Shown: positions 1 through 47,597 of the stretch, piece after piece
Layout: each line of letters starts with the position of its first letter
How positions within the stretch are numbered: position 1 is the first letter of the stretch
Virus record (IMG/VR): IMGVR_UViG_3300021197_000970
Location: 1-47,597 of that record
Source: a virus
Reading direction: 5' to 3' (one strand)
DNA: 47,597 bases
The notes under the pieces: model-generated
Told to the model about the DNA's origin: nothing
The model's input: the letters and a program-made list of their open reading frames with translations, nothing else
Databases searched by the model: none
Position numbers and translations under genes: made by a program

Positions 1-2
1 TT

Positions 3-590
3 GAAGCAGGGGCGCAAATGACTTCGGGCTACGCAAACGTAGCAATAGGCAGACAAGCAAACCGATACGGAAACGGTAACGATAGTATAGCCATTGGTTT
101 TGGCTCACTTAGTAACGCTGATTTAGCAGGTGATAGAAACATAGGTATTGGCTACAATGCTGGAAATAATATTACTAGCGGAGATGGAAACGTAGTTATT
201 GGTAACGCAGATGTTGCGAGTGCTACCGGAGATAATCAATTATCCATTTCATCTAATTCTTCTTCTTCTCCTGTTACTTGGATTACAGGTAATTCATCAG
301 GTGGTATTAATTCTAAAGCAGAAGTCGTAGCAGTATCAAGTAATACAACACTTACCCTAGCACAAACAGGTGCTTACATTTATTGGACAGCAGGTTCTTG
401 CACATTACCTACAAGCGCAACAGTAGGTACACAATTTACTATATTCAATAATACAGGTTCTAGCGCAACAGTAGGTCTTGGTACAAATAATGCTATCGTA
501 AGTAATTGGGCTACTAATGCAGCAGTAGCAGACAATGAAGCAACATCCTATATTTGCGTCATCGCAGGTAAATGGATTCAAGTAGGTTAA
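3..590 (+). CDS. Fibre-like protein, C-terminal part (5' end outside window)
   Basis: The frame is open from the first full codon, so the first in-window Met at base 18 is probably internal. The N-terminal visible half has repeats of the type GYxNxAIG, IAIGFGSLS and IGIGYNAG, as in the left-handed beta-roll heads of YadA-like trimeric adhesins and some phage fibres. The C-terminal half, from about residue 110, is Ser/Thr/Ala-rich beta sequence ending in KWIQVG, resembling a fibre tip domain. A role in host attachment is inferred from the repeat type and from being next to virion genes. The protein is truncated by the window edge. Confidence 0.72.
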   Translation, partial: EAGAQMTSGYANVAIGRQANRYGNGNDSIAIGFGSLSNADLAGDRNIGIGYNAGNNITSGDGNVVIGNADVASATGDNQLSISSNSSSSPVTWITGNSSGGINSKAEVVAVSSNTTLTLAQTGAYIYWTAGSCTLPTSATVGTQFTIFNNTGSSATVGLGTNNAIVSNWATNAAVADNEATSYICVIAGKWIQVG

Positions 591-594
591 TAGT

Positions 595-1164
595 ATGAGT
601 TTTATGGGAACGGTAGGTTCGGTAGCACAAGCGGCACAGGGCGCAATAACAACTGCACCAACAGGGGTTAGTATAGCGTTAGACTCAAGTAGCGGTCAAA
701 CTAACGCAGTCGTAATTGAGATGGACACAGGGGTTGTTTTCTTCGGTGAGGGGGGAACAAGTTTTTCTAGTGGTGGTGATTATTCTTCAACACACAACAG
801 TAGCAATCAAGGTAGTGATATGGCTAATGCATATAACGGTAATGCGGTGCGAGAGACATTTATATTTCAAGGATATTGTAGAGCCACAGGCGCAACATCA
901 TTTACATGGGATGTATCAATTGATTCAAACACAAGTGTAAACGGTAGTACGTCTGTTATAGGTACAGCCGTAACAACTCAAGGTGGAACAGCATCGGGTA
1001 CAGGTATAGGTGAAAAAGTTCAATGGGATTTTGCAGGTGGTAAATCCGGTGTTCAATATCCCGAAAATGGTATGGAATTGATTATGAAAATAAACTGTAC
1101 GGCTACTAACTCTTATGGTTCAACAGACGCAGATGAATTAACAGTTACTTATGTTTTTACTTAA
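595..1164 (+). CDS. Uncharacterised Gly/Ser/Thr-rich virion-type protein
   Basis: 189 residues that start four bases after the preceding fibre-like gene. Composition is rich in Gly, Ser, Thr and Ala with predicted beta strands and no signal peptide, membrane segment or catalytic motif. Composition and position fit a small structural or fibre-associated protein, but I do not recognise a family. Confidence 0.7.
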   Translation: MSFMGTVGSVAQAAQGAITTAPTGVSIALDSSSGQTNAVVIEMDTGVVFFGEGGTSFSSGGDYSSTHNSSNQGSDMANAYNGNAVRETFIFQGYCRATGATSFTWDVSIDSNTSVNGSTSVIGTAVTTQGGTASGTGIGEKVQWDFAGGKSGVQYPENGMELIMKINCTATNSYGSTDADELTVTYVFT

Positions 1165-1207
1165 ATTGACGTAAATCTTTATTAAACTCTTATGTAGTGG
1201 AAGTAAT

Positions 1208-1513
1208 ATGGCTTTAACCTTATCAATAGAAACAGCGTTTGGATTAACTTGTGCAGAAGCACACGCAGTAATTAGAGAGTTTAGAATGGATAAAGAAGTA
1301 GCAGAAGATGGTACTAAATCTTTTACAGTAACTTATGGTGGTTTAGTGTTTATGAATGTAAGCGCATACACAGGTGGTAAATCAGCAATTACCGGATTTA
1401 ATTATCAATTCCCACTAGATGTAACAGATGGTGCAGACCAAGAAAACTTACTAAAACAATGTTATCTTAACCTAAAAACACAAACACCTTTTACTGATGC
1501 AGTTGACGCTTAG
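1208..1513 (+). CDS. Uncharacterised small protein in virion module
   Basis: 101 residues. A TATA-like TTTATTAA (1178-1185) is centred about 26 nt before the ATG, so the mRNA may be leaderless. The same CTTTATTAAA string occurs before the tail chaperone gene at 6498. No recognised domain; mixed alpha/beta with sequence such as FMNVSAYTGGKSAITGFNYQ. Function unknown. Confidence 0.7.
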   Translation: MALTLSIETAFGLTCAEAHAVIREFRMDKEVAEDGTKSFTVTYGGLVFMNVSAYTGGKSAITGFNYQFPLDVTDGADQENLLKQCYLNLKTQTPFTDAVDA

Positions 1514-1547
1514 ATATATCTATATGACACTACGTTGACTTAGTATC

Positions 1548-1892
1548 ATGCGTGATGGTGGAGAAGGCGTATTGCTCGGTATATTAATTTTAGGTTTATT
1601 ATTAGCAACCACAGGAACACCCTCAATACAAGATTTTGAAAGAGACGGTACTATAACTTGTAGAGAAGTAAGTGGCGAAATAATAGAAAAAGAAGCGCCC
1701 GTAACTATAATAGTAACAGTTAACGACCAAGTTTCAAATGAAATAAAAACTTATAACGTATATGTTTCTCCCGAAGCCTACTCTAATTATAGTATAGGCG
1801 ATACGCATATAGAACAAATATGTACTCTTACTGATTACGAATACTATAAAGAAATAATTGATGCGTTGTTAGAAAGCGGAATACTAGATTAG
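1548..1892 (+). CDS. Uncharacterised protein with N-terminal hydrophobic segment
   Basis: 114 residues. Residues 8-21 (LLGILILGLLLATT) form a signal or membrane segment; the rest is a soluble, acidic beta-rich domain with two cysteines that could pair outside the membrane. An AT-rich TATA-like stretch (1512-1527) is centred about 26 nt before the ATG. Perhaps a secreted or membrane-anchored protein; no family recognised. Confidence 0.65.
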   Translation: MRDGGEGVLLGILILGLLLATTGTPSIQDFERDGTITCREVSGEIIEKEAPVTIIVTVNDQVSNEIKTYNVYVSPEAYSNYSIGDTHIEQICTLTDYEYYKEIIDALLESGILD

Positions 1893-1927
1893 TAACTTCT
1901 TATAAGAGACACGTATAATGTGTAATC

Positions 1928-2116
1928 ATGGTTGACGGCGAAAGAGTCAAAAGACTAGGAAAAATTGTTTACATTCCTCCCGATAAAGCATATACTAACA
2001 TAAACATTGAAGAGACACCCTTTGGCTTCAAGTTATATCGAGAGGGCGCAACTAGACACTTTACAGTAATACCTACTTCCGCAGTCAAACAAATAATATA
2101 CGATAGAGGCGAATAA
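1928..2116 (+). CDS. Uncharacterised 62-residue protein
   Basis: A basic, beta-rich small protein. CTTATAAG (1899-1906) is centred 25-26 nt upstream of the ATG, which supports this start and a leaderless transcript. The next gene begins one base after its stop. No family recognised. An opposing minus-strand frame over the same bases has no promoter and is rejected. Confidence 0.62.
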   Translation: MVDGERVKRLGKIVYIPPDKAYTNINIEETPFGFKLYREGATRHFTVIPTSAVKQIIYDRGE

Positions 2117-2117
2117 T

Positions 2118-2504
2118 ATGAATAATACAACAGCAGAAACGTGCTTGAATGCACTTAATGAAACAATAGATTGCATACCGCTAGAATCTTCTTCTTTGTT
2201 TGATGACATAGAGATTTTACTTCTTGCGGGTGCTGCACTACTAGGTATAGCAGCATGGGCTTACAAAAAATACCAAGTATTAAATGCAGACGGAAAAATA
2301 ACTCTCGATGAGATTATAGATTCCATTGATGAGGTAAAAGAAAAAGCCGAAGAAGCAAAAGAAGAGATTGAGAAAATAGAAAAAACTCTTGATTCTCACA
2401 ATGTTGCTGAATTAAAAGAAATGCTAAAGGAAGCAGGTCTTTCAGTTAAAGGCAAAAAAGCAGACCTTGTGGCTCGATTAGAAGCACACATGGGTGAGGC
2501 TTAG
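2118..2504 (+). CDS. Membrane-anchored coiled-coil protein with C-terminal SAP domain
   Basis: 128 residues. Residues 32-50 (ILLLAGAALLGIAAWAYKK) are a transmembrane helix. Residues 65-90 are a strongly charged coiled coil (KEKAEEAKEEIEKIEKTL). Residues 94-128 match a SAP motif: helix, LKEMLKEAGLSVKGKKADLV, second helix with RLEAH. SAP domains usually bind DNA or chromatin; joining one to a membrane anchor is unusual. It begins a three-gene run of small membrane proteins, overlapping the next start by one base. It might tether DNA or a virion part to the membrane; the actual role is unknown. Confidence 0.75.
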   Translation: MNNTTAETCLNALNETIDCIPLESSSLFDDIEILLLAGAALLGIAAWAYKKYQVLNADGKITLDEIIDSIDEVKEKAEEAKEEIEKIEKTLDSHNVAELKEMLKEAGLSVKGKKADLVARLEAHMGEA

Positions 2505-2749
2505 TGGCCGATGCTGATGTTGTCTCAATAAGATTAGACAATTTGGAAGAGTCTGTAAAAAGACATGAAAGATTAATTGAACAATTAGTTCAATCTCAAG
2601 TAAGTATGCAGACAGGTCTTGCTAAAGTGGCTACTGAGTTAGAGATAACTAATGGTCTTATAGGCACATACATGGGTAATATGCAAAAAATTATTTTTAC
2701 CCTAATAGCAATTGTAGCAGGTGCTATGGGTATTTCGACACAGATGTGA
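2504..2749 (+). CDS. Small coiled-coil plus membrane protein, holin/XhlA-like architecture
   Basis: 81 residues, GTG start overlapping the TAG of the SAP-domain gene. Residues 8-50 are amphipathic coiled coil; residues 60-78 (MQKIIFTLIAIVAGAMGI) are one transmembrane helix at the C terminus. This order (coiled coil then one helix) is that of XhlA-type phage lysis accessory proteins and some holins. A lysis or membrane-anchor role is inference from architecture and from the similar neighbour. Confidence 0.68.
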   Translation: MADADVVSIRLDNLEESVKRHERLIEQLVQSQVSMQTGLAKVATELEITNGLIGTYMGNMQKIIFTLIAIVAGAMGISTQM

Positions 2750-2753
2750 TATT

Positions 2754-2918
2754 ATGAACCAAGAAGAGTGGCATATTTGGTGTAGAGATGTTAGTAGTAG
2801 ACTTACAAACCTTGAAAAGACACTTAACTCCTGTCATAAAACACAGAAGCGTATGCTTTTTAGTATTATATTAATTTTGACAGGTGGTTTAGGGTATGGT
2901 TTATTATTGCAGTTCTAG
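2754..2918 (+). CDS. Second small coiled-coil plus membrane protein
   Basis: 54 residues from ATG 2754; an upstream in-frame ATG at 2721 lies inside the previous gene and is less likely. Residues 5-33 (CRDVSSRLTNLEKTLNSC) are a short coiled coil and residues 34-54 (MLFSIILILTGGLGYGLLLQ) a transmembrane helix. It has the same architecture as its neighbour and is probably a paralogue; two such genes in a row could act as a holin/antiholin-like pair. Its end overlaps the connector gene by 23 nt. Confidence 0.6.
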   Translation: MNQEEWHIWCRDVSSRLTNLEKTLNSCHKTQKRMLFSIILILTGGLGYGLLLQF

Positions 2919-3429
2919 CGACGTTGGTATGCGTTTAGGTCTAAACAGCGCACAGCGTACACAAGCAGCATCTAAACTTACTCTTGCTATACGCAGGGCT
3001 ACCATAGATATAGACCAAGTGTTTAGAGATTACGGTAGAAACGTACCTAGTAAATCAATAGCAGAAACTACTGCTAATGGGGCAGTAAGTGCAGGCGCTA
3101 CTACTATGACCCTAACAAGCGCCGCTTCCTTTACTACAACGGGTAATGGTAATATAGATGGAGATTCCTTTGTTTGGACAGGTAAAGATGCTAGTAACTC
3201 TAACATACTAACAGGTGTTAGTGGTATTAGTGCAGACCATGCCACAGGAGTTACTATTCAATCGGGCGAGTTTGCTCACGTTCTTAGAGAAATATGTGCG
3301 GATATAGCAGCCGCTTACTACATGGAGGATGAAGGTACATTTCAAGAAAACTCTTTGCGTGGTGGAGTGTTAAGAGAAAGAGGTACATTTAACCTAACTA
3401 GGCTAGCCCATTTGGGTAGTGTTGATTAG
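2896..3429 (+). CDS. Head-tail connector (adaptor) protein with inserted beta domain
   Basis: 177 residues. The N terminus (CSSSDVGMRLGL, then a helix) and the C-terminal helices (LREICADIAAAYYMEDEG) match the all-helical head completion/adaptor proteins of tailed phages. Residues 55-118 are a beta-rich insertion with TTMTLTSAASF, FVWTGKD and ILTGVSGI. The same domain recurs in the large tail protein at 10463-17647. Position ahead of tail-completion and tube genes supports a neck role. The start lies within the preceding gene. Confidence 0.68.
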   Translation: MVYYCSSSDVGMRLGLNSAQRTQAASKLTLAIRRATIDIDQVFRDYGRNVPSKSIAETTANGAVSAGATTMTLTSAASFTTTGNGNIDGDSFVWTGKDASNSNILTGVSGISADHATGVTIQSGEFAHVLREICADIAAAYYMEDEGTFQENSLRGGVLRERGTFNLTRLAHLGSVD

Positions 3430-3437
3430 GTGAGGGT

Positions 3438-4103
3438 ATGAAAGGATTTACAAAAGTACCTTATATTCATGCGGGATTTCCTAGAATAGATGCCGTAGGT
3501 AAGTTTAGGGCAAATGTTGTAAATGAGTTAAATGAACAACAGGTTGTATTAAATAGAGAAGTAAAAGATATGAAAGCATATGTTGGAAAATCTAATATAC
3601 GAACACCAACTAATTCACTAAGAGTTAATCAAAATACTAAAAGTCCTTTAAAGTTTAATGCTTATTTAGACAAAAGTGGGTATAATGAATTAACAAAAAG
3701 TATTAATAAAGAAATAAAAATAAAAATGGAGACGGCTATGGAAGAGGCTTTAGTTATTGCTAGTGTAAATACTACTGATGAAATTATAAATATGCGTAGG
3801 GCATTTAAGGGGGAGTACAGCCCTAGCGAAAGAACAAGTGGAGATTTGTATGATGTGGTGGGTAATTCTTTATGGTATGGGAGAAAACAAAGTAAAAGTG
3901 CAAATCAATTTATTTCATTTAACGCAGGTTCTTATGATGTTGGACAACCACATGAACAAGAGCCTACGGGTGTTATAGGTAGCAGGGGCGCAAACTTAAC
4001 TGAATTAACAGCCGAAGGAACAGGTAGTTTTAGGATAAACTCACATCCTTTAGGTGGAACAAAAAGATTAGTTAATCACTTAAAGAATGCAAGAGGTGGT
4101 TAG
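3438..4103 (+). CDS. Probable neck/tail-completion protein
   Basis: 221 residues, starting eight bases after the connector with a GGTGAGGGT ribosome-binding stretch. Mostly helical N-terminal two thirds with a basic, Asn-rich region. No motif identifies it; the order connector - this gene - terminator-like gene - tail tube matches the place of HK97 gp10-like neck proteins. Role inferred from gene order only. Confidence 0.65.
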   Translation: MKGFTKVPYIHAGFPRIDAVGKFRANVVNELNEQQVVLNREVKDMKAYVGKSNIRTPTNSLRVNQNTKSPLKFNAYLDKSGYNELTKSINKEIKIKMETAMEEALVIASVNTTDEIINMRRAFKGEYSPSERTSGDLYDVVGNSLWYGRKQSKSANQFISFNAGSYDVGQPHEQEPTGVIGSRGANLTELTAEGTGSFRINSHPLGGTKRLVNHLKNARGG

Positions 4104-4104
4104 T

Positions 4105-5166
4105 ATGAGTATAGCAACAAAAACACAGTATTGGAATAGTAGGATGACAGGTTCAGACCCTACTGCGTTAACAGGTACATTTAATGATAGTTGGTCGGCT
4201 AGTGGTAGCGGTTCAGCATCCGGTGGTGATTGGGTAATTACTAACGGAACATACACAATTACTCCCGAAGCAGGTGGCTCTTACACATTAGTTGCTGCTT
4301 TTGAATATACTACTGCACCGGACTCCGGCGCTATTCTTATGTCTTTAGATAATGGTACACATAAAGTTGAGGTAAAATCAACAGGTAATAATTCATCATT
4401 AAGTTTAGTGGGTGCTAGCACAGTTACTATTAGTGATTTAGACATGAAAAAAGAAGAAGAGAATCCGGTTACTTTAATCTTAAGACTAACTTTAGCAGCA
4501 GGAGGGGCGGCAAAACTATACACCCACGAAATAGTCAACGACTTTAGTGGCGCAATAGCCTATTATAGTATCACAGGCGCGTCAGGAAGCAGCGCAGCAG
4601 TCAAATGGGGTAATACTAGCGGCAGCGTAAAATGGGCGGCTATACACTACTCTAAGTTTGGTGCTTTTTCTCCCGAAGAATTACTAATATCTGACTTCGC
4701 ACAAGATACTTTAGCAAGAATGGGTCTTGGGATAGTCCAACAACTAAAAGATAGTAATAGGATGTATCTAAAAACACAAGTACCGGACTCATCAATAGTA
4801 TATGGCTACGACATATCTTCACAAATGCTTAACAGAATACCTGTACCAAGCATACACGTTTTAATATCCGAGTTAAACTCACCTAATTTTGAGTCATTGG
4901 GCGGTGCTAAAATAACACAAGAGTATGATGTTAGAGTGTTTATTACTGTTAGAGGTACTAATTATGAAGATGCTTACCGAGCAGGACTTAATATTATGGG
5001 AGAAGTATTCGATGAGTTATACACAAATACGGGCGTTTCGGGTACAACAGACAGCATTGTTTCTTATGACGCTAAGTTAGACTCTAAAATGGATGATGAC
5101 GAGACTGTTTGTGTTCATGTCTTAACCCTTACTTATATGAGAAGAATAGATATGAGACACCGATAA
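4105..5166 (+). CDS. Probable tail-terminator protein with N-terminal beta-sandwich
   Basis: 353 residues from the ATG at 4105, which follows an AGAGGTGGT ribosome-binding site; an upstream ATG at 4087 lies inside the previous gene. Residues 1-175 are Ser/Gly-rich beta sequence resembling a concanavalin-like sandwich. Residues 190-353 have a compact alpha/beta fold with QEYDVRVFITVRG and a C-terminal VLTLTYMRR strand, as in minor tail/tail-terminator proteins. It sits directly before the tail tube gene. The N-terminal extension is unusual for a terminator and may decorate the neck. Confidence 0.62.
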   Translation: MSIATKTQYWNSRMTGSDPTALTGTFNDSWSASGSGSASGGDWVITNGTYTITPEAGGSYTLVAAFEYTTAPDSGAILMSLDNGTHKVEVKSTGNNSSLSLVGASTVTISDLDMKKEEENPVTLILRLTLAAGGAAKLYTHEIVNDFSGAIAYYSITGASGSSAAVKWGNTSGSVKWAAIHYSKFGAFSPEELLISDFAQDTLARMGLGIVQQLKDSNRMYLKTQVPDSSIVYGYDISSQMLNRIPVPSIHVLISELNSPNFESLGGAKITQEYDVRVFITVRGTNYEDAYRAGLNIMGEVFDELYTNTGVSGTTDSIVSYDAKLDSKMDDDETVCVHVLTLTYMRRIDMRHR

Positions 5167-5218
5167 TAATATTGATAAGGCAGTCATCTCCTGAACGTAC
5201 TATACTAGAGGCATTTAT

Positions 5219-6244
5219 ATGGTAGAGTTCTTAAATAGATACGTAGCATTAGGAAAAGAAGCGGCAAACGATTACGGCGCAGAAGTAGCACCAACCGCGT
5301 TTGGAGAAGTTGATGATGAATCATTCGCAACAAGAATGGATTTACTTACAAGACAAGATATGAGTAGGGCTGTTGTTGGTAAATCAGTAACAGGTAAAGA
5401 ATATTCAGAAGGAGGCTATAATATGGCCGTTCAACTAGATGAGTTTTTAGGTAATACCTTAGCGGCATTTTTCCCAAAAGCAACTTTTGCTAATAGCATT
5501 CATACATTTAAAGAGCCTGTGGTAGCAGCAGATGTGTATAATTCTTATACTATTGACGTAGGAAGAGAAGAGAAAATACACACTTACACAGGTATGGTAG
5601 CAAATACATTATCACTAACAGCATCCGTAGGAGAATACGTTATGATGAGTGCTGATTTCGTAGGTTGTAGGGAAAAGGCATCACAAGCCGCTATTTCAGA
5701 CACAGCAATTGTTTTTGAGGGAGACGCATTAGACGCTCTTTACTTTTCTAACGGAACAGTATTTTTTGACAATGGTGATGGTTCAGACCAAACTGCTGTT
5801 TCAGCCGCCGTTAAATCAATTGATTTCCAAATTAGCCTTAACCCCGATACAGATAACGCTATGGCTTTGGGAGACAGCACATACAGCAGCAGACCAAAGA
5901 TGCAGCGAAGAGAAGTTACGGGTACAGTTGAGTTTAACAAAGTACTTTATGGCGCTCAAGCAAAAGACGAGCCGGATTACACATCTTTAACAACATCAAA
6001 AGGTCTTGCATATAATGACGGCGTTGCGCCTGTTATGACACTACACTTTACAGAAGAGGACACACCTGCGGATAATTACATAAAGTTTAACTTTTACAAT
6101 ATTCGTTGGGAAGCGCCTACTTCTAACGTAAGTGGAAGAGATTCACAAACAATGTCTGTTGGTTTCGTAGCATTATATGATAACAATTTAGGTTGTATGG
6201 ACATTACAGCAAAAGGCGGCGCATTAGGCGGAAGTGCTTTCTGA
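5219..6244 (+). CDS. Major tail tube protein
   Basis: 341 residues. The N terminus (FLNRYVALGKEAANDYGAEV) and the pattern of long beta strands (YTIDVGREEKIHTYTGMVAN, VEFNKVLYGA) are typical of phage tail tube subunits. It lies between tail-completion genes and the tail chaperone/tape-measure genes, as in siphoviruses. The polymer would form the tail tube round the tape measure. Length is larger than lambda gpV and allows an extra exposed domain near residues 180-280. Confidence 0.72.
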   Translation: MVEFLNRYVALGKEAANDYGAEVAPTAFGEVDDESFATRMDLLTRQDMSRAVVGKSVTGKEYSEGGYNMAVQLDEFLGNTLAAFFPKATFANSIHTFKEPVVAADVYNSYTIDVGREEKIHTYTGMVANTLSLTASVGEYVMMSADFVGCREKASQAAISDTAIVFEGDALDALYFSNGTVFFDNGDGSDQTAVSAAVKSIDFQISLNPDTDNAMALGDSTYSSRPKMQRREVTGTVEFNKVLYGAQAKDEPDYTSLTTSKGLAYNDGVAPVMTLHFTEEDTPADNYIKFNFYNIRWEAPTSNVSGRDSQTMSVGFVALYDNNLGCMDITAKGGALGGSAF

Positions 6245-6254
6245 GGTGTAAAAC

Positions 6255-6440
6255 TTGAAAGATTTCATTAAATCATTAGGTAGGGAAATACCTGCTGAAC
6301 AGATGGAGAGTATTATTGCTATCGGTAATAAATTAAGGATAAAAAAATACTGCCGAAGATTTCCTTTGGCGACAAAACCCACACCTAAAGTTACTAAAGC
6401 AAAAGTTATTGTTCCCGTAAAAATAGACGAAGAAGAGTAA
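6255..6440 (+). CDS. Small basic protein before tail chaperones
   Basis: 61 residues from a TTG codon preceded by GAGGTG. The N-terminal 35 residues are helical (ESIIAIGNKLRIKKYCRR) and the C-terminal part is Lys/Pro-rich. No ATG is available in frame near the start. No family recognised. Its place between tail tube and tail chaperone genes suggests tail assembly. Confidence 0.5.
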   Translation: MKDFIKSLGREIPAEQMESIIAIGNKLRIKKYCRRFPLATKPTPKVTKAKVIVPVKIDEEE

Positions 6441-6497
6441 TTCTTTATTAAAGGAATACCTTTTACAATGTATTAGCGAGAGCGAGAGTGTGGTATT

Positions 6498-6839
6498 ATG
6501 CCTGTAATGAAGAAAGAGATAGAGTTAGAAGATGGAACAAAGATTTGGGTTAGACAAGCCTCCGGTATGGAAAAGTTAGCAGTAACTACTGCACAAGGTA
6601 AAGCGTTTAGAAAAATGCGCCACGCAGGTGAACCGGAAGATTGGACAGACGAACAAAATGAAGAGTTTACTGACTTAGTTGATGAATACGGTGGTAGCGT
6701 TACTACACAAATGGAAGAGTGGATTCCTAATTGTATATTAGATGAAGGAATTGATGTTAATACTTTAACTTCCGACGAATTATTAACAATATTATACTTC
6801 GTAAGAGGGGATGAACAGGATGGCGCTATCCCTTTGTAG
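6498..6839 (+). CDS. Tail assembly chaperone, short form (lambda gpG-like)
   Basis: 113 residues: acidic, helical, with DGTKIWVRQASGMEKLAV and a C-terminal LTSDELLTILYFVRGDEQ. It lies just upstream of the tape-measure gene, the standard place of tail assembly chaperones. The reading frame ends at TAG 6837-6839, immediately after a perfect -1 slippery heptamer CCCTTTG (6830-6836) set in the zero-frame phase C CCT TTG. This predicts a fraction of ribosomes making a longer fusion. A CTTTATTAAA promoter-like string lies at 6443-6452. Confidence 0.72.
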   Translation: MPVMKKEIELEDGTKIWVRQASGMEKLAVTTAQGKAFRKMRHAGEPEDWTDEQNEEFTDLVDEYGGSVTTQMEEWIPNCILDEGIDVNTLTSDELLTILYFVRGDEQDGAIPL

Positions 6840-7144
6840 ACTTTATTAGAGTAGCCCCCTCTCTATGTATGGCCTTCAAGGGGGTTTTACCCTCAGATTT
6901 ATGGCTAAAATATAATGTGGAAGGCGGTAGGTATTTGCTAGAGTTAGATTTACTTATAGCCGCTAATATTAACGATAGTATAAGTGAAGCGTCTAGTGAA
7001 GTAAAGAAGAAAGATGCTAAGGGTGCAGTTGCTAGACGCGACCAAAGAAGGGAAAAACGCAAACTATTAAACAACAACAATGACCTACTCGATATATTGA
7101 GAGATAGCGGAGTGCCTAGTAAGGGCAAGAGTAGTGATGATTAA
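6498..7144 (+). CDS. Tail assembly chaperone, -1 frameshift fusion (gpGT-like)
   Basis: Predicted 215-residue product: 113 residues of the short form, then the -1 frame from GTA at 6836. That second frame is open from 6815 to the stop at 7142-7144 and reads as good protein before its first ATG at 6869 (VDFIRVAPSLCMAFKGVLPS), so the downstream part need not start on its own. Its C-terminal half is helical and very basic (VARRDQRREKRK). Lambda and many tailed phages make G and GT this way. The frame relation and heptamer are seen; the slippage is inferred. Confidence 0.65.
6830..6836 (+). promoter_or_regulatory. Predicted -1 ribosomal frameshift site CCCTTTG
   Basis: The heptamer fits X XXY YYZ in phase with the upstream gene (C CCT TTG) and is followed at once by the zero-frame stop TAG. 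After slipping by one base the reading continues CCC TTT GTA into the downstream frame. A GGGGG/CCCCC complementarity nearby (CCCCC 6855-6859; GGGGG 6881-6885) could form a stimulatory hairpin. Confidence 0.62.
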
Positions 7145-7146
7145 AT

Positions 7147-10100
7147 ATGATTGATGCAACAATTCTTCCTTTTTTCACAGGTCTATTTCCAATAATATGC
7201 GCTATTACTTTACTAGTTTTACGTGCCGGTGCGTCTAGGGTTTTCTTCGACATCGTAGGTACTTTCCAAGCAGATAGATTGATTCACGATGCTAAAGCGT
7301 CAAAAGCAGTTTTCGAGGCTTTGTATTTAGATACTTTTTCCGGTATTCAAGAGGCAGGGCAAGAAATAGGTGATATGTTTACTGATATGTTAGACGTTGT
7401 TATCCCTGTAACAAGAGAAATAGAAGAAGCAAGAATACAATTAGAAAAGTTTTTGGATGCAGACGCAGGCCAAATGAGAGAATTAGCAGAAGATATTCAA
7501 GATATAGGTCTTGAGTTTGGTTTTGCTGCTGATTCTGCTATGGAAGCCGGTGCTAAAATGGCTCAGTTGTCCGGCGTTTTAGGTACTGCGTCTTTGCCTG
7601 TTGGTACAGAAATAGGTATGATGTTTGGTCTTATATCCGGTATGGAAACTGACGTAGCCATGCAAAGACTAATTAACTTACAACAACAGACTAAGTTTAT
7701 GACTGAAAATGTTACAGACGAGATGAGCGAAAGAGAAAAAGCAAATCAAATACGTAGAGATTCTATACGTATTCTCGACCAACTTAACACGGTTGAAAAC
7801 AGGTCGGTTGCTACGATGGAACAGATTACCTTCGTTATGAATCAATTCGCATCACAGGCTGAGTTGACTAACGAAAGCATAGCAAGTATGGCTGCTTTAT
7901 CCGCTACTCTTATTGAAGCGGGTGAAGAACAAGGTAAGGGTGGTCGTGCTTTACGTATGATGTACGCTAGGCTTGGTGCTGATATTAACGGTTCAAGAAA
8001 AGCAGTTGAAGATTTAGGTATTGCTGTTGCTGATAACGAAGGAAACATGAGGGCGCTTTCAGATGTTCTTGTTGACCTAGCAGGCGCTTATCACACAATG
8101 TCCGGTGAAGAACAAACTGCTTTGGCTCAACAAGTAGCAGGTAACAGACACTATACCCGTCTTATTAAATTATTAGAAAACGTGGATAGGGTAAAAGAAT
8201 TGGAGTTTGAGGCAACAATTGCTATGTTCCCTGCTATGGATGAAATAGATAGAAGAAGAGATACAGAATTATTTAAGTTAGAACAAGCAGAATCGGCTTA
8301 CAAAAATTACACCGGACAATTAGGTGATGAGTTACTACCTATTTTAACATCGGTAACTAAACAACAAGTTAGTTTTACAAAAGCCATTGTTGATATAGCA
8401 GAAACCCCAATTATAGGTCAACTTATAAAAATGCCTTTAGGAATAGTAAAAACATTTCAAACATTTTTGGGGCCGGCTACGGCTATGCTTTTATCTTTAC
8501 AAAACATAAACGTGGCTATGCAAACACAAGCCGTAATTTCTAGGGCTTTGAGAGGCGACCAAATTGCTACATTAGAGGGTGGTGCTAAGGGCGGAAGATT
8601 ATTAATTGACGAATTAGCCTTAAGAAAAAACATAACAACACAAGAAAAAATTGCTAATTTGGAAAAGGCTAGAGCAAGGCGTGATGAATTAAACGAAGGC
8701 AAACTAATAAATGCTAAGATGGTTAATCAATCAGAACACGCATTAAAAAAGATTGCTGAAAAGAAAAGGCTGCAAAAAATAGCAAATGAAGAAAACGCTG
8801 CCGGTCTTGCTAAAATTATAGACAAACAAAGGGCGCTTGATAACCAAATGCGAGCAAGCGATGACATTACCAAAAAACAACTTAGAACAGAAGCACAATT
8901 AAGAAAGAAAAATCTTGATTTGATGAGAGACAAACGAAGAGGCTACCGAAGAATGCGAGAGTTAGCATTACAAGAAGAAGCGCACGAAGCAAAAATATAC
9001 GCATTTAGAGAAAAAGAGGCAAGAAGAGAAGCGTATAGTAATGAATTAAAGAAACTTAAGATTAAAAACGAATCAAAAGAAATGTTAAATCATGTAGGTA
9101 CTTTGATGGCCGTAGGTACTACCTTTATGATGCTTCCCGATAAAATGATTCCATTTATGGATAAACAAGACCAAATGAAAATCGGTATAGCCTTAAATAG
9201 TGCGGCGTTTCTTATGCAAACACTTGCTTTAGCGGCGAACACTAAAGAGACTATAACGAACGCATTTTCAAAAGCAACATTATCAAAAGAACAAGTAAAA
9301 GAAGGTATTGCTTTAGAGTTTACTACTAAAGAAATTGCTGAACAATCGGGAATTACTTTAGCGTTAATAGATGCACAAGTAGGCGCAACAGGCTCAACTG
9401 TTGCTTTAGCGGGGGCGCAAACAGGACTTGGTGCAGCAGTTGGTGGTGCAGGTGCGGCAGGAACAGGCGGTACAGTAGGAAAAATGGGTAAGTTTGTTGC
9501 AGGTTTACCTAAACCCGTACACGTTATGATGGTAGTAGGTGTGCTTTATACATTAGGAAAAGCCTATACTCATTTAACAAAGAAAACAAAAAAAGCAACA
9601 GACGAAATTACAGATTTTAATAAAGCATCATTAGATACCGGAATGGTAATGGAGTTTTTAAACGCAGAAGAATTAGATATAAACGCAGCATTAAAAGAAA
9701 GGGCTGCTCTTTATGAGACATTAAAAGATTCAGAAGATGAAATGTTAAAAGCAAAGGCTGATGGTTTATTAATAGAGATGAAAGCATTAGACCAAGCAAA
9801 AAGAATAAAAGAGTTCACAGATGAAGATTTTGATTTAAGCCCCGCAAAAAGATTATTTGAAAGTCAAGATATACTAGATGCTAGACATAAAAAGTTTGGT
9901 GATGAGAAAGTAGAGGGTTATGCAGGCGTAGGTCAAATAGGTAGGCAATATTTTAGTATGTTTAATCCTTTTGACAACGATTCAGATATGAACTTTGGGT
10001 TTATGGGTAGAGTTAATAAAAAAGTTGTAGATGAAAATAAAAAAATAGTTAACGAAATATCAAAAAACCATAAAACACTAGTAGATTTTATAGAGTTGCA

Positions 10101-10458
10101 TAAAATTACTACTTATGAAGAGTTAGAAATGACCGCAGAATCTTTCGGTACATCTATTAGAGACTTAATGAATAAAGAAGGAGAAGCAGTTTCAAATCTT
10201 ACAAAAGAATACTCACTATTAAGTAATGAAGTTGAAGGCTTTGCTAATACTAGAGAAGAAATGTTTTATGGGTTTGATAGAAACAACTTAACAGGAGACT
10301 TGGTTAGGCAGGTTACTCAACAAGGTGTTGAGACATTAATTACTAATACGGAATTAATAATGACAAACAATTTTAATGGTATAACTGACGTACAAGATAT
10401 GGTAAACACCATACTAGATGAGTTAGAGAGTCAAGGAATAGGGCAGGGTGCGGTGTGA
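7147..10458 (+). CDS. Tail tape-measure protein
   Basis: 1103 residues, the second largest protein here. It is helical throughout, with an N-terminal hydrophobic helix (about 7-28), a TP901-type tape-measure core near residues 180-360 (GRALRMMYARLGADINGS, LVDLAGAYHTMSGEEQ, QVAGNRHY), long charged coiled coil at 500-640, and hydrophobic Gly/Ala segments near 650-700 and 750-810. It follows the tail chaperone pair by two bases. It should set tail length and may help DNA entry through the membrane. Confidence 0.85.
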   Translation: MIDATILPFFTGLFPIICAITLLVLRAGASRVFFDIVGTFQADRLIHDAKASKAVFEALYLDTFSGIQEAGQEIGDMFTDMLDVVIPVTREIEEARIQLEKFLDADAGQMRELAEDIQDIGLEFGFAADSAMEAGAKMAQLSGVLGTASLPVGTEIGMMFGLISGMETDVAMQRLINLQQQTKFMTENVTDEMSEREKANQIRRDSIRILDQLNTVENRSVATMEQITFVMNQFASQAELTNESIASMAALSATLIEAGEEQGKGGRALRMMYARLGADINGSRKAVEDLGIAVADNEGNMRALSDVLVDLAGAYHTMSGEEQTALAQQVAGNRHYTRLIKLLENVDRVKELEFEATIAMFPAMDEIDRRRDTELFKLEQAESAYKNYTGQLGDELLPILTSVTKQQVSFTKAIVDIAETPIIGQLIKMPLGIVKTFQTFLGPATAMLLSLQNINVAMQTQAVISRALRGDQIATLEGGAKGGRLLIDELALRKNITTQEKIANLEKARARRDELNEGKLINAKMVNQSEHALKKIAEKKRLQKIANEENAAGLAKIIDKQRALDNQMRASDDITKKQLRTEAQLRKKNLDLMRDKRRGYRRMRELALQEEAHEAKIYAFREKEARREAYSNELKKLKIKNESKEMLNHVGTLMAVGTTFMMLPDKMIPFMDKQDQMKIGIALNSAAFLMQTLALAANTKETITNAFSKATLSKEQVKEGIALEFTTKEIAEQSGITLALIDAQVGATGSTVALAGAQTGLGAAVGGAGAAGTGGTVGKMGKFVAGLPKPVHVMMVVGVLYTLGKAYTHLTKKTKKATDEITDFNKASLDTGMVMEFLNAEELDINAALKERAALYETLKDSEDEMLKAKADGLLIEMKALDQAKRIKEFTDEDFDLSPAKRLFESQDILDARHKKFGDEKVEGYAGVGQIGRQYFSMFNPFDNDSDMNFGFMGRVNKKVVDENKKIVNEISKNHKTLVDFIELHKITTYEELEMTAESFGTSIRDLMNKEGEAVSNLTKEYSLLSNEVEGFANTREEMFYGFDRNNLTGDLVRQVTQQGVETLITNTELIMTNNFNGITDVQDMVNTILDELESQGIGQGAV

Positions 10459-10462
10459 GTGA

Positions 10463-13400
10463 ATGGTAAGAAGTGTAACAAAAAAATATCAAATATGGCT
10501 TGCAGGTTTTTATGATGATTTTAACGGTGCGAGAGCAATACCGGATTATTTACAACTACCTTCCGATACATCATACTCAATAACAGTAAGTCATTTTGGA
10601 AACCCTATGAACGGTGAGGCTTCTCTCAACCCAAGATACAGATTTAGTATAGCGGATAGAAAATTAATGTCAAACACACCACACGTTAGTGGGGTAACTA
10701 GTGCTAATCAATATCTTCGTAATAACGGGGTGTTTGAGTGGTTAAGTAGGGATGTAAAAAGAAATAGTTTTGACGAATGGGAAGGTAGGGTACAACTACA
10801 ATATCCCGATGGACACGTTGCTAACAGATACAGATTTGGTGGTAGCACAGCAGAAGGAGACGTAGGTTATCAAAGATTTGTTAATGGACACAATACTGCT
10901 GCTTCTTACATAGTACCTGTTGGTGCAAACGATGCTACTATGGGTAGAGCAGACATGAAAAGATTTGACGCTACAAATTACGCAGCAGAAAACGCAGGGT
11001 TTATTTCTACCACAGGAGATTTCGTACAAAGAGCGCATCTTACAGGCTCTTGGATGGGAGAAAAAATGCTACAAACAACAAGCGTAACGCCGTCTAAAGT
11101 ATTTGCCGAAGTTACTTCTCCCGCAAAAAAACCTTTTTTATGTATTCAGACAGTAAGAAAGGCAAACGATTCTTCTAATAATACACCCGTAATCATTTAC
11201 GATGGACATTTAAACTCAAGATTAGAAAGAGATACTTTTACCGCAAGAATAGCACTAAGAAGTTTTATTGCAGAAGGTTCAAATAATTGGACTAAAGTAG
11301 GAATACAATTTGAAATAGGTTTTGCTGCTACACAAGCGGGATTGTTAAACGATACAGGTTATACAGGTGTACCCGAAATAGATTATACTTTAAAATTAAA
11401 TGATACTAACCAACCACAGTACGATACGTCGGGATTACTATATGATGGTAGTACGGCACAAACTTACACTAACGATGACACTTGGTTAGATATTGACTTT
11501 GTTATGAAATATGCAACAGGTAATTATGATATTTACTTAAACGGTACTAAAATAGAAAGCGATATTAATTTTACTAATACTACTAACGTAGTACCTGCAA
11601 ATCTATATGGGTTTCAAATAACTACAACTACTAGAGAATCTTCTGTTGGTAATTTTGGTTATGTATCTTATCTAATGTTAGATAGGGTAGGTATGGTTAG
11701 GTGTCTTACTGACGACATTACTACTACTGACGAGGTACAAATTAAATCTTTAAGAAATAGTAGGGGTGTAAACTCATTAAGTACCTGTAACGTAACTATA
11801 ACTGACGATGCGGATAGAGCAGCCAATGGTAATACAGGATTGCTAGCAACAGATTATGTTGAAAACTTAAAAGATTTATTTGTTACTACTTCTCCTTTAG
11901 ATTGGGAATTATTAGTATTTAGCGATATGAATAGTAGGATAGACAGACCTGTATGGAGGGGTATAGTTAATAGTTTTAAGATAAATCAAAGTAAAAGAAG
12001 TAGAGAAATACAATTTACTGCTAGTGATGGATTAAGGTTTTTAGATAATCAAGTGCCTCTTTGGGAAATAGGGCAGGAAGGATTAAATGATAACTTAGGT
12101 GAGACACCTTATTGGTTATATGATGCACAAGGTTTCAAAGAAATAATGAATCTAGGTGCAACAAAATTAAAACTAACAGGTAGTGATGTAGGGTTTGAAA
12201 AATCTAGTAATTATATAGAAACATCAACACAAAGAATGCAAACTAATTCCGGTTTACCTATACAAATGTATAACAATGAAAATCCCATATATGGGCCAAA
12301 CGACATAGAAAATTATTACGAGGGTGTAGGTATAATAGGTTTTCAAAAAGATACTTCGGGTAATACCTTGGTACACATGAATGATGATTCGCATACTATA
12401 ACTACTTCTTCAACAGTAAGTATATTAGGGAGAAAACATAATGTTAGTGATATAAGTCCTACCGCAGTCTCAGTAGACAAATTAACTTTAACTTTTGCTT
12501 CCGGTGATTTGGCTTTTTCTGCGGAAACACCAAAAATAATATACATAGGAAAATATGAGCCACCTAGTGAATTAGACCATACGAATTGGCAAATAAGTAA
12601 TACTTTAACTGATGTTTATAGAAACCCCACATATTTCCCCGCTTGGTATAAACATTTAAATCCTAAAAGTGGCCCTTGGTATATGAATGTGTTTTTTGAT
12701 GCAGACCCGTCTTTAGAAGTTGGTGATTATTTTTACATTAATAAAGAGGCTATAAATAACTCAACAGCACTTAACTCGGCATATACAGGTAGGCTCAAAG
12801 TTAAAAGTGTTAGAAAAATACAAAGTATTTATACTAATTACTTTACACAACCTGCAAAGGGTGGTACTTACGGGGCTTACATTACCCCACCTACGTATAT
12901 ATGGGCGGTACAAACATTTACCCCATACCCTTCATCTTTAACAGAACACGGTGTTTACACGCCCGAAACTACATTAGATGGCGGACTTTCTTCCGGTGCA
13001 TCTAGTATTACATTAACTGATGCTTCTAATTTTGGTACTTCGGGAACAGGAATAATAATAATACCTACTTATTTTAATAACATACCTACTAACCTAGATA
13101 CATGGGGAATTGTAAATGTAGATTATGATGTATTTACTTGGACAGGAAAAAACAGTAACACTTTAACGGGTGTTAGTGGGGTAGGTGTTTCTCATTTAGA
13201 TAATGCAGTTGTTTTCCAACATTTTCCTAAACCAGCAGATGATTTATTAGTCAACAATGAAAGATTTGAATGGTCAAGAGATACTTCTGCAACAGTAATT
13301 GGTACATTTAGTAGTGCCTCAGAACCTTTAAAACACAGGGCTATACAGGCTAGATGGATGAGAGATTTACCTTTATCTTTATGGTTTAAATATCAGTTTG

Positions 13401-16400
13401 GTATAGTAAAGAAAGACCCTGTTAATAATCAAAGGACTCATACAAACACAGCAAATCTTAATAATTATGGTCTAATACACGGTGCAGGGGGCGACCAAAC
13501 ATTAAACTCAAGTACTAATACTATAAAAGTAACAGACCTTACATACAATTCAGCGCCCGTTAGTGGTGTTGCGGAGATTTGGGAAACAGCAACCGCTACC
13601 GACGGTGTGGCTGTTGGAACACCTAGTCTTTTTAACCCAACTAACACATACAAAGAAAAGTTTGTTTATACCGGAAAACACTCATCAGGTAGCGACAGAT
13701 TTCTTACGGGGGTTAGGTTTATCACAGGTAATTACGAAACGGCAAATTACACCGATGCCCCACCACATTACTACTTAAAGTTTCAAGACCATAAAGATGA
13801 TTACAAACACATTTGGTTGCTTTGGGCTGACATGAGAAATAACGGACAGGCTAATGCTGATGGTGAGTTAAGAAAACAAAGTTTTGGTTTGCAGTACCCA
13901 CTAAGAGACAATTATGAATTACAAATGTATTTCGCAGACCAATTTGATGAAAATGGTAATGTGGATAAGTTCGGTAGTCTCAACATAGGAGAAGATATAC
14001 ATATATGGAATATGGATGCTACAAATGACCCCCTTACAAATGGTGCATTTTCTAAACCCGCAGATTATTCTTCGGGTGTTGTTGTTACTAGCCTAACAGA
14101 AGTTAATGGTAAATTAAAAATATCAACTTCTGAAACAGGCACAGTAGCCGTAGGAGATTACATACACCTAACAGGTACTCTTAATCACGACGGAATGCAC
14201 AGGGTTGCTACGAGTGGGTTAAGTAATGATGCACACTTTATTACCGAGACTACATTTGTTAGCACTACCATAAATGCAGGTGGTGCTAAATATTACATTA
14301 CAACAGGTAGCGATAAGGATTTATCCGTGTATCAAGATTGGGAAGATAAAGGCGGCTCTTTCTTAGTTATAGATGCTTCACCTTTCTTTAACCTTAATAC
14401 TAATGCTAACGGTGGCAAGACAGGACAGACTTCCGGCGGAAGAACAGACCTAACTGATTACGTACAAGAAAGAGAAGGTTTCCCTGCACTAATAGATAAT
14501 TATTGGGCGGAAGCATTACCCTCTTATAGAACCACAGGTGATATAACATTAGAACATCCGGCACAATATAGATTACTTTCTGACGTTTCGTTAGCAAGTG
14601 ATAATTTACAAAACGGCTATAAAGGATTACCTATTGATGACCCTAGTAAGTTTGACGATAGTGGGGTAGGAAAAATAATAGAAAGACTAGAAGTAACTGA
14701 CACGCCCGACCACGAATATTTATTTTTATGGAATAGTAAACTAGATACAAAATACACTTCAACAGGTGGTTCACAAATCCAAACTGCGATAGATGGGGGG
14801 GCTAACACCCAAGTTCAATACGGTGTAGGTAATACGTTTGTATCTAGTGGGTTAAAAGAAGGTATGTTAATTAATAGAATAAGAGGTACTGATGTTAGTC
14901 CACAATACATAATTGAAGTTGTATCTGATATTATCTTAAAAGTAAGTGGTGTTTGGGCGGCTAACGATACTTTTGAAGTACCCCCACAATTAGGGAAAGT
15001 GTATATAGCACCGAGTACTGACATAACGGTTACTGCGGCTGATGATTTAACTTCTTTAGAACAACAAGTAAGGGATTCATTTGCGACAACAGCCCAAACT
15101 TGGGATGACTACGGTTTGAGAGGTCTTACTATACAAGAGGATAAACAAATTGAGGTTCATTCCACAGTACATTCAGCATTTATGCTTAGATTATTAATGC
15201 ACCTAAAAGGTAATATTAAAAATAAAAATAGTGGTACTTTTTGGGAAAGTGATAAGTTTAAGACATTATGGAATGCAGCAATTATGGACACTTGGTTGCC
15301 GCCAACAACAGTTAGAAATATTTACGATATTAATAACATACCTATTACTTCTAACATGACTACTTATAATTCCACTACAAGTAATGATAGTTATGGTTCG
15401 GTAGTCGATAGTAGGGGCAGCACATTTTTAAGCACAATTAAAAAAATACATAACAATAGTGGTATAGGTACAGAAAATAGTCTTAATACTACCTTTTCTT
15501 ACCTAGTCGGCAAAGATAATAGGTTTGAGTTTAGACCTAAATACAATAGTAATATATCTTTTACTAGAAATAATATAACTATGAATAATATGGCTGCTAA
15601 CATTTCTTCACAAGTTACTAATGTTCGTGTGTATTATAACAACGGGCAAAGTTTTGTGGACTATCCGGCTACAAATCTTACAGATACTACTAGGTGGAAG
15701 ATATTACAATTCCCTAAAGTTACTCAAAGTTTTGAAGCAACAGTTTTGGCTAAAAAAGAATATGACAACTATAAAAAATCACCCTTAAAAATAAATGTAA
15801 GTCCTATTTTAGATGGTAATTACAAAATGATAGAAACAGGTAGGCACGGTTACATAGCAGATGCCTACGTTGCACTAGAAGGTACAGATGATGACTACAC
15901 TAAGGTATGTAATTGGACTAGATTAGGTACAGGTGGGGCTTTGTTTAATGGTATGGTAAATGCTTTAGACGGCAACCAAAAAACATCTACTGATTTGTAT
16001 GCTAGATATGGTATAAGTAAAGACGGTACATCAAGTGGTGATATTCCTTGGGCTGATAACTATTATTGGTATGGTAGTGGGTCTATATCTAATGCCGTAC
16101 AAATCGTACACATACCTAATGGTACACCGCTTGTTAGCGACAATCATGGAGAGCCTATGAGAATAATGATAGACTTAAAAAACCAAACAGGTACTAGTAT
16201 AGACGATGCGGAGTTTACTATACACGTACATGATTATTCTTTTTCCGGTGAAACTAGAGCAGCAACAAGTAGAAGTGCTGCAAGCGTAAATGTAAAACAT
16301 AGCGGTTTTTATGAGTTGGCTTTACCCTCCACATACAGCGATACAAGCGTAGGTAACATGGTAGTTAGTTTTAACGCAGAATATTGCAGGGCTTTACTAC

Positions 16401-17647
16401 GTCATAGATGTGGCGACCCGACAAAAACAGACCATAGTGTAGGCAATTCCACACACAGTACTGACGCTAATTATTATATATTAGATAGTAGCACTTTGTT
16501 TTATAATGGAAGTAACGGTATAAATACTAACAGTATTTTTCCTCTAGGTATGAGAGAATATAGCGAGATGGGTGGTGGATTTAAGACTACTAGAGCAGAA
16601 TGGTATGCACCTAAGATTCTGATAACAAGAGATTTGTCTTACACACCCGCTACTTACGTAACAATGACTGATGCAGGGTTAGGTATGGCTACGGCAGAAA
16701 CTATGGTTATACAAAAAGTTGAGTGGTCTGTTAGCGCAGGAAAAACAGAAGATGTAAAATTAACATTAGAAAGAAATGAATCAATTGGCGCTCAAGGTAT
16801 TATTGCTAGATTATACGCACAGAATAGTGATGATTTACAAGTAGGTCAAGATTTAGGTCAACAATCGGGAACAGGAAGTGTAATTGGGGGTAATGATGAC
16901 TTCCCTGTAATTGGAAATCCACCCGACAAAGTATTAGATGATGATGACCAAAAATCAAAAGATGGTACAGATGATAGTAACGCAGATGCTAGTTTTTCTA
17001 TGGGTATGCCTAGTCCTCAACTAAATAGAGGCAATAGAATGAGTATGCAAAACGACTTTTTGTCTGCTAATAGTAAGTTTTCTATATTAGGCCAAGAGCA
17101 AATACCAAACACACCTTCTAACATGAGAAGTATAGAGGGTATGGATGTTGAAATAACCCCTATATCGGGTAGTGCTGTTGTAACATCAGAAGGGTATATT
17201 TTTGCTAGTAAGGGATTACAAGAATCTGACTCTTCCTCTATAACTAATCAAGAAGTATCTATCGAAACATCATTCGTTGTACCTAGTGATATAATGAGTA
17301 ATATTTTATCTATACAAGCGTCATTAAGCAACGGCGGTATCTACGATGATAATAGCGTTGTAGTATTGTATATAACAGCAACTTGTTTAGAAACAAACAC
17401 TAGTGTCGAACATACAGTAAGAGTAGCGGGGGGTATAGAAAAGAAAACTGTATCGTTAATGCCTACTACTATACTAAGTGGTTTAGATACTGTTGGTAAT
17501 AATATTAAGGTAACAATAACTAGAAAACCAAACGTGGGTAATGATAAATCCACATCATCATTAGTATTACATAATTTAGAAGTAAATATGAGACGAGCAG
17601 CAGCCAACACCAAATCAACTTCTAGTCAATTTTCGACTATAACTTGA
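10463..17647 (+). CDS. Giant tail-tip / baseplate hub and host-interaction protein
   Basis: 2394 residues. Order seen: N-terminal beta region; a concanavalin-like sandwich about 225-415 (YDIYLNGTKIES); a hub-like region about 430-560 with VWRGIVNSFKINQ and REIQFTASDG, as in gp27/gpJ-type proteins; a beta domain near 836-915 (SSITLTDASNF, FTWTGKN, TLTGVSGVG) shared with the connector; a related segment near 1060-1090 (FVYTGKH); a strand-rich hub end near 2075-2105 (VEWSVSAGKTEDVKLTLER); a linker rich in Asp/Ser; and a C-terminal beta domain about 2250-2394. It follows the tape measure, as tail-tip proteins do, and probably carries receptor-binding functions. Its 3' end overlaps the convergent nuclease gene by 11 nt. 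Confidence 0.8.
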   Translation: MVRSVTKKYQIWLAGFYDDFNGARAIPDYLQLPSDTSYSITVSHFGNPMNGEASLNPRYRFSIADRKLMSNTPHVSGVTSANQYLRNNGVFEWLSRDVKRNSFDEWEGRVQLQYPDGHVANRYRFGGSTAEGDVGYQRFVNGHNTAASYIVPVGANDATMGRADMKRFDATNYAAENAGFISTTGDFVQRAHLTGSWMGEKMLQTTSVTPSKVFAEVTSPAKKPFLCIQTVRKANDSSNNTPVIIYDGHLNSRLERDTFTARIALRSFIAEGSNNWTKVGIQFEIGFAATQAGLLNDTGYTGVPEIDYTLKLNDTNQPQYDTSGLLYDGSTAQTYTNDDTWLDIDFVMKYATGNYDIYLNGTKIESDINFTNTTNVVPANLYGFQITTTTRESSVGNFGYVSYLMLDRVGMVRCLTDDITTTDEVQIKSLRNSRGVNSLSTCNVTITDDADRAANGNTGLLATDYVENLKDLFVTTSPLDWELLVFSDMNSRIDRPVWRGIVNSFKINQSKRSREIQFTASDGLRFLDNQVPLWEIGQEGLNDNLGETPYWLYDAQGFKEIMNLGATKLKLTGSDVGFEKSSNYIETSTQRMQTNSGLPIQMYNNENPIYGPNDIENYYEGVGIIGFQKDTSGNTLVHMNDDSHTITTSSTVSILGRKHNVSDISPTAVSVDKLTLTFASGDLAFSAETPKIIYIGKYEPPSELDHTNWQISNTLTDVYRNPTYFPAWYKHLNPKSGPWYMNVFFDADPSLEVGDYFYINKEAINNSTALNSAYTGRLKVKSVRKIQSIYTNYFTQPAKGGTYGAYITPPTYIWAVQTFTPYPSSLTEHGVYTPETTLDGGLSSGASSITLTDASNFGTSGTGIIIIPTYFNNIPTNLDTWGIVNVDYDVFTWTGKNSNTLTGVSGVGVSHLDNAVVFQHFPKPADDLLVNNERFEWSRDTSATVIGTFSSASEPLKHRAIQARWMRDLPLSLWFKYQFGIVKKDPVNNQRTHTNTANLNNYGLIHGAGGDQTLNSSTNTIKVTDLTYNSAPVSGVAEIWETATATDGVAVGTPSLFNPTNTYKEKFVYTGKHSSGSDRFLTGVRFITGNYETANYTDAPPHYYLKFQDHKDDYKHIWLLWADMRNNGQANADGELRKQSFGLQYPLRDNYELQMYFADQFDENGNVDKFGSLNIGEDIHIWNMDATNDPLTNGAFSKPADYSSGVVVTSLTEVNGKLKISTSETGTVAVGDYIHLTGTLNHDGMHRVATSGLSNDAHFITETTFVSTTINAGGAKYYITTGSDKDLSVYQDWEDKGGSFLVIDASPFFNLNTNANGGKTGQTSGGRTDLTDYVQEREGFPALIDNYWAEALPSYRTTGDITLEHPAQYRLLSDVSLASDNLQNGYKGLPIDDPSKFDDSGVGKIIERLEVTDTPDHEYLFLWNSKLDTKYTSTGGSQIQTAIDGGANTQVQYGVGNTFVSSGLKEGMLINRIRGTDVSPQYIIEVVSDIILKVSGVWAANDTFEVPPQLGKVYIAPSTDITVTAADDLTSLEQQVRDSFATTAQTWDDYGLRGLTIQEDKQIEVHSTVHSAFMLRLLMHLKGNIKNKNSGTFWESDKFKTLWNAAIMDTWLPPTTVRNIYDINNIPITSNMTTYNSTTSNDSYGSVVDSRGSTFLSTIKKIHNNSGIGTENSLNTTFSYLVGKDNRFEFRPKYNSNISFTRNNITMNNMAANISSQVTNVRVYYNNGQSFVDYPATNLTDTTRWKILQFPKVTQSFEATVLAKKEYDNYKKSPLKINVSPILDGNYKMIETGRHGYIADAYVALEGTDDDYTKVCNWTRLGTGGALFNGMVNALDGNQKTSTDLYARYGISKDGTSSGDIPWADNYYWYGSGSISNAVQIVHIPNGTPLVSDNHGEPMRIMIDLKNQTGTSIDDAEFTIHVHDYSFSGETRAATSRSAASVNVKHSGFYELALPSTYSDTSVGNMVVSFNAEYCRALLRHRCGDPTKTDHSVGNSTHSTDANYYILDSSTLFYNGSNGINTNSIFPLGMREYSEMGGGFKTTRAEWYAPKILITRDLSYTPATYVTMTDAGLGMATAETMVIQKVEWSVSAGKTEDVKLTLERNESIGAQGIIARLYAQNSDDLQVGQDLGQQSGTGSVIGGNDDFPVIGNPPDKVLDDDDQKSKDGTDDSNADASFSMGMPSPQLNRGNRMSMQNDFLSANSKFSILGQEQIPNTPSNMRSIEGMDVEITPISGSAVVTSEGYIFASKGLQESDSSSITNQEVSIETSFVVPSDIMSNILSIQASLSNGGIYDDNSVVVLYITATCLETNTSVEHTVRVAGGIEKKTVSLMPTTILSGLDTVGNNIKVTITRKPNVGNDKSTSSLVLHNLEVNMRRAAANTKSTSSQFSTIT

Positions 17648-18347
17648 GTGGTACATCTTCTAGGTTATCTCTTAGGGCTAGTATATCTTGCGCTCTTTGC
17701 CTACCGACACCCTTGACAGCCATAACTGCTTTTTGTGTAGTTCTAAGTCTAAGTAGTTTAGGTATGCTACCAAACTCTTCTAGTAAATCTTGAGCCATAG
17801 TAGGTGTAACTCCTTTTACGGAAGAAAGAAATGCGATACGGGGGTCTAACTCTCCTTTTTTTATGGCTTTTTGTGTATCTAAATCGTGATTAGAGAAAGC
17901 CATTCCTAGTTGGGTGTGGTTTACTACTAACCATTCGACAAACTCATCCATAGTATTCAATTCCATATACTTAATTTTAGGGAATCTTTGATGAAATGTC
18001 ATTTTGAATTGTGTATTTACTTTTTTCATACGAGACATTTCCGTAGCAATTTGTTTTGCTGATGGCCTTCCGGTGGCTACCCAAGGCTTTAACTTTGCAC
18101 CATAGACTACTAGTACGGGGTTATCATAGTTATCTTGTAAGTCTCTCAACTGAGAAACGATAGTCCTATTCCGGCCAATACCAAGAATAGAACGAAAGAG
18201 GTCATTAATTTCTTTAGCCTCAACACCCCAAGTACCCATAGCATAATCTGCACTCACCATTCTACATACTTTTACGTTATTTTCTCCCATACGCATTAAC
18301 AACTTATTAATTACTTTGGGGTTTTCTCTATCATCTACTAGTAACAT
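17637..18347 (-). CDS. XPF/ERCC4-type nuclease with tandem helix-hairpin-helix
   Basis: 236 residues. The N-terminal 130 residues are an ERCC4 nuclease fold: strand with VDDRE (D5, D6, E8), then AD34 in place of GD, E43-A44-K45 in place of ERK, and D49 (GVEAKEINDLFRSI), and a VLVVYG strand. Residues 165-236 form tandem HhH motifs (LSSVKGVTPTMAQDLLEEFG; AVKGVGRQRAQDIL). Archaeal relatives cut flaps and forks. The Arg of ERK is Ala, so activity is uncertain. It is last in the minus-strand operon and converges on the tail gene. Confidence 0.8.
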   Translation of the reverse strand: MLLVDDRENPKVINKLLMRMGENNVKVCRMVSADYAMGTWGVEAKEINDLFRSILGIGRNRTIVSQLRDLQDNYDNPVLVVYGAKLKPWVATGRPSAKQIATEMSRMKKVNTQFKMTFHQRFPKIKYMELNTMDEFVEWLVVNHTQLGMAFSNHDLDTQKAIKKGELDPRIAFLSSVKGVTPTMAQDLLEEFGSIPKLLRLRTTQKAVMAVKGVGRQRAQDILALRDNLEDVPLKL

Positions 18348-18348
18348 C

Positions 18349-18507
18349 CTACCATCCTAATGTATGGTAAACCTCATCCTCTAATATAATGATGTGTGAA
18401 TTACAATCACCACAGTACTTTTCTCTTGAAGTTTTTAGTGTCCAAGCGTTATGACATATAGTGCAGGCTTCCATTTCTTTTTCGGTTAAACTAATTAGGT
18501 TCATCAT
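18349..18507 (-). CDS. 52-residue zinc-ribbon protein
   Basis: Starts at ATG 18507 after GGAGAG, three bases after the primase stop, and ends one base before the nuclease ATG. Four cysteines in CTIC (15-18) and CGDC (32-35) form a zinc ribbon. Coupled placement between primase and nuclease suggests a replication accessory role. Too short for ordinary gene callers. Confidence 0.68.
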   Translation of the reverse strand: MMNLISLTEKEMEACTICHNAWTLKTSREKYCGDCNSHIIILEDEVYHTLGW

Positions 18508-18509
18508 TT

Positions 18510-19517
18510 TTATACTCTCCTTGTACCGTCATCTCTCCAACAAGAACCTTTACATCCTACGTTAGCGGATAGCCAAGAACAAGACGGTGGCTGTTCGTGG
18601 TCTATAATAGAAAACAATTGCATCCTAGACATACTAGGTTTAAAATCTCTCCAATTTAATTTTTCGATAAAGGCAACTGCTTCATCTACTATCTTTCTTT
18701 TGTCTGCCGTACTCAATGTTTTTGGGTCGGCAAACAACCTAAGATTCTCGACTAGATGATACCCTAGAGCCAACCTAACAGGGTGTTTAGGGTTCTCATG
18801 TGTCATGGCCGAGGCTATACATGGGGGTATAGGTATTTGGCCGGAAGAAGTTATCTCACCATGAAATACATTACTATGTAGGTCTTTAGGTATAGGGTTA
18901 TTAGAAATCCATTTGACTATATCAAACTCGCTATCCACAGCCCTACCTCTAAATGGGTCATACACGTCATACTCCCTGTTAGGTGTGGTAGGTATGTCAT
19001 AATTCAACGGGTCTTTAACAAAATCTAACGTAGGTATATTTACAGCCCACTTACTTCTTTTTGTATTATATGTGTTGGGTATTCTTGTTAATTTTTGTGG
19101 ATGCCCTACGCCGTCTAAAGTAGCCAAATCACTAGCCACACTTCTTTCATACCTGTCTATATGTCTAGCAATACTTGTACCGATTACAGGCCGCTTAAAC
19201 ATCTGATGTATATGAAATCCTCTACCTGTAAACACAGTCCTTACATCACCCTCTAAACGAGATATGAGCGTAGCGACATCATTCTTTACATCATCCATAG
19301 AGCCACCTTCTTCAATATCAAAATCCCACCACGCTCTATCCATAATGACGCTTTCAACGTCATATTTCCAAGGTCTAATCGGGTCTTTTCTTTGGAAGGC
19401 ATACAAAGACGTGTAGCAAGACGCTTTACCGTTTACTTTATCTATGTAATCATCAAAACTTTTACGAGAAAAACATTGTGAACGGCGAAGCCCAATCTCT
19501 CTCGGAAACAGAAGCAT
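18510..19517 (-). CDS. Archaeo-eukaryotic primase (PriS-like)
   Basis: 335 residues from ATG 19517 (MLLFPREIGL); a longer in-frame version from 19643 overlaps another gene and is rejected. The metal motif DFD is at D65-D67 (WWDFDIEEGG) and the nucleotide-binding motif GRGFHIH at 98-104, the two hallmarks of the small primase subunit fold. The C terminus has cysteines in PPSCSWL and GCKGSC that could bind zinc or an iron-sulphur cluster. It should make primers for the polymerase in the same region. The next gene follows after three bases. Confidence 0.78.
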   Translation of the reverse strand: MLLFPREIGLRRSQCFSRKSFDDYIDKVNGKASCYTSLYAFQRKDPIRPWKYDVESVIMDRAWWDFDIEEGGSMDDVKNDVATLISRLEGDVRTVFTGRGFHIHQMFKRPVIGTSIARHIDRYERSVASDLATLDGVGHPQKLTRIPNTYNTKRSKWAVNIPTLDFVKDPLNYDIPTTPNREYDVYDPFRGRAVDSEFDIVKWISNNPIPKDLHSNVFHGEITSSGQIPIPPCIASAMTHENPKHPVRLALGYHLVENLRLFADPKTLSTADKRKIVDEAVAFIEKLNWRDFKPSMSRMQLFSIIDHEQPPSCSWLSANVGCKGSCWRDDGTRRV

Positions 19518-19522
19518 AATAA

Positions 19523-19690
19523 TCACTCTTCTTTTACCGCAAAAGTATAGGTAGCGCCACAGGAACAAGCCAATAGAAGCATTAATTCCGGCTTGTGTCC
19601 TTCCTGTCCTGTTACTCTCCAAACTTCTTCCTCGCCTTCCCAAGCATCCATTTTACCGCATGATTGACATATAATTTCCGGTTTATTCAT
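19523..19690 (-). CDS. 55-residue zinc-ribbon protein
   Basis: ATG at 19690 overlaps the end of the Cas4-like gene by 8 nt, and the stop lies 5 nt before the primase ATG. CQSC near residue 8 and CSC near residue 41 provide metal ligands. It reads as good protein and its position fixes the primase start downstream. Function unknown, probably a replication accessory factor. Confidence 0.66.
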   Translation of the reverse strand: MNKPEIICQSCGKMDAWEGEEEVWRVTGQEGHKPELMLLLACSCGATYTFAVKEE

Positions 19691-20510
19691 CTATATTCCA
19701 CTCCTTAATGCCGTTCAATTCTGCCTCACAATCTAGTGAAAAATCACACCACATTGGACAGAAGTAATCATTCCAATTCATAGGCCATTGTTGGGAAGTA
19801 AGAGACTCAATAGTGTCATATAATGATTCCTCAAATAGTTTATACGACCTCTCTCTAAATGGCTCTAAAAGAGCGAAGCCCTTCTCAGCACCAATCCACA
19901 TGGTCTTTCCTCTTTTATTACCCTCTAGTATTAATTTATCTTCTACGTCATATTCGTAGTCGGGGCTAATGTATAAGAAGTGCGATACCTCTTCGTAATC
20001 TAACTTTCTCAACAACCTAGTATAATACACTAATTCCTTTCTAGTCCTACCTAGTTTAGACATAGACATATTACCCGTCTTTAATTCCACCAAGATTAGT
20101 TTTCCTGTTTCGGGATGCTTTAACACACCATCTATAAGACCGACCCATACAATAGGTTGCCCGTTCAATTCTTCATAGACTTCGTGCTTCACTTCTGCCT
20201 CTACTACTTCCAAGCCACCCATGTCGTGTGCTATCTGATGCAATAGAAGGTTTAATGAATCAACTCCATCATCGTCTGCTACACCTTCTTGTTCTGCCGC
20301 TTCCATCAGCACGTCTGCACCGTCTAATAAACCTCTCTCCATAACATTATGTATGGCGACACCACGAATCATTTCTTCCGTTGGCGGCACTCTAGGTATA
20401 TCCGCTATGTATCTCCAATAGAATTGTCTAGGACACATCTTGTATGTCATAAACGATGACTTACTAATTCTTAGTGAGCCTTCATCAGCAGGGTTATATG
20501 AAGAAAGCAT
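19683..20510 (-). CDS. Cas4/RecB-like PD-(D/E)XK nuclease with Fe-S cysteines
   Basis: 275 residues. RISKSSFMTYKMCPRQFYWR holds C26; H54 is in RGVAIHNVMERG; the nuclease motif is D127 (VGLIDGVL), then E142-x-K144 (LVELKTG), followed by the conserved helix ELVYYTRLL. Three cysteines near the C terminus (C251, C255, C261 in CPMWCDFSLDC) with C26 give the four ligands of the Cas4/AddB 4Fe-4S cluster. Such nucleases process DNA ends or recombination intermediates. No CRISPR genes are nearby, so this is a stand-alone viral Cas4-like enzyme. Confidence 0.82.
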   Translation of the reverse strand: MLSSYNPADEGSLRISKSSFMTYKMCPRQFYWRYIADIPRVPPTEEMIRGVAIHNVMERGLLDGADVLMEAAEQEGVADDDGVDSLNLLLHQIAHDMGGLEVVEAEVKHEVYEELNGQPIVWVGLIDGVLKHPETGKLILVELKTGNMSMSKLGRTRKELVYYTRLLRKLDYEEVSHFLYISPDYEYDVEDKLILEGNKRGKTMWIGAEKGFALLEPFRERSYKLFEESLYDTIESLTSQQWPMNWNDYFCPMWCDFSLDCEAELNGIKEWNIDE

Positions 20511-20514
20511 AGTT

Positions 20515-20796
20515 TCACTCTTCTTCTATCTTAGCGTTATCCCAATCATCAATAGACATTTGGTTTTTGTCAAACAAATCTTCACCGCATGACGGACAAA
20601 CATCTTCTAGTGGTATGTTAGGTAGTATAGGTCTGATAACTTCTTCGTTGCATGACGGACAAATTATTCTATCCATTTTACCCATGTCGTCTAATAAATT
20701 ATAGAACATCATCTGTAATTTCATTACATCGTTACCCATGTATTGAATCACCTTTACCGTTTCTCGCATAAACATCTCTAAATCTTCGTCTTTCAT
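20515..20796 (-). CDS. Small zinc-ribbon protein heading the Cas4-primase operon
   Basis: 93 residues: an N-terminal amphipathic helix region (residues 1-40), then two CPSC pairs (ICPSCNEEV and VCPSCGED) forming a zinc ribbon at about 42-75, then an acidic tail. A class A promoter element (20816-20828) is centred 28 nt upstream of the ATG, so the transcript is close to leaderless and should run through the nuclease, primase and XPF-like genes. Confidence 0.75.
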   Translation of the reverse strand: MKDEDLEMFMRETVKVIQYMGNDVMKLQMMFYNLLDDMGKMDRIICPSCNEEVIRPILPNIPLEDVCPSCGEDLFDKNQMSIDDWDNAKIEEE

Positions 20797-20815
20797 ATTA
20801 TTTTCACCCTTGTAT

Positions 20816-20828
20816 TACCGTTATAAAC
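20816..20828 (-). promoter_or_regulatory. Class A TATA promoter (operon of 20796)
   Basis: Read on the minus strand: GTTTATAACGGTA. It shares GTTTATAACSSTA with the elements at 25251, 28302 and 29205. It lies at the stop of the polymerase gene, 28 nt (centre) before the next ATG. Confidence 0.68.
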
Positions 20829-20829
20829 T

Positions 20830-23067
20830 TTACACCCAACTCATATCTGCTAAACCATTCCTAGCATTTTCTATGGGTTGAGTACTCCATCCTGCCAAAT
20901 CAAAGTATGGCTTTATTTTTTTTATGACAAATCTATCTACCATAACCTTAGTACCTATGGTTTCTATATCCTCGACATCTTTCGGATTATCGAATGCTAT
21001 ATACTTACCATTTTCATTTAAGGTAACTAAAAAGAATGAGCCTTTTCTATATCCTTTACCTAGATATTCGTTAGCCCAAGCCGCACCTGCTGATGAGCCG
21101 GACAATACCTTATATTGGCTTATATCTCTTTCTAATTTACCCTTCATACATAGGTCTATTGGGTCTGTTTCTCCCTTGATTACTGAATCCACCATAGTAG
21201 ATAGTCTATCAGTTACAGCAGACTCTTGTTCATTAGTTAATATTCCGGTAATAGTATCTAACATAGCCGCCTTCATAACAGGTGGCATCCTGCTTTGTTT
21301 CATCTCAATACCTTTAACGTAAATGTTTGGTTCGTGATACTCACCATCAGTCCAAGTAACCATACCTGTATATCTATTCTTAGCCACCATTATTATACGA
21401 GAACACCACTTCTCAAACTCGGTTACGATAGGGTGCATTCTCTCATTAATCAACCCTAACTTTTCTAAACCTTCTTCGGGTGTAGGTATGACACAAAATA
21501 CAGAATCAGTGTGTCCATAGATGACATCGAATCCTACATCTCTAGCATTCTCCATAAGTTGCCCTAGTGTCTCTCTCGATGTGTATGTGATAGCCGCCGC
21601 TATTTCGGGGTGATACATACCAAACTTAGCATCTCCTGCCACACCGTACATAGATGCAACCAAAGTCTTAGCGGCAAACTGCATACAATCCCACTTCTTC
21701 TTTTCATCACCTTCCGTCAGAAACATTTTCATCTTAAACTCATTTCTAAACTTAGTCATTAATTCCATTTGTCTTACAAGTAAACCTTTCTCACCCTGTC
21801 TAAACTTAGAGCCGTTGCCGCAGTCCACACCTTCGGGGTCTAAACTATCCCAACTGATATTATACTTAGCGGCATTAGAGTGGTACATAGCACGTATGTC
21901 TAGGATGCCTACGTTGTCGTACACTCCTGCTTCCACCTTGAGAATCTCAGCACCTTCATAATCCACCTTAGCGAATTGAGGTTGAGTAGGTATTTTTCTA
22001 TCAAAATCTTTATCTCTTAAAACTAAGTTAGTAAACATCTTAGTTATGAACGGTGTACTCTTAATCTCACATTGTACTATGTGTTGTAAAGCAGTATAGT
22101 AATCTAACGCATTTACTGCATCGTCTAACTTAGGTAGTAGTCTTACGTCTTGTCTGCAATAGTGTATGTATAAATCTCTATCTTCGTACCAAGATTCATC
22201 GTGTCCTTTCTCTAACTCTACTTTCTTTTCTCCTAATATTTCTTCCGCTACATCGTTTAGTTTGTAAGAGGGTAGTTTTCCATTCTTCATTTCCCATAGT
22301 TTAGAAACAGCAAGCATCAAGTCTATACAATTCCTACCCACTATTGGTTGTTCCCAATCACCATACTCATACCTTAATCGCCTAAGTGGTGATAGGGCAT
22401 AGGAAGGTAGCCCACACGCTCTAGTACGCTCGACTATCTGCTTTATGTCAGCACCTACCACATACCACCCTGTAATAATATCGGGGTCGCAATTCTTTAG
22501 TATTCTCATAAAATGTATGAGCATTGAACGCTCATTAGCGAATCCCATAGCAGGAGTTTCATACTTATATTCACCTAATTCAGAATAAGGTACTCCTTCA
22601 CCGTCTTTCAAATCCTGTGTCGCAAGCGTTGACTCAACGAACCATACATATTCTTTTCCGGTAAAATTATCATAGGCCACAATAACTCTCATGTGTCCTG
22701 TCGTTGGCGACCATTCACAATCTAAATACCATGTCCTATGTTTGTAGTTAGGTATAGGTTCATTACCATCGTTTATGTAATCACAAAGAACCTTGTTAGT
22801 GTAGGGTACGTTAGCCTCCCATGTTGACCCTGCGTAAGACAGTTGCCTTACATCGTAGGGGGTAGCACAATAAACTTTAGTCAAAGATTCACCATACAGA
22901 CCTGTGTAACCTGCTTCGGTTCTAACTGCTTCCGCTACGTATGGTACATTCTCATCTTCCATGTAGCAGTAAGGCCAATACCCACTAATAGTTTTCTCGT
23001 ATCTTTTACCGTTTTTATCTCTAGCCCTTATGAGAACATTTCTTCCATTCGTTTTTTCAACTATCAT
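20830..23067 (-). CDS. polB: Family B DNA polymerase
   Basis: 745 residues. Exonuclease motifs: D116-x-E118 (YLDCEW), D207 (TGWYVVGADI) and Y303xxxD307 (YCRQDV). Polymerase motifs: A with D390 (DIRAMYHS), B with K467 (KTLVASMYG), C with D521 (YGHTDS), and a KGIEMKQSR thumb-side motif. It is a proof-reading replicative polymerase. Motif A has MYHS for LYPS, motif B has S for the usual N, and motif C has H for the first Asp; the main metal ligands D390 and D521 remain. Start overlaps the small zinc gene as ATGA. Confidence 0.9.
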   Translation of the reverse strand: MIVEKTNGRNVLIRARDKNGKRYEKTISGYWPYCYMEDENVPYVAEAVRTEAGYTGLYGESLTKVYCATPYDVRQLSYAGSTWEANVPYTNKVLCDYINDGNEPIPNYKHRTWYLDCEWSPTTGHMRVIVAYDNFTGKEYVWFVESTLATQDLKDGEGVPYSELGEYKYETPAMGFANERSMLIHFMRILKNCDPDIITGWYVVGADIKQIVERTRACGLPSYALSPLRRLRYEYGDWEQPIVGRNCIDLMLAVSKLWEMKNGKLPSYKLNDVAEEILGEKKVELEKGHDESWYEDRDLYIHYCRQDVRLLPKLDDAVNALDYYTALQHIVQCEIKSTPFITKMFTNLVLRDKDFDRKIPTQPQFAKVDYEGAEILKVEAGVYDNVGILDIRAMYHSNAAKYNISWDSLDPEGVDCGNGSKFRQGEKGLLVRQMELMTKFRNEFKMKMFLTEGDEKKKWDCMQFAAKTLVASMYGVAGDAKFGMYHPEIAAAITYTSRETLGQLMENARDVGFDVIYGHTDSVFCVIPTPEEGLEKLGLINERMHPIVTEFEKWCSRIIMVAKNRYTGMVTWTDGEYHEPNIYVKGIEMKQSRMPPVMKAAMLDTITGILTNEQESAVTDRLSTMVDSVIKGETDPIDLCMKGKLERDISQYKVLSGSSAGAAWANEYLGKGYRKGSFFLVTLNENGKYIAFDNPKDVEDIETIGTKVMVDRFVIKKIKPYFDLAGWSTQPIENARNGLADMSWV

Positions 23068-23210
23068 TCTACATCATGCCTAAACATCTTAAGGTTGTTA
23101 CAATGCTCACACTCATATATTTCTGCATTATCTATATGTTCTACAAAGACCCAAGAGAAAGTTGCACCGCATCTTTCACAAGAAGGCCATCGTTGAGTGT
23201 AGTTAACCAT
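23064..23210 (-). CDS. 48-residue zinc-ribbon protein
   Basis: ATG 23210; the stop overlaps the polymerase ATG (ATGA). Metal ligands in CERCG (residues 11-15) and CEHC (residues 34-37). It is one base from the preceding HTH gene. The tight coupling to the polymerase suggests a polymerase or replisome accessory factor; function unknown. Confidence 0.68.
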   Translation of the reverse strand: MVNYTQRWPSCERCGATFSWVFVEHIDNAEIYECEHCNNLKMFRHDVE

Positions 23211-23211
23211 A

Positions 23212-23472
23212 TCAATTCACCTTTCTTGCGCCCCTACTACGGGTATCAATGTTGTGGCGGCGAAGCCAATTGTTGATACACATTGGTGTAACGCCGCATT
23301 CAGTAGCGATAGTCTGCATATTTTTACCATGCTTTACGTACTGTGCGCTTAACCACTCGTAGTCTTTATACAAAGGCTGTGTGTCTGTTGGTATGATAGT
23401 AACAGTTACGTCATACCCACCAATCGTTCTTTTGTTTTTTCCTAATTCTAAATCTTTCATTTCTAAATCCAT
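23212..23472 (-). CDS. Helix-turn-helix DNA-binding protein
   Basis: 86 residues. Residues 50-75 (MQTIATECGVTPMCINNWLR) match a resolvase/transposase-type HTH followed by the typical RRHNI. The N-terminal 40 residues are charged and beta-like. Lies between the sliding clamp and the polymerase zinc gene in the same operon; possibly an autoregulator or origin-binding factor. Confidence 0.66.
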   Translation of the reverse strand: MDLEMKDLELGKNKRTIGGYDVTVTIIPTDTQPLYKDYEWLSAQYVKHGKNMQTIATECGVTPMCINNWLRRHNIDTRSRGARKVN

Positions 23473-23476
23473 TTAA

Positions 23477-24283
23477 TCACCCCAAGTTACTTGCTTGGAA
23501 AATAAAGTCGCCATCACCTAATGTAATTAGCATTCTGATACCCTGCCCTTCGGGTCTGAAATCAAAGAAGTGTATGCTTGCTGTACCTGTTAACTCCTTA
23601 AAAACATATTCTAAACCACCCATATAGACTGCTTCAAAAACAGTCTGTGGTTTTGGGTCAATTTGAGAGATAGTTTTACCTTTAAGGTTCTTACCTACTT
23701 CCACACATAATCCTCTTTCATCAGAAGTTACTGTGTATAGGTTGTATCTTTGGTTGTTCATATTATCACACCTAAAGGCTTCATATAAAGTAGTAGTGTC
23801 TATCTCTAGCCAAGAAGCAAAAGGCTTTCTTTTACCTCCACTATTTAATTGATAAGTAATATCTTGTAAGTCTATCTTAGTAGCCAATCTTACAGATTTT
23901 GCTTCCCACTCATTAACATTAGAAGATGTATGAGGGAATGCTAAAGCCTTATCTGATGAAGTCATAGTGGTCTGTTTGTTAGATGATTTTAAGATAATTT
24001 TATCTTCACCTATTTCTAATTTGATAACACCACCGTGATATTTCAAAGCCCCTAAGAAAGCCTCTATATCAGATATAGCAAAGTTTCCTGCGCCGGAACA
24101 AGGTATAGATAATAATGTCAATGACGACAACCCATCTTTGACAAGAGAGCAGGCAGTAAGTCTACTACCTACTGCTCTCATCATTAGAGAATGAACCTGT
24201 GGAGTTACTTTACCGGAAACATTCTGTTTCCTTTGAGACAAAGTTAGTAACCATGTTAATGAGTTACTATCAACAGTAATCAT
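23477..24283 (-). CDS. Sliding clamp (PCNA-like)
   Basis: 268 residues, near the length of archaeal PCNA (about 245-250). Two repeats of mixed beta strands and helices are discernible; an interdomain-type stretch lies near residues 110-150, and the C-terminal GGLEYVFKEL and GIRMLITLGDGDFIFQASN resemble the second clamp domain and terminal strand. Placement between the RecA-like ATPase and polymerase, with a clamp loader 4 kb away, supports the call. Sequence identity to known clamps is low, so fold prediction would be the test. Confidence 0.68.
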   Translation of the reverse strand: MITVDSNSLTWLLTLSQRKQNVSGKVTPQVHSLMMRAVGSRLTACSLVKDGLSSLTLLSIPCSGAGNFAISDIEAFLGALKYHGGVIKLEIGEDKIILKSSNKQTTMTSSDKALAFPHTSSNVNEWEAKSVRLATKIDLQDITYQLNSGGKRKPFASWLEIDTTTLYEAFRCDNMNNQRYNLYTVTSDERGLCVEVGKNLKGKTISQIDPKPQTVFEAVYMGGLEYVFKELTGTASIHFFDFRPEGQGIRMLITLGDGDFIFQASNLG

Positions 24284-24287
24284 GTAA

Positions 24288-25232
24288 TCACTCCATGAAA
24301 GGTAGGCCGAACCACTCTACGTTACCATTAGATACTTTGAGTATATCGTGTTTAGTACCAACCTTTTCTATGTTGCTACCTTTCATTTCTTCGATAGTAG
24401 CACGAACAACCCACTCACCATCGGCTAAGGTTCTATCACCTTCGACACCTGCTGCGGGGTCTGCTTTCTTCATGTATCGGTTTAGGAATACTTGTTGAGA
24501 AAACTTTCTCATAGTACCTTTCTCCCATTCCGGTCTGAAACCAACAGTCATTAGTACTTTCTTACCTGTGCCGTCATCCATGAATTGTGATACTGCTTTT
24601 AAGTGAAAGGTAAAGTAAACCTTAGCAACATTAAGACTGTGTAAACGTGTCAAAACATTTCTGTATAGACGGTTACGCTCTCTCCATTCTTTCTGATTGA
24701 ATGTACCATCTTCTGTCTCAATGACACCGCGACTTAGTAATGACGCTCTCATAGCGTGTTCACACCATTTTAGGAATGTCGAACCACCATCAAAGATTAC
24801 ACCACCTACTGATTCGGGGTCATTCTTTACCTTCTCGGCTAGAATGTTAACGTACCAAGATGTCTTGTCAAGTAGAGCCTTGTAGTCTACGTTGTTATCC
24901 TCATCGAAGATAGAGTCATCTGTTTCATCGTGTAGTGGTAACACTACTATATTATCAGCGTCGGGAAACACATGGTCTACCGTAGACTTAGCGGAGTTAT
25001 CTATGTCAAAGATATAGATTGTCTTACCTGCTTCTATTTCATTTCTCAAGCATGATAAAGCCAACCCTGTCTTAGCAGTATTCTCATGGCCTACAAAGGC
25101 AGCCCTGTGAGTAATAGCCTTAATAGTATTATTCTCAAAGAGATTTTTGTAATAACTCTCATCGAACCTATTTACAGGTTCGGCAGTCTTTTGTTTAGTC
25201 GTAGGTGTTGCTTGTGTTCCCCATGCGCTCAT
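24288..25232 (-). CDS. RecA/RadA-like P-loop ATPase (Sak4-like)
   Basis: 314 residues from ATG 25232 (MSAWGTQATP); the upstream ATG at 25247 is less likely because the TATA centre at 25259 places transcription start at about 25232. The P-loop is G48HENTAKT55, a Walker B-like strand is GGVIFDGG, and the later AKVYFTFHLKAV strand is typical of the short RecA-fold single-strand annealing/recombination ATPases of phages. It would support recombination or replication restart. It heads the operon with sliding clamp, HTH, zinc protein and polymerase. Confidence 0.75.
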   Translation of the reverse strand: MSAWGTQATPTTKQKTAEPVNRFDESYYKNLFENNTIKAITHRAAFVGHENTAKTGLALSCLRNEIEAGKTIYIFDIDNSAKSTVDHVFPDADNIVVLPLHDETDDSIFDEDNNVDYKALLDKTSWYVNILAEKVKNDPESVGGVIFDGGSTFLKWCEHAMRASLLSRGVIETEDGTFNQKEWRERNRLYRNVLTRLHSLNVAKVYFTFHLKAVSQFMDDGTGKKVLMTVGFRPEWEKGTMRKFSQQVFLNRYMKKADPAAGVEGDRTLADGEWVVRATIEEMKGSNIEKVGTKHDILKVSNGNVEWFGLPFME

Positions 25233-25250
25233 ATATATTCCTCTCATTAC

Positions 25251-25263
25251 TAGGGTTATAAAC
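25251..25263 (-). promoter_or_regulatory. Class A TATA promoter (RecA-like to polymerase operon)
   Basis: Minus strand GTTTATAACCCTA, identical over 13 bases to the element before the clamp-loader gene. TATA centre 25259 is 27 nt before ATG 25232, which predicts a leaderless mRNA. Confidence 0.74.
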
Positions 25264-26800
25264 TTTCAGTAAGTATCGCTGCATCAGTCATAAGAAGTAA
25301 TGCCGCTACACTAACCGCAGATTCTAAACTGTTAATTGTTACTTGTGCGGGGTCAATAACCCCATCACTAAATGCGCTTCTAACATCAGTAGTTTTACCG
25401 CAAATATATTGACCGTATCTATGTATAGGTATCTCTCCTGTATTATTACCTGCATTCTCTATTATCGTGCGTATGGGTGCTTCCAATCCAAGAGCAAATA
25501 ATTTCCCAATGTGCCTAGATACATCTTCGGGGTATGGTTCTAATCCCATTTGAGCGAAGTATAGTGTTGTGCCACCACCTGCTACCACACCACCATTCAT
25601 AGCCAAACGACAAGCGTTAACTGCATCATCTACACGTTCTTTTCTTTCTAATTGTTCAACCTCAGATTTGCCGCCTACATATATCTTAGATATACCATTA
25701 GTCAATCTTGATATACGATTGTTATAGTATTGTTGCATCCAATCATTAGTCGCTTCTTCTTCATAAGAAGCCAAAGAATCTAGGTGTTCGTTTAATTCAT
25801 CAGACGATTCTCCACTCGCTGTAATTATAGTAGTCAAAGCAGAAGCCTGTATTTTATCACATGAGCCTACATCAAATGAAGTTAGTTTAGTGATAGATTC
25901 ACCTAGAGAAGTCTTAAACAAATTACTCTTTGTAACCAACGCTATATCCTCTAACCATGCCTGTTGTTCATCCGGCATACCCGATGGCTTAACTAATAAT
26001 GCACTTATCTTACCCTGTGCTATGTTGACTAAAAGATTCTGTAACGCTTGATGATTAAAATCAGTACAGAATATAGCAATAGGTTTGTTGTCTTTGACTG
26101 CTAACTCTAAAGCAGGTATCAAAGCATTGAACGTCTCAATCCTTTCGGTTGTTACTATAACCATAGGATTATCTAAGATGCACCTAGCCTTCGGACTGTT
26201 TATCATAACATTATGTGCGTAGCCCGATAGAACCTCTAATCCCTGCACATCTTCCGTGTATGTTTCAAAGGTAGGACTTTTTTCTATCGTAATAGTACCC
26301 TTACTACCTGTCTTATTGATAACGTCTGCTATCATTTTACCCAATACAGGGTCATTGTTAGCAGCAATAGTAGCCACATCTTCGATAGAGAAATCATCAG
26401 TCTTACTCGCCTTGATGAAAGTTATTGTCTGTTCTAAGTAGTGAGCCAAAGCGTCTCTAATAACAATAGGACTTACACCTTGTTCTATTAAGGTAAGAGA
26501 ACCATTACACAAAGCCTGTGCTATAAGCGTAGCAGTAGTAGTGCCGTCTCCCGACTTCTCCTGTGCTTCGCTAGCGACTTCTTTAAGTAAGTCTATACCC
26601 ATTTGTACGTAAGGGTCTGCATCATTGATAGCCCTAGCAACAGTAACACCGTCATTAAGAATGACAGGCATACCACTAGGATTCTGAATAATAACCGTTC
26701 TTGCATTTACCCCTAAAGTACCCTTGACTGCGTTAGCAACCTTGTTCACACCTTTGAGTAATTTACTCTTTGCTTCCATTCCTGTTAATATTGTTTCCAT
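25256..26800 (-). CDS. groEL: Group I chaperonin (GroEL-like)
   Basis: 514 residues against about 545 in bacteria. Equatorial ATP motifs are intact: D50GV (VILNDGVTVAR), D85GTTTAT (EKSGDGTTTATLIA), GGVVAGGGTTLY, VDDAVNAC and the C-terminal DPAQVTINSLESAVSVAALL. These are group I features, not those of archaeal thermosomes. The C-terminal GGM tail is absent. A GroES-like gene lies nine bases upstream. It should assemble a folding cage; viral clients such as tail or replication proteins are inference. Confidence 0.9.
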   Translation of the reverse strand: METILTGMEAKSKLLKGVNKVANAVKGTLGVNARTVIIQNPSGMPVILNDGVTVARAINDADPYVQMGIDLLKEVASEAQEKSGDGTTTATLIAQALCNGSLTLIEQGVSPIVIRDALAHYLEQTITFIKASKTDDFSIEDVATIAANNDPVLGKMIADVINKTGSKGTITIEKSPTFETYTEDVQGLEVLSGYAHNVMINSPKARCILDNPMVIVTTERIETFNALIPALELAVKDNKPIAIFCTDFNHQALQNLLVNIAQGKISALLVKPSGMPDEQQAWLEDIALVTKSNLFKTSLGESITKLTSFDVGSCDKIQASALTTIITASGESSDELNEHLDSLASYEEEATNDWMQQYYNNRISRLTNGISKIYVGGKSEVEQLERKERVDDAVNACRLAMNGGVVAGGGTTLYFAQMGLEPYPEDVSRHIGKLFALGLEAPIRTIIENAGNNTGEIPIHRYGQYICGKTTDVRSAFSDGVIDPAQVTINSLESAVSVAALLLMTDAAILTESL

Positions 26801-26809
26801 AAAAATACC

Positions 26810-27100
26810 TCATATAAAATCGTCATGTAAATCTTGGTCGTAGTATTCTTCTCCACCTATGTAGTACGGTACTTCTTCACCGTCAAATGCTAAAAGGTCA
26901 GAATAATGTACACAAACCCTACCGTCATCCAATGTCATTTGTATCTTATCACCATTGAATAGTACGGTGTCTCCGCACCCTATTTCTAGGGGTACGAGAG
27001 AACCAATACTATCAACAACATATTCTTTTGCGGTAATAAGACCCGATGTACTGATTGTTTCAGCCATCTTTAGGATAACGTATTCTCCTACGGCCTTCAT
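26810..27100 (-). CDS. groES: GroES-like co-chaperonin
   Basis: 96 residues from ATG 27100, which overlaps the upstream stop as ATGA; a longer frame start at 27166 lies inside the upstream gene. VGEYVILKMAE matches the first strand of Cpn10, ETISTSGLITAKE the mobile loop with a hydrophobic GLI edge, and CGDTVLFNGDKIQ plus VHYSDLLAF the barrel and C-terminal strand. An acidic C-terminal extension (EEYYDQDLHDD) is unusual. It would cap the GroEL-like ring encoded next to it. Confidence 0.8.
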   Translation of the reverse strand: MKAVGEYVILKMAETISTSGLITAKEYVVDSIGSLVPLEIGCGDTVLFNGDKIQMTLDDGRVCVHYSDLLAFDGEEVPYYIGGEEYYDQDLHDDFI

Positions 27101-28266
27101 TGTTCCCACCCATCGTTTTCCACGACAGGTTCGACCATTTGAGGGATGATGTCGAAGGCATACCAACCATTGACTGATAGCCTATCTTCACCTTCTCTAC
27201 TTCTCCAAGCCCCACCTAGTAGTAGCATCTTTGTTCCTACTGCAAAGTCAATTTCTTCATCACAATATACGTCAACCGTACCTGCCATAGAAGTCATATC
27301 AGTATCAGCACACACTAAAATGTAGCCACCGTTGTCTCTTGGGTCTATGTGTATTACTTCGGTAATAACAGCGCAGTTTCTATCCCACCAACCGTCTTTA
27401 CCGTTGTATGTGTCATAGTATGTACCTAAGTGAGATAAGCCCACTAATAGGTTTTCTTCACCAATCAAACCACCGATAATGTCAGTAGGCGAACCATCGA
27501 AAAGGTTAGCCAAAGAAGCATCAACAGTAGGTACTGAAACGTCTGCGTTTAGGTAGCATCTATCATTGTTACCACCCTTCATAGGGATAGTTAATGGTGT
27601 AAAAGATGGGTATTGTCTATCAGCAGCAGCACCGTTACCACTTACTTTAAGTATTTTTAAGGAATCATTACTTCCTTGTTTACGGCCATAGAACAATGAT
27701 GTTCTTTCTCTCTCATCTTGAGGTCGAGGCGCACCGTATTTGAAGTTAGCATCACCGGATGGGAATGTTGGGTTGTTCTTATCCCATACTACATAGAAGT
27801 GTGTGTTACCATCTAGTCTCATTGTGTGTTTTGGTAGAGTAGAAGTATCAGATTCAGTACCCATACCGAACATTTCTGCCGCTAGTCTTGTGTATGTACC
27901 GTCATTATTATCTTCAAAGACAACAACAGCCCCACTATCAATCAGTACTTGACGCACATCATCGGTAGCAGACATAAGTTGATTCTTCATCTTATTGTAT
28001 AGTATTTTACCCCATTCTTTAGGTCGAGGAACAGAAATGAACATACCTTCAAAGATGTCTGAGCCTGTTCTTCGTAGTTTAGCAGATTCAGAAGAGATTT
28101 GTCGCCCTGCGACTCTTAGTGCAAGTACTGCACAATCTTCATCAGAACGGCCTGCGTTTTTCCACGCAGCACCCTGTTCTACAAGGACTTCATCAGCCCT
28201 CTTTTGCACCGCTTCGGGTGCGACATTCAGCGTTTTAGCAATATTTTCAAGCATAGGGTTACTCAT
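27097..28266 (-). CDS. Possible ssDNA-binding (RPA-like) protein
   Basis: 389 residues. N-terminal helical domain (NIAKTLNVAPEAVQKRADEV), then a long beta-rich part; the C-terminal region VGTKMLLLGGAWRSREGED followed by RLSVNGWYAF reads like the closing strands of an OB fold, and residues 230-330 may hold another. Aromatic and basic content fits ssDNA binding. Heads an operon with the GroES/GroEL pair, between clamp loader and recombinase. Family membership is a guess from pattern; a structure prediction would decide. Confidence 0.68.
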   Translation of the reverse strand: MSNPMLENIAKTLNVAPEAVQKRADEVLVEQGAAWKNAGRSDEDCAVLALRVAGRQISSESAKLRRTGSDIFEGMFISVPRPKEWGKILYNKMKNQLMSATDDVRQVLIDSGAVVVFEDNNDGTYTRLAAEMFGMGTESDTSTLPKHTMRLDGNTHFYVVWDKNNPTFPSGDANFKYGAPRPQDERERTSLFYGRKQGSNDSLKILKVSGNGAAADRQYPSFTPLTIPMKGGNNDRCYLNADVSVPTVDASLANLFDGSPTDIIGGLIGEENLLVGLSHLGTYYDTYNGKDGWWDRNCAVITEVIHIDPRDNGGYILVCADTDMTSMAGTVDVYCDEEIDFAVGTKMLLLGGAWRSREGEDRLSVNGWYAFDIIPQMVEPVVENDGWEQ

Positions 28267-28301
28267 TTTTTGTACCTCAGTTATTTTTGTCTCGTCACTA
28301 A

Positions 28302-28314
28302 TACGGTTATAAAG
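28302..28314 (-). promoter_or_regulatory. Class A TATA promoter (RPA-like/GroES/GroEL operon)
   Basis: Minus strand CTTTATAACCGTA. Centre 28310 is 44 nt before ATG 28266, leaving a leader of about 17 nt with a GAGGT ribosome-binding site 7 nt from the ATG. Overlaps the clamp-loader stop codon. Confidence 0.66.
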
Positions 28315-29185
28315 AATGCGGTTGAATCAACATTCTCAAGAAATTACCCTTGACAATATCTTCATCAATCCCACTCATCAAATCCCTCTCGGCTGTTATA
28401 GCCGCATCAATGACTGTCATCTTGCCGTTGCTACTAGCATCGGACTGTATTGCGTAATCAAATACGCTTCTTATGGTTTGCTTTACATCATTCTTACCGA
28501 ACAATTTTATAGCGTTAGTGAAATCTTTCTCACGGAAACATAAAGTCAGTAGAAACTTACTATCAAACTCTTTTACCGCTAAACTATGTATGAATGCTTT
28601 TCCTTTCTGTTCGGGTAGCGAGTCGTAAGCCTGTAAAGCGTTGATAGCATTCCTTAAGTCGCCATTATGTGCTTCACAAATCATACGTAATTCTCCATCA
28701 GTTATAGAAACGCACTCAGATATAGAGATATATTGTAATCTCTTGAATATCTCATCTATTTCTATCGGTCTAAACTCTAATGTCCTACATCTTGAACGTA
28801 AGTAAGGACTTACTTTTTCGATATTATTACAGGTAAGAATGAAAAGACCTTGTGCATTTTCTATCACACCTTTCAAAGCACCCTGTGCTTCGGGTGTTAA
28901 TTGGTCTGCTTCATCTAGTAGTATGTATTGATGATAATTGCCGGAACGTGTAAGGGGCAACAACTCTTCTTCAACAAATGCTATACCTCTAGTTTTCTTA
29001 GAGGAAGCATTGAATATATGTAAGGGGTAGCCCCTTTCGTTGGCGATAACGTGAGCGTAAGTGGTTTTACCTACACCTGCCGCTTTACTATGTAATAGAA
29101 GGTGTTGGTCGAAATTAGAGAAATTATTGTTAGCAACCATCTCATCGAAAGTAGTAGGTCGGTACTTAGTAGCCCATGTTACCAT
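28307..29185 (-). CDS. Clamp loader small subunit (RFC-S-like AAA+)
   Basis: 292 residues. KYRPTTFDEMV opens the AAA+ module; Walker A is AAGVGKTT (K40), Walker B LLDEAD near residue 91, sensor and arginine motif SRC (YLRSRCRTLEF), and the lid helix GDLRNAINALQA. Slightly shorter than archaeal RFC-S (about 320). No separate large subunit is evident, so it may form homo-oligomers or use a host partner. It would load the clamp at 23477-24283. Its promoter predicts a leaderless mRNA. Confidence 0.88.
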   Translation of the reverse strand: MVTWATKYRPTTFDEMVANNNFSNFDQHLLLHSKAAGVGKTTYAHVIANERGYPLHIFNASSKKTRGIAFVEEELLPLTRSGNYHQYILLDEADQLTPEAQGALKGVIENAQGLFILTCNNIEKVSPYLRSRCRTLEFRPIEIDEIFKRLQYISISECVSITDGELRMICEAHNGDLRNAINALQAYDSLPEQKGKAFIHSLAVKEFDSKFLLTLCFREKDFTNAIKLFGKNDVKQTIRSVFDYAIQSDASSNGKMTVIDAAITAERDLMSGIDEDIVKGNFLRMLIQPHSL

Positions 29186-29204
29186 AACAAAAACTGTGAT
29201 TTGT

Positions 29205-29217
29205 TAGGGTTATAAAC
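29205..29217 (-). promoter_or_regulatory. Class A TATA promoter (clamp-loader gene)
   Basis: Minus strand GTTTATAACCCTA; centre 29213 is 28 nt before ATG 29185, so start of transcription and translation nearly coincide. Confidence 0.72.
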
Positions 29218-29218
29218 A

Positions 29219-29566
29219 TTATCTTTGTAGTGATTCAATCAAGAAAGCGTTGGCTGCATCGAACAAATGTAGAATCTCACCATGACTACTTCTACCCATG
29301 TGTTCGCCATGACCCTTCTCGGTGTCTAGTGCTATGACTAAACCCATCATTATACCTCTTAGATATTCGGGATTCATCTTCTCTACAATAATAGAATCTA
29401 TTTCCTCATCCTCATCGGGGTCTGTAAAGTAATCTAATACTGTTCTGATAAAATTACCTTCGGAAATGTGGGCGGGAGAGAGTAAATACGATAGGTCGTA
29501 ATTATGGTGGGTATGATACATGGCTGACAGAATGCTACTAATATCCTCTCGCATCATCTCCCCCAT
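29219..29566 (-). CDS. Uncharacterised 115-residue helical protein
   Basis: Acidic, helical, with His clusters (YHTHHNYDLSY; GHGEHMGRSSHGE). Three Met codons compete as start (29566, 29557, 29554); GGGGGAG overlaps them. A weak TATA-like ATTCATAACACACTA upstream is centred about 26 nt before 29566 and favours that start. No family recognised. Confidence 0.65.
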   Translation of the reverse strand: MGEMMREDISSILSAMYHTHHNYDLSYLLSPAHISEGNFIRTVLDYFTDPDEDEEIDSIIVEKMNPEYLRGIMMGLVIALDTEKGHGEHMGRSSHGEILHLFDAANAFLIESLQR

Positions 29567-29588
29567 GTGTATCTACTCCGTTAGTGTG

Positions 29589-29990
29589 TTATGAATTATT
29601 CCTTACACAATGTAGACAAACATCCGAATCCGGTGGAAATACTCTTATTCTTCCGCACTTGCATTGTACTGCTTCTCTCCTTTGTGTAGGTGTCATCACG
29701 GTTGGAGTACGGCTATAAACTATATCATCGGTGGATTTAATTAACTCTCTATTTATGTCATAGATAAGATGGCTTGCTTTTAATCCTACGGCATTCTCCA
29801 CCTTCTCACTACCGACAGGTACAATTTGAGGATTCTTAGATAGGAGAGCCGATAAACTATGTGGTGAGGGTACTGCTCTCACGTTCTTATCACTAGAAAG
29901 TCTTTGTGCTACTGCCTCTTTAGTCATAGCACCATGTTTCCATAGTATATCGACTATAAGCCGCCTTACTCGACGGTTGTTCGCACTCAT
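29589..29990 (-). CDS. Winged-helix plus zinc-ribbon regulator
   Basis: 133 residues. Residues 5-55 form a winged helix (RRLIVDILWKHGAMTKEAVA, then SLSALLSKNPQIVPVG). The C terminus has CKCGRIRVFPPDSDVCLHC, a four-cysteine zinc ribbon. Architecture of an archaeal-type transcription regulator. One of five winged-helix proteins in the window. A TATA-like TTTATAC lies immediately upstream but is too close to be its own promoter. Confidence 0.7.
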   Translation of the reverse strand: MSANNRRVRRLIVDILWKHGAMTKEAVAQRLSSDKNVRAVPSPHSLSALLSKNPQIVPVGSEKVENAVGLKASHLIYDINRELIKSTDDIVYSRTPTVMTPTQRREAVQCKCGRIRVFPPDSDVCLHCVRNNS

Positions 29991-30017
29991 GTATAAAGGT
30001 TGTCGCTATGCTTCTTA

Positions 30018-30206
30018 TTAATGGTTTCCTAAATCCGACCAAAAAATAGCATCAGCAAAGGAATTATCACTTTCATTTATACCTTCCCCTTCTGCTTCGG
30101 AAGCGTCAAAACATTTAGTACCCGTTACGTCTAATCCTACGACATCTCTAACGTAAATATGAAATAGATAACAACCAAATAAAAATATTGATGTCTCTAC
30201 AACCAT
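30018..30206 (-). CDS. Small protein with hydrophobic N terminus
   Basis: 62 residues; the ATG overlaps the 3' end of the upstream gene by 10 nt. Residues 4-17 (ETSIFLFGCYLFHIYV) are hydrophobic, possibly a membrane segment; the rest is acidic. The overlap pattern is like its neighbours, but nothing else confirms it. Confidence 0.45.
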   Translation of the reverse strand: MVVETSIFLFGCYLFHIYVRDVVGLDVTGTKCFDASEAEGEGINESDNSFADAIFWSDLGNH

Positions 30207-30844
30207 TCATCCGACACCTTCTTACGCTTGCGTAAGGTGTTGGCTACGGTTATAGAGTTATCCTTTATAATCTCCCAATGTTCATCGTCATATTCAAACA
30301 CATTGGGTCGTTCTTTTTTCTTTGTTTTCTTTTTAGGCCAATTAACTCTCATAGTTTTAGGTTTAATCTTGTAAGTCAACAAAGCCCTAGAGTATTTTTC
30401 CGGTAATATTTGATGTGTTTTCGCTAGACTGCGCCACACTTCTATGTCCACATCGTTTTGTTTTAAGAAAGCAATAACTAGTGGTAGTGGTGTGTCGTGC
30501 AACACCTTGCTCACTCTTTTTCTATCATTCCATGTGAGTAAAGATTTGATAGCACCAAAATAATTATCCTTATTTTTTATGAGCAACTTGTCATCAACGA
30601 CAACTAAATCCTCTATCTTTTTTGTTATCTTAGGTGCTTTTTCCGTAACAATAACTAACTTATTCTGTATAACAGGCGACCATTTCTCTATTTCTTTTAC
30701 CCCAAACTTATCTGTGTGTAAAATATAAGTAACATTAGCCTGTGTAGGTGCAGTATCTAATGTCCTATACATGACAAGATAATCTCCTGTCATAAATGGT
30801 GTAGGGTCTTTTGTAAAAATTATAATGCCTATACCCCCTTTCAA
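30197..30844 (-). CDS. Uncharacterised 215-residue basic protein
   Basis: Starts at TTG 30844, the first start codon after an in-frame stop, six bases past the upstream gene. N-terminal half has alternating strands and helices (KLVIVTEKAPKITKKIEDLV), as in a nucleotide-binding-like or clamp-loader delta-like fold; the C-terminal part is Lys-rich (WPKKKTKKKERP). A TATA-like CTTTATAAAC at 30876-30885 is placed to serve it. No family recognised. Confidence 0.66.
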   Translation of the reverse strand: MKGGIGIIIFTKDPTPFMTGDYLVMYRTLDTAPTQANVTYILHTDKFGVKEIEKWSPVIQNKLVIVTEKAPKITKKIEDLVVVDDKLLIKNKDNYFGAIKSLLTWNDRKRVSKVLHDTPLPLVIAFLKQNDVDIEVWRSLAKTHQILPEKYSRALLTYKIKPKTMRVNWPKKKTKKKERPNVFEYDDEHWEIIKDNSITVANTLRKRKKVSDEWL

Positions 30845-30849
30845 TTTTT

Positions 30850-31149
30850 TTAGTCATTTTTTTCATATTCATGTTTATAAAGATTAGTACCGCTACTTAC
30901 AAAGGGGTCATTACCATATATGTAATTATTTACCCTGTCCATCTGCGTTGAGGATAAACCCCAAACATCACCTATAACATTCTTGGCTACTTTGTATTCA
31001 GCATGATACCACGCTATACCATTTTTAGTTATGTACGCACTAACGCCATCTTCGGCCATAGCCATAAGCAAATCAGGTATTTCTTTTTTCTCTAAAGTAC
31101 GGTTTATCATCATACGTGTAGGTTTATTTCTCCACTTCTTAGGCATCAT
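30850..31149 (-). CDS. Uncharacterised 99-residue basic protein
   Basis: Begins MPKKWRNKPTRMMINRTLEK after a doubled Met; basic N terminus then a compact alpha/beta region (WYHAEYKVAKNVIGDVWGLS). The start overlaps the upstream stop (ATGA type, 31146-31149). No family recognised; may be nucleic-acid binding. Confidence 0.65.
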   Translation of the reverse strand: MMPKKWRNKPTRMMINRTLEKKEIPDLLMAMAEDGVSAYITKNGIAWYHAEYKVAKNVIGDVWGLSSTQMDRVNNYIYGNDPFVSSGTNLYKHEYEKND

Positions 31150-31766
31150 TCAACCTCCTTATATTCTACATCTATAACAGGTGCAGATAAAGCATTAAGT
31201 TTCTTTTCTACACTATCCAATAACAAGTGGTCGTGTCCGAGAACATCTACTAAGATTCTACTAACATCCGACATTTGTAATTGGGCTAAAAGTAATTGTG
31301 AATCTACACCTATCTCTTTCTTCAATTGACCGACTAGTTTTAAGGAAGTATTAGCCTGTCCGATAAGTCTAGCGGCATCTGTTACAAACTCAGAAGTAAT
31401 ACCACCTTCTTCTTCTTTTCGTATCTCTAACTCATCTAAGTAAGACTGAATCCTAAGAACAATATCCTCCGCAGCATCTAATGTATTGATAGATTGAGAA
31501 CGTGCTTCTTCGACGTGTTTGGCTTCGGCAGGGTCGTACTCCATGTGATAATCCATGTGGTGCATAACCGTTCCATCAGCCCAATTATATTTACCTTCAA
31601 GATACGCAGGGGAAGAATCTCCTGTGTGTACTTCTAACTCCATCTCTTTACGGTTTTTGTGTTCGCAAAAATCACAAGACCCTTGCAGCACCCACCGTAA
31701 TACTTCTATCACAAAAGCATCATTCTCGTTATGCAATCTTAATTCAATCTCTCTCTTAGTCCTCAT
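31146..31766 (-). CDS. Zinc/helical protein, possibly small-terminase-like
   Basis: 206 residues. The N-terminal part has CDFCEHKNRKEMELEVHTG, then WADGTVMHHMDYHME, a pattern seen in phage proteins where a Cys pair and HTH-like helices precede a coiled region; residues 90-205 are long amphipathic helices. Such architecture fits a DNA-recognition subunit that oligomerises, perhaps for packaging. No large terminase is in the window to support it, so the call is tentative. Confidence 0.66.
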   Translation of the reverse strand: MRTKREIELRLHNENDAFVIEVLRWVLQGSCDFCEHKNRKEMELEVHTGDSSPAYLEGKYNWADGTVMHHMDYHMEYDPAEAKHVEEARSQSINTLDAAEDIVLRIQSYLDELEIRKEEEGGITSEFVTDAARLIGQANTSLKLVGQLKKEIGVDSQLLLAQLQMSDVSRILVDVLGHDHLLLDSVEKKLNALSAPVIDVEYKEVE

Positions 31767-32522
31767 TTATTCAACTCCATCTAAATCATCACAAAATGAA
31801 CCACAAGGCTCAACGTAGGGTTTTAACGCCCATCCCCTATTCGGGTCTAACTCATCAAGATATACACGATTACCGTTTCTATCTGTGATACAAGTAGCAC
31901 CTATCTCTCTCTCTAAAGAAGCAGTCTTTTCAAACACTTCGGGAAAATCTATTCTTATCTTATTCCAATAACCCATACCACCTTTGACGCAGCCTATACA
32001 GTTATTATTACCGTAACCTAACCTATACATTTTTGGTATCTCTATACCGTTTCTCTCCATTATATCGAAGCAATCTTTCTTTGTTAAATTACAGCCGATT
32101 AGTGGGAATAGTGGTTTAGTATATGGATATTCTTTGTGAAATCTTTCTGCTCTTTTGTATTCTCTTGGTGAGCAATCGAAGCCGAACACTTGACCTTCAT
32201 AATTATTTTTGTAGTCAACCTCATCTTCCCACTTCTGCCTAACCTTTCTCTTTAATATTTGAGTACAAGGCGCACCGTAGGGGGAATTGATAAATCTTTT
32301 TTCCTCAAAAATAGAATAAATATCTTCATGTTTTTCATCTTGTAAAACTATGATTGGTTGCCCGAACCATTTTTCACACTCAGCAAAATACCTATCATTG
32401 TCGGGATGATGATTTCCTGTTTCAAAGAATATAATCTCTACATCATCATATCTCTCTAACGCTAATTTAGTAGCAACGGTTGAAGTAACACCACCACTAA
32501 ACCAACAGACAATTTTACCCAT
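31767..32522 (-). CDS. PAPS-reductase-like PP-loop enzyme
   Basis: 251 residues from ATG 32522, which has AAGGAGAC upstream and overlaps the previous gene by 8 nt; a start at 32618 would lie deep inside that gene. The PP-loop is S9GGVTS14; later IIFFETGNHHPDND, PCTQILKR and NNNCIGCVKGGMGYWNKI match the phosphoadenylyl-sulphate reductase/ATP pyrophosphatase family common in phages. It activates a substrate by adenylation. In viruses these may act in sulphur or nucleic-acid modification; the substrate here is unknown. Confidence 0.8.
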   Translation of the reverse strand: MGKIVCWFSGGVTSTVATKLALERYDDVEIIFFETGNHHPDNDRYFAECEKWFGQPIIVLQDEKHEDIYSIFEEKRFINSPYGAPCTQILKRKVRQKWEDEVDYKNNYEGQVFGFDCSPREYKRAERFHKEYPYTKPLFPLIGCNLTKKDCFDIMERNGIEIPKMYRLGYGNNNCIGCVKGGMGYWNKIRIDFPEVFEKTASLEREIGATCITDRNGNRVYLDELDPNRGWALKPYVEPCGSFCDDLDGVE

Positions 32523-32886
32523 TATTCTGTCTCCTTGATGGTTTATCGTGTGATTGTTTATTTTTAACAGTTTGGTCGGTGTAGTCATAAAATGGGTCGC
32601 AATCAAAATATTCTTCATATTCTTTTAAGGTACAAGTATATGTTTTTGGGTTAGTATTATGTTTAGTGAGTATGGGGTGTCTAGCCATTCTACTTTCTAG
32701 TCTCCTTAATGTAGTAGCCCTAGCACTAATTCTATACAACCTACCGCTTTTGAAAGTCATATGTTCAAAACACTCAGCAGCAGTACGTGGTGTACTTTTA
32801 TCTAAAAGATACCTAGCAGCACATTTGATAGCGTCGTTTTGTTTACTCATAGTACGACGACTTAATCTACCCTCTAATTTTCTCAT
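32515..32886 (-). CDS. Winged-helix-like protein
   Basis: 123 residues; ATG overlaps the MCM-like stop (ATGA). Residues 18-80 (AIKCAARYLLDKSTPRTAAE, then RATTLRRLESRMARHP) form a winged helix with YTCTLKEY as the wing strand. Basic C-terminal tail. Probably a DNA-binding regulator of the same broad class as those at 35002, 36971 and 38897. Confidence 0.62.
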   Translation of the reverse strand: MRKLEGRLSRRTMSKQNDAIKCAARYLLDKSTPRTAAECFEHMTFKSGRLYRISARATTLRRLESRMARHPILTKHNTNPKTYTCTLKEYEEYFDCDPFYDYTDQTVKNKQSHDKPSRRQNNG

Positions 32887-34232
32887 GCTTTATTCCCCCA
32901 TTGTAGGTTCTCAGCACTCTCGCTAAGATTACCAAAACGACATATAACACCTTTACGACCACGCCTTTTTACAGCAGGCTCATGCTCGGTGTACCACGTT
33001 TGCGACTCAAGGTTTTCTATAAGCCATCTCTTAGCGGATTGATAATCTCCATTAGTAATCATCCTAGAAATCTCCTTCAACAATTGACTCTTAGGAATAT
33101 CCTTCATCCAAAATGCCGAGCGTATCAAGTCTAGGTCTGCATCCATAACGGTTCTTCTCATGGCTAGTGATTGGTTTAGTATTCCCGTTAAAGTATCATC
33201 AAGTCTAATTATCAAAGGCTCTCCACCACGATATTCCGGTTGCATCATAGCATAACCAATACACAATCTTCTGAATAAATCTGCCTCAAAAGAACGTACA
33301 TCCGGCCTATCAATCCATTCCATAATGTCATCATCAAAGATGATACCCGAAGGAGGATTCGCTACCGCATTCTCAACACGTTGCCTAATCCACGTTCTAA
33401 TCTCTAGGTTTAGGTTTGCTAAGATTGCTCTTTCGTCTGCCTGCATATTGGCTTGACGATGCTGTGCAATTTTGTATGCTCTCTCTTTTTCCGGTGTCAT
33501 CTCTATATCTATGATAAAGAAACGTCTATCCAAACCGGAGTCTAACTCAAACCTAGCAGGCTGTGTACCCGCCCAAATAGAATACCTAGTAGTGTAATTT
33601 ACCCAACCGTTTCTCATGGCTTTTTGTACCCTACCATTATCTAAGGATGTAAGTAATTGGTTTTTCATATCTAGGCTGTGGTCTTTTTTAGACGCATCAG
33701 ACATACTACTAAACTCTTCAAACCCTAAGAAGCCACCACACATCTCTCTAGCAATAGGGCGACCTGCTATGTTGCCCTCTTCATCAACCGAGCCGAACAT
33801 ACCTGCTTCTGTAATAGAGTTAGCACCCATCATTGTTCTCATGCCCTGCCCTAAGTCTTGGTTAGTATTGTATAGTAAACCTGTACCTTCTGCTAGGAAC
33901 ATAAGAATTAGAACCGATTTACCGCTACCCTTAGCACCCCTCATTAGTATGTGAATACGTGTATCGGGCAATTGAGACATAGGTGTATAGAAGGGCATAT
34001 TGTCATGTCTTAGTGGACAATTTTCTATGACGAAATCACCATCTTCTTCATTCACCAATGGGCTATCGGGGTCGAAGTCGCAGCGACTACATTTATTTAA
34101 GGTATTAAAAAGATGTCCTCCGACACTACATAAGAATATAGGTATCTTATCTTCGACTCCCACAAAATGATTTTTTTGTGCAAACTCTATTGTCTTTTCA
34201 AAGACATTAAACCTCCTTATCTGCGTACTCAT
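32883..34232 (-). CDS. MCM-like AAA+ ATPase, probable replicative helicase
   Basis: 449 residues. Cysteines C35, C48, C51 and C72 suggest a zinc module. Walker A is G99AKGSGKS106, Walker B GGFLGFEEFSSM (E172-E173), followed by the MCM-type order LLTSLDNGRVQKAMRNGWV, sensor SIWAGTQP and arginine motif LDRRFF. The C terminus carries a winged-helix-like segment. MCM proteins unwind DNA at forks; this one is short and lacks a clear N-terminal OB hexamerisation domain. It is transcribed after a winged-helix gene with a class B promoter (35373). Confidence 0.72.
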   Translation of the reverse strand: MSTQIRRFNVFEKTIEFAQKNHFVGVEDKIPIFLCSVGGHLFNTLNKCSRCDFDPDSPLVNEEDGDFVIENCPLRHDNMPFYTPMSQLPDTRIHILMRGAKGSGKSVLILMFLAEGTGLLYNTNQDLGQGMRTMMGANSITEAGMFGSVDEEGNIAGRPIAREMCGGFLGFEEFSSMSDASKKDHSLDMKNQLLTSLDNGRVQKAMRNGWVNYTTRYSIWAGTQPARFELDSGLDRRFFIIDIEMTPEKERAYKIAQHRQANMQADERAILANLNLEIRTWIRQRVENAVANPPSGIIFDDDIMEWIDRPDVRSFEADLFRRLCIGYAMMQPEYRGGEPLIIRLDDTLTGILNQSLAMRRTVMDADLDLIRSAFWMKDIPKSQLLKEISRMITNGDYQSAKRWLIENLESQTWYTEHEPAVKRRGRKGVICRFGNLSESAENLQWGNKA

Positions 34233-35018
34233 TTATTCACCTGCTGTATGTCCTTCTATATCTAATAGTGCCTCTTCAACTTTCAACATATAGTCTGCAT
34301 CAATAGACAGTAAATGCGTCTCGGTTAAAAACTTGACTATTGTATCAACGGATTTGATATTCACAAAAGTATTTTTTGTATTGCTACAAACCACTAAGTA
34401 ATTACCTTTATTATTAAGGGAAAAGTTTTCAAAGACTTCTGAAAACATCCACGCAGGCGGAGGTACTATCAATTGTTTTTTTGTTTCCTCAACGCTGTCA
34501 TGGAAGAATGAGTAGTCGGGTTTTTCTTGGTAGTCATAAATCAACAGGTCGTTATCGGGTATCTGTAATGTATCTTGATACATAAACTCCTGCATAATAT
34601 TCGTAGTAAGATATGTCATCTCATCAACACCTAGTTTGTTTAAGGATAAAACTATATCTCTCATTACAGGATAGTTATACAACCATGCTTTAGTTTTATC
34701 TTGATTTACTACATACGTGTGAGACATACGTAAGATAAAATATCTTCTGCCGATATTATTGTATGCTTCATACAATCTCCACTCGGCAAAACTTGGGTTA
34801 GGTACAGTATTAATTGGCTCTACGTTGTGTAGTTTAGAAAATATCTTACAGATTGGTTTAGCCTCACCTACAAGACCGCTACACGCTACAAAGGATGCGA
34901 AGCCCTGTTCTCCTTGAAAATACACTAACAAAGACGTAGGCTCGACTGACACGTTTTTACACCATACTAAATCTGTGTCGTTCATTTGTTGTATCATTTT
35001 TTCACTCAACATTTTCAA
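34233..35018 (-). CDS. Uncharacterised 261-residue protein beside the MCM-like gene
   Basis: Stop abuts the MCM-like ATG and start overlaps the upstream winged-helix gene by 17 nt, so the three are one operon. Alpha/beta sequence with LLVYFQGEQGFASFVACSGL and a C-terminal helical pair. No family recognised. Adjacent position suggests a helicase partner or loader. Confidence 0.68.
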   Translation of the reverse strand: MKMLSEKMIQQMNDTDLVWCKNVSVEPTSLLVYFQGEQGFASFVACSGLVGEAKPICKIFSKLHNVEPINTVPNPSFAEWRLYEAYNNIGRRYFILRMSHTYVVNQDKTKAWLYNYPVMRDIVLSLNKLGVDEMTYLTTNIMQEFMYQDTLQIPDNDLLIYDYQEKPDYSFFHDSVEETKKQLIVPPPAWMFSEVFENFSLNNKGNYLVVCSNTKNTFVNIKSVDTIVKFLTETHLLSIDADYMLKVEEALLDIEGHTAGE

Positions 35019-35373
35019 CCCTCCTTGTTACTGCATCTCTAAGAAACTTAGGGAATCTATGTAATTGCTTTTTCGATAATATTACTTTATCGACTGCTGT
35101 TTCAATCGGTCTTACATCCCATAGAGATATAATATTATTAGCCGAAGTATATTGGTGTGGTATGTTGCCTTTCTTTTCAAACAATATACTTCTATTCAAT
35201 ACTGCTGCCGCCCTTATACAAGAAATGGTGTCTTTAGCCTTCATACCCTTCTTATTCAACCTCTCATTATACCAATCGGTTATTTCTCTAGTGTTCTTCA
35301 TCCCTTCTTCGCTCAAATAATTATAGACTTCTGTTTGAAATCTTTTATTCAAAGCACCGCTTCTCTTACTCAT
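35002..35373 (-). CDS. Winged-helix protein heading the MCM-like operon
   Basis: 123 residues. Residues 10-70 (FQTEVYNYLSEEGMKNTREI, then TISCIRAAAVLNRSILFE) are a winged helix; the C terminus HRFPKFLRDAVTRR resembles HFPRILKDAYDAC in the protein at 38897, which suggests a common family. The class B promoter has its TATA-like centre about 35400, 27 nt before ATG 35373, so the mRNA should be leaderless. Confidence 0.7.
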   Translation of the reverse strand: MSKRSGALNKRFQTEVYNYLSEEGMKNTREITDWYNERLNKKGMKAKDTISCIRAAAVLNRSILFEKKGNIPHQYTSANNIISLWDVRPIETAVDKVILSKKQLHRFPKFLRDAVTRRVENVE

Positions 35374-35591
35374 ATTTTTTCCACCTATGTATTACGCTTT
35401 TAATTATTTTCTTTTATTACCGCAAGCGTCAAAAGAATAAAACGCTGTACTGAGAGCCTATTATTTATTTATTTTATTTCTTCTATAATGGTTAAGAGAC
35501 TAACCTATTACCATACATACTATTGAAGAAATTAAAAAATTAAAAAATAAAGCCGCAGTACCACGATTAATTCTTTTTGTAGCCCTCCTAA
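35374..35591. other. Intergenic AT-rich region with one class B promoter
   Basis: The right-hand part (35455-35590) is strongly AT-rich with no ATG-initiated reading frame of useful length. It follows the stop of the gene at 35592 and ends in the promoter at 35397-35430. It is the longest gap in the left part of the accessory region and may include the end of the upstream transcript. Confidence 0.6.
35397..35430 (-). promoter_or_regulatory. Class B promoter: GACGCTTG plus TATA (gene 35373)
   Basis: GACGCTTG at 35423-35430 (minus strand), 19 nt, then TTAAAAG at 35397-35403. TATA centre is 27 nt before ATG 35373. Non-coding DNA, so the octamer is not explained by a protein sequence. Confidence 0.7.
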
Positions 35592-36392
35592 CTATTGAAA
35601 AATTAATAAATAATTCTCATGTTCTAGTCTATTTCTATCTGCAAAGTCTATACTATTAGCCCTTGCTTTAGTGAATGGTTGTTCGGGTAATTCTTTTTCC
35701 CCAATAATATCTAAACTATGCAAATGTTCTTCGACCTGTTTATGGAATGTCTCTAGGGGTACTAGATGTGTCCAAAATGGTAGTATAGAAGCACGTACAG
35801 GCTGAATAAACCCATCACCTACCTCATACCTACCAACGATGTAAGTACGCTGTGTAGCACACACTATTTCTATGTGTTTTTTTCCGCTATGATACGCAAG
35901 CGTCGGGTACATTTTACCATCTATCTTACTCATCCTCATGTATGAATCCCAATCAGCAGGTTTGTGCATCAGATAAGCGGGCAACTGCTCGTATAATTCC
36001 ACAAGATATTTACTTTTACTATCCCATGCCCCGTCATCAATACCGTGTATGATACCCGAAGTAATCCACACACCAAAAGATGAATCGGGATAATCTTGTA
36101 TGAATGATAATATCAAATCATAGAAATCTAACTCACCATCTATGGATAAAGAGAGCCAATGATTACAGTCTAAAAATGATACTTCGTTATCCATAGCCAT
36201 GATAAATCTTGAGAACATACTTGTATCAAGTATAGCAAAATCTTTATCTAGTTTTTTATCCCTTAAAAGTATTGTAGGTTTTTTGTAAAATGGTTTACTT
36301 CTATTACCTTCGGCTGCTCTTGTGTATGGAGTCGCTTCTAATAATTCTAAATCCTTTACTTTTAGGATAAAGTAATCACTCTTCTGACTCAT
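35592..36392 (-). CDS. Uncharacterised 266-residue protein
   Basis: Start chosen at ATG 36392 (MSQKSDYFILKVKDLELLEA), after GAGAGGATG, rather than 36419. Beta-rich, with FAILDTSMFSRFIMAMDNEV and repeated strand-helix units; length and pattern loosely recall the sliding clamp fold but no motif supports that. Overlaps the upstream gene by 17 nt. Followed by a 218-nt gap. Confidence 0.66.
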   Translation of the reverse strand: MSQKSDYFILKVKDLELLEATPYTRAAEGNRSKPFYKKPTILLRDKKLDKDFAILDTSMFSRFIMAMDNEVSFLDCNHWLSLSIDGELDFYDLILSFIQDYPDSSFGVWITSGIIHGIDDGAWDSKSKYLVELYEQLPAYLMHKPADWDSYMRMSKIDGKMYPTLAYHSGKKHIEIVCATQRTYIVGRYEVGDGFIQPVRASILPFWTHLVPLETFHKQVEEHLHSLDIIGEKELPEQPFTKARANSIDFADRNRLEHENYLLIFQ

Positions 36393-36627
36393 ATTGCATC
36401 CTCTCAACGTGAACCGCATTGGCTTTACTCATCAAACTTCTAAACTCGTTTGTTACTTTCTGTGGAGTCTTTTTACCCCATGAACCTATACTCATGTACT
36501 TACGCATATCACTAATTAAGATGCGGTATTCGTGCATTTTATCTTCATCAGTCATATTCTCAACTCTAGCCTTTTCTGCTTCTGCTGCCGCTTTCTTTTC
36601 CGCTAAAACTTCGCTGTACTTTCTCAT
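36376..36627 (-). CDS. Uncharacterised 83-residue helical protein
   Basis: ATG 36627 overlaps the preceding stop (ATGA) in the string GGGGGCAGAAATATGA. Highly charged coiled coil at residues 8-30 (VLAEKKAAAEAEKARVENM), then a basic helix. The frame is open further upstream but that part lies inside the neighbour. Function unknown. Confidence 0.6.
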   Translation of the reverse strand: MRKYSEVLAEKKAAAEAEKARVENMTDEDKMHEYRILISDMRKYMSIGSWGKKTPQKVTNEFRSLMSKANAVHVERMQYESEE

Positions 36628-36974
36628 ATTTCTGCCCCCTGATAATGTAAGTGGAAGAGATACAGACTCAGCGTTTCCATGACTTTTGTAGCCCAAAACA
36701 TTCCATCTTCATTGAGTTCCCCCCATGAGTCATTGATACGGGGATGGTTAAAACCATAAACCATAGCCTCAACCAATTCTAATTCTCCCTCTTGAAGTGG
36801 AAAACGAGGGTCATTTGCAGGGATTGACATAATTTCTTCTGCGGCATCATCGTCATAAATATCATAATTGTCAATTCTTCCACCTGTTACATAGGAGTAT
36901 TCTCTAACTAATGCCCCTGAAACAATACCAATTCCTTCAACCTCAACCGAAGGCACAATCTCAAAGCGAGTCAT
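36624..36974 (-). CDS. Uncharacterised 116-residue acidic protein
   Basis: Starts at ATG 36974 in the same junction string as the next gene (GGGGGCAGAAATATGA). Acidic, with a central DIYDDDAAEE and a C-terminal helix. Ends GAEI, like the upstream gene's end, because both share the junction. No family recognised. Confidence 0.6.
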   Translation of the reverse strand: MTRFEIVPSVEVEGIGIVSGALVREYSYVTGGRIDNYDIYDDDAAEEIMSIPANDPRFPLQEGELELVEAMVYGFNHPRINDSWGELNEDGMFWATKVMETLSLYLFHLHYQGAEI

Positions 36975-37234
36975 ATTTCTGCCCCCTCATCATCATACAC
37001 ATAACTATGTACTTTGTATTCAGAAGCGACATCACCTCTAACTGTAAAGCCTGCCTTTATGACTCTAATATTCTTCATTCCTTTTAGTAGGTTACTAACT
37101 GCTTTGCTGTTACTAACTCTTTTTCCTCTTCTCTTAACATCAATGCTTCGGTATATTTCTTCCGCAGTCATTGGCTCACCTTTTTCTTTGAGAGCCTTAG
37201 TGATTGCGGCTCTAGTGTTTGCGTGTCTTTTCAT
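36971..37234 (-). CDS. Winged-helix regulator, 87 residues
   Basis: Start set at ATG 37234: the TATA-like TTTAAGTG (37256-37263) is centred 26 nt upstream, and a GTG at 37258 would overlap the TATA. Residues 1-70 are a winged helix (TRAAITKALKEKGEPMTAEE, SKAVSNLLKGMKNIRVIKAG) with a strand-turn wing. Likely a transcription regulator under class B control; a candidate for the octamer-binding factor. Confidence 0.7.
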   Translation of the reverse strand: MKRHANTRAAITKALKEKGEPMTAEEIYRSIDVKRRGKRVSNSKAVSNLLKGMKNIRVIKAGFTVRGDVASEYKVHSYVYDDEGAEI

Positions 37235-37235
37235 A

Positions 37236-37457
37236 TTACTCCGTCTCCTTCTTATCACTTAAAGGGTTCGTATCGGTGTCGCAAGCGTCAATAATCTTCT
37301 GTGCGTACACTACTGCATCCATCAATTCTTCTTTCAAATGCTGTACCCATTCGACAAAAGATAGGTCATCCCTATCCATTGTAGTACCGTATTTGGCCTC
37401 GCCTTTTTTAGCACGTTGTCTAATCTCAGCAATTACTTTTTCCTCAATACTACTCAT
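37236..37457 (-). CDS. MazG-like nucleotide pyrophosphohydrolase-type protein
   Basis: 73 residues. RAKKGEAKYGTTMDRDDLSF followed by EWVQHLKEELMDAVVYAQK has the EExxD helix of small all-alpha NTP-pyrophosphatase-like phage proteins. They hydrolyse non-standard or excess nucleotides. The C terminus (IIDACDTDTN) contains the octamer GACGCTTG of the next promoter as codons for D-A-C. Shares its first nine residues (MSSIEEKVI) with the upstream gene. Confidence 0.66.
   Translation of the reverse strand: MSSIEEKVIAEIRQRAKKGEAKYGTTMDRDDLSFVEWVQHLKEELMDAVVYAQKIIDACDTDTNPLSDKKETE
37256..37289 (-). promoter_or_regulatory. Class B promoter (gene 37234)
   Basis: GACGCTTG at 37282-37289, 18 nt, TTTAAGTG at 37256-37263; TATA centre 26 nt before ATG 37234. 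The octamer is inside the upstream gene as in-frame GAC GCT TGC. Confidence 0.72.
37430..37457 (-). repeat. 28-nt direct repeat at a gene start, copy 1
   Basis: The 28 bases from this ATG onwards match those at 37750-37777 in 27 positions, giving both proteins the start MSSIEEKVI. Downstream sequences of the two genes are unrelated. Confidence 0.75.
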
Positions 37458-37777
37458 TCAAACACCCCTCTCCTATGCCAATCACCTTCTTCATCTTCAA
37501 GCATAATATACTTAGGCCACTTTGTCTCCACGTTCTCGTAGGCATCTACTACCCACCGAGATACATTTCTTTCTATTGTAGTATCATCATCTAATTCCAT
37601 ATATAATGTCGCGTGTTTAACCCACCATCCTTTTACCCTACCTTCGGCAAATGGGTTTGTTTCACCATCTTCGGCACAAAATACCTCATCCAAATCTAGC
37701 GTACAATGTGTGTCATAGGTTAATTCAATTTTCTTTATGTCTTTGTTATCAATTACTTTTTCCTCTATACTACTCAT
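37454..37777 (-). CDS. Uncharacterised 107-residue protein
   Basis: Starts at ATG 37777 (MSSIEEKVIDNKDIKKIEL), overlapping the stop of a tiny zinc gene (TGATG); the extra N-terminal residues of the longer frame are rejected. Beta-rich with YMELDDDTTIERNVSRWVVD. Ends overlapping the MazG-like start (ATGA). Function unknown. Confidence 0.62.
   Translation of the reverse strand: MSSIEEKVIDNKDIKKIELTYDTHCTLDLDEVFCAEDGETNPFAEGRVKGWWVKHATLYMELDDDTTIERNVSRWVVDAYENVETKWPKYIMLEDEEGDWHRRGVFE
37750..37777 (-). repeat. 28-nt direct repeat at a gene start, copy 2
   Basis: Pairs with 37430-37457, one mismatch. Both copies begin at the ATG of their gene. Confidence 0.75.
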
Positions 37778-37866
37778 CAGAACCAACCTCCACATTTACC
37801 ACATATACTAGGGTACGCAGGCTTAGGGTAATCAATAACCCTACCTTCACAATCGCATTGTTTCAT
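37777..37866 (-). CDS. 29-residue zinc-binding microprotein
   Basis: Starts at ATG 37866, overlapping the upstream stop (ATGA), and ends overlapping the next ATG. CDC near residue 4 and CGKC at residues 22-25 can bind one zinc. Its position in a translation-coupled chain argues it is real despite its size. Confidence 0.55.
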   Translation of the reverse strand: MKQCDCEGRVIDYPKPAYPSICGKCGGWF

Positions 37867-38177
37867 TGTTTCCCCTTCCCCTTCTTTGGGTCATACTTAG
37901 CATATATATCCTTTCTTGGGCGGCTAGTTCGTGTATCATAGTCCGATGGATTGGGTACTGTATGTACTTCTTCATGTGGTGATTGTGTCAAGTATAGATT
38001 TGCTATTGTGTTTACATCCCAATGACCTTGTTTAACGGTAAAAATACTACCGGACTTTAGATGTATGTCTAAATAACCATTTTCGACTATTGCCGCAATC
38101 TCTCGTCTATCTATCTTTACTTTTCCGGTATTACAAACTAATGTCTCACTCCAATATTCTCTTTTTAATTCACTCAT
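37863..38177 (-). CDS. Uncharacterised 104-residue protein
   Basis: Residues 1-65 are strand-rich (VKIDRREIAAIVENGYLDIH, FTVKQGHWDV), perhaps a small beta-barrel; the C-terminal 30 residues are basic and disordered (RTSRPRKDIYAKYDPKKGKG). No family recognised. May bind nucleic acid. Confidence 0.6.
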   Translation of the reverse strand: MSELKREYWSETLVCNTGKVKIDRREIAAIVENGYLDIHLKSGSIFTVKQGHWDVNTIANLYLTQSPHEEVHTVPNPSDYDTRTSRPRKDIYAKYDPKKGKGKQ

Positions 38178-38178
38178 T

Positions 38179-38406
38179 TTATATCGCCCCTATTTTATCT
38201 TCTAAGTCTTGTATTCTATCACATACTTCTGAATGTACTTCTTCTATTTCCATTTCTGCATGGTGGCTCATACCTATGTTAGTGGGTAAAGACTGTGCTA
38301 CTTCTGCTATGTAATGCAAGGCATATTGACAAGCATCTTCCGCTACTCTTAGCATTGACAATTCATCAGCAATCTCTTGTAGTCTTACCTCAATCATCTT
38401 ACTCAT
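38179..38406 (-). CDS. Uncharacterised 75-residue helical protein
   Basis: Starts directly after the TAG of the preceding small gene. Two long helices with a His/Met turn (NIGMSHHAEMEIEEVH), likely a helical hairpin. No family recognised. Confidence 0.58.
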   Translation of the reverse strand: MSKMIEVRLQEIADELSMLRVAEDACQYALHYIAEVAQSLPTNIGMSHHAEMEIEEVHSEVCDRIQDLEDKIGAI

Positions 38407-38571
38407 CTAAGCCACCTGCCAATCAATACCATTCATAATGTCTACGTAATCTGATGGGTTGTCAATCACATCTTCCATGTAATCATCAATACTTTGGTGT
38501 ATCAAATCATCTGCGTCAATCTCTATTATATCTTCTACTTTTATTATTACTTTTATCTTTATACTACTCAT
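38407..38571 (-). CDS. Uncharacterised 54-residue acidic protein
   Basis: ATG 38571 overlaps the upstream stop (ATGA); stop abuts the next ATG. Begins MSSIKIKVI, with a DNA start ATGAGTAGTATA shared with the genes at 37457 and 37777. Acidic C-terminal helix region (DADDLIHQSIDDYMEDV). Function unknown. Confidence 0.55.
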   Translation of the reverse strand: MSSIKIKVIIKVEDIIEIDADDLIHQSIDDYMEDVIDNPSDYVDIMNGIDWQVA

Positions 38572-38801
38572 TCTTCTTCACCTACCCTTAACCAATGTGC
38601 TTTAATTTGTCTAGCCGAGTATATTTCTCCCGAATCAGAAGTCCATAGGACTACGCCTTCATCTCCGACCCAACTACTTACAATTGTCATCGCAATACCG
38701 TTGTGTATGTTACCAAAGGTTATACCTCTAATATCTTCTACACCGTCGGGTAGGGGGGCTTTCTTTCTTAGTTCTTGGTTTATCATTTTTCTTTCATTCA
38801 T
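38568..38801 (-). CDS. Uncharacterised 77-residue protein
   Basis: Basic N terminus (MNERKMINQELRKKAPLPDG), then small beta-rich domain (GIAMTIVSSWVGDEGVVLW), resembling a compact SH3-like barrel. Ends GEEE with the GAAGAAGAATGA junction. Function unknown. Confidence 0.58.
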   Translation of the reverse strand: MNERKMINQELRKKAPLPDGVEDIRGITFGNIHNGIAMTIVSSWVGDEGVVLWTSDSGEIYSARQIKAHWLRVGEEE

Positions 38802-38890
38802 TCTTCTTCACATCCATTGTTTGCCTTACGGGCTTTGTATTTCATATTGTATCTGTATTGTCTTGCTTTGTTTTGTTGTTTGTTAGGCAT
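38798..38890 (-). CDS. 30-residue basic microprotein under class B control
   Basis: ATG 38890 follows GGGAGTGAAGCAGA, and the stop overlaps the next ATG. It is very basic (KQQNKARQYRYNMKYKARKA), so it may bind nucleic acid. A class B promoter lies 39-72 nt upstream, which strongly supports expression. Confidence 0.56.
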   Translation of the reverse strand: MPNKQQNKARQYRYNMKYKARKANNGCEEE

Positions 38891-38896
38891 TCTGCT

Positions 38897-39301
38897 TCAC
38901 TCCCTTATTCCTACCGAATCGCCCATAGGTCTTAAAGACTTCTGTTCTGCTATGCAAGCGTCGTATGCGTCTTTCAGTATTCTAGGAAAATGTTTAGGCT
39001 CGGTTTGCATATGAGTTAATGAGGCTAACTTACGGGCTACTTCATTAACATCACGTATGTCATATTTGTAAATCTTATTTTTATTATGGTCTACCCCAAA
39101 ACTTTCTTTTGTCCTAAAGAAAAGTTTATTTTTAGATAGAGTCATACTCAATTCTTTGATACTACAATGGCCTGTTTTTTTCGTACTAAAGTCTTGTTTT
39201 TCATAGGCTGATAGTAATTCTTTACTTGTCTGAATACCATTGTCCTGTATGTATCTATAACAGAAGTCAAGCATTTGCTTTCGTGGTCGCCTACTCCCCA
39301 T
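38897..39301 (-). CDS. Winged-helix protein, 134 residues
   Basis: Residues 8-75 are a winged helix (MLDFCYRYIQDNGIQTSKEL, SIKELSMTLSKNKLFFRT). The C-terminal HFPRILKDAYDAC matches HRFPKFLRDA of the 35002 protein. The codons for D-A-C near its end are the octamer of the next promoter. Start overlaps the upstream gene by 11 nt. Probably a viral regulator. Confidence 0.66.
   Translation of the reverse strand: MGSRRPRKQMLDFCYRYIQDNGIQTSKELLSAYEKQDFSTKKTGHCSIKELSMTLSKNKLFFRTKESFGVDHNKNKIYKYDIRDVNEVARKLASLTHMQTEPKHFPRILKDAYDACIAEQKSLRPMGDSVGIRE
38929..38962 (-). promoter_or_regulatory. Class B promoter (gene 38890)
   Basis: GACGCTTG 38955-38962, 18 nt, TTTAAGAC 38929-38936. Predicted transcription start about 38906 leaves a 16-nt leader with GGGAG. 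Confidence 0.7.
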
Positions 39302-39479
39302 TTTCAGTCATCTCCTTTACTATCTGATTGACATGAAGTAAGAAGCCACGCCATGAATCTTGAAGCACATTATCGTTCGTAGTTTCTTTTACACCTGTTA
39401 AATAATAAACATACTCTTTTCCTAAAAGAAAACTTTGGTAGTGTTCGGCTACAATTTTATTCACTTCTGATTGTTTCAT
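39291..39479 (-). CDS. Uncharacterised 62-residue protein
   Basis: Helical; begins MKQSEV, as does the zinc protein just upstream, with nearly identical first 17 bases. ATG lies three bases past the upstream stop region. Contains AEHYQSFLLGKEYVYYLTG. Function unknown. Confidence 0.56.
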   Translation of the reverse strand: MKQSEVNKIVAEHYQSFLLGKEYVYYLTGVKETTNDNVLQDSWRGFLLHVNQIVKEMTENGE

Positions 39480-39481
39480 TC

Positions 39482-39625
39482 TTACTCATCCTCACAATCA
39501 CATTCAAAACAGGAAAAATATTTATTATAGCACCCAATACAAAAACCACTATCGCATTCTACATAATCGTGTTCTTCCATTTCATCACCACACTCGTCAC
39601 AATGCATCACTTCTGACTGCTTCAT
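39482..39625 (-). CDS. 47-residue cysteine-rich zinc protein
   Basis: ATG 39625 overlaps the upstream stop (ATGA). Eight cysteines in CDECG, CDSGFCIGC and CFECDC, enough for two zinc sites, in a RING-like or treble-clef-like spacing. Acidic overall. Too short for most gene callers but in the coupled chain. Confidence 0.6.
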   Translation of the reverse strand: MKQSEVMHCDECGDEMEEHDYVECDSGFCIGCYNKYFSCFECDCEDE

Positions 39626-39918
39626 TCTTCCCACTCCCAACCTTTTGTCTCATACAATATCTCACCTATGTCTATGTATTGCTCTTGAGTAGCACCGCAC
39701 TCTTCACACACTAATTCGACATACATATCAAACAATTCTGTACCATTTTTTGCTAAGTATCTTTTCCAAGTATCTAAATCGCCAACGGGCTTTGATTTTA
39801 TTTTTACCGTTATAGTATTAAGGTACAAATCTCCGTGTTCACATTTTTCTTGTATGTATTCCTCAGCCATGTCGCTTCTCATATCAGCGTCTAGTTTTTC
39901 CCATGTATGTTCATTCAT
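39622..39918 (-). CDS. 98-residue protein with zinc-ribbon-like ends
   Basis: KCEHGD near residue 25 and CEECGAT near residue 72 could form one zinc site around a beta-sheet (YLNTITVKIKSKPV; FDMYVELV). Acidic tail GWEWEE with a GAAGAATGA junction. Function unknown. Confidence 0.6.
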   Translation of the reverse strand: MNEHTWEKLDADMRSDMAEEYIQEKCEHGDLYLNTITVKIKSKPVGDLDTWKRYLAKNGTELFDMYVELVCEECGATQEQYIDIGEILYETKGWEWEE

Positions 39919-40091
39919 TCTTCTTCATCTCCACTTTGTTTTACGGGTAATGTTCGTAATCCACCTTCATACACAACACCGTTTACCTCTACTTTAAGGT
40001 ACAGTTTATGTTCATAGAAATCACAATCTAATATATTTAACAAACCCACTAATCGGTTGTATTTTCCCCTATACTCTTCCGGTAATCTCAT
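39915..40091 (-). CDS. Uncharacterised 58-residue protein
   Basis: Start at ATG 40091, overlapping the previous stop (ATGA) after GGGGGAAGAAGA; a start at 40112 is rejected. Short helix then beta strands (YLKVEVNGVVYEGGL). Ends DEEE. Function unknown. Confidence 0.56.
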   Translation of the reverse strand: MRLPEEYRGKYNRLVGLLNILDCDFYEHKLYLKVEVNGVVYEGGLRTLPVKQSGDEEE

Positions 40092-40348
40092 TCTTCTTCC
40101 CCCAATGTCCAATGTACGGTTTCACCACGCACTTCTGTATCACCTAGAACATTCATGTTTCCAACCCACTCGATAGGCAATTCGGCATCTAAGCCAATAT
40201 CAATTTTGTCCTCAAAGAATAAACAGATTTTACTTTTTCTACCATCTATACCCATTATATGAATCTTCACTAAATTGGGTATGTCGCGATTAACTGCCGC
40301 TATTCGTATCTCTTTTATGCCGTGTGTTGTTATGTCTGTATTTCTCAT
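40088..40348 (-). CDS. Uncharacterised 86-residue beta-rich protein
   Basis: Strands such as EIRIAAVNRDIPNLVKIHIM and KICLFFEDKIDIGL suggest a beta-sandwich. The ATG is preceded by ATGGAGGAC and lies 24-25 nt from a TATA centre. Ends GEEE. Function unknown. Confidence 0.6.
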   Translation of the reverse strand: MRNTDITTHGIKEIRIAAVNRDIPNLVKIHIMGIDGRKSKICLFFEDKIDIGLDAELPIEWVGNMNVLGDTEVRGETVHWTLGEEE

Positions 40349-40350
40349 AT

Positions 40351-40485
40351 CTAGTCCTCCATGTCTTTTTTTATAAGGTTTTTCACTACGCTACGCAAGC
40401 GTGTGAGAGGGCGACGGCTATTGAAAAAGGAGGAAAATATAGCCGCCCCCTCATCTTGAGTTTTATTTAAGAAAAAACTACTCAT
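40351..40485 (-). CDS. 44-residue basic protein overlapping a promoter
   Basis: ATG 40485 overlaps the upstream stop (ATGA) and TAG lies three bases before the next ATG, so it tiles the gap exactly. Basic C-terminal half (SRRPLTRLRSVVKNLIKK). A class B promoter lies within it; the frame could be incidental. Confidence 0.45.
   Translation of the reverse strand: MSSFFLNKTQDEGAAIFSSFFNSRRPLTRLRSVVKNLIKKDMED
40369..40403 (-). promoter_or_regulatory. Class B promoter (gene 40348)
   Basis: CACGCTTG at 40396-40403 (first base differs), 19 nt, TTATAAAA at 40369-40376, centre about 25 nt before ATG 40348. Confidence 0.6.
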
Positions 40486-40673
40486 TGTATTTCCTTCCCA
40501 TCTTGTAATATATTACCACTTGATACTACGTATTTTTTTGCGCCACACTTGAGGCATTCAACATCACATTCGGTCAATAATCTATTGTTAGATACCGCAC
40601 TTACTGTAAAAACTCTTGATACTGACCAAACACAAGTACCGCCTGCCGGATGTTCACACTTTTCTTTTATCAT
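40482..40673 (-). CDS. 63-residue zinc-binding protein
   Basis: ATG 40673 overlaps the stop of the membrane microprotein (ATGA). Ligands: CEH and C near residues 6-14, and CLKC about 41-44. Beta-rich between them (RVFTVSAVSNNRLLTEC). Function unknown. Confidence 0.58.
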   Translation of the reverse strand: MIKEKCEHPAGGTCVWSVSRVFTVSAVSNNRLLTECDVECLKCGAKKYVVSSGNILQDGKEIQ

Positions 40674-40750
40674 AATAATAACCCCACTAATATACATACT
40701 AATGATAATACTATTAAGATAATAGTTTGTGAAAAATCATCGTCTCTCAT
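40670..40750 (-). CDS. 26-residue membrane microprotein
   Basis: Starts at ATG 40750, overlapping the upstream stop, and ends overlapping the next ATG. MRDDDFS then 18 hydrophobic residues (TIILIVLSLVCILVGLLL): a single membrane helix with an acidic N terminus. The overlap at both ends argues for translation. Confidence 0.55.
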   Translation of the reverse strand: MRDDDFSQTIILIVLSLVCILVGLLL

Positions 40751-41322
40751 TCGACCAACCCCATCCACCAATGAGGTACACGACGACCATCCCACACAGC
40801 AAACTTTTTGCTATGATAATAGCGTCTATAAGCCTGTATTGCTTCTTCGCCTCTTGCATGACTGATGATACCTTTTTCATCGTCTGTTATTACAGCAAAG
40901 GGCTTACTTACAGCAGTCATATAATCCGGTCTATACTCATCGGGCATAGCGAGAGCAAAGTGTGTACGATTGCCTTCGGGAATTAGTTTTACCATAGAAC
41001 TAAGGTGTCGAATACCTGCCTCGCAAAAATGTATTTTGTTATACTTGTTAGTGTATTCTTTACATATCTCTAAAGCATGGCGTACAGTCCAAACGTAATT
41101 ATCGCTACTGTCGCCTACCCATCGAGTACACGGATGATTATGATAGCCACCCTTGAGAGGTGTACCTTTCTTAGTAAGAGGCATCATGTCGGGCGTAGCA
41201 CCATGTCTGATGACACTACTGCCTAGCATTTGAAGCATCTCTACGCACATTTTAGGCAGGTGTTTATTGCAGTAATCTCTCGCTGCTAATTCGGGGTTTT
41301 CATTTAGTACAAATATATTCAT
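40747..41322 (-). CDS. Conserved phage-type protein of unknown function
   Basis: 191 residues. MNIFVLNENPELAARDYC, KHLPKMCVEML, NHPCTRWV, NYVWTVRHA and the C-terminal AYRRYYHSKK with VPHWW form a pattern I recall from many tailed-phage hypothetical proteins (FVLD.dP..aA...cdKH). Conserved His, Cys and Trp suggest an enzyme, but no function is known to me. Coupled to a 31-residue zinc peptide upstream. Confidence 0.68.
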   Translation of the reverse strand: MNIFVLNENPELAARDYCNKHLPKMCVEMLQMLGSSVIRHGATPDMMPLTKKGTPLKGGYHNHPCTRWVGDSSDNYVWTVRHALEICKEYTNKYNKIHFCEAGIRHLSSMVKLIPEGNRTHFALAMPDEYRPDYMTAVSKPFAVITDDEKGIISHARGEEAIQAYRRYYHSKKFAVWDGRRVPHWWMGLVE

Positions 41323-41414
41323 TCTTCTTCTCTCCTTCCCGTTCCGTAATTTCTACCACATACTCTACATTTTTGTTCGCCCATAACTCTAGGGCAACCG
41401 CTTTTACATCTCAT
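41319..41414 (-). CDS. 31-residue zinc-knuckle microprotein
   Basis: ATG 41414 lies 25-26 nt from the centre of CTTAAAAG (41436-41443), predicting a leaderless mRNA; the stop overlaps the next ATG. CKSGC (3-7) and CRVC (16-19) can bind zinc. Basic, ends GRREEE. Promoter geometry and coupling both support it. Confidence 0.6.
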   Translation of the reverse strand: MRCKSGCPRVMGEQKCRVCGRNYGTGRREEE

Positions 41415-41435
41415 AATGTCTCGTCTCCGACTTTA

Positions 41436-41470
41436 CTTTTAAGAGTATAGTAGTATGCTTCTCAAGCGTT
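41436..41470 (-). promoter_or_regulatory. Class B promoter (gene 41414)
   Basis: AACGCTTG at 41463-41470 (first base differs), 19 nt, CTTAAAAG at 41436-41443. It begins immediately after the structured RNA at 41472. Confidence 0.62.
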
Positions 41471-41471
41471 T

Positions 41472-41582
41472 GGTTGGCTTATCCGACGGCTCTCGTAAAC
41501 ATACCCATCAAACGGCTTTCGCCTACGGGTAATACGATTGGATAACGGTTTGGACTACCCCAAATGTGTAGCCTCGCCAACC
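41472..41582 (-). ncRNA. Predicted structured RNA, three-way junction
   Basis: Minus-strand pairing seen by hand: closing stem GGTTGGC/GCCAACC (41582-41576 with 41478-41472); hairpin GGCTAC/GTAGTC (41573-41568 with 41558-41553); arm of TTATCC/GGATAA (41545-41540 with 41484-41479), TCGTA/TACGA (41537-41533 with 41497-41493), ACCC/GGGT (41530-41527 with 41506-41503) and GGC-GAAA-GCC (41523-41514). The hairpin pairs fully only on the minus strand, where one pair is G-U, and the tip is a GNRA loop only on that strand. It lies 17 nt after the DUF932-like stop. Confidence 0.6.
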
Positions 41583-41599
41583 TCACTTGAGTTTTATGC

Positions 41600-42577
41600 T
41601 TATAGATAATCTCCTACTAGAGACTCCCATGCCTTAGCCTTCATTCTTGAGCCTGTACCCATGATTGCCGACTCGACTCTCTTGTCGTTAGACTTCTCAC
41701 CTTTACGGTCGAATGTCCATTCGTGGTCTATGTAGTACGTTGCTGTATTGAAGGCAGCGAAGGCACTAGAACCGTTGCCGTTGTGGTTGTTGGTAGGATG
41801 TGCTTCAACCTCTAGTAATCTCTCTAGTGTGTTGTTGCCTCTTGTAGTCAATCCTAGAGGATTAGCCGCATCCACTAACTCTTCATTTTGTTTTATCCCA
41901 AAAGTATCTAGGTAAAAAGATACTCTATCTTCTTGAGTCATCTCAATGTTAACTAATTCTTGAGCGTCTAAGACGAATTGTTGGTTGAGCATATCCACTA
42001 CTTTTAATGCCTCGACTAATTCCGCTACTCTCTCTTCTTGCTTTGCTGAATGGCGTATTACTAATTTCTTAGGGTCAATGCCTGCTCTCTTGATACCTGC
42101 CATTAGATGACTGAATTGGTTAGAGCATCCGATAATTACGTTGCTAGGAATTACTCTAATTCCACCGCTACCGTCATGCGTATTTGTAAGGTAAATGTAT
42201 TGGTCTACATCATCCCAACCGCTAATTGTAAATCCTTCCGGCAGTTTGAAAGAAGCGAATAATTTCTCTCCTTCGCCAATCATACCTATCTTATCCCAAT
42301 CAATTTCACCGCGTTGTACTAATTCATTAGCAATACCTAATAATCTATCATTTTGCATTGGTACATATGTACGGCCTACTACGCCTAGAGTCATGTCGTT
42401 ATCTTGTCTAAAGATACGATTAAACTTAGACCTAATCGGTTTACCTTTCGAGGTATATAGTGGCTCAATAGCCACATCGAAGTTAAGTCCGGCATTAGCC
42501 AAGACCTCTTCGGCAGTCGTTCCTTGTGCGTCATTTCCAAAGCGGCCAATTGCCGCCATCATGTTTCTCATTGTCAT
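41600..42577 (-). CDS. DUF932-family phage/plasmid protein
   Basis: 325 residues. VVGRTYVPMQNDRLLGIANELV, FASFKLPEGFTI and YLTNTHDGSGGIRVIPSNVI are characteristic of the DUF932 (phage/plasmid-like TIGR03299) family; later CSNQFSH and a C-terminal AFAAFNTATYYIDHEWTF also fit. Family length is about 300-380. Function is unknown though common in phages and plasmids. Class B promoter; 26-nt leader with GGGAGGA. The structured RNA lies in its 3' region. Confidence 0.8.
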   Translation of the reverse strand: MTMRNMMAAIGRFGNDAQGTTAEEVLANAGLNFDVAIEPLYTSKGKPIRSKFNRIFRQDNDMTLGVVGRTYVPMQNDRLLGIANELVQRGEIDWDKIGMIGEGEKLFASFKLPEGFTISGWDDVDQYIYLTNTHDGSGGIRVIPSNVIIGCSNQFSHLMAGIKRAGIDPKKLVIRHSAKQEERVAELVEALKVVDMLNQQFVLDAQELVNIEMTQEDRVSFYLDTFGIKQNEELVDAANPLGLTTRGNNTLERLLEVEAHPTNNHNGNGSSAFAAFNTATYYIDHEWTFDRKGEKSNDKRVESAIMGTGSRMKAKAWESLVGDYL

Positions 42578-42578
42578 G

Positions 42579-42719
42579 TTATTGTTCCTCCCTGTTTGTT
42601 GGGTGAATTGTCCTAGAGGCTTCCACTCTTAAAGGTGTCGCCTCCTGCTTCTCAAGCGTCGTATATTTCGCTTTTGAATAGTTAGTTTTAGCCCTAATTA
42701 AAGGTGTGTGCTGGCTCAT
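42579..42719 (-). CDS. 46-residue basic protein tiling the gap
   Basis: ATG 42719 directly follows the upstream stop, and TAA lies one base before ATG 42577. Basic, polar (SQHTPLIRAKTNYSKAKY). The class B promoter of the next gene lies inside it, so the frame could be fortuitous. Confidence 0.42.
   Translation of the reverse strand: MSQHTPLIRAKTNYSKAKYTTLEKQEATPLRVEASRTIHPTNREEQ
42626..42660 (-). promoter_or_regulatory. Class B promoter (DUF932-like gene)
   Basis: GACGCTTG 42653-42660, 19 nt, TTTAAGAG 42626-42633. Predicted start near 42603, leader about 26 nt with GGGAGGA. Confidence 0.72.
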
Positions 42720-43070
42720 TTAGAAATCCCTCACTAATATTGAATCATCACCTAAAACGATGTGATAGGTGTTATCTTCTAGGTACTCAAAAACATCGTC
42801 AGAATCGTATGTCTCTTGCTTTGTATTTAGGTACGTCTCTTTAACTTCGTCTATGTCATCATATTGAGTCCACTCGCAGCAAATACCTATAACGTCTAAT
42901 TCATAAGCCTGCGATATTTCATAATGCTCTCCAACCATCTCATCATAATAATCGAATAAAACCTCAATTGCTTCTTCGGTAAAATTACCATGCGTCTCAC
43001 TAGTTTTCAATCGCCCGTATCTTCTAAATGCGTCTATCATTCCGTATTTTCCTATTCTTGTGTATATCAT
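42720..43070 (-). CDS. Conserved phage-type protein with ICCEW motif
   Basis: 116 residues. NFTEEAIEVLFDYYDEM, LDVIGICCEWTQYDDIDEV and ILVRDF follow a pattern common in phage hypothetical proteins (VIAICCEYTEY). Acidic, helical. No function known. Class B promoter with a 16-nt leader and AAGGAGAG. Confidence 0.72.
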   Translation of the reverse strand: MIYTRIGKYGMIDAFRRYGRLKTSETHGNFTEEAIEVLFDYYDEMVGEHYEISQAYELDVIGICCEWTQYDDIDEVKETYLNTKQETYDSDDVFEYLEDNTYHIVLGDDSILVRDF

Positions 43071-43108
43071 TTTTCTCTCTCCTTGTATTTGTCTCTAAAC
43101 ATACTTTG

Positions 43109-43143
43109 CTCTTAAACCTATCTTATTCCGCCTCACAAGCGTC
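43109..43143 (-). promoter_or_regulatory. Class B promoter (gene 43070)
   Basis: GACGCTTG 43136-43143, 19 nt, TTTAAGAG 43109-43116. The octamer encodes D-A-C within the last residues of the upstream gene. Confidence 0.74.
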
Positions 43144-43521
43144 AACAGCAAATTGAGGCCAAATCCTGTGTACTAGGCTCAATAATACTAGATGATGAGG
43201 TTCATTTCTATCAAATCCTTCATGTGTGTCGCTACTTTGATGATACATTTCTAAAAAATAACCATCACTAACTAATTCTAATGCGTGTTTTTGTGTCAAT
43301 TTTTGTTCGTCATTTTCATATGCCCAAATCATTTTTATTGCTTGCTCTTCGTTCATCTCATTAGTGCGATAATAGTCATGTTGAATATCTAAACGATAAC
43401 CTAAAAGCATAGCCAAATCTGTATCAGTTAATACTGATGGTTCGGGTCGTATTGTCATTCTTACTTTATTGTCTGACCACATTAGTGGTTTTCCGTGTGC
43501 GCCTAATCTTCTTCTTGTCAT
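43123..43521 (-). CDS. Uncharacterised 132-residue protein
   Basis: Basic N terminus (MTRRRLGAHGKPLMW), helical middle with HDYYRTNEMNEEQAIKMIWA, C terminus FAVDACEAE. ATG 43521 lies 26 nt from the TATA centre; a GGAGAG site is also present for read-through mRNA. No family recognised. Confidence 0.64.
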   Translation of the reverse strand: MTRRRLGAHGKPLMWSDNKVRMTIRPEPSVLTDTDLAMLLGYRLDIQHDYYRTNEMNEEQAIKMIWAYENDEQKLTQKHALELVSDGYFLEMYHQSSDTHEGFDRNEPHHLVLLSLVHRIWPQFAVDACEAE

Positions 43522-43543
43522 ATATCTCTCTCCTTATCCTTTA

Positions 43544-43577
43544 CTCTTAAATCTATTTATTGTGTATCGCAAGCGTC
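43544..43577 (-). promoter_or_regulatory. Class B promoter (gene 43521)
   Basis: GACGCTTG 43570-43577, 18 nt, TTTAAGAG 43544-43551; centre 26 nt before ATG 43521. Octamer again encodes D-A-C of the upstream gene. Confidence 0.74.
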
Positions 43578-44213
43578 GCATATTACCCGCATCTTAGCCT
43601 CTCTAATATCGTTCTTGTGAACCTTTGCCGCCTTGATAGCAGGCATCTCAATCTTACATCCCGAACATACTCCCGTAATTCCTTTTAGCATAAAACTAAC
43701 TGCTTCGGTAGTGATACAATCGGCTGAATGCCTCCATGTAATCGGGTTGATATTTATTATTTTCTTAATACTAACAGCCTCATTGATGAGGGCAATTTTA
43801 GCGGCTGATAATCCCGCTTTCGGGCAGGTTGGAAGATGTTGCCTTTGAGGGCAACCACATTCACGGAATCCTGTAAATCGGCCATTCAATGAACCGACTC
43901 TTGCCTTGACTTCACCTTGACCGTTTTGGCCGCCTGTTTTGCCTCTACTAGATGCAATCGGACACTTTTCACCGTGTGCCTTGTGGTTGCGACCTTTACA
44001 GGCTTTGTAACGGCATGGTTTACCGATTTGAGGGGTTACTTTTGGCGTAGAAATAACTACGATTTCAAGACCTGCTTCTCTCATTAATTTGCGGTATTGA
44101 GTAGTATGGCCTCCTAGCGACCTAGATGAATATTTGATGCCTAGAGCCATGTTATTTCGAGCCGTTTCCATATCGGCCTTCTTAGCCTCGATACGTGCTA
44201 GAATATCGCTCAT
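43557..44213 (-). CDS. Multi-zinc-finger protein, 218 residues
   Basis: N-terminal helix, then Cys/His clusters: CRYKACKGRNHKAHGEKC, ECGCPQRQHLPTC, and a C-terminal pair CSGC and CDAC forming a zinc ribbon. A Gly/Gln linker separates the first two. Likely binds nucleic acid; no family recognised. Start overlaps the upstream stop (ATGA). Confidence 0.66.
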   Translation of the reverse strand: MSDILARIEAKKADMETARNNMALGIKYSSRSLGGHTTQYRKLMREAGLEIVVISTPKVTPQIGKPCRYKACKGRNHKAHGEKCPIASSRGKTGGQNGQGEVKARVGSLNGRFTGFRECGCPQRQHLPTCPKAGLSAAKIALINEAVSIKKIININPITWRHSADCITTEAVSFMLKGITGVCSGCKIEMPAIKAAKVHKNDIREAKMRVICDACDTQ

Positions 44214-44530
44214 TCTAGTGCCTCCGTTATATCATCAACATAGTCATAACTAGCCGTATATTTGCCGTATTTATGTGCTAATTCCGGTATCTCAACCGCG
44301 TCTCCTGTTACATTTGTTATATGATTACTAAGCAATTGAATTACGCCTAGTAAATTGCCTGCTTTGTGTATATATCCACCATCTTCGCCTTCTATTGTTA
44401 TCGCCACTGTGTACGTCATTAATCTATGGTAGACGGGTTCGGTACTTATAGTTATGGGAAAAGTAACCTCGATTGATGGGGTTATTATTCCGGTTGAAAT
44501 AAGTCGCCTATGATATTGACCCTCTAACAT
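44210..44530 (-). CDS. Uncharacterised 106-residue beta-rich protein
   Basis: Start set at ATG 44530 because the class B TATA (44560-44567) predicts transcription from about 44537; the longer frame from GTG 44560 would begin inside the TATA. Strands such as ITPSIEVTFPITIST and LMTYTVAITIEGED suggest a beta-sandwich. First gene of the leftward accessory region. Function unknown. Confidence 0.6.
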   Translation of the reverse strand: MLEGQYHRRLISTGIITPSIEVTFPITISTEPVYHRLMTYTVAITIEGEDGGYIHKAGNLLGVIQLLSNHITNVTGDAVEIPELAHKYGKYTASYDYVDDITEALE

Positions 44531-44559
44531 ACCTATCAAGGCGTGTGAGAGCATCCACA

Positions 44560-44594
44560 CGTAAAAAGGTTGCTATGTACGCATCACAAGCGTC
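44560..44594 (-). promoter_or_regulatory. Class B promoter (gene 44530)
   Basis: GACGCTTG 44587-44594, 19 nt, TTTTTACG 44560-44567. The TATA is weak but spacing matches the set. Non-coding DNA. Confidence 0.6.
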
Positions 44595-44713
44595 AAAGTA
44601 GAAATTGGCTCATTGACTTGCCTGTATAATAGAGATAGAATCGCATTTACTTTAACCCTAATACAAACCTCCCTTTACGATTATTCAATACCCGCCATGA
44701 CCTAGCCTAATCT

Positions 44714-44737
44714 GAGATGAGATGGAGGCTTATAATC
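44714..44737 (+). promoter_or_regulatory. Class C promoter element, copy 1
   Basis: GAGATGAGATGG (44714-44725), 4 nt, TTATAATC (44730-44737). No ATG-started gene follows within 200 nt. Confidence 0.58.
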
Positions 44738-44763
44738 ATTATGAATCGTGAATCACAAGCGTC
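44729..44763 (-). promoter_or_regulatory. Class B promoter, leftward, no clear gene
   Basis: GACGCTTG 44756-44763, 19 nt, ATTATAAG 44729-44736. The TATA is the same bases as that of class C copy 1, read on the other strand. Predicted leftward start about 44706; only a five-codon frame follows. Confidence 0.52.
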
Positions 44764-44862
44764 GAGAGATGACCACCTCGCAAAGACTATAAACCCGCAG
44801 CCCGTCGTAGAAACGAATAATAATAACGTGGTTGGTAGGTGATTGCAGTCCACCCCGTGCCT

Positions 44863-44885
44863 GAGATGAGATGGCGGTATATATA
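44863..44885 (+). promoter_or_regulatory. Class C promoter element, copy 2
   Basis: GAGATGAGATGG (44863-44874), 3 nt, TATATATA (44878-44885). Transcription would start about 44908 and meet T tracts at 44969-44980. Confidence 0.58.
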
Positions 44886-45034
44886 CTTTGTTATATTACA
44901 TTCACAAATCAAGTGAGAATGCCACACCCATAAGTATATAAGCATATTTGGATTTGGATTTGACACACGTTTTTTGTTTTTGTTAACACACACATATGTG
45001 TGTGATTCGGATTTTAGAAGTCCAACCCGTTTTT

Positions 45035-45058
45035 AAGATGAGATGGGGGCTTATAATC
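45035..45058 (+). promoter_or_regulatory. Class C promoter element, copy 3
   Basis: AAGATGAGATGG (45035-45046), 4 nt, TTATAATC (45051-45058). T-rich DNA follows from 45081. Confidence 0.56.
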
Positions 45059-45151
45059 TTTTGGATTTTGCATTCTCGTATTTTTTTTGGATTTTCTTTT
45101 TTTCTTTATTTTTCCTTTTTTTCGTTGATTTTCCGGCTGATTTCAAAGTAT

Positions 45152-45159
45152 TATATAAA
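45152..45159 (+). promoter_or_regulatory. TATA box of gene 45180
   Basis: TATATAAA centred about 25 nt before ATG 45180, supporting a leaderless transcript from that codon. Confidence 0.65.
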
Positions 45160-45179
45160 ACCAAAACCTTCTTAAGCAA

Positions 45180-45761
45180 ATGCTTCTTAGAAGGGTCATG
45201 GAGTTAGACGGTACTTACTTAATGCACAACAATGAACGCCTCTCGTTTAGATGGGGTTATCAAGTGGGGGTTTATGTTAAACGCCCTACATTCTTTCTAT
45301 TCGATAAGATACAAACTTATGTATTAAAAACGATGGGTGAAGATGAAATAATGAATGTAGTCGGCAACATATTTTCAGTAGCCTCGCATGAAATAGAGAA
45401 CGCAATACAGAACCCTAATGAATACCCAAGAATTGGACTATTAGAAAATTGGAATAATAAAGACAACCTTTTGAACGATTTATACTTGAGTCTTGACGGC
45501 GCGCATGAAATGTTTAGTGCTTCTAACTTCAATGATTACCGAGGCTCTCAAGGGAAGCGCGATTTAGTGTATAACTTACCCGATGGCGGCGGCGGCGCTT
45601 TGAACGTATTCGGTGGTATATGGGAAGATGAAAAAGAGCAAGTCCATGTTGACGTCTCAACATGGGTTAAAGATTTAGATGCGGCCTTAGCACTAGCGAA
45701 GAAATACAATCAACTATCAGTCTATGATTGGGCAAAGGGGGTATGCATAGAAGTTAATTAA
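45180..45761 (+). CDS. Uncharacterised 193-residue protein
   Basis: Start at 45180 fits the TATA spacing; an internal ATG at 45198 after AGAAGGGTC is the alternative. Mixed alpha/beta, with RLSFRWGYQVGVYVKRPTFF, a central helix and a Gly-rich turn (NLPDGGGGALNVFGG). First gene of the rightward right arm, followed by a strong hairpin terminator. No family recognised. Confidence 0.68.
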   Translation: MLLRRVMELDGTYLMHNNERLSFRWGYQVGVYVKRPTFFLFDKIQTYVLKTMGEDEIMNVVGNIFSVASHEIENAIQNPNEYPRIGLLENWNNKDNLLNDLYLSLDGAHEMFSASNFNDYRGSQGKRDLVYNLPDGGGGALNVFGGIWEDEKEQVHVDVSTWVKDLDAALALAKKYNQLSVYDWAKGVCIEVN

Positions 45762-45775
45762 AGGTAAAAATAAAC

Positions 45776-45840
45776 GGGGGGGTTTCGACCCCCCCCCCAA
45801 AATTAATTTTGGATTTGGATTTAGAGCGCAGGCTTTGTCT
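45776..45840 (+). terminator. Hairpin plus TTGGATTT terminator-like element
   Basis: GGGGGGG (45776-45782), loop TTTCGA, CCCCCCC (45789-45795), then AT-rich DNA with TTGGATTTGGATTT. Fourteen bases past the stop of 45180-45761. Confidence 0.66.
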
Positions 45841-45970
45841 TTTGTATATATACACAAGTGTGTGCATTTGGATTTTGGGATTTGCATCTTTTTTGGATTT
45901 TTGGATTTTGAACTTTTTTCTTTTTTTGCCTGCCTGCATAAGAAATAAGTCCGAGATTACTAAAACAATA

Positions 45971-45982
45971 AGTATATATACC
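45971..45982 (+). promoter_or_regulatory. Class D TATA promoter (gene 46002)
   Basis: AGTATATATACC; TATA centre 45976.5 is 25-26 nt before ATG 46002, so leaderless. Same 12 bases at 46298-46309. Confidence 0.7.
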
Positions 45983-46001
45983 GGCATACAGTCCGAGATA
46001 T

Positions 46002-46298
46002 ATGAGCCTAACAAGAAGCGATTACGAAATGATAGTAGAATGCCTAACATCAGTACCTAAAGATAGTATAATAGATAAAAATACTCAAGACTTTTACTAT
46101 CAAATTGTTAGTAATTTTATACAACATTTATCAGCCGATAATAATAGATTTGATAGAAATAAGTTTTTAGATGCTTTAGATGATAATGGTTGGAATAGAA
46201 TAGATAGATGGAACTTACCAATTTTCCAACGAGAGAGGTTAAACAGAACTGTTGATTCTTGTTTTAGAGCATTACAGCGTAGAGAAGAAGAGGAATAA
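46002..46298 (+). CDS. Uncharacterised 98-residue helical protein
   Basis: Helical and charged, with DFYYQIVSNFIQHLSAD and RFDRNKFLDALDDNGWNRID, ending RREEEE. The first ATG after the class D promoter is the start. Its stop overlaps the next class D promoter. No family recognised. Confidence 0.68.
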   Translation: MSLTRSDYEMIVECLTSVPKDSIIDKNTQDFYYQIVSNFIQHLSADNNRFDRNKFLDALDDNGWNRIDRWNLPIFQRERLNRTVDSCFRALQRREEEE

Positions 46299-46309
46299 GT
46301 ATATATACC
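46298..46309 (+). promoter_or_regulatory. Class D TATA promoter (gene 46330)
   Basis: AGTATATATACC, identical to 45971-45982; centre 46303.5 is 26 nt before ATG 46330. Confidence 0.7.
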
Positions 46310-46329
46310 AACCCCGACTACGATAGAGC

Positions 46330-46458
46330 ATGGACAGAAGCGACCTACAAGAGAAGATTAAAAATACCGAAAAAGAAATAAGAGAATTGAACGAGTTATT
46401 AAATGCTCATCATAGCGAGGTACTAAAAATATTTAAAGAATATTTACAAAAACTATAA
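46330..46458 (+). CDS. 42-residue coiled-coil microprotein
   Basis: Starts where the promoter predicts. Entirely helical and charged (LQEKIKNTEKEIRELNELLN), a likely dimeric coiled coil. Promoter geometry and a hairpin terminator 20 nt downstream make it a complete single-gene unit, although it is below usual length cut-offs. Confidence 0.66.
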   Translation: MDRSDLQEKIKNTEKEIRELNELLNAHHSEVLKIFKEYLQKL

Positions 46459-46477
46459 ATTGCCACCATATTATGTT

Positions 46478-46545
46478 GAGGTGGGGTTGCTGCAACAGCC
46501 CCCCTCTTCATATTTGGATTTTTCTTTTCTATGTTTTTCTTTTCA
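46478..46545 (+). terminator. Hairpin plus T-rich terminator-like element
   Basis: Imperfect GC hairpin GAGG-GGG-GTTG with CAAC-CCC-CCTC (46478-46506), then TTTGGATTTTTC and further T runs. Confidence 0.6.
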
Positions 46546-46667
46546 ATATACTACAAATCGTGGCTCTCTTCGGCCTATCCTAATCATACTCAACGTACCA
46601 CAGTAAGCCTATAAAGGTTGCGCCCTACGGGTTTCCTATTCATATTCAAGATTGCTTGACCGAAGGG
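46546..46667. other. Intergenic region with GCCCTACGGGT repeat
   Basis: No frame. CCTATAAAGGTTGC is followed by GCCCTACGGGT (46623-46633), which occurs again at 47184-47194 also just after a TATA-like CTTATAG. May be a small hairpin (CCC-TAC-GGG). Confidence 0.5.
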
Positions 46668-46675
46668 TATATATA
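46668..46675 (+). promoter_or_regulatory. TATA box of gene 46697
   Basis: TATATATA in GGTATATATACTG; centre 26 nt before ATG 46697. Confidence 0.66.
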
Positions 46676-46696
46676 CTGACCCCTGCTAGCATGGTC

Positions 46697-46927
46697 ATGG
46701 GAGGCAAACAAACCATGAAAGAATATATTGAAGAACGAATGCGAGCATTGTATGTAAGTGGGGCTAGTGAAAAACAACTAGACTCATTTATGACAGGTGT
46801 CTTAGAGACACTATACAGCCTAGGTGAAGAAGCACCGACCCTTTGGGTCATCAACTATATGGGAGGTCGTGTAGACCGTCTATATATGACCGATGAAGAA
46901 TGGGATGCTATTAACGTAGAAGAATAA
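46697..46927 (+). CDS. Uncharacterised 76-residue protein
   Basis: ATG 46697 is favoured by TATA spacing; ATG 46715 after GGGAGG is the alternative, and 46691 is less likely. Helical N-terminal half (EYIEERMRALYVSGASEKQL), then a beta hairpin (VINYMGGRVDRLYMTDEEW). Followed by a perfect hairpin terminator. No family recognised. Confidence 0.66.
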   Translation: MGGKQTMKEYIEERMRALYVSGASEKQLDSFMTGVLETLYSLGEEAPTLWVINYMGGRVDRLYMTDEEWDAINVEE

Positions 46928-46953
46928 GCCCTTAGAAAAAGGAGACGTAAAAA

Positions 46954-47027
46954 CTAGGGGGGTATATACCCCCTAGTATAAAAAATTGGATTTGGATTTT
47001 GGATTCTTTTTTCTTTTTTGTTTTTTC
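46954..47027 (+). terminator. Perfect hairpin plus TTGGATTT/T-tract terminator
   Basis: CTAGGGGG pairs with CCCCCTAG (46954-46976) round TATATA, then three TTGGATTT copies and long T runs to 47027. Confidence 0.7.
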
Positions 47028-47076
47028 ACACAAGAGTGTATAACTTATCGCATAAAGGAGGTTATCGGGGGGTTAT

Positions 47077-47100
47077 GACATGGGATGGGGGTATATAATC
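47077..47100 (+). promoter_or_regulatory. Class C promoter element, copy 4
   Basis: GACATGGGATGG (47077-47088), 3 nt, TATATAATC (47092-47100). A 12-codon frame starts at ATG 47123, 27 nt on. Confidence 0.54.
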
Positions 47101-47154
47101 TTTCGGTACTACTATTCTCACTATGTGCCACGAAAAAGTGTATGTGGGGGTTAT

Positions 47155-47178
47155 GATATGAGATGTAGGCTTATAGTC
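47155..47178 (+). promoter_or_regulatory. Class C promoter element, copy 5
   Basis: GATATGAGATGT (47155-47166), 4 nt, TTATAGTC (47171-47178). It would serve the gene at 47299 with a leader of about 100 nt. Confidence 0.55.
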
Positions 47179-47298
47179 TTTCCGCCCTACGGGTCTGTTA
47201 TATTGTCAAGAATGGGTTTCCGATAACTATAAGTACCGAGGCTACGTCTCACAAATTGTAGAACCGTAGAGATACCGAAGATGCAGGAGGAAAAAAGT

Positions 47299-47597
47299 AT
47301 GGATTATGATATAAGTAATTATGATTATGTTAGTGATATAAATATATATTGGGCTTTGAAAATAAGAAATTATTGGCAATCAAGAATAGAAATAGATGGC
47401 GTAGAATACGTTCCATTGAATAATGTAAGAGCAATAACTGCTATGTCTGAAGAAGCATTAGAAGCACAAGGACAAGTATATGACAAACAAGCAAAGTTAT
47501 CCAATGAAAATTATTGTCGCATTCAAGATATAATAGATTTCGATAATGAATGTCTTTCAGAAATATTGTATAATAGAGCGTTGTCTAAATATGAGAA
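47299..47597 (+). CDS. Uncharacterised protein, runs off the window
   Basis: ATG 47299 follows GCAGGAGG; the frame is open to the last base (99 full codons). Tyr/Asp/Ile-rich N terminus (MDYDISNYDYVSDINIYWAL), then VEYVPLNNVRAITAMSEEAL and a helical remainder. The ribosome-binding site and class C promoter support it. No family recognised. Confidence 0.62.
   Translation, partial: MDYDISNYDYVSDINIYWALKIRNYWQSRIEIDGVEYVPLNNVRAITAMSEEALEAQGQVYDKQAKLSNENYCRIQDIIDFDNECLSEILYNRALSKYE

Follow-up and report, generated by a model that had tools for sequence, protein, structure and literature searches.

The window considered here is a whole 47,597-nucleotide stretch of viral DNA (IMG/VR record IMGVR_UViG_3300021197_000970). 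Between 35 and 45 kb its minus strand carries 11 copies of NACGCTTG, and in 10 of them a TATA-like box follows the octamer at 18-20 nt, where 0.006 such pairs would be expected for that region and strand. The TATA-linked sites (element, spacer and box) and the genes that concern us are as follows.

Site 1, 44728..44763 (-): GACGCTTGTGATTC, 20 nt, TTATAAGC; conserved in L003-L005, L007 and L008
Site 2, 44560..44594 (-): GACGCTTGTGATGC, 19 nt, weak TATA TTTTTACG; before ORF 44210-44530, then the Cys/His gene
Site 3, 43544..43577 (-): GACGCTTGCGATAC, 18 nt, TTTAAGAG; 30 nt to ATG of 43123-43521
Site 4, 43109..43143 (-): GACGCTTGTGAGGC, 19 nt, TTTAAGAG; 46 nt to ATG of 42720-43070
Site 5, 42626..42660 (-): GACGCTTGAGAAGC, 19 nt, TTTAAGAG; 56 nt to ATG of DUF932 gene 41600-42577
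Site 6, 41435..41470 (-): AACGCTTGAGAAGC, 19-20 nt, CTTAAAAG; 28 nt to ATG of 31-aa ORF 41319-41414
Site 7, 40369..40403 (-): CACGCTTGCGTAGC, 19 nt, TTATAAAA; 28 nt to ATG of 40088-40348
Site 8, 38929..38962 (-): GACGCTTGCATAGC, 18 nt, TTTAAGAC; 46 nt to ATG of 30-aa ORF 38798-38890
Site 9, 37256..37289 (-): GACGCTTGCGACAC, 18 nt, TTTAAGTG; 29 nt to ATG 37234
Site 10, 35396..35430 (-): GACGCTTGCGGTAA, 19 nt, TTAAAAGC; 30 nt to ATG of winged-helix (wHTH) gene 35002-35373
Site 11, 30074..30107 (-): GACGCTTCCGAAGC, 18 nt, TATAAATG; 91 nt before wHTH gene 29589-29990
35002..35373 (-): winged-helix-like protein, first to follow site 10; family also in motif-less relatives
36971..37234 (-): winged-helix-like protein, behind site 9; family also in motif-less relatives
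38897..39301 (-): winged-helix candidate; family also in motif-less relatives
41600..42577 (-): DUF932 / TIGR03299 phage-plasmid-like protein, behind site 5
43557..44213 (-): Cys/His protein, 218 aa, candidate DNA-binding regulator reading the octamer

ATG 37234 is likely the true start of wHTH gene 36971-37234. The gene behind site 10 stands at the head of the replication gene cluster.

Spacing and gene starts in the window

The shuffled-sequence control proposed in the earlier note has now been run. It yields 0.006 octamer-TATA pairs (maximum 1 in 500), compared with the 10 that are real. No 8-mer on the whole minus strand is more over-represented than GACGCTTG, with 10 copies seen and 0.3 expected, and it does not occur on the plus strand of the window. 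In a scan from -40 to +80 around the octamer, TATA-like pentamers fall at +18, +19 or +20 only; the sole exception is one octamer with such pentamers at -38/-37. Many of the TATA boxes are weak (TTTAAG).

The earlier note had described ten minus-strand octamers, at 35423, 37282, 38955, 40396, 41463, 42653, 43136, 43570, 44587 and 44756. Each of these low coordinates is exact, and so is the division into eight unchanged copies (GACGCTTG) and two changed ones (CACGCTTG at 40396 and AACGCTTG at 41463). Other details need adjustment. The spacing was given as exactly 18 or 19 nt, but the measured range is 18-20. A TATA-like element is present at each site, although the box at 44567 is a weak TTTTTA. 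All ten sites are real, but an eleventh was missed at 30107 (GACGCTTCCGAAGC, TATA at 18). A matrix built solely from relatives finds the window sites again and adds this one, with 0.05 TATA-linked sites per strand expected by chance, and one relative (L035) has a site (5414) ahead of its homologue of wHTH gene 29589-29990. Strong octamers at 35904 and 22630 are intragenic and have no TATA box.

The sites are also coupled to gene starts. Seven precede ORFs of at least 86 aa, 28-56 nt from the TATA box, and two (41470 and 38962) precede tiny ORFs of 30-31 aa, which makes the claim of nine gene starts slightly generous. For the site at 44763, no ORF of 20 aa lies within 110 nt of the TATA box. 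The inverted repeat that had been read as CGC-TT-GCG is real, but it is imperfect in the consensus from relatives, GACGCTTGCGAnGCA, or roughly CGCTT-GCG-AAGC.

The virus and its relatives

The source record appears to be a piece of an archaeal tailed virus, with a gene content that fits a magrovirus of Poseidoniales, and Poseidoniales would be its host on the same grounds. It encodes a PolB of archaeal type and a clamp loader. Magroviruses carry a replisome of their own, with PolB, clamp loader, primase and nucleases. Here PolB, an RFC-small-like protein and ERCC4 and PD-(D/E)XK nucleases were matched; PCNA and primase are suspected from reading the translations, outside any database match. 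The nearest records to the PolB are those of haloarchaeal viruses. GroEL/Cpn60, also a magrovirus feature, lies at 25256-26800. Its GroES-like neighbour (26810-27166) has no match in Pfam; in the Aoguangviridae (Magrovirales) GroEL is accompanied by GroES (PMC10768690). Replication and virion genes of Magrovirales are oppositely directed, in genomes of 90-110 kb (PMC12999244). In the record the two sets of genes run in opposite directions; it is 47.6 kb long and probably a fragment.

The earlier note had suggested a fixed-spacing search among related viruses. At 124 distinct sites in 22 loci the octamer is followed after 17-20 nt by a TATA box and then by an ATG, usually 28-30 nt on (79 of 110). 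The 17-20-nt window is part of the definition of these 124 sites, and an unconstrained scan of the window gives the same result. The element is conserved and tracks gene starts, and is a promoter-proximal regulatory element of the virus. Conservation is not universal. At one orthologous promoter of L008 the octamer is gone (the table of orthologues mixes wHTH paralogues, and only same-flank rows were used). G001, a close relative, has lost the array; a replacement motif was sought there and none was significant. In other lineages that lack the Cys/His protein, unrelated motifs occupy the same slot. Generic discovery of 8-mers with one mismatch was too insensitive, barely seeing the known arrays, and alignment A2 was too divergent for scanning the collection. 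A match in L267 was set aside as it looked spurious and short.

A candidate reader of the octamer

What protein might read this element? The Cys/His protein was picked by comparing motif-less G001 (neighbouring gene 94% identical) with motif-bearing relatives. Among 27 families of the window it is the only one that tracks the arrays, being found in 14 of 14 array-bearing records and 0 of 7 array-less ones; G001 has lost both. A contig outside this selection, L150 (neighbouring gene 74% identical), is motif-rich and encodes the protein. Across 50 records, every array without it stands on a fragment too short to reach the place where the gene is expected, and in about a dozen longer relatives neither array nor protein is present. 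Where the homologue is divergent the motif is altered too (GACGCTTAAGA, TGCTTGCGTGG), the pairs being G046/G047 with GACGCTTAAGAAKCA and G020/G022 with TGCTTGCGTGG. In G033 a weak homologue lies on one strand and the motif genes on the other, and G049, which has an array, has a homologue without the C-terminal Cys domain. A formal independent-pairs test gives p 0.5, and has no power because the arrays form almost one clade with one clean co-loss.

The Cys/His protein, a putative zinc protein, is the best candidate and probably reads the octamer. Its gene would be transcribed from site 1 or 2, and is therefore probably autoregulated. Searches of Pfam, PHROG, NCBIfam, PDB and phage records gave no match to it, no HTH or Lrp-family match was found, and known archaeal and viral zinc-finger families match it neither in sequence nor in fold. 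No DNA-binding fold is recognisable. Two AlphaFold models have pTM 0.32-0.34 and three Foldseek searches with the models returned nothing at E below 0.001; the fold evidence is weak because the models are of low confidence. The archaeal viral protein AFV1p06, of 7 kDa, has a zinc finger of eukaryotic type (PMC5569661). The Cys/His protein would likewise be a DNA-binding zinc protein encoded by an archaeal virus, but its family is larger, with other Cys/His spacing.

The earlier note had instead proposed the winged-helix proteins at 36971, 38897 and 35002 as readers. This idea can be extended to 29589, with a specificity that shifts between lineages. Three such genes lie directly behind sites, the families diverge fast beside conserved genes, and the archaeal regulators characterised to date mostly have HTH folds (PMC5569661). 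However, these families are found almost everywhere, including relatives without the motif, which makes them unlikely readers. G001 keeps homologues of 35002 (85% identity) and 38897 (71%) with no octamer, whereas gene 43557 tracks the motif. We regard the winged-helix reading as improbable.

A probable virus-encoded regulon

The reading we favour, with somewhat better than even confidence, is that the repeats are operators of a virus-encoded regulon in a magrovirus-like virus, with the 218-aa Cys/His protein (43557-44213) as reader and activator. The protein would bind GACGCTTGnGAnGC. With the transcription start expected about 43-57 bp further on, the operator would immediately precede the factor-B site and TATA box, its distance from them hardly varying. 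From there the protein would most likely activate rather than repress, aiding host TBP/TFB binding at weak TATA boxes. Accessory genes, presumably expressed early, would be its targets, together with the operon that encodes it and the head of the replication cluster. Ptr2 and Ss-LrpB type activators offer a parallel, as their site just upstream of the BRE is tightly constrained in position and they recruit TBP (PMC2995911). The element is similarly placed, the gap between octamer end and TATA being 17-20 nt at 124 of 124 sites. However, Ptr2 and Ss-LrpB are cellular Lrp-family HTH proteins, to which the Cys/His protein has no such similarity.

Could the protein instead silence its own operon together with a set of early or anti-defence genes, as is thought for Aca8? 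In Sulfolobus rudiviruses and others, early genes have a regulatory sequence around TATA in common (PMC11065993). In SIRV2 this sequence is virus-specific and tied to Aca8, and the parts that flank it vary from virus to virus, which points to different regulators (PMC11065993). The window virus resembles this system: one regulatory sequence near TATA recurs before many small genes, small accessory genes make up most of the targets, and the candidate regulator lies inside its own regulon. The conserved part in the Aca8 system, however, is a strong TATA/BRE core, whereas here the core is weak and a discrete element lies 18-20 nt upstream; the regulator there is Aca8, and the candidate reader here is a Cys/His protein that belongs to no known family and co-varies with the element. 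The archaeal repressors studied so far mostly act at TATA or the start (PMC5569661), but this element is upstream of BRE/TATA at a fixed distance, and weak boxes suit an activator. Repression is thus a doubtful alternative.

Archaeal viruses rely on host RNA polymerase, so might a host transcription factor read the element, the virus copying a host regulon? No virus-encoded TFB was found in 24 virus records, and the host search was positive. Nevertheless, the motif and the Cys/His protein are both absent from 194 Poseidoniales genomes, which give 5 motif-plus-TATA matches against 29 for a reversed control pattern, and the motif differs from virus to virus. A host reader is very improbable, unless the true host lies outside the genomes searched. 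The earlier idea of a virus regulon, with one factor beside the TATA-bound complex, is well supported by conservation, rigid spacing, gene-start tracking and host absence. Oriented multi-copy repeats can serve replication, packaging or recombination, and TTG...TTTAAG superficially resembles a bacterial -35/-10 pair, but the rigid distance to TATA and start codons at 22 loci, the archaeal-type PolB and clamp loader and the haloarchaeal affinity of the PolB leave such readings scarcely credible.

Relatives carry either the same sign with the Cys/His protein or another sign at the same position, and this suggests a family of virus-made gene switches with an ever-changing target sequence. Related lineages would retain the slot, the operator being altered or replaced along with the protein. 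More tentatively, and at rather less than even confidence, a fixed slot upstream of early TATA boxes may take a lineage-specific operator and reader that switch together, one reader being a new Cys/His DNA-binding type with a GG-x-SKxRxGxxNGR module reading GCTTGCG. Such a joint switch would resemble that of the immunity groups of temperate phages. Halovirus HF2 also has multi-copy promoter repeats in a tailed archaeal virus, with positions conserved in the genus; they are intergenic and longer, at 29-58 bp, and the abstract and outline of that paper do not name a cognate regulator (PMC8707807).

Poseidoniales are very abundant in the sea. Transcription control in their viruses is essentially undescribed, and no literature combining magrovirus, Marine Group II and promoter was found. 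The present finding gives targets, operator spacing rules and one candidate regulator; because these are named, in vitro testing would be possible without a cultured host. The motif predicts co-expression among uncharacterised viral genes, including possible anti-defence genes, and the lineage-specific operators may be a natural experiment on the co-evolution of archaeal regulators and their sites.

The octamer array and its spacing to TATA

Over all 47.6 kb of the record, the octamer GACGCTTG is the most strongly over-represented 8-mer on the minus strand: an order-2 Markov model predicts 0.31 copies and 10 occur. The plus strand has none. All ten positions in the earlier note are exact and lie on the minus strand. 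The spacing to TATA, put there at exactly 18 or 19 nt, is tight but its true range is 18-20. NACGCTTG occurs 11 times in 35-45 kb, and in 10 of these a TATA-like pentamer follows 18, 19 or 20 nt past the octamer, where the background chance of one is 1.8%. Dinucleotide shuffling yields a mean of 0.006 octamer-TATA pairs and a maximum of 1 (500 shuffles), against 10 seen. A weight matrix trained on 71 sites from other viruses only recovers all ten window sites and adds GACGCTTCCGAAGC at 30107 (TATA at 18), with a chance expectation of about 0.05 TATA-linked sites per strand. Strong octamers at 35904 and 22630 are both intragenic and both lack TATA. The next most over-represented minus-strand 8-mers in the record, the AAATCCAA/AATCCAAA words, have 12-13 copies, including a run near 47000.

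The claim that the octamers precede gene starts is mostly borne out, although two of the target ORFs span just 30-31 aa and no clear ORF follows site 44763. The two short ORFs, 41319-41414 (31 aa, Cys-rich) and 38798-38890 (30 aa), downstream of the sites at 41470 and 38962, may be real small genes. ORF 36971-37258 as listed begins at GTG 37258, within the TATA box of the site at 37289; its true start is likely ATG 37234.

The record, an IMG/VR virus entry of 47,597 bases, is probably a fragment. Its gene matches include a family-B DNA polymerase, a clamp-loader subunit, ERCC4 and PD-(D/E)XK nucleases, a GroEL-type chaperonin, PAPS reductase, tail tube protein and tape-measure protein, and virion and replication genes occupy opposite strands. 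Published descriptions of magroviruses, tailed archaeal viruses of Poseidoniales, agree with this gene set and layout (PMC10768690, PMC12999244), and we infer Poseidoniales as the host. The closest polymerases among annotated phage records belong to haloarchaeal tailed viruses (24% identity). In the accessory region, 40747-41322 matches the pyrimidine dimer DNA glycosylase family (Pfam Pyr_excise).

Promoter layout in related viruses

The motif search in relatives that the earlier note had proposed found element, spacing and gene start kept at 124 distinct sites in 22 viral loci, with 17-20 nt between the element and a TATA-like box and an ATG beyond it. Matching promoters in L003-L005, L007, L008, L010 and other loci carry the element, on the gene strand only, and reversed-pattern controls give about zero matches. 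At the promoter matching the window site at 35430, three loci (L140 3745, L141 5385, L194 6304) keep the core AATTAAAAGCG with a single copy per locus of another upstream element, GGTTGCGTGGTC.

Among the 110 sites with an ORF start in range, TATA lies 28, 29 or 30 nt from ATG in 79 and 27-31 nt in 87. Archaeal TATA boxes lie at a usual distance from the transcription start. Given the observed spacing, the predicted start is therefore at or beside the ATG, as in leaderless mRNAs. Yet of the 87 sites at 27-31 nt, 77 have GGAG, GAGG, GGTG or AGGA immediately ahead of the ATG. This ribosome site might be for mRNAs that read through from promoters further upstream. Window examples combining a 28-30-nt spacing with GGAG, GAGG or GGTG are 43521-43551, 37234-37263 and 35373-35403. 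Host genomes mostly separate the two signals: among 16 ORFs whose TATA sits at 26-32, only 4 have a GGAG-type motif, counted with a slightly stricter pattern than in the viruses. The small inverted repeat noticed earlier is present in the consensus GACGCTTGCGAnGCA, but as an imperfect dyad (CGCTT-GCG-AAGC), which would suit a dimeric or two-module reader.

A candidate reader that follows the array

G001 (locus L006) is a very close relative with the gene order of the window and a neighbouring AAA-type gene 94% identical. The octamer was not found in it, and TATA-like cores are still there; in front of the gene 35002 homologue, the orthologous promoters read CTTTTGACGCTTGCGGTAATAAAAGAAAATAATTAAAAGCG in the window and ATTTTTGTAGACAACATAACAAAAGAAAATAATTAAAACCG in G001. 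Comparing the gene content of G001 with that of motif-bearing viruses singled out one protein; it and the readers first suggested are:

43557-44213, minus strand: 218-aa Cys/His protein, candidate reader
35002, 36971 and 38897: winged-helix genes

Among 27 window families profiled in 24 records, the Cys/His family alone occurs in all records with a GACGCTTR array and is absent from all array-less ones. The winged-helix families occur in both kinds of record, and these proteins were set aside as readers since their presence does not follow the array. Across 50 records, 17 have a Cys/His homologue, and about 12 long relatives lack both homologue and array. Arrays without a homologue (G005, G007-G011, G013-G015, G017) are all in fragments ending short of the expected gene position. 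An alignment of the family against 2.9 million viral contigs found 28 loci; where enough downstream sequence exists, an array lies directly 3' of the gene, in L222 and L223 as the variant GACGCTTA. Sequence-family searches, structure models and fold searches recognised no fold or domain in the protein, a candidate from no family tested here.

Arrays fall in almost a single clade on the AAA-gene tree, and there is one clean co-loss of array and protein (G001/G006), in which G006, like array-less G034, is a short record whose absences count for less. An independent-pairs test therefore cannot reach significance here. In a check beyond the viruses first compared, the virus of L150 encodes a homologue and has a rich array, yet its AAA-type gene is just 74% identical.

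Judged by sequence, divergent homologues accompany altered putative operators.

Homologues and elements in divergent records
G046/G047: homologues of about 37% identity; GACGCTTAAGAAKCA, 8-9 copies each, same place
G020/G022: homologues keep the SKxRxGxxNGR stretch, without the first Cys cluster; TGCTTGCGTGG
G048/G049: GACGCTTGCGA, second half altered; G049 homologue without the C-terminal Cys-pair domain
G027 (L145/L230): very divergent homologue; AAACTCACC
G033 (L153/L231): an exception, weak homologue on the strand opposite the CGTTAACTGCG genes
G029 (L147/L235): no homologue detected; CCTTACGCTGCGC
G034 (L155/L236): no homologue detected; CCTTACRAACCCGC
G036 (L160/L238): no homologue detected; ATAGTCRC

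The elements of the last three are quite different and occupy the same slot; together with CGTTAACTGCG and AAACTCACC they are unrelated multi-copy elements whose distance to the TATA downstream is constant. The G046/G047 and L010/L221 proteins are 63% identical, with conspicuous differences around GG-SKxRxGxxNGR and a nearly identical C-terminal part. Because the differences cluster there, our guess is that this stretch may be the recognition module.

Probable viral operators and host machinery

By analogy, the element may work like a Ptr2-type upstream-activating-site regulon, predicted here from sequence, with a site just upstream of BRE and constrained spacing (PMC2995911). The logic also resembles that of Sulfolobus virus early-gene regulatory sequences (PMC11065993). 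Unlike in those systems, the candidate reader here belongs to no family tested. In 194 Poseidoniales genomes the octamer-TATA pattern occurs 5 times, against 29 for a reversed control. The Cys/His protein was found in none of them, with a query that does find the virus records. TFB was found in no virus record searched, and the host encodes it. Regulator and operators thus look viral, with the basal machinery coming from the host.
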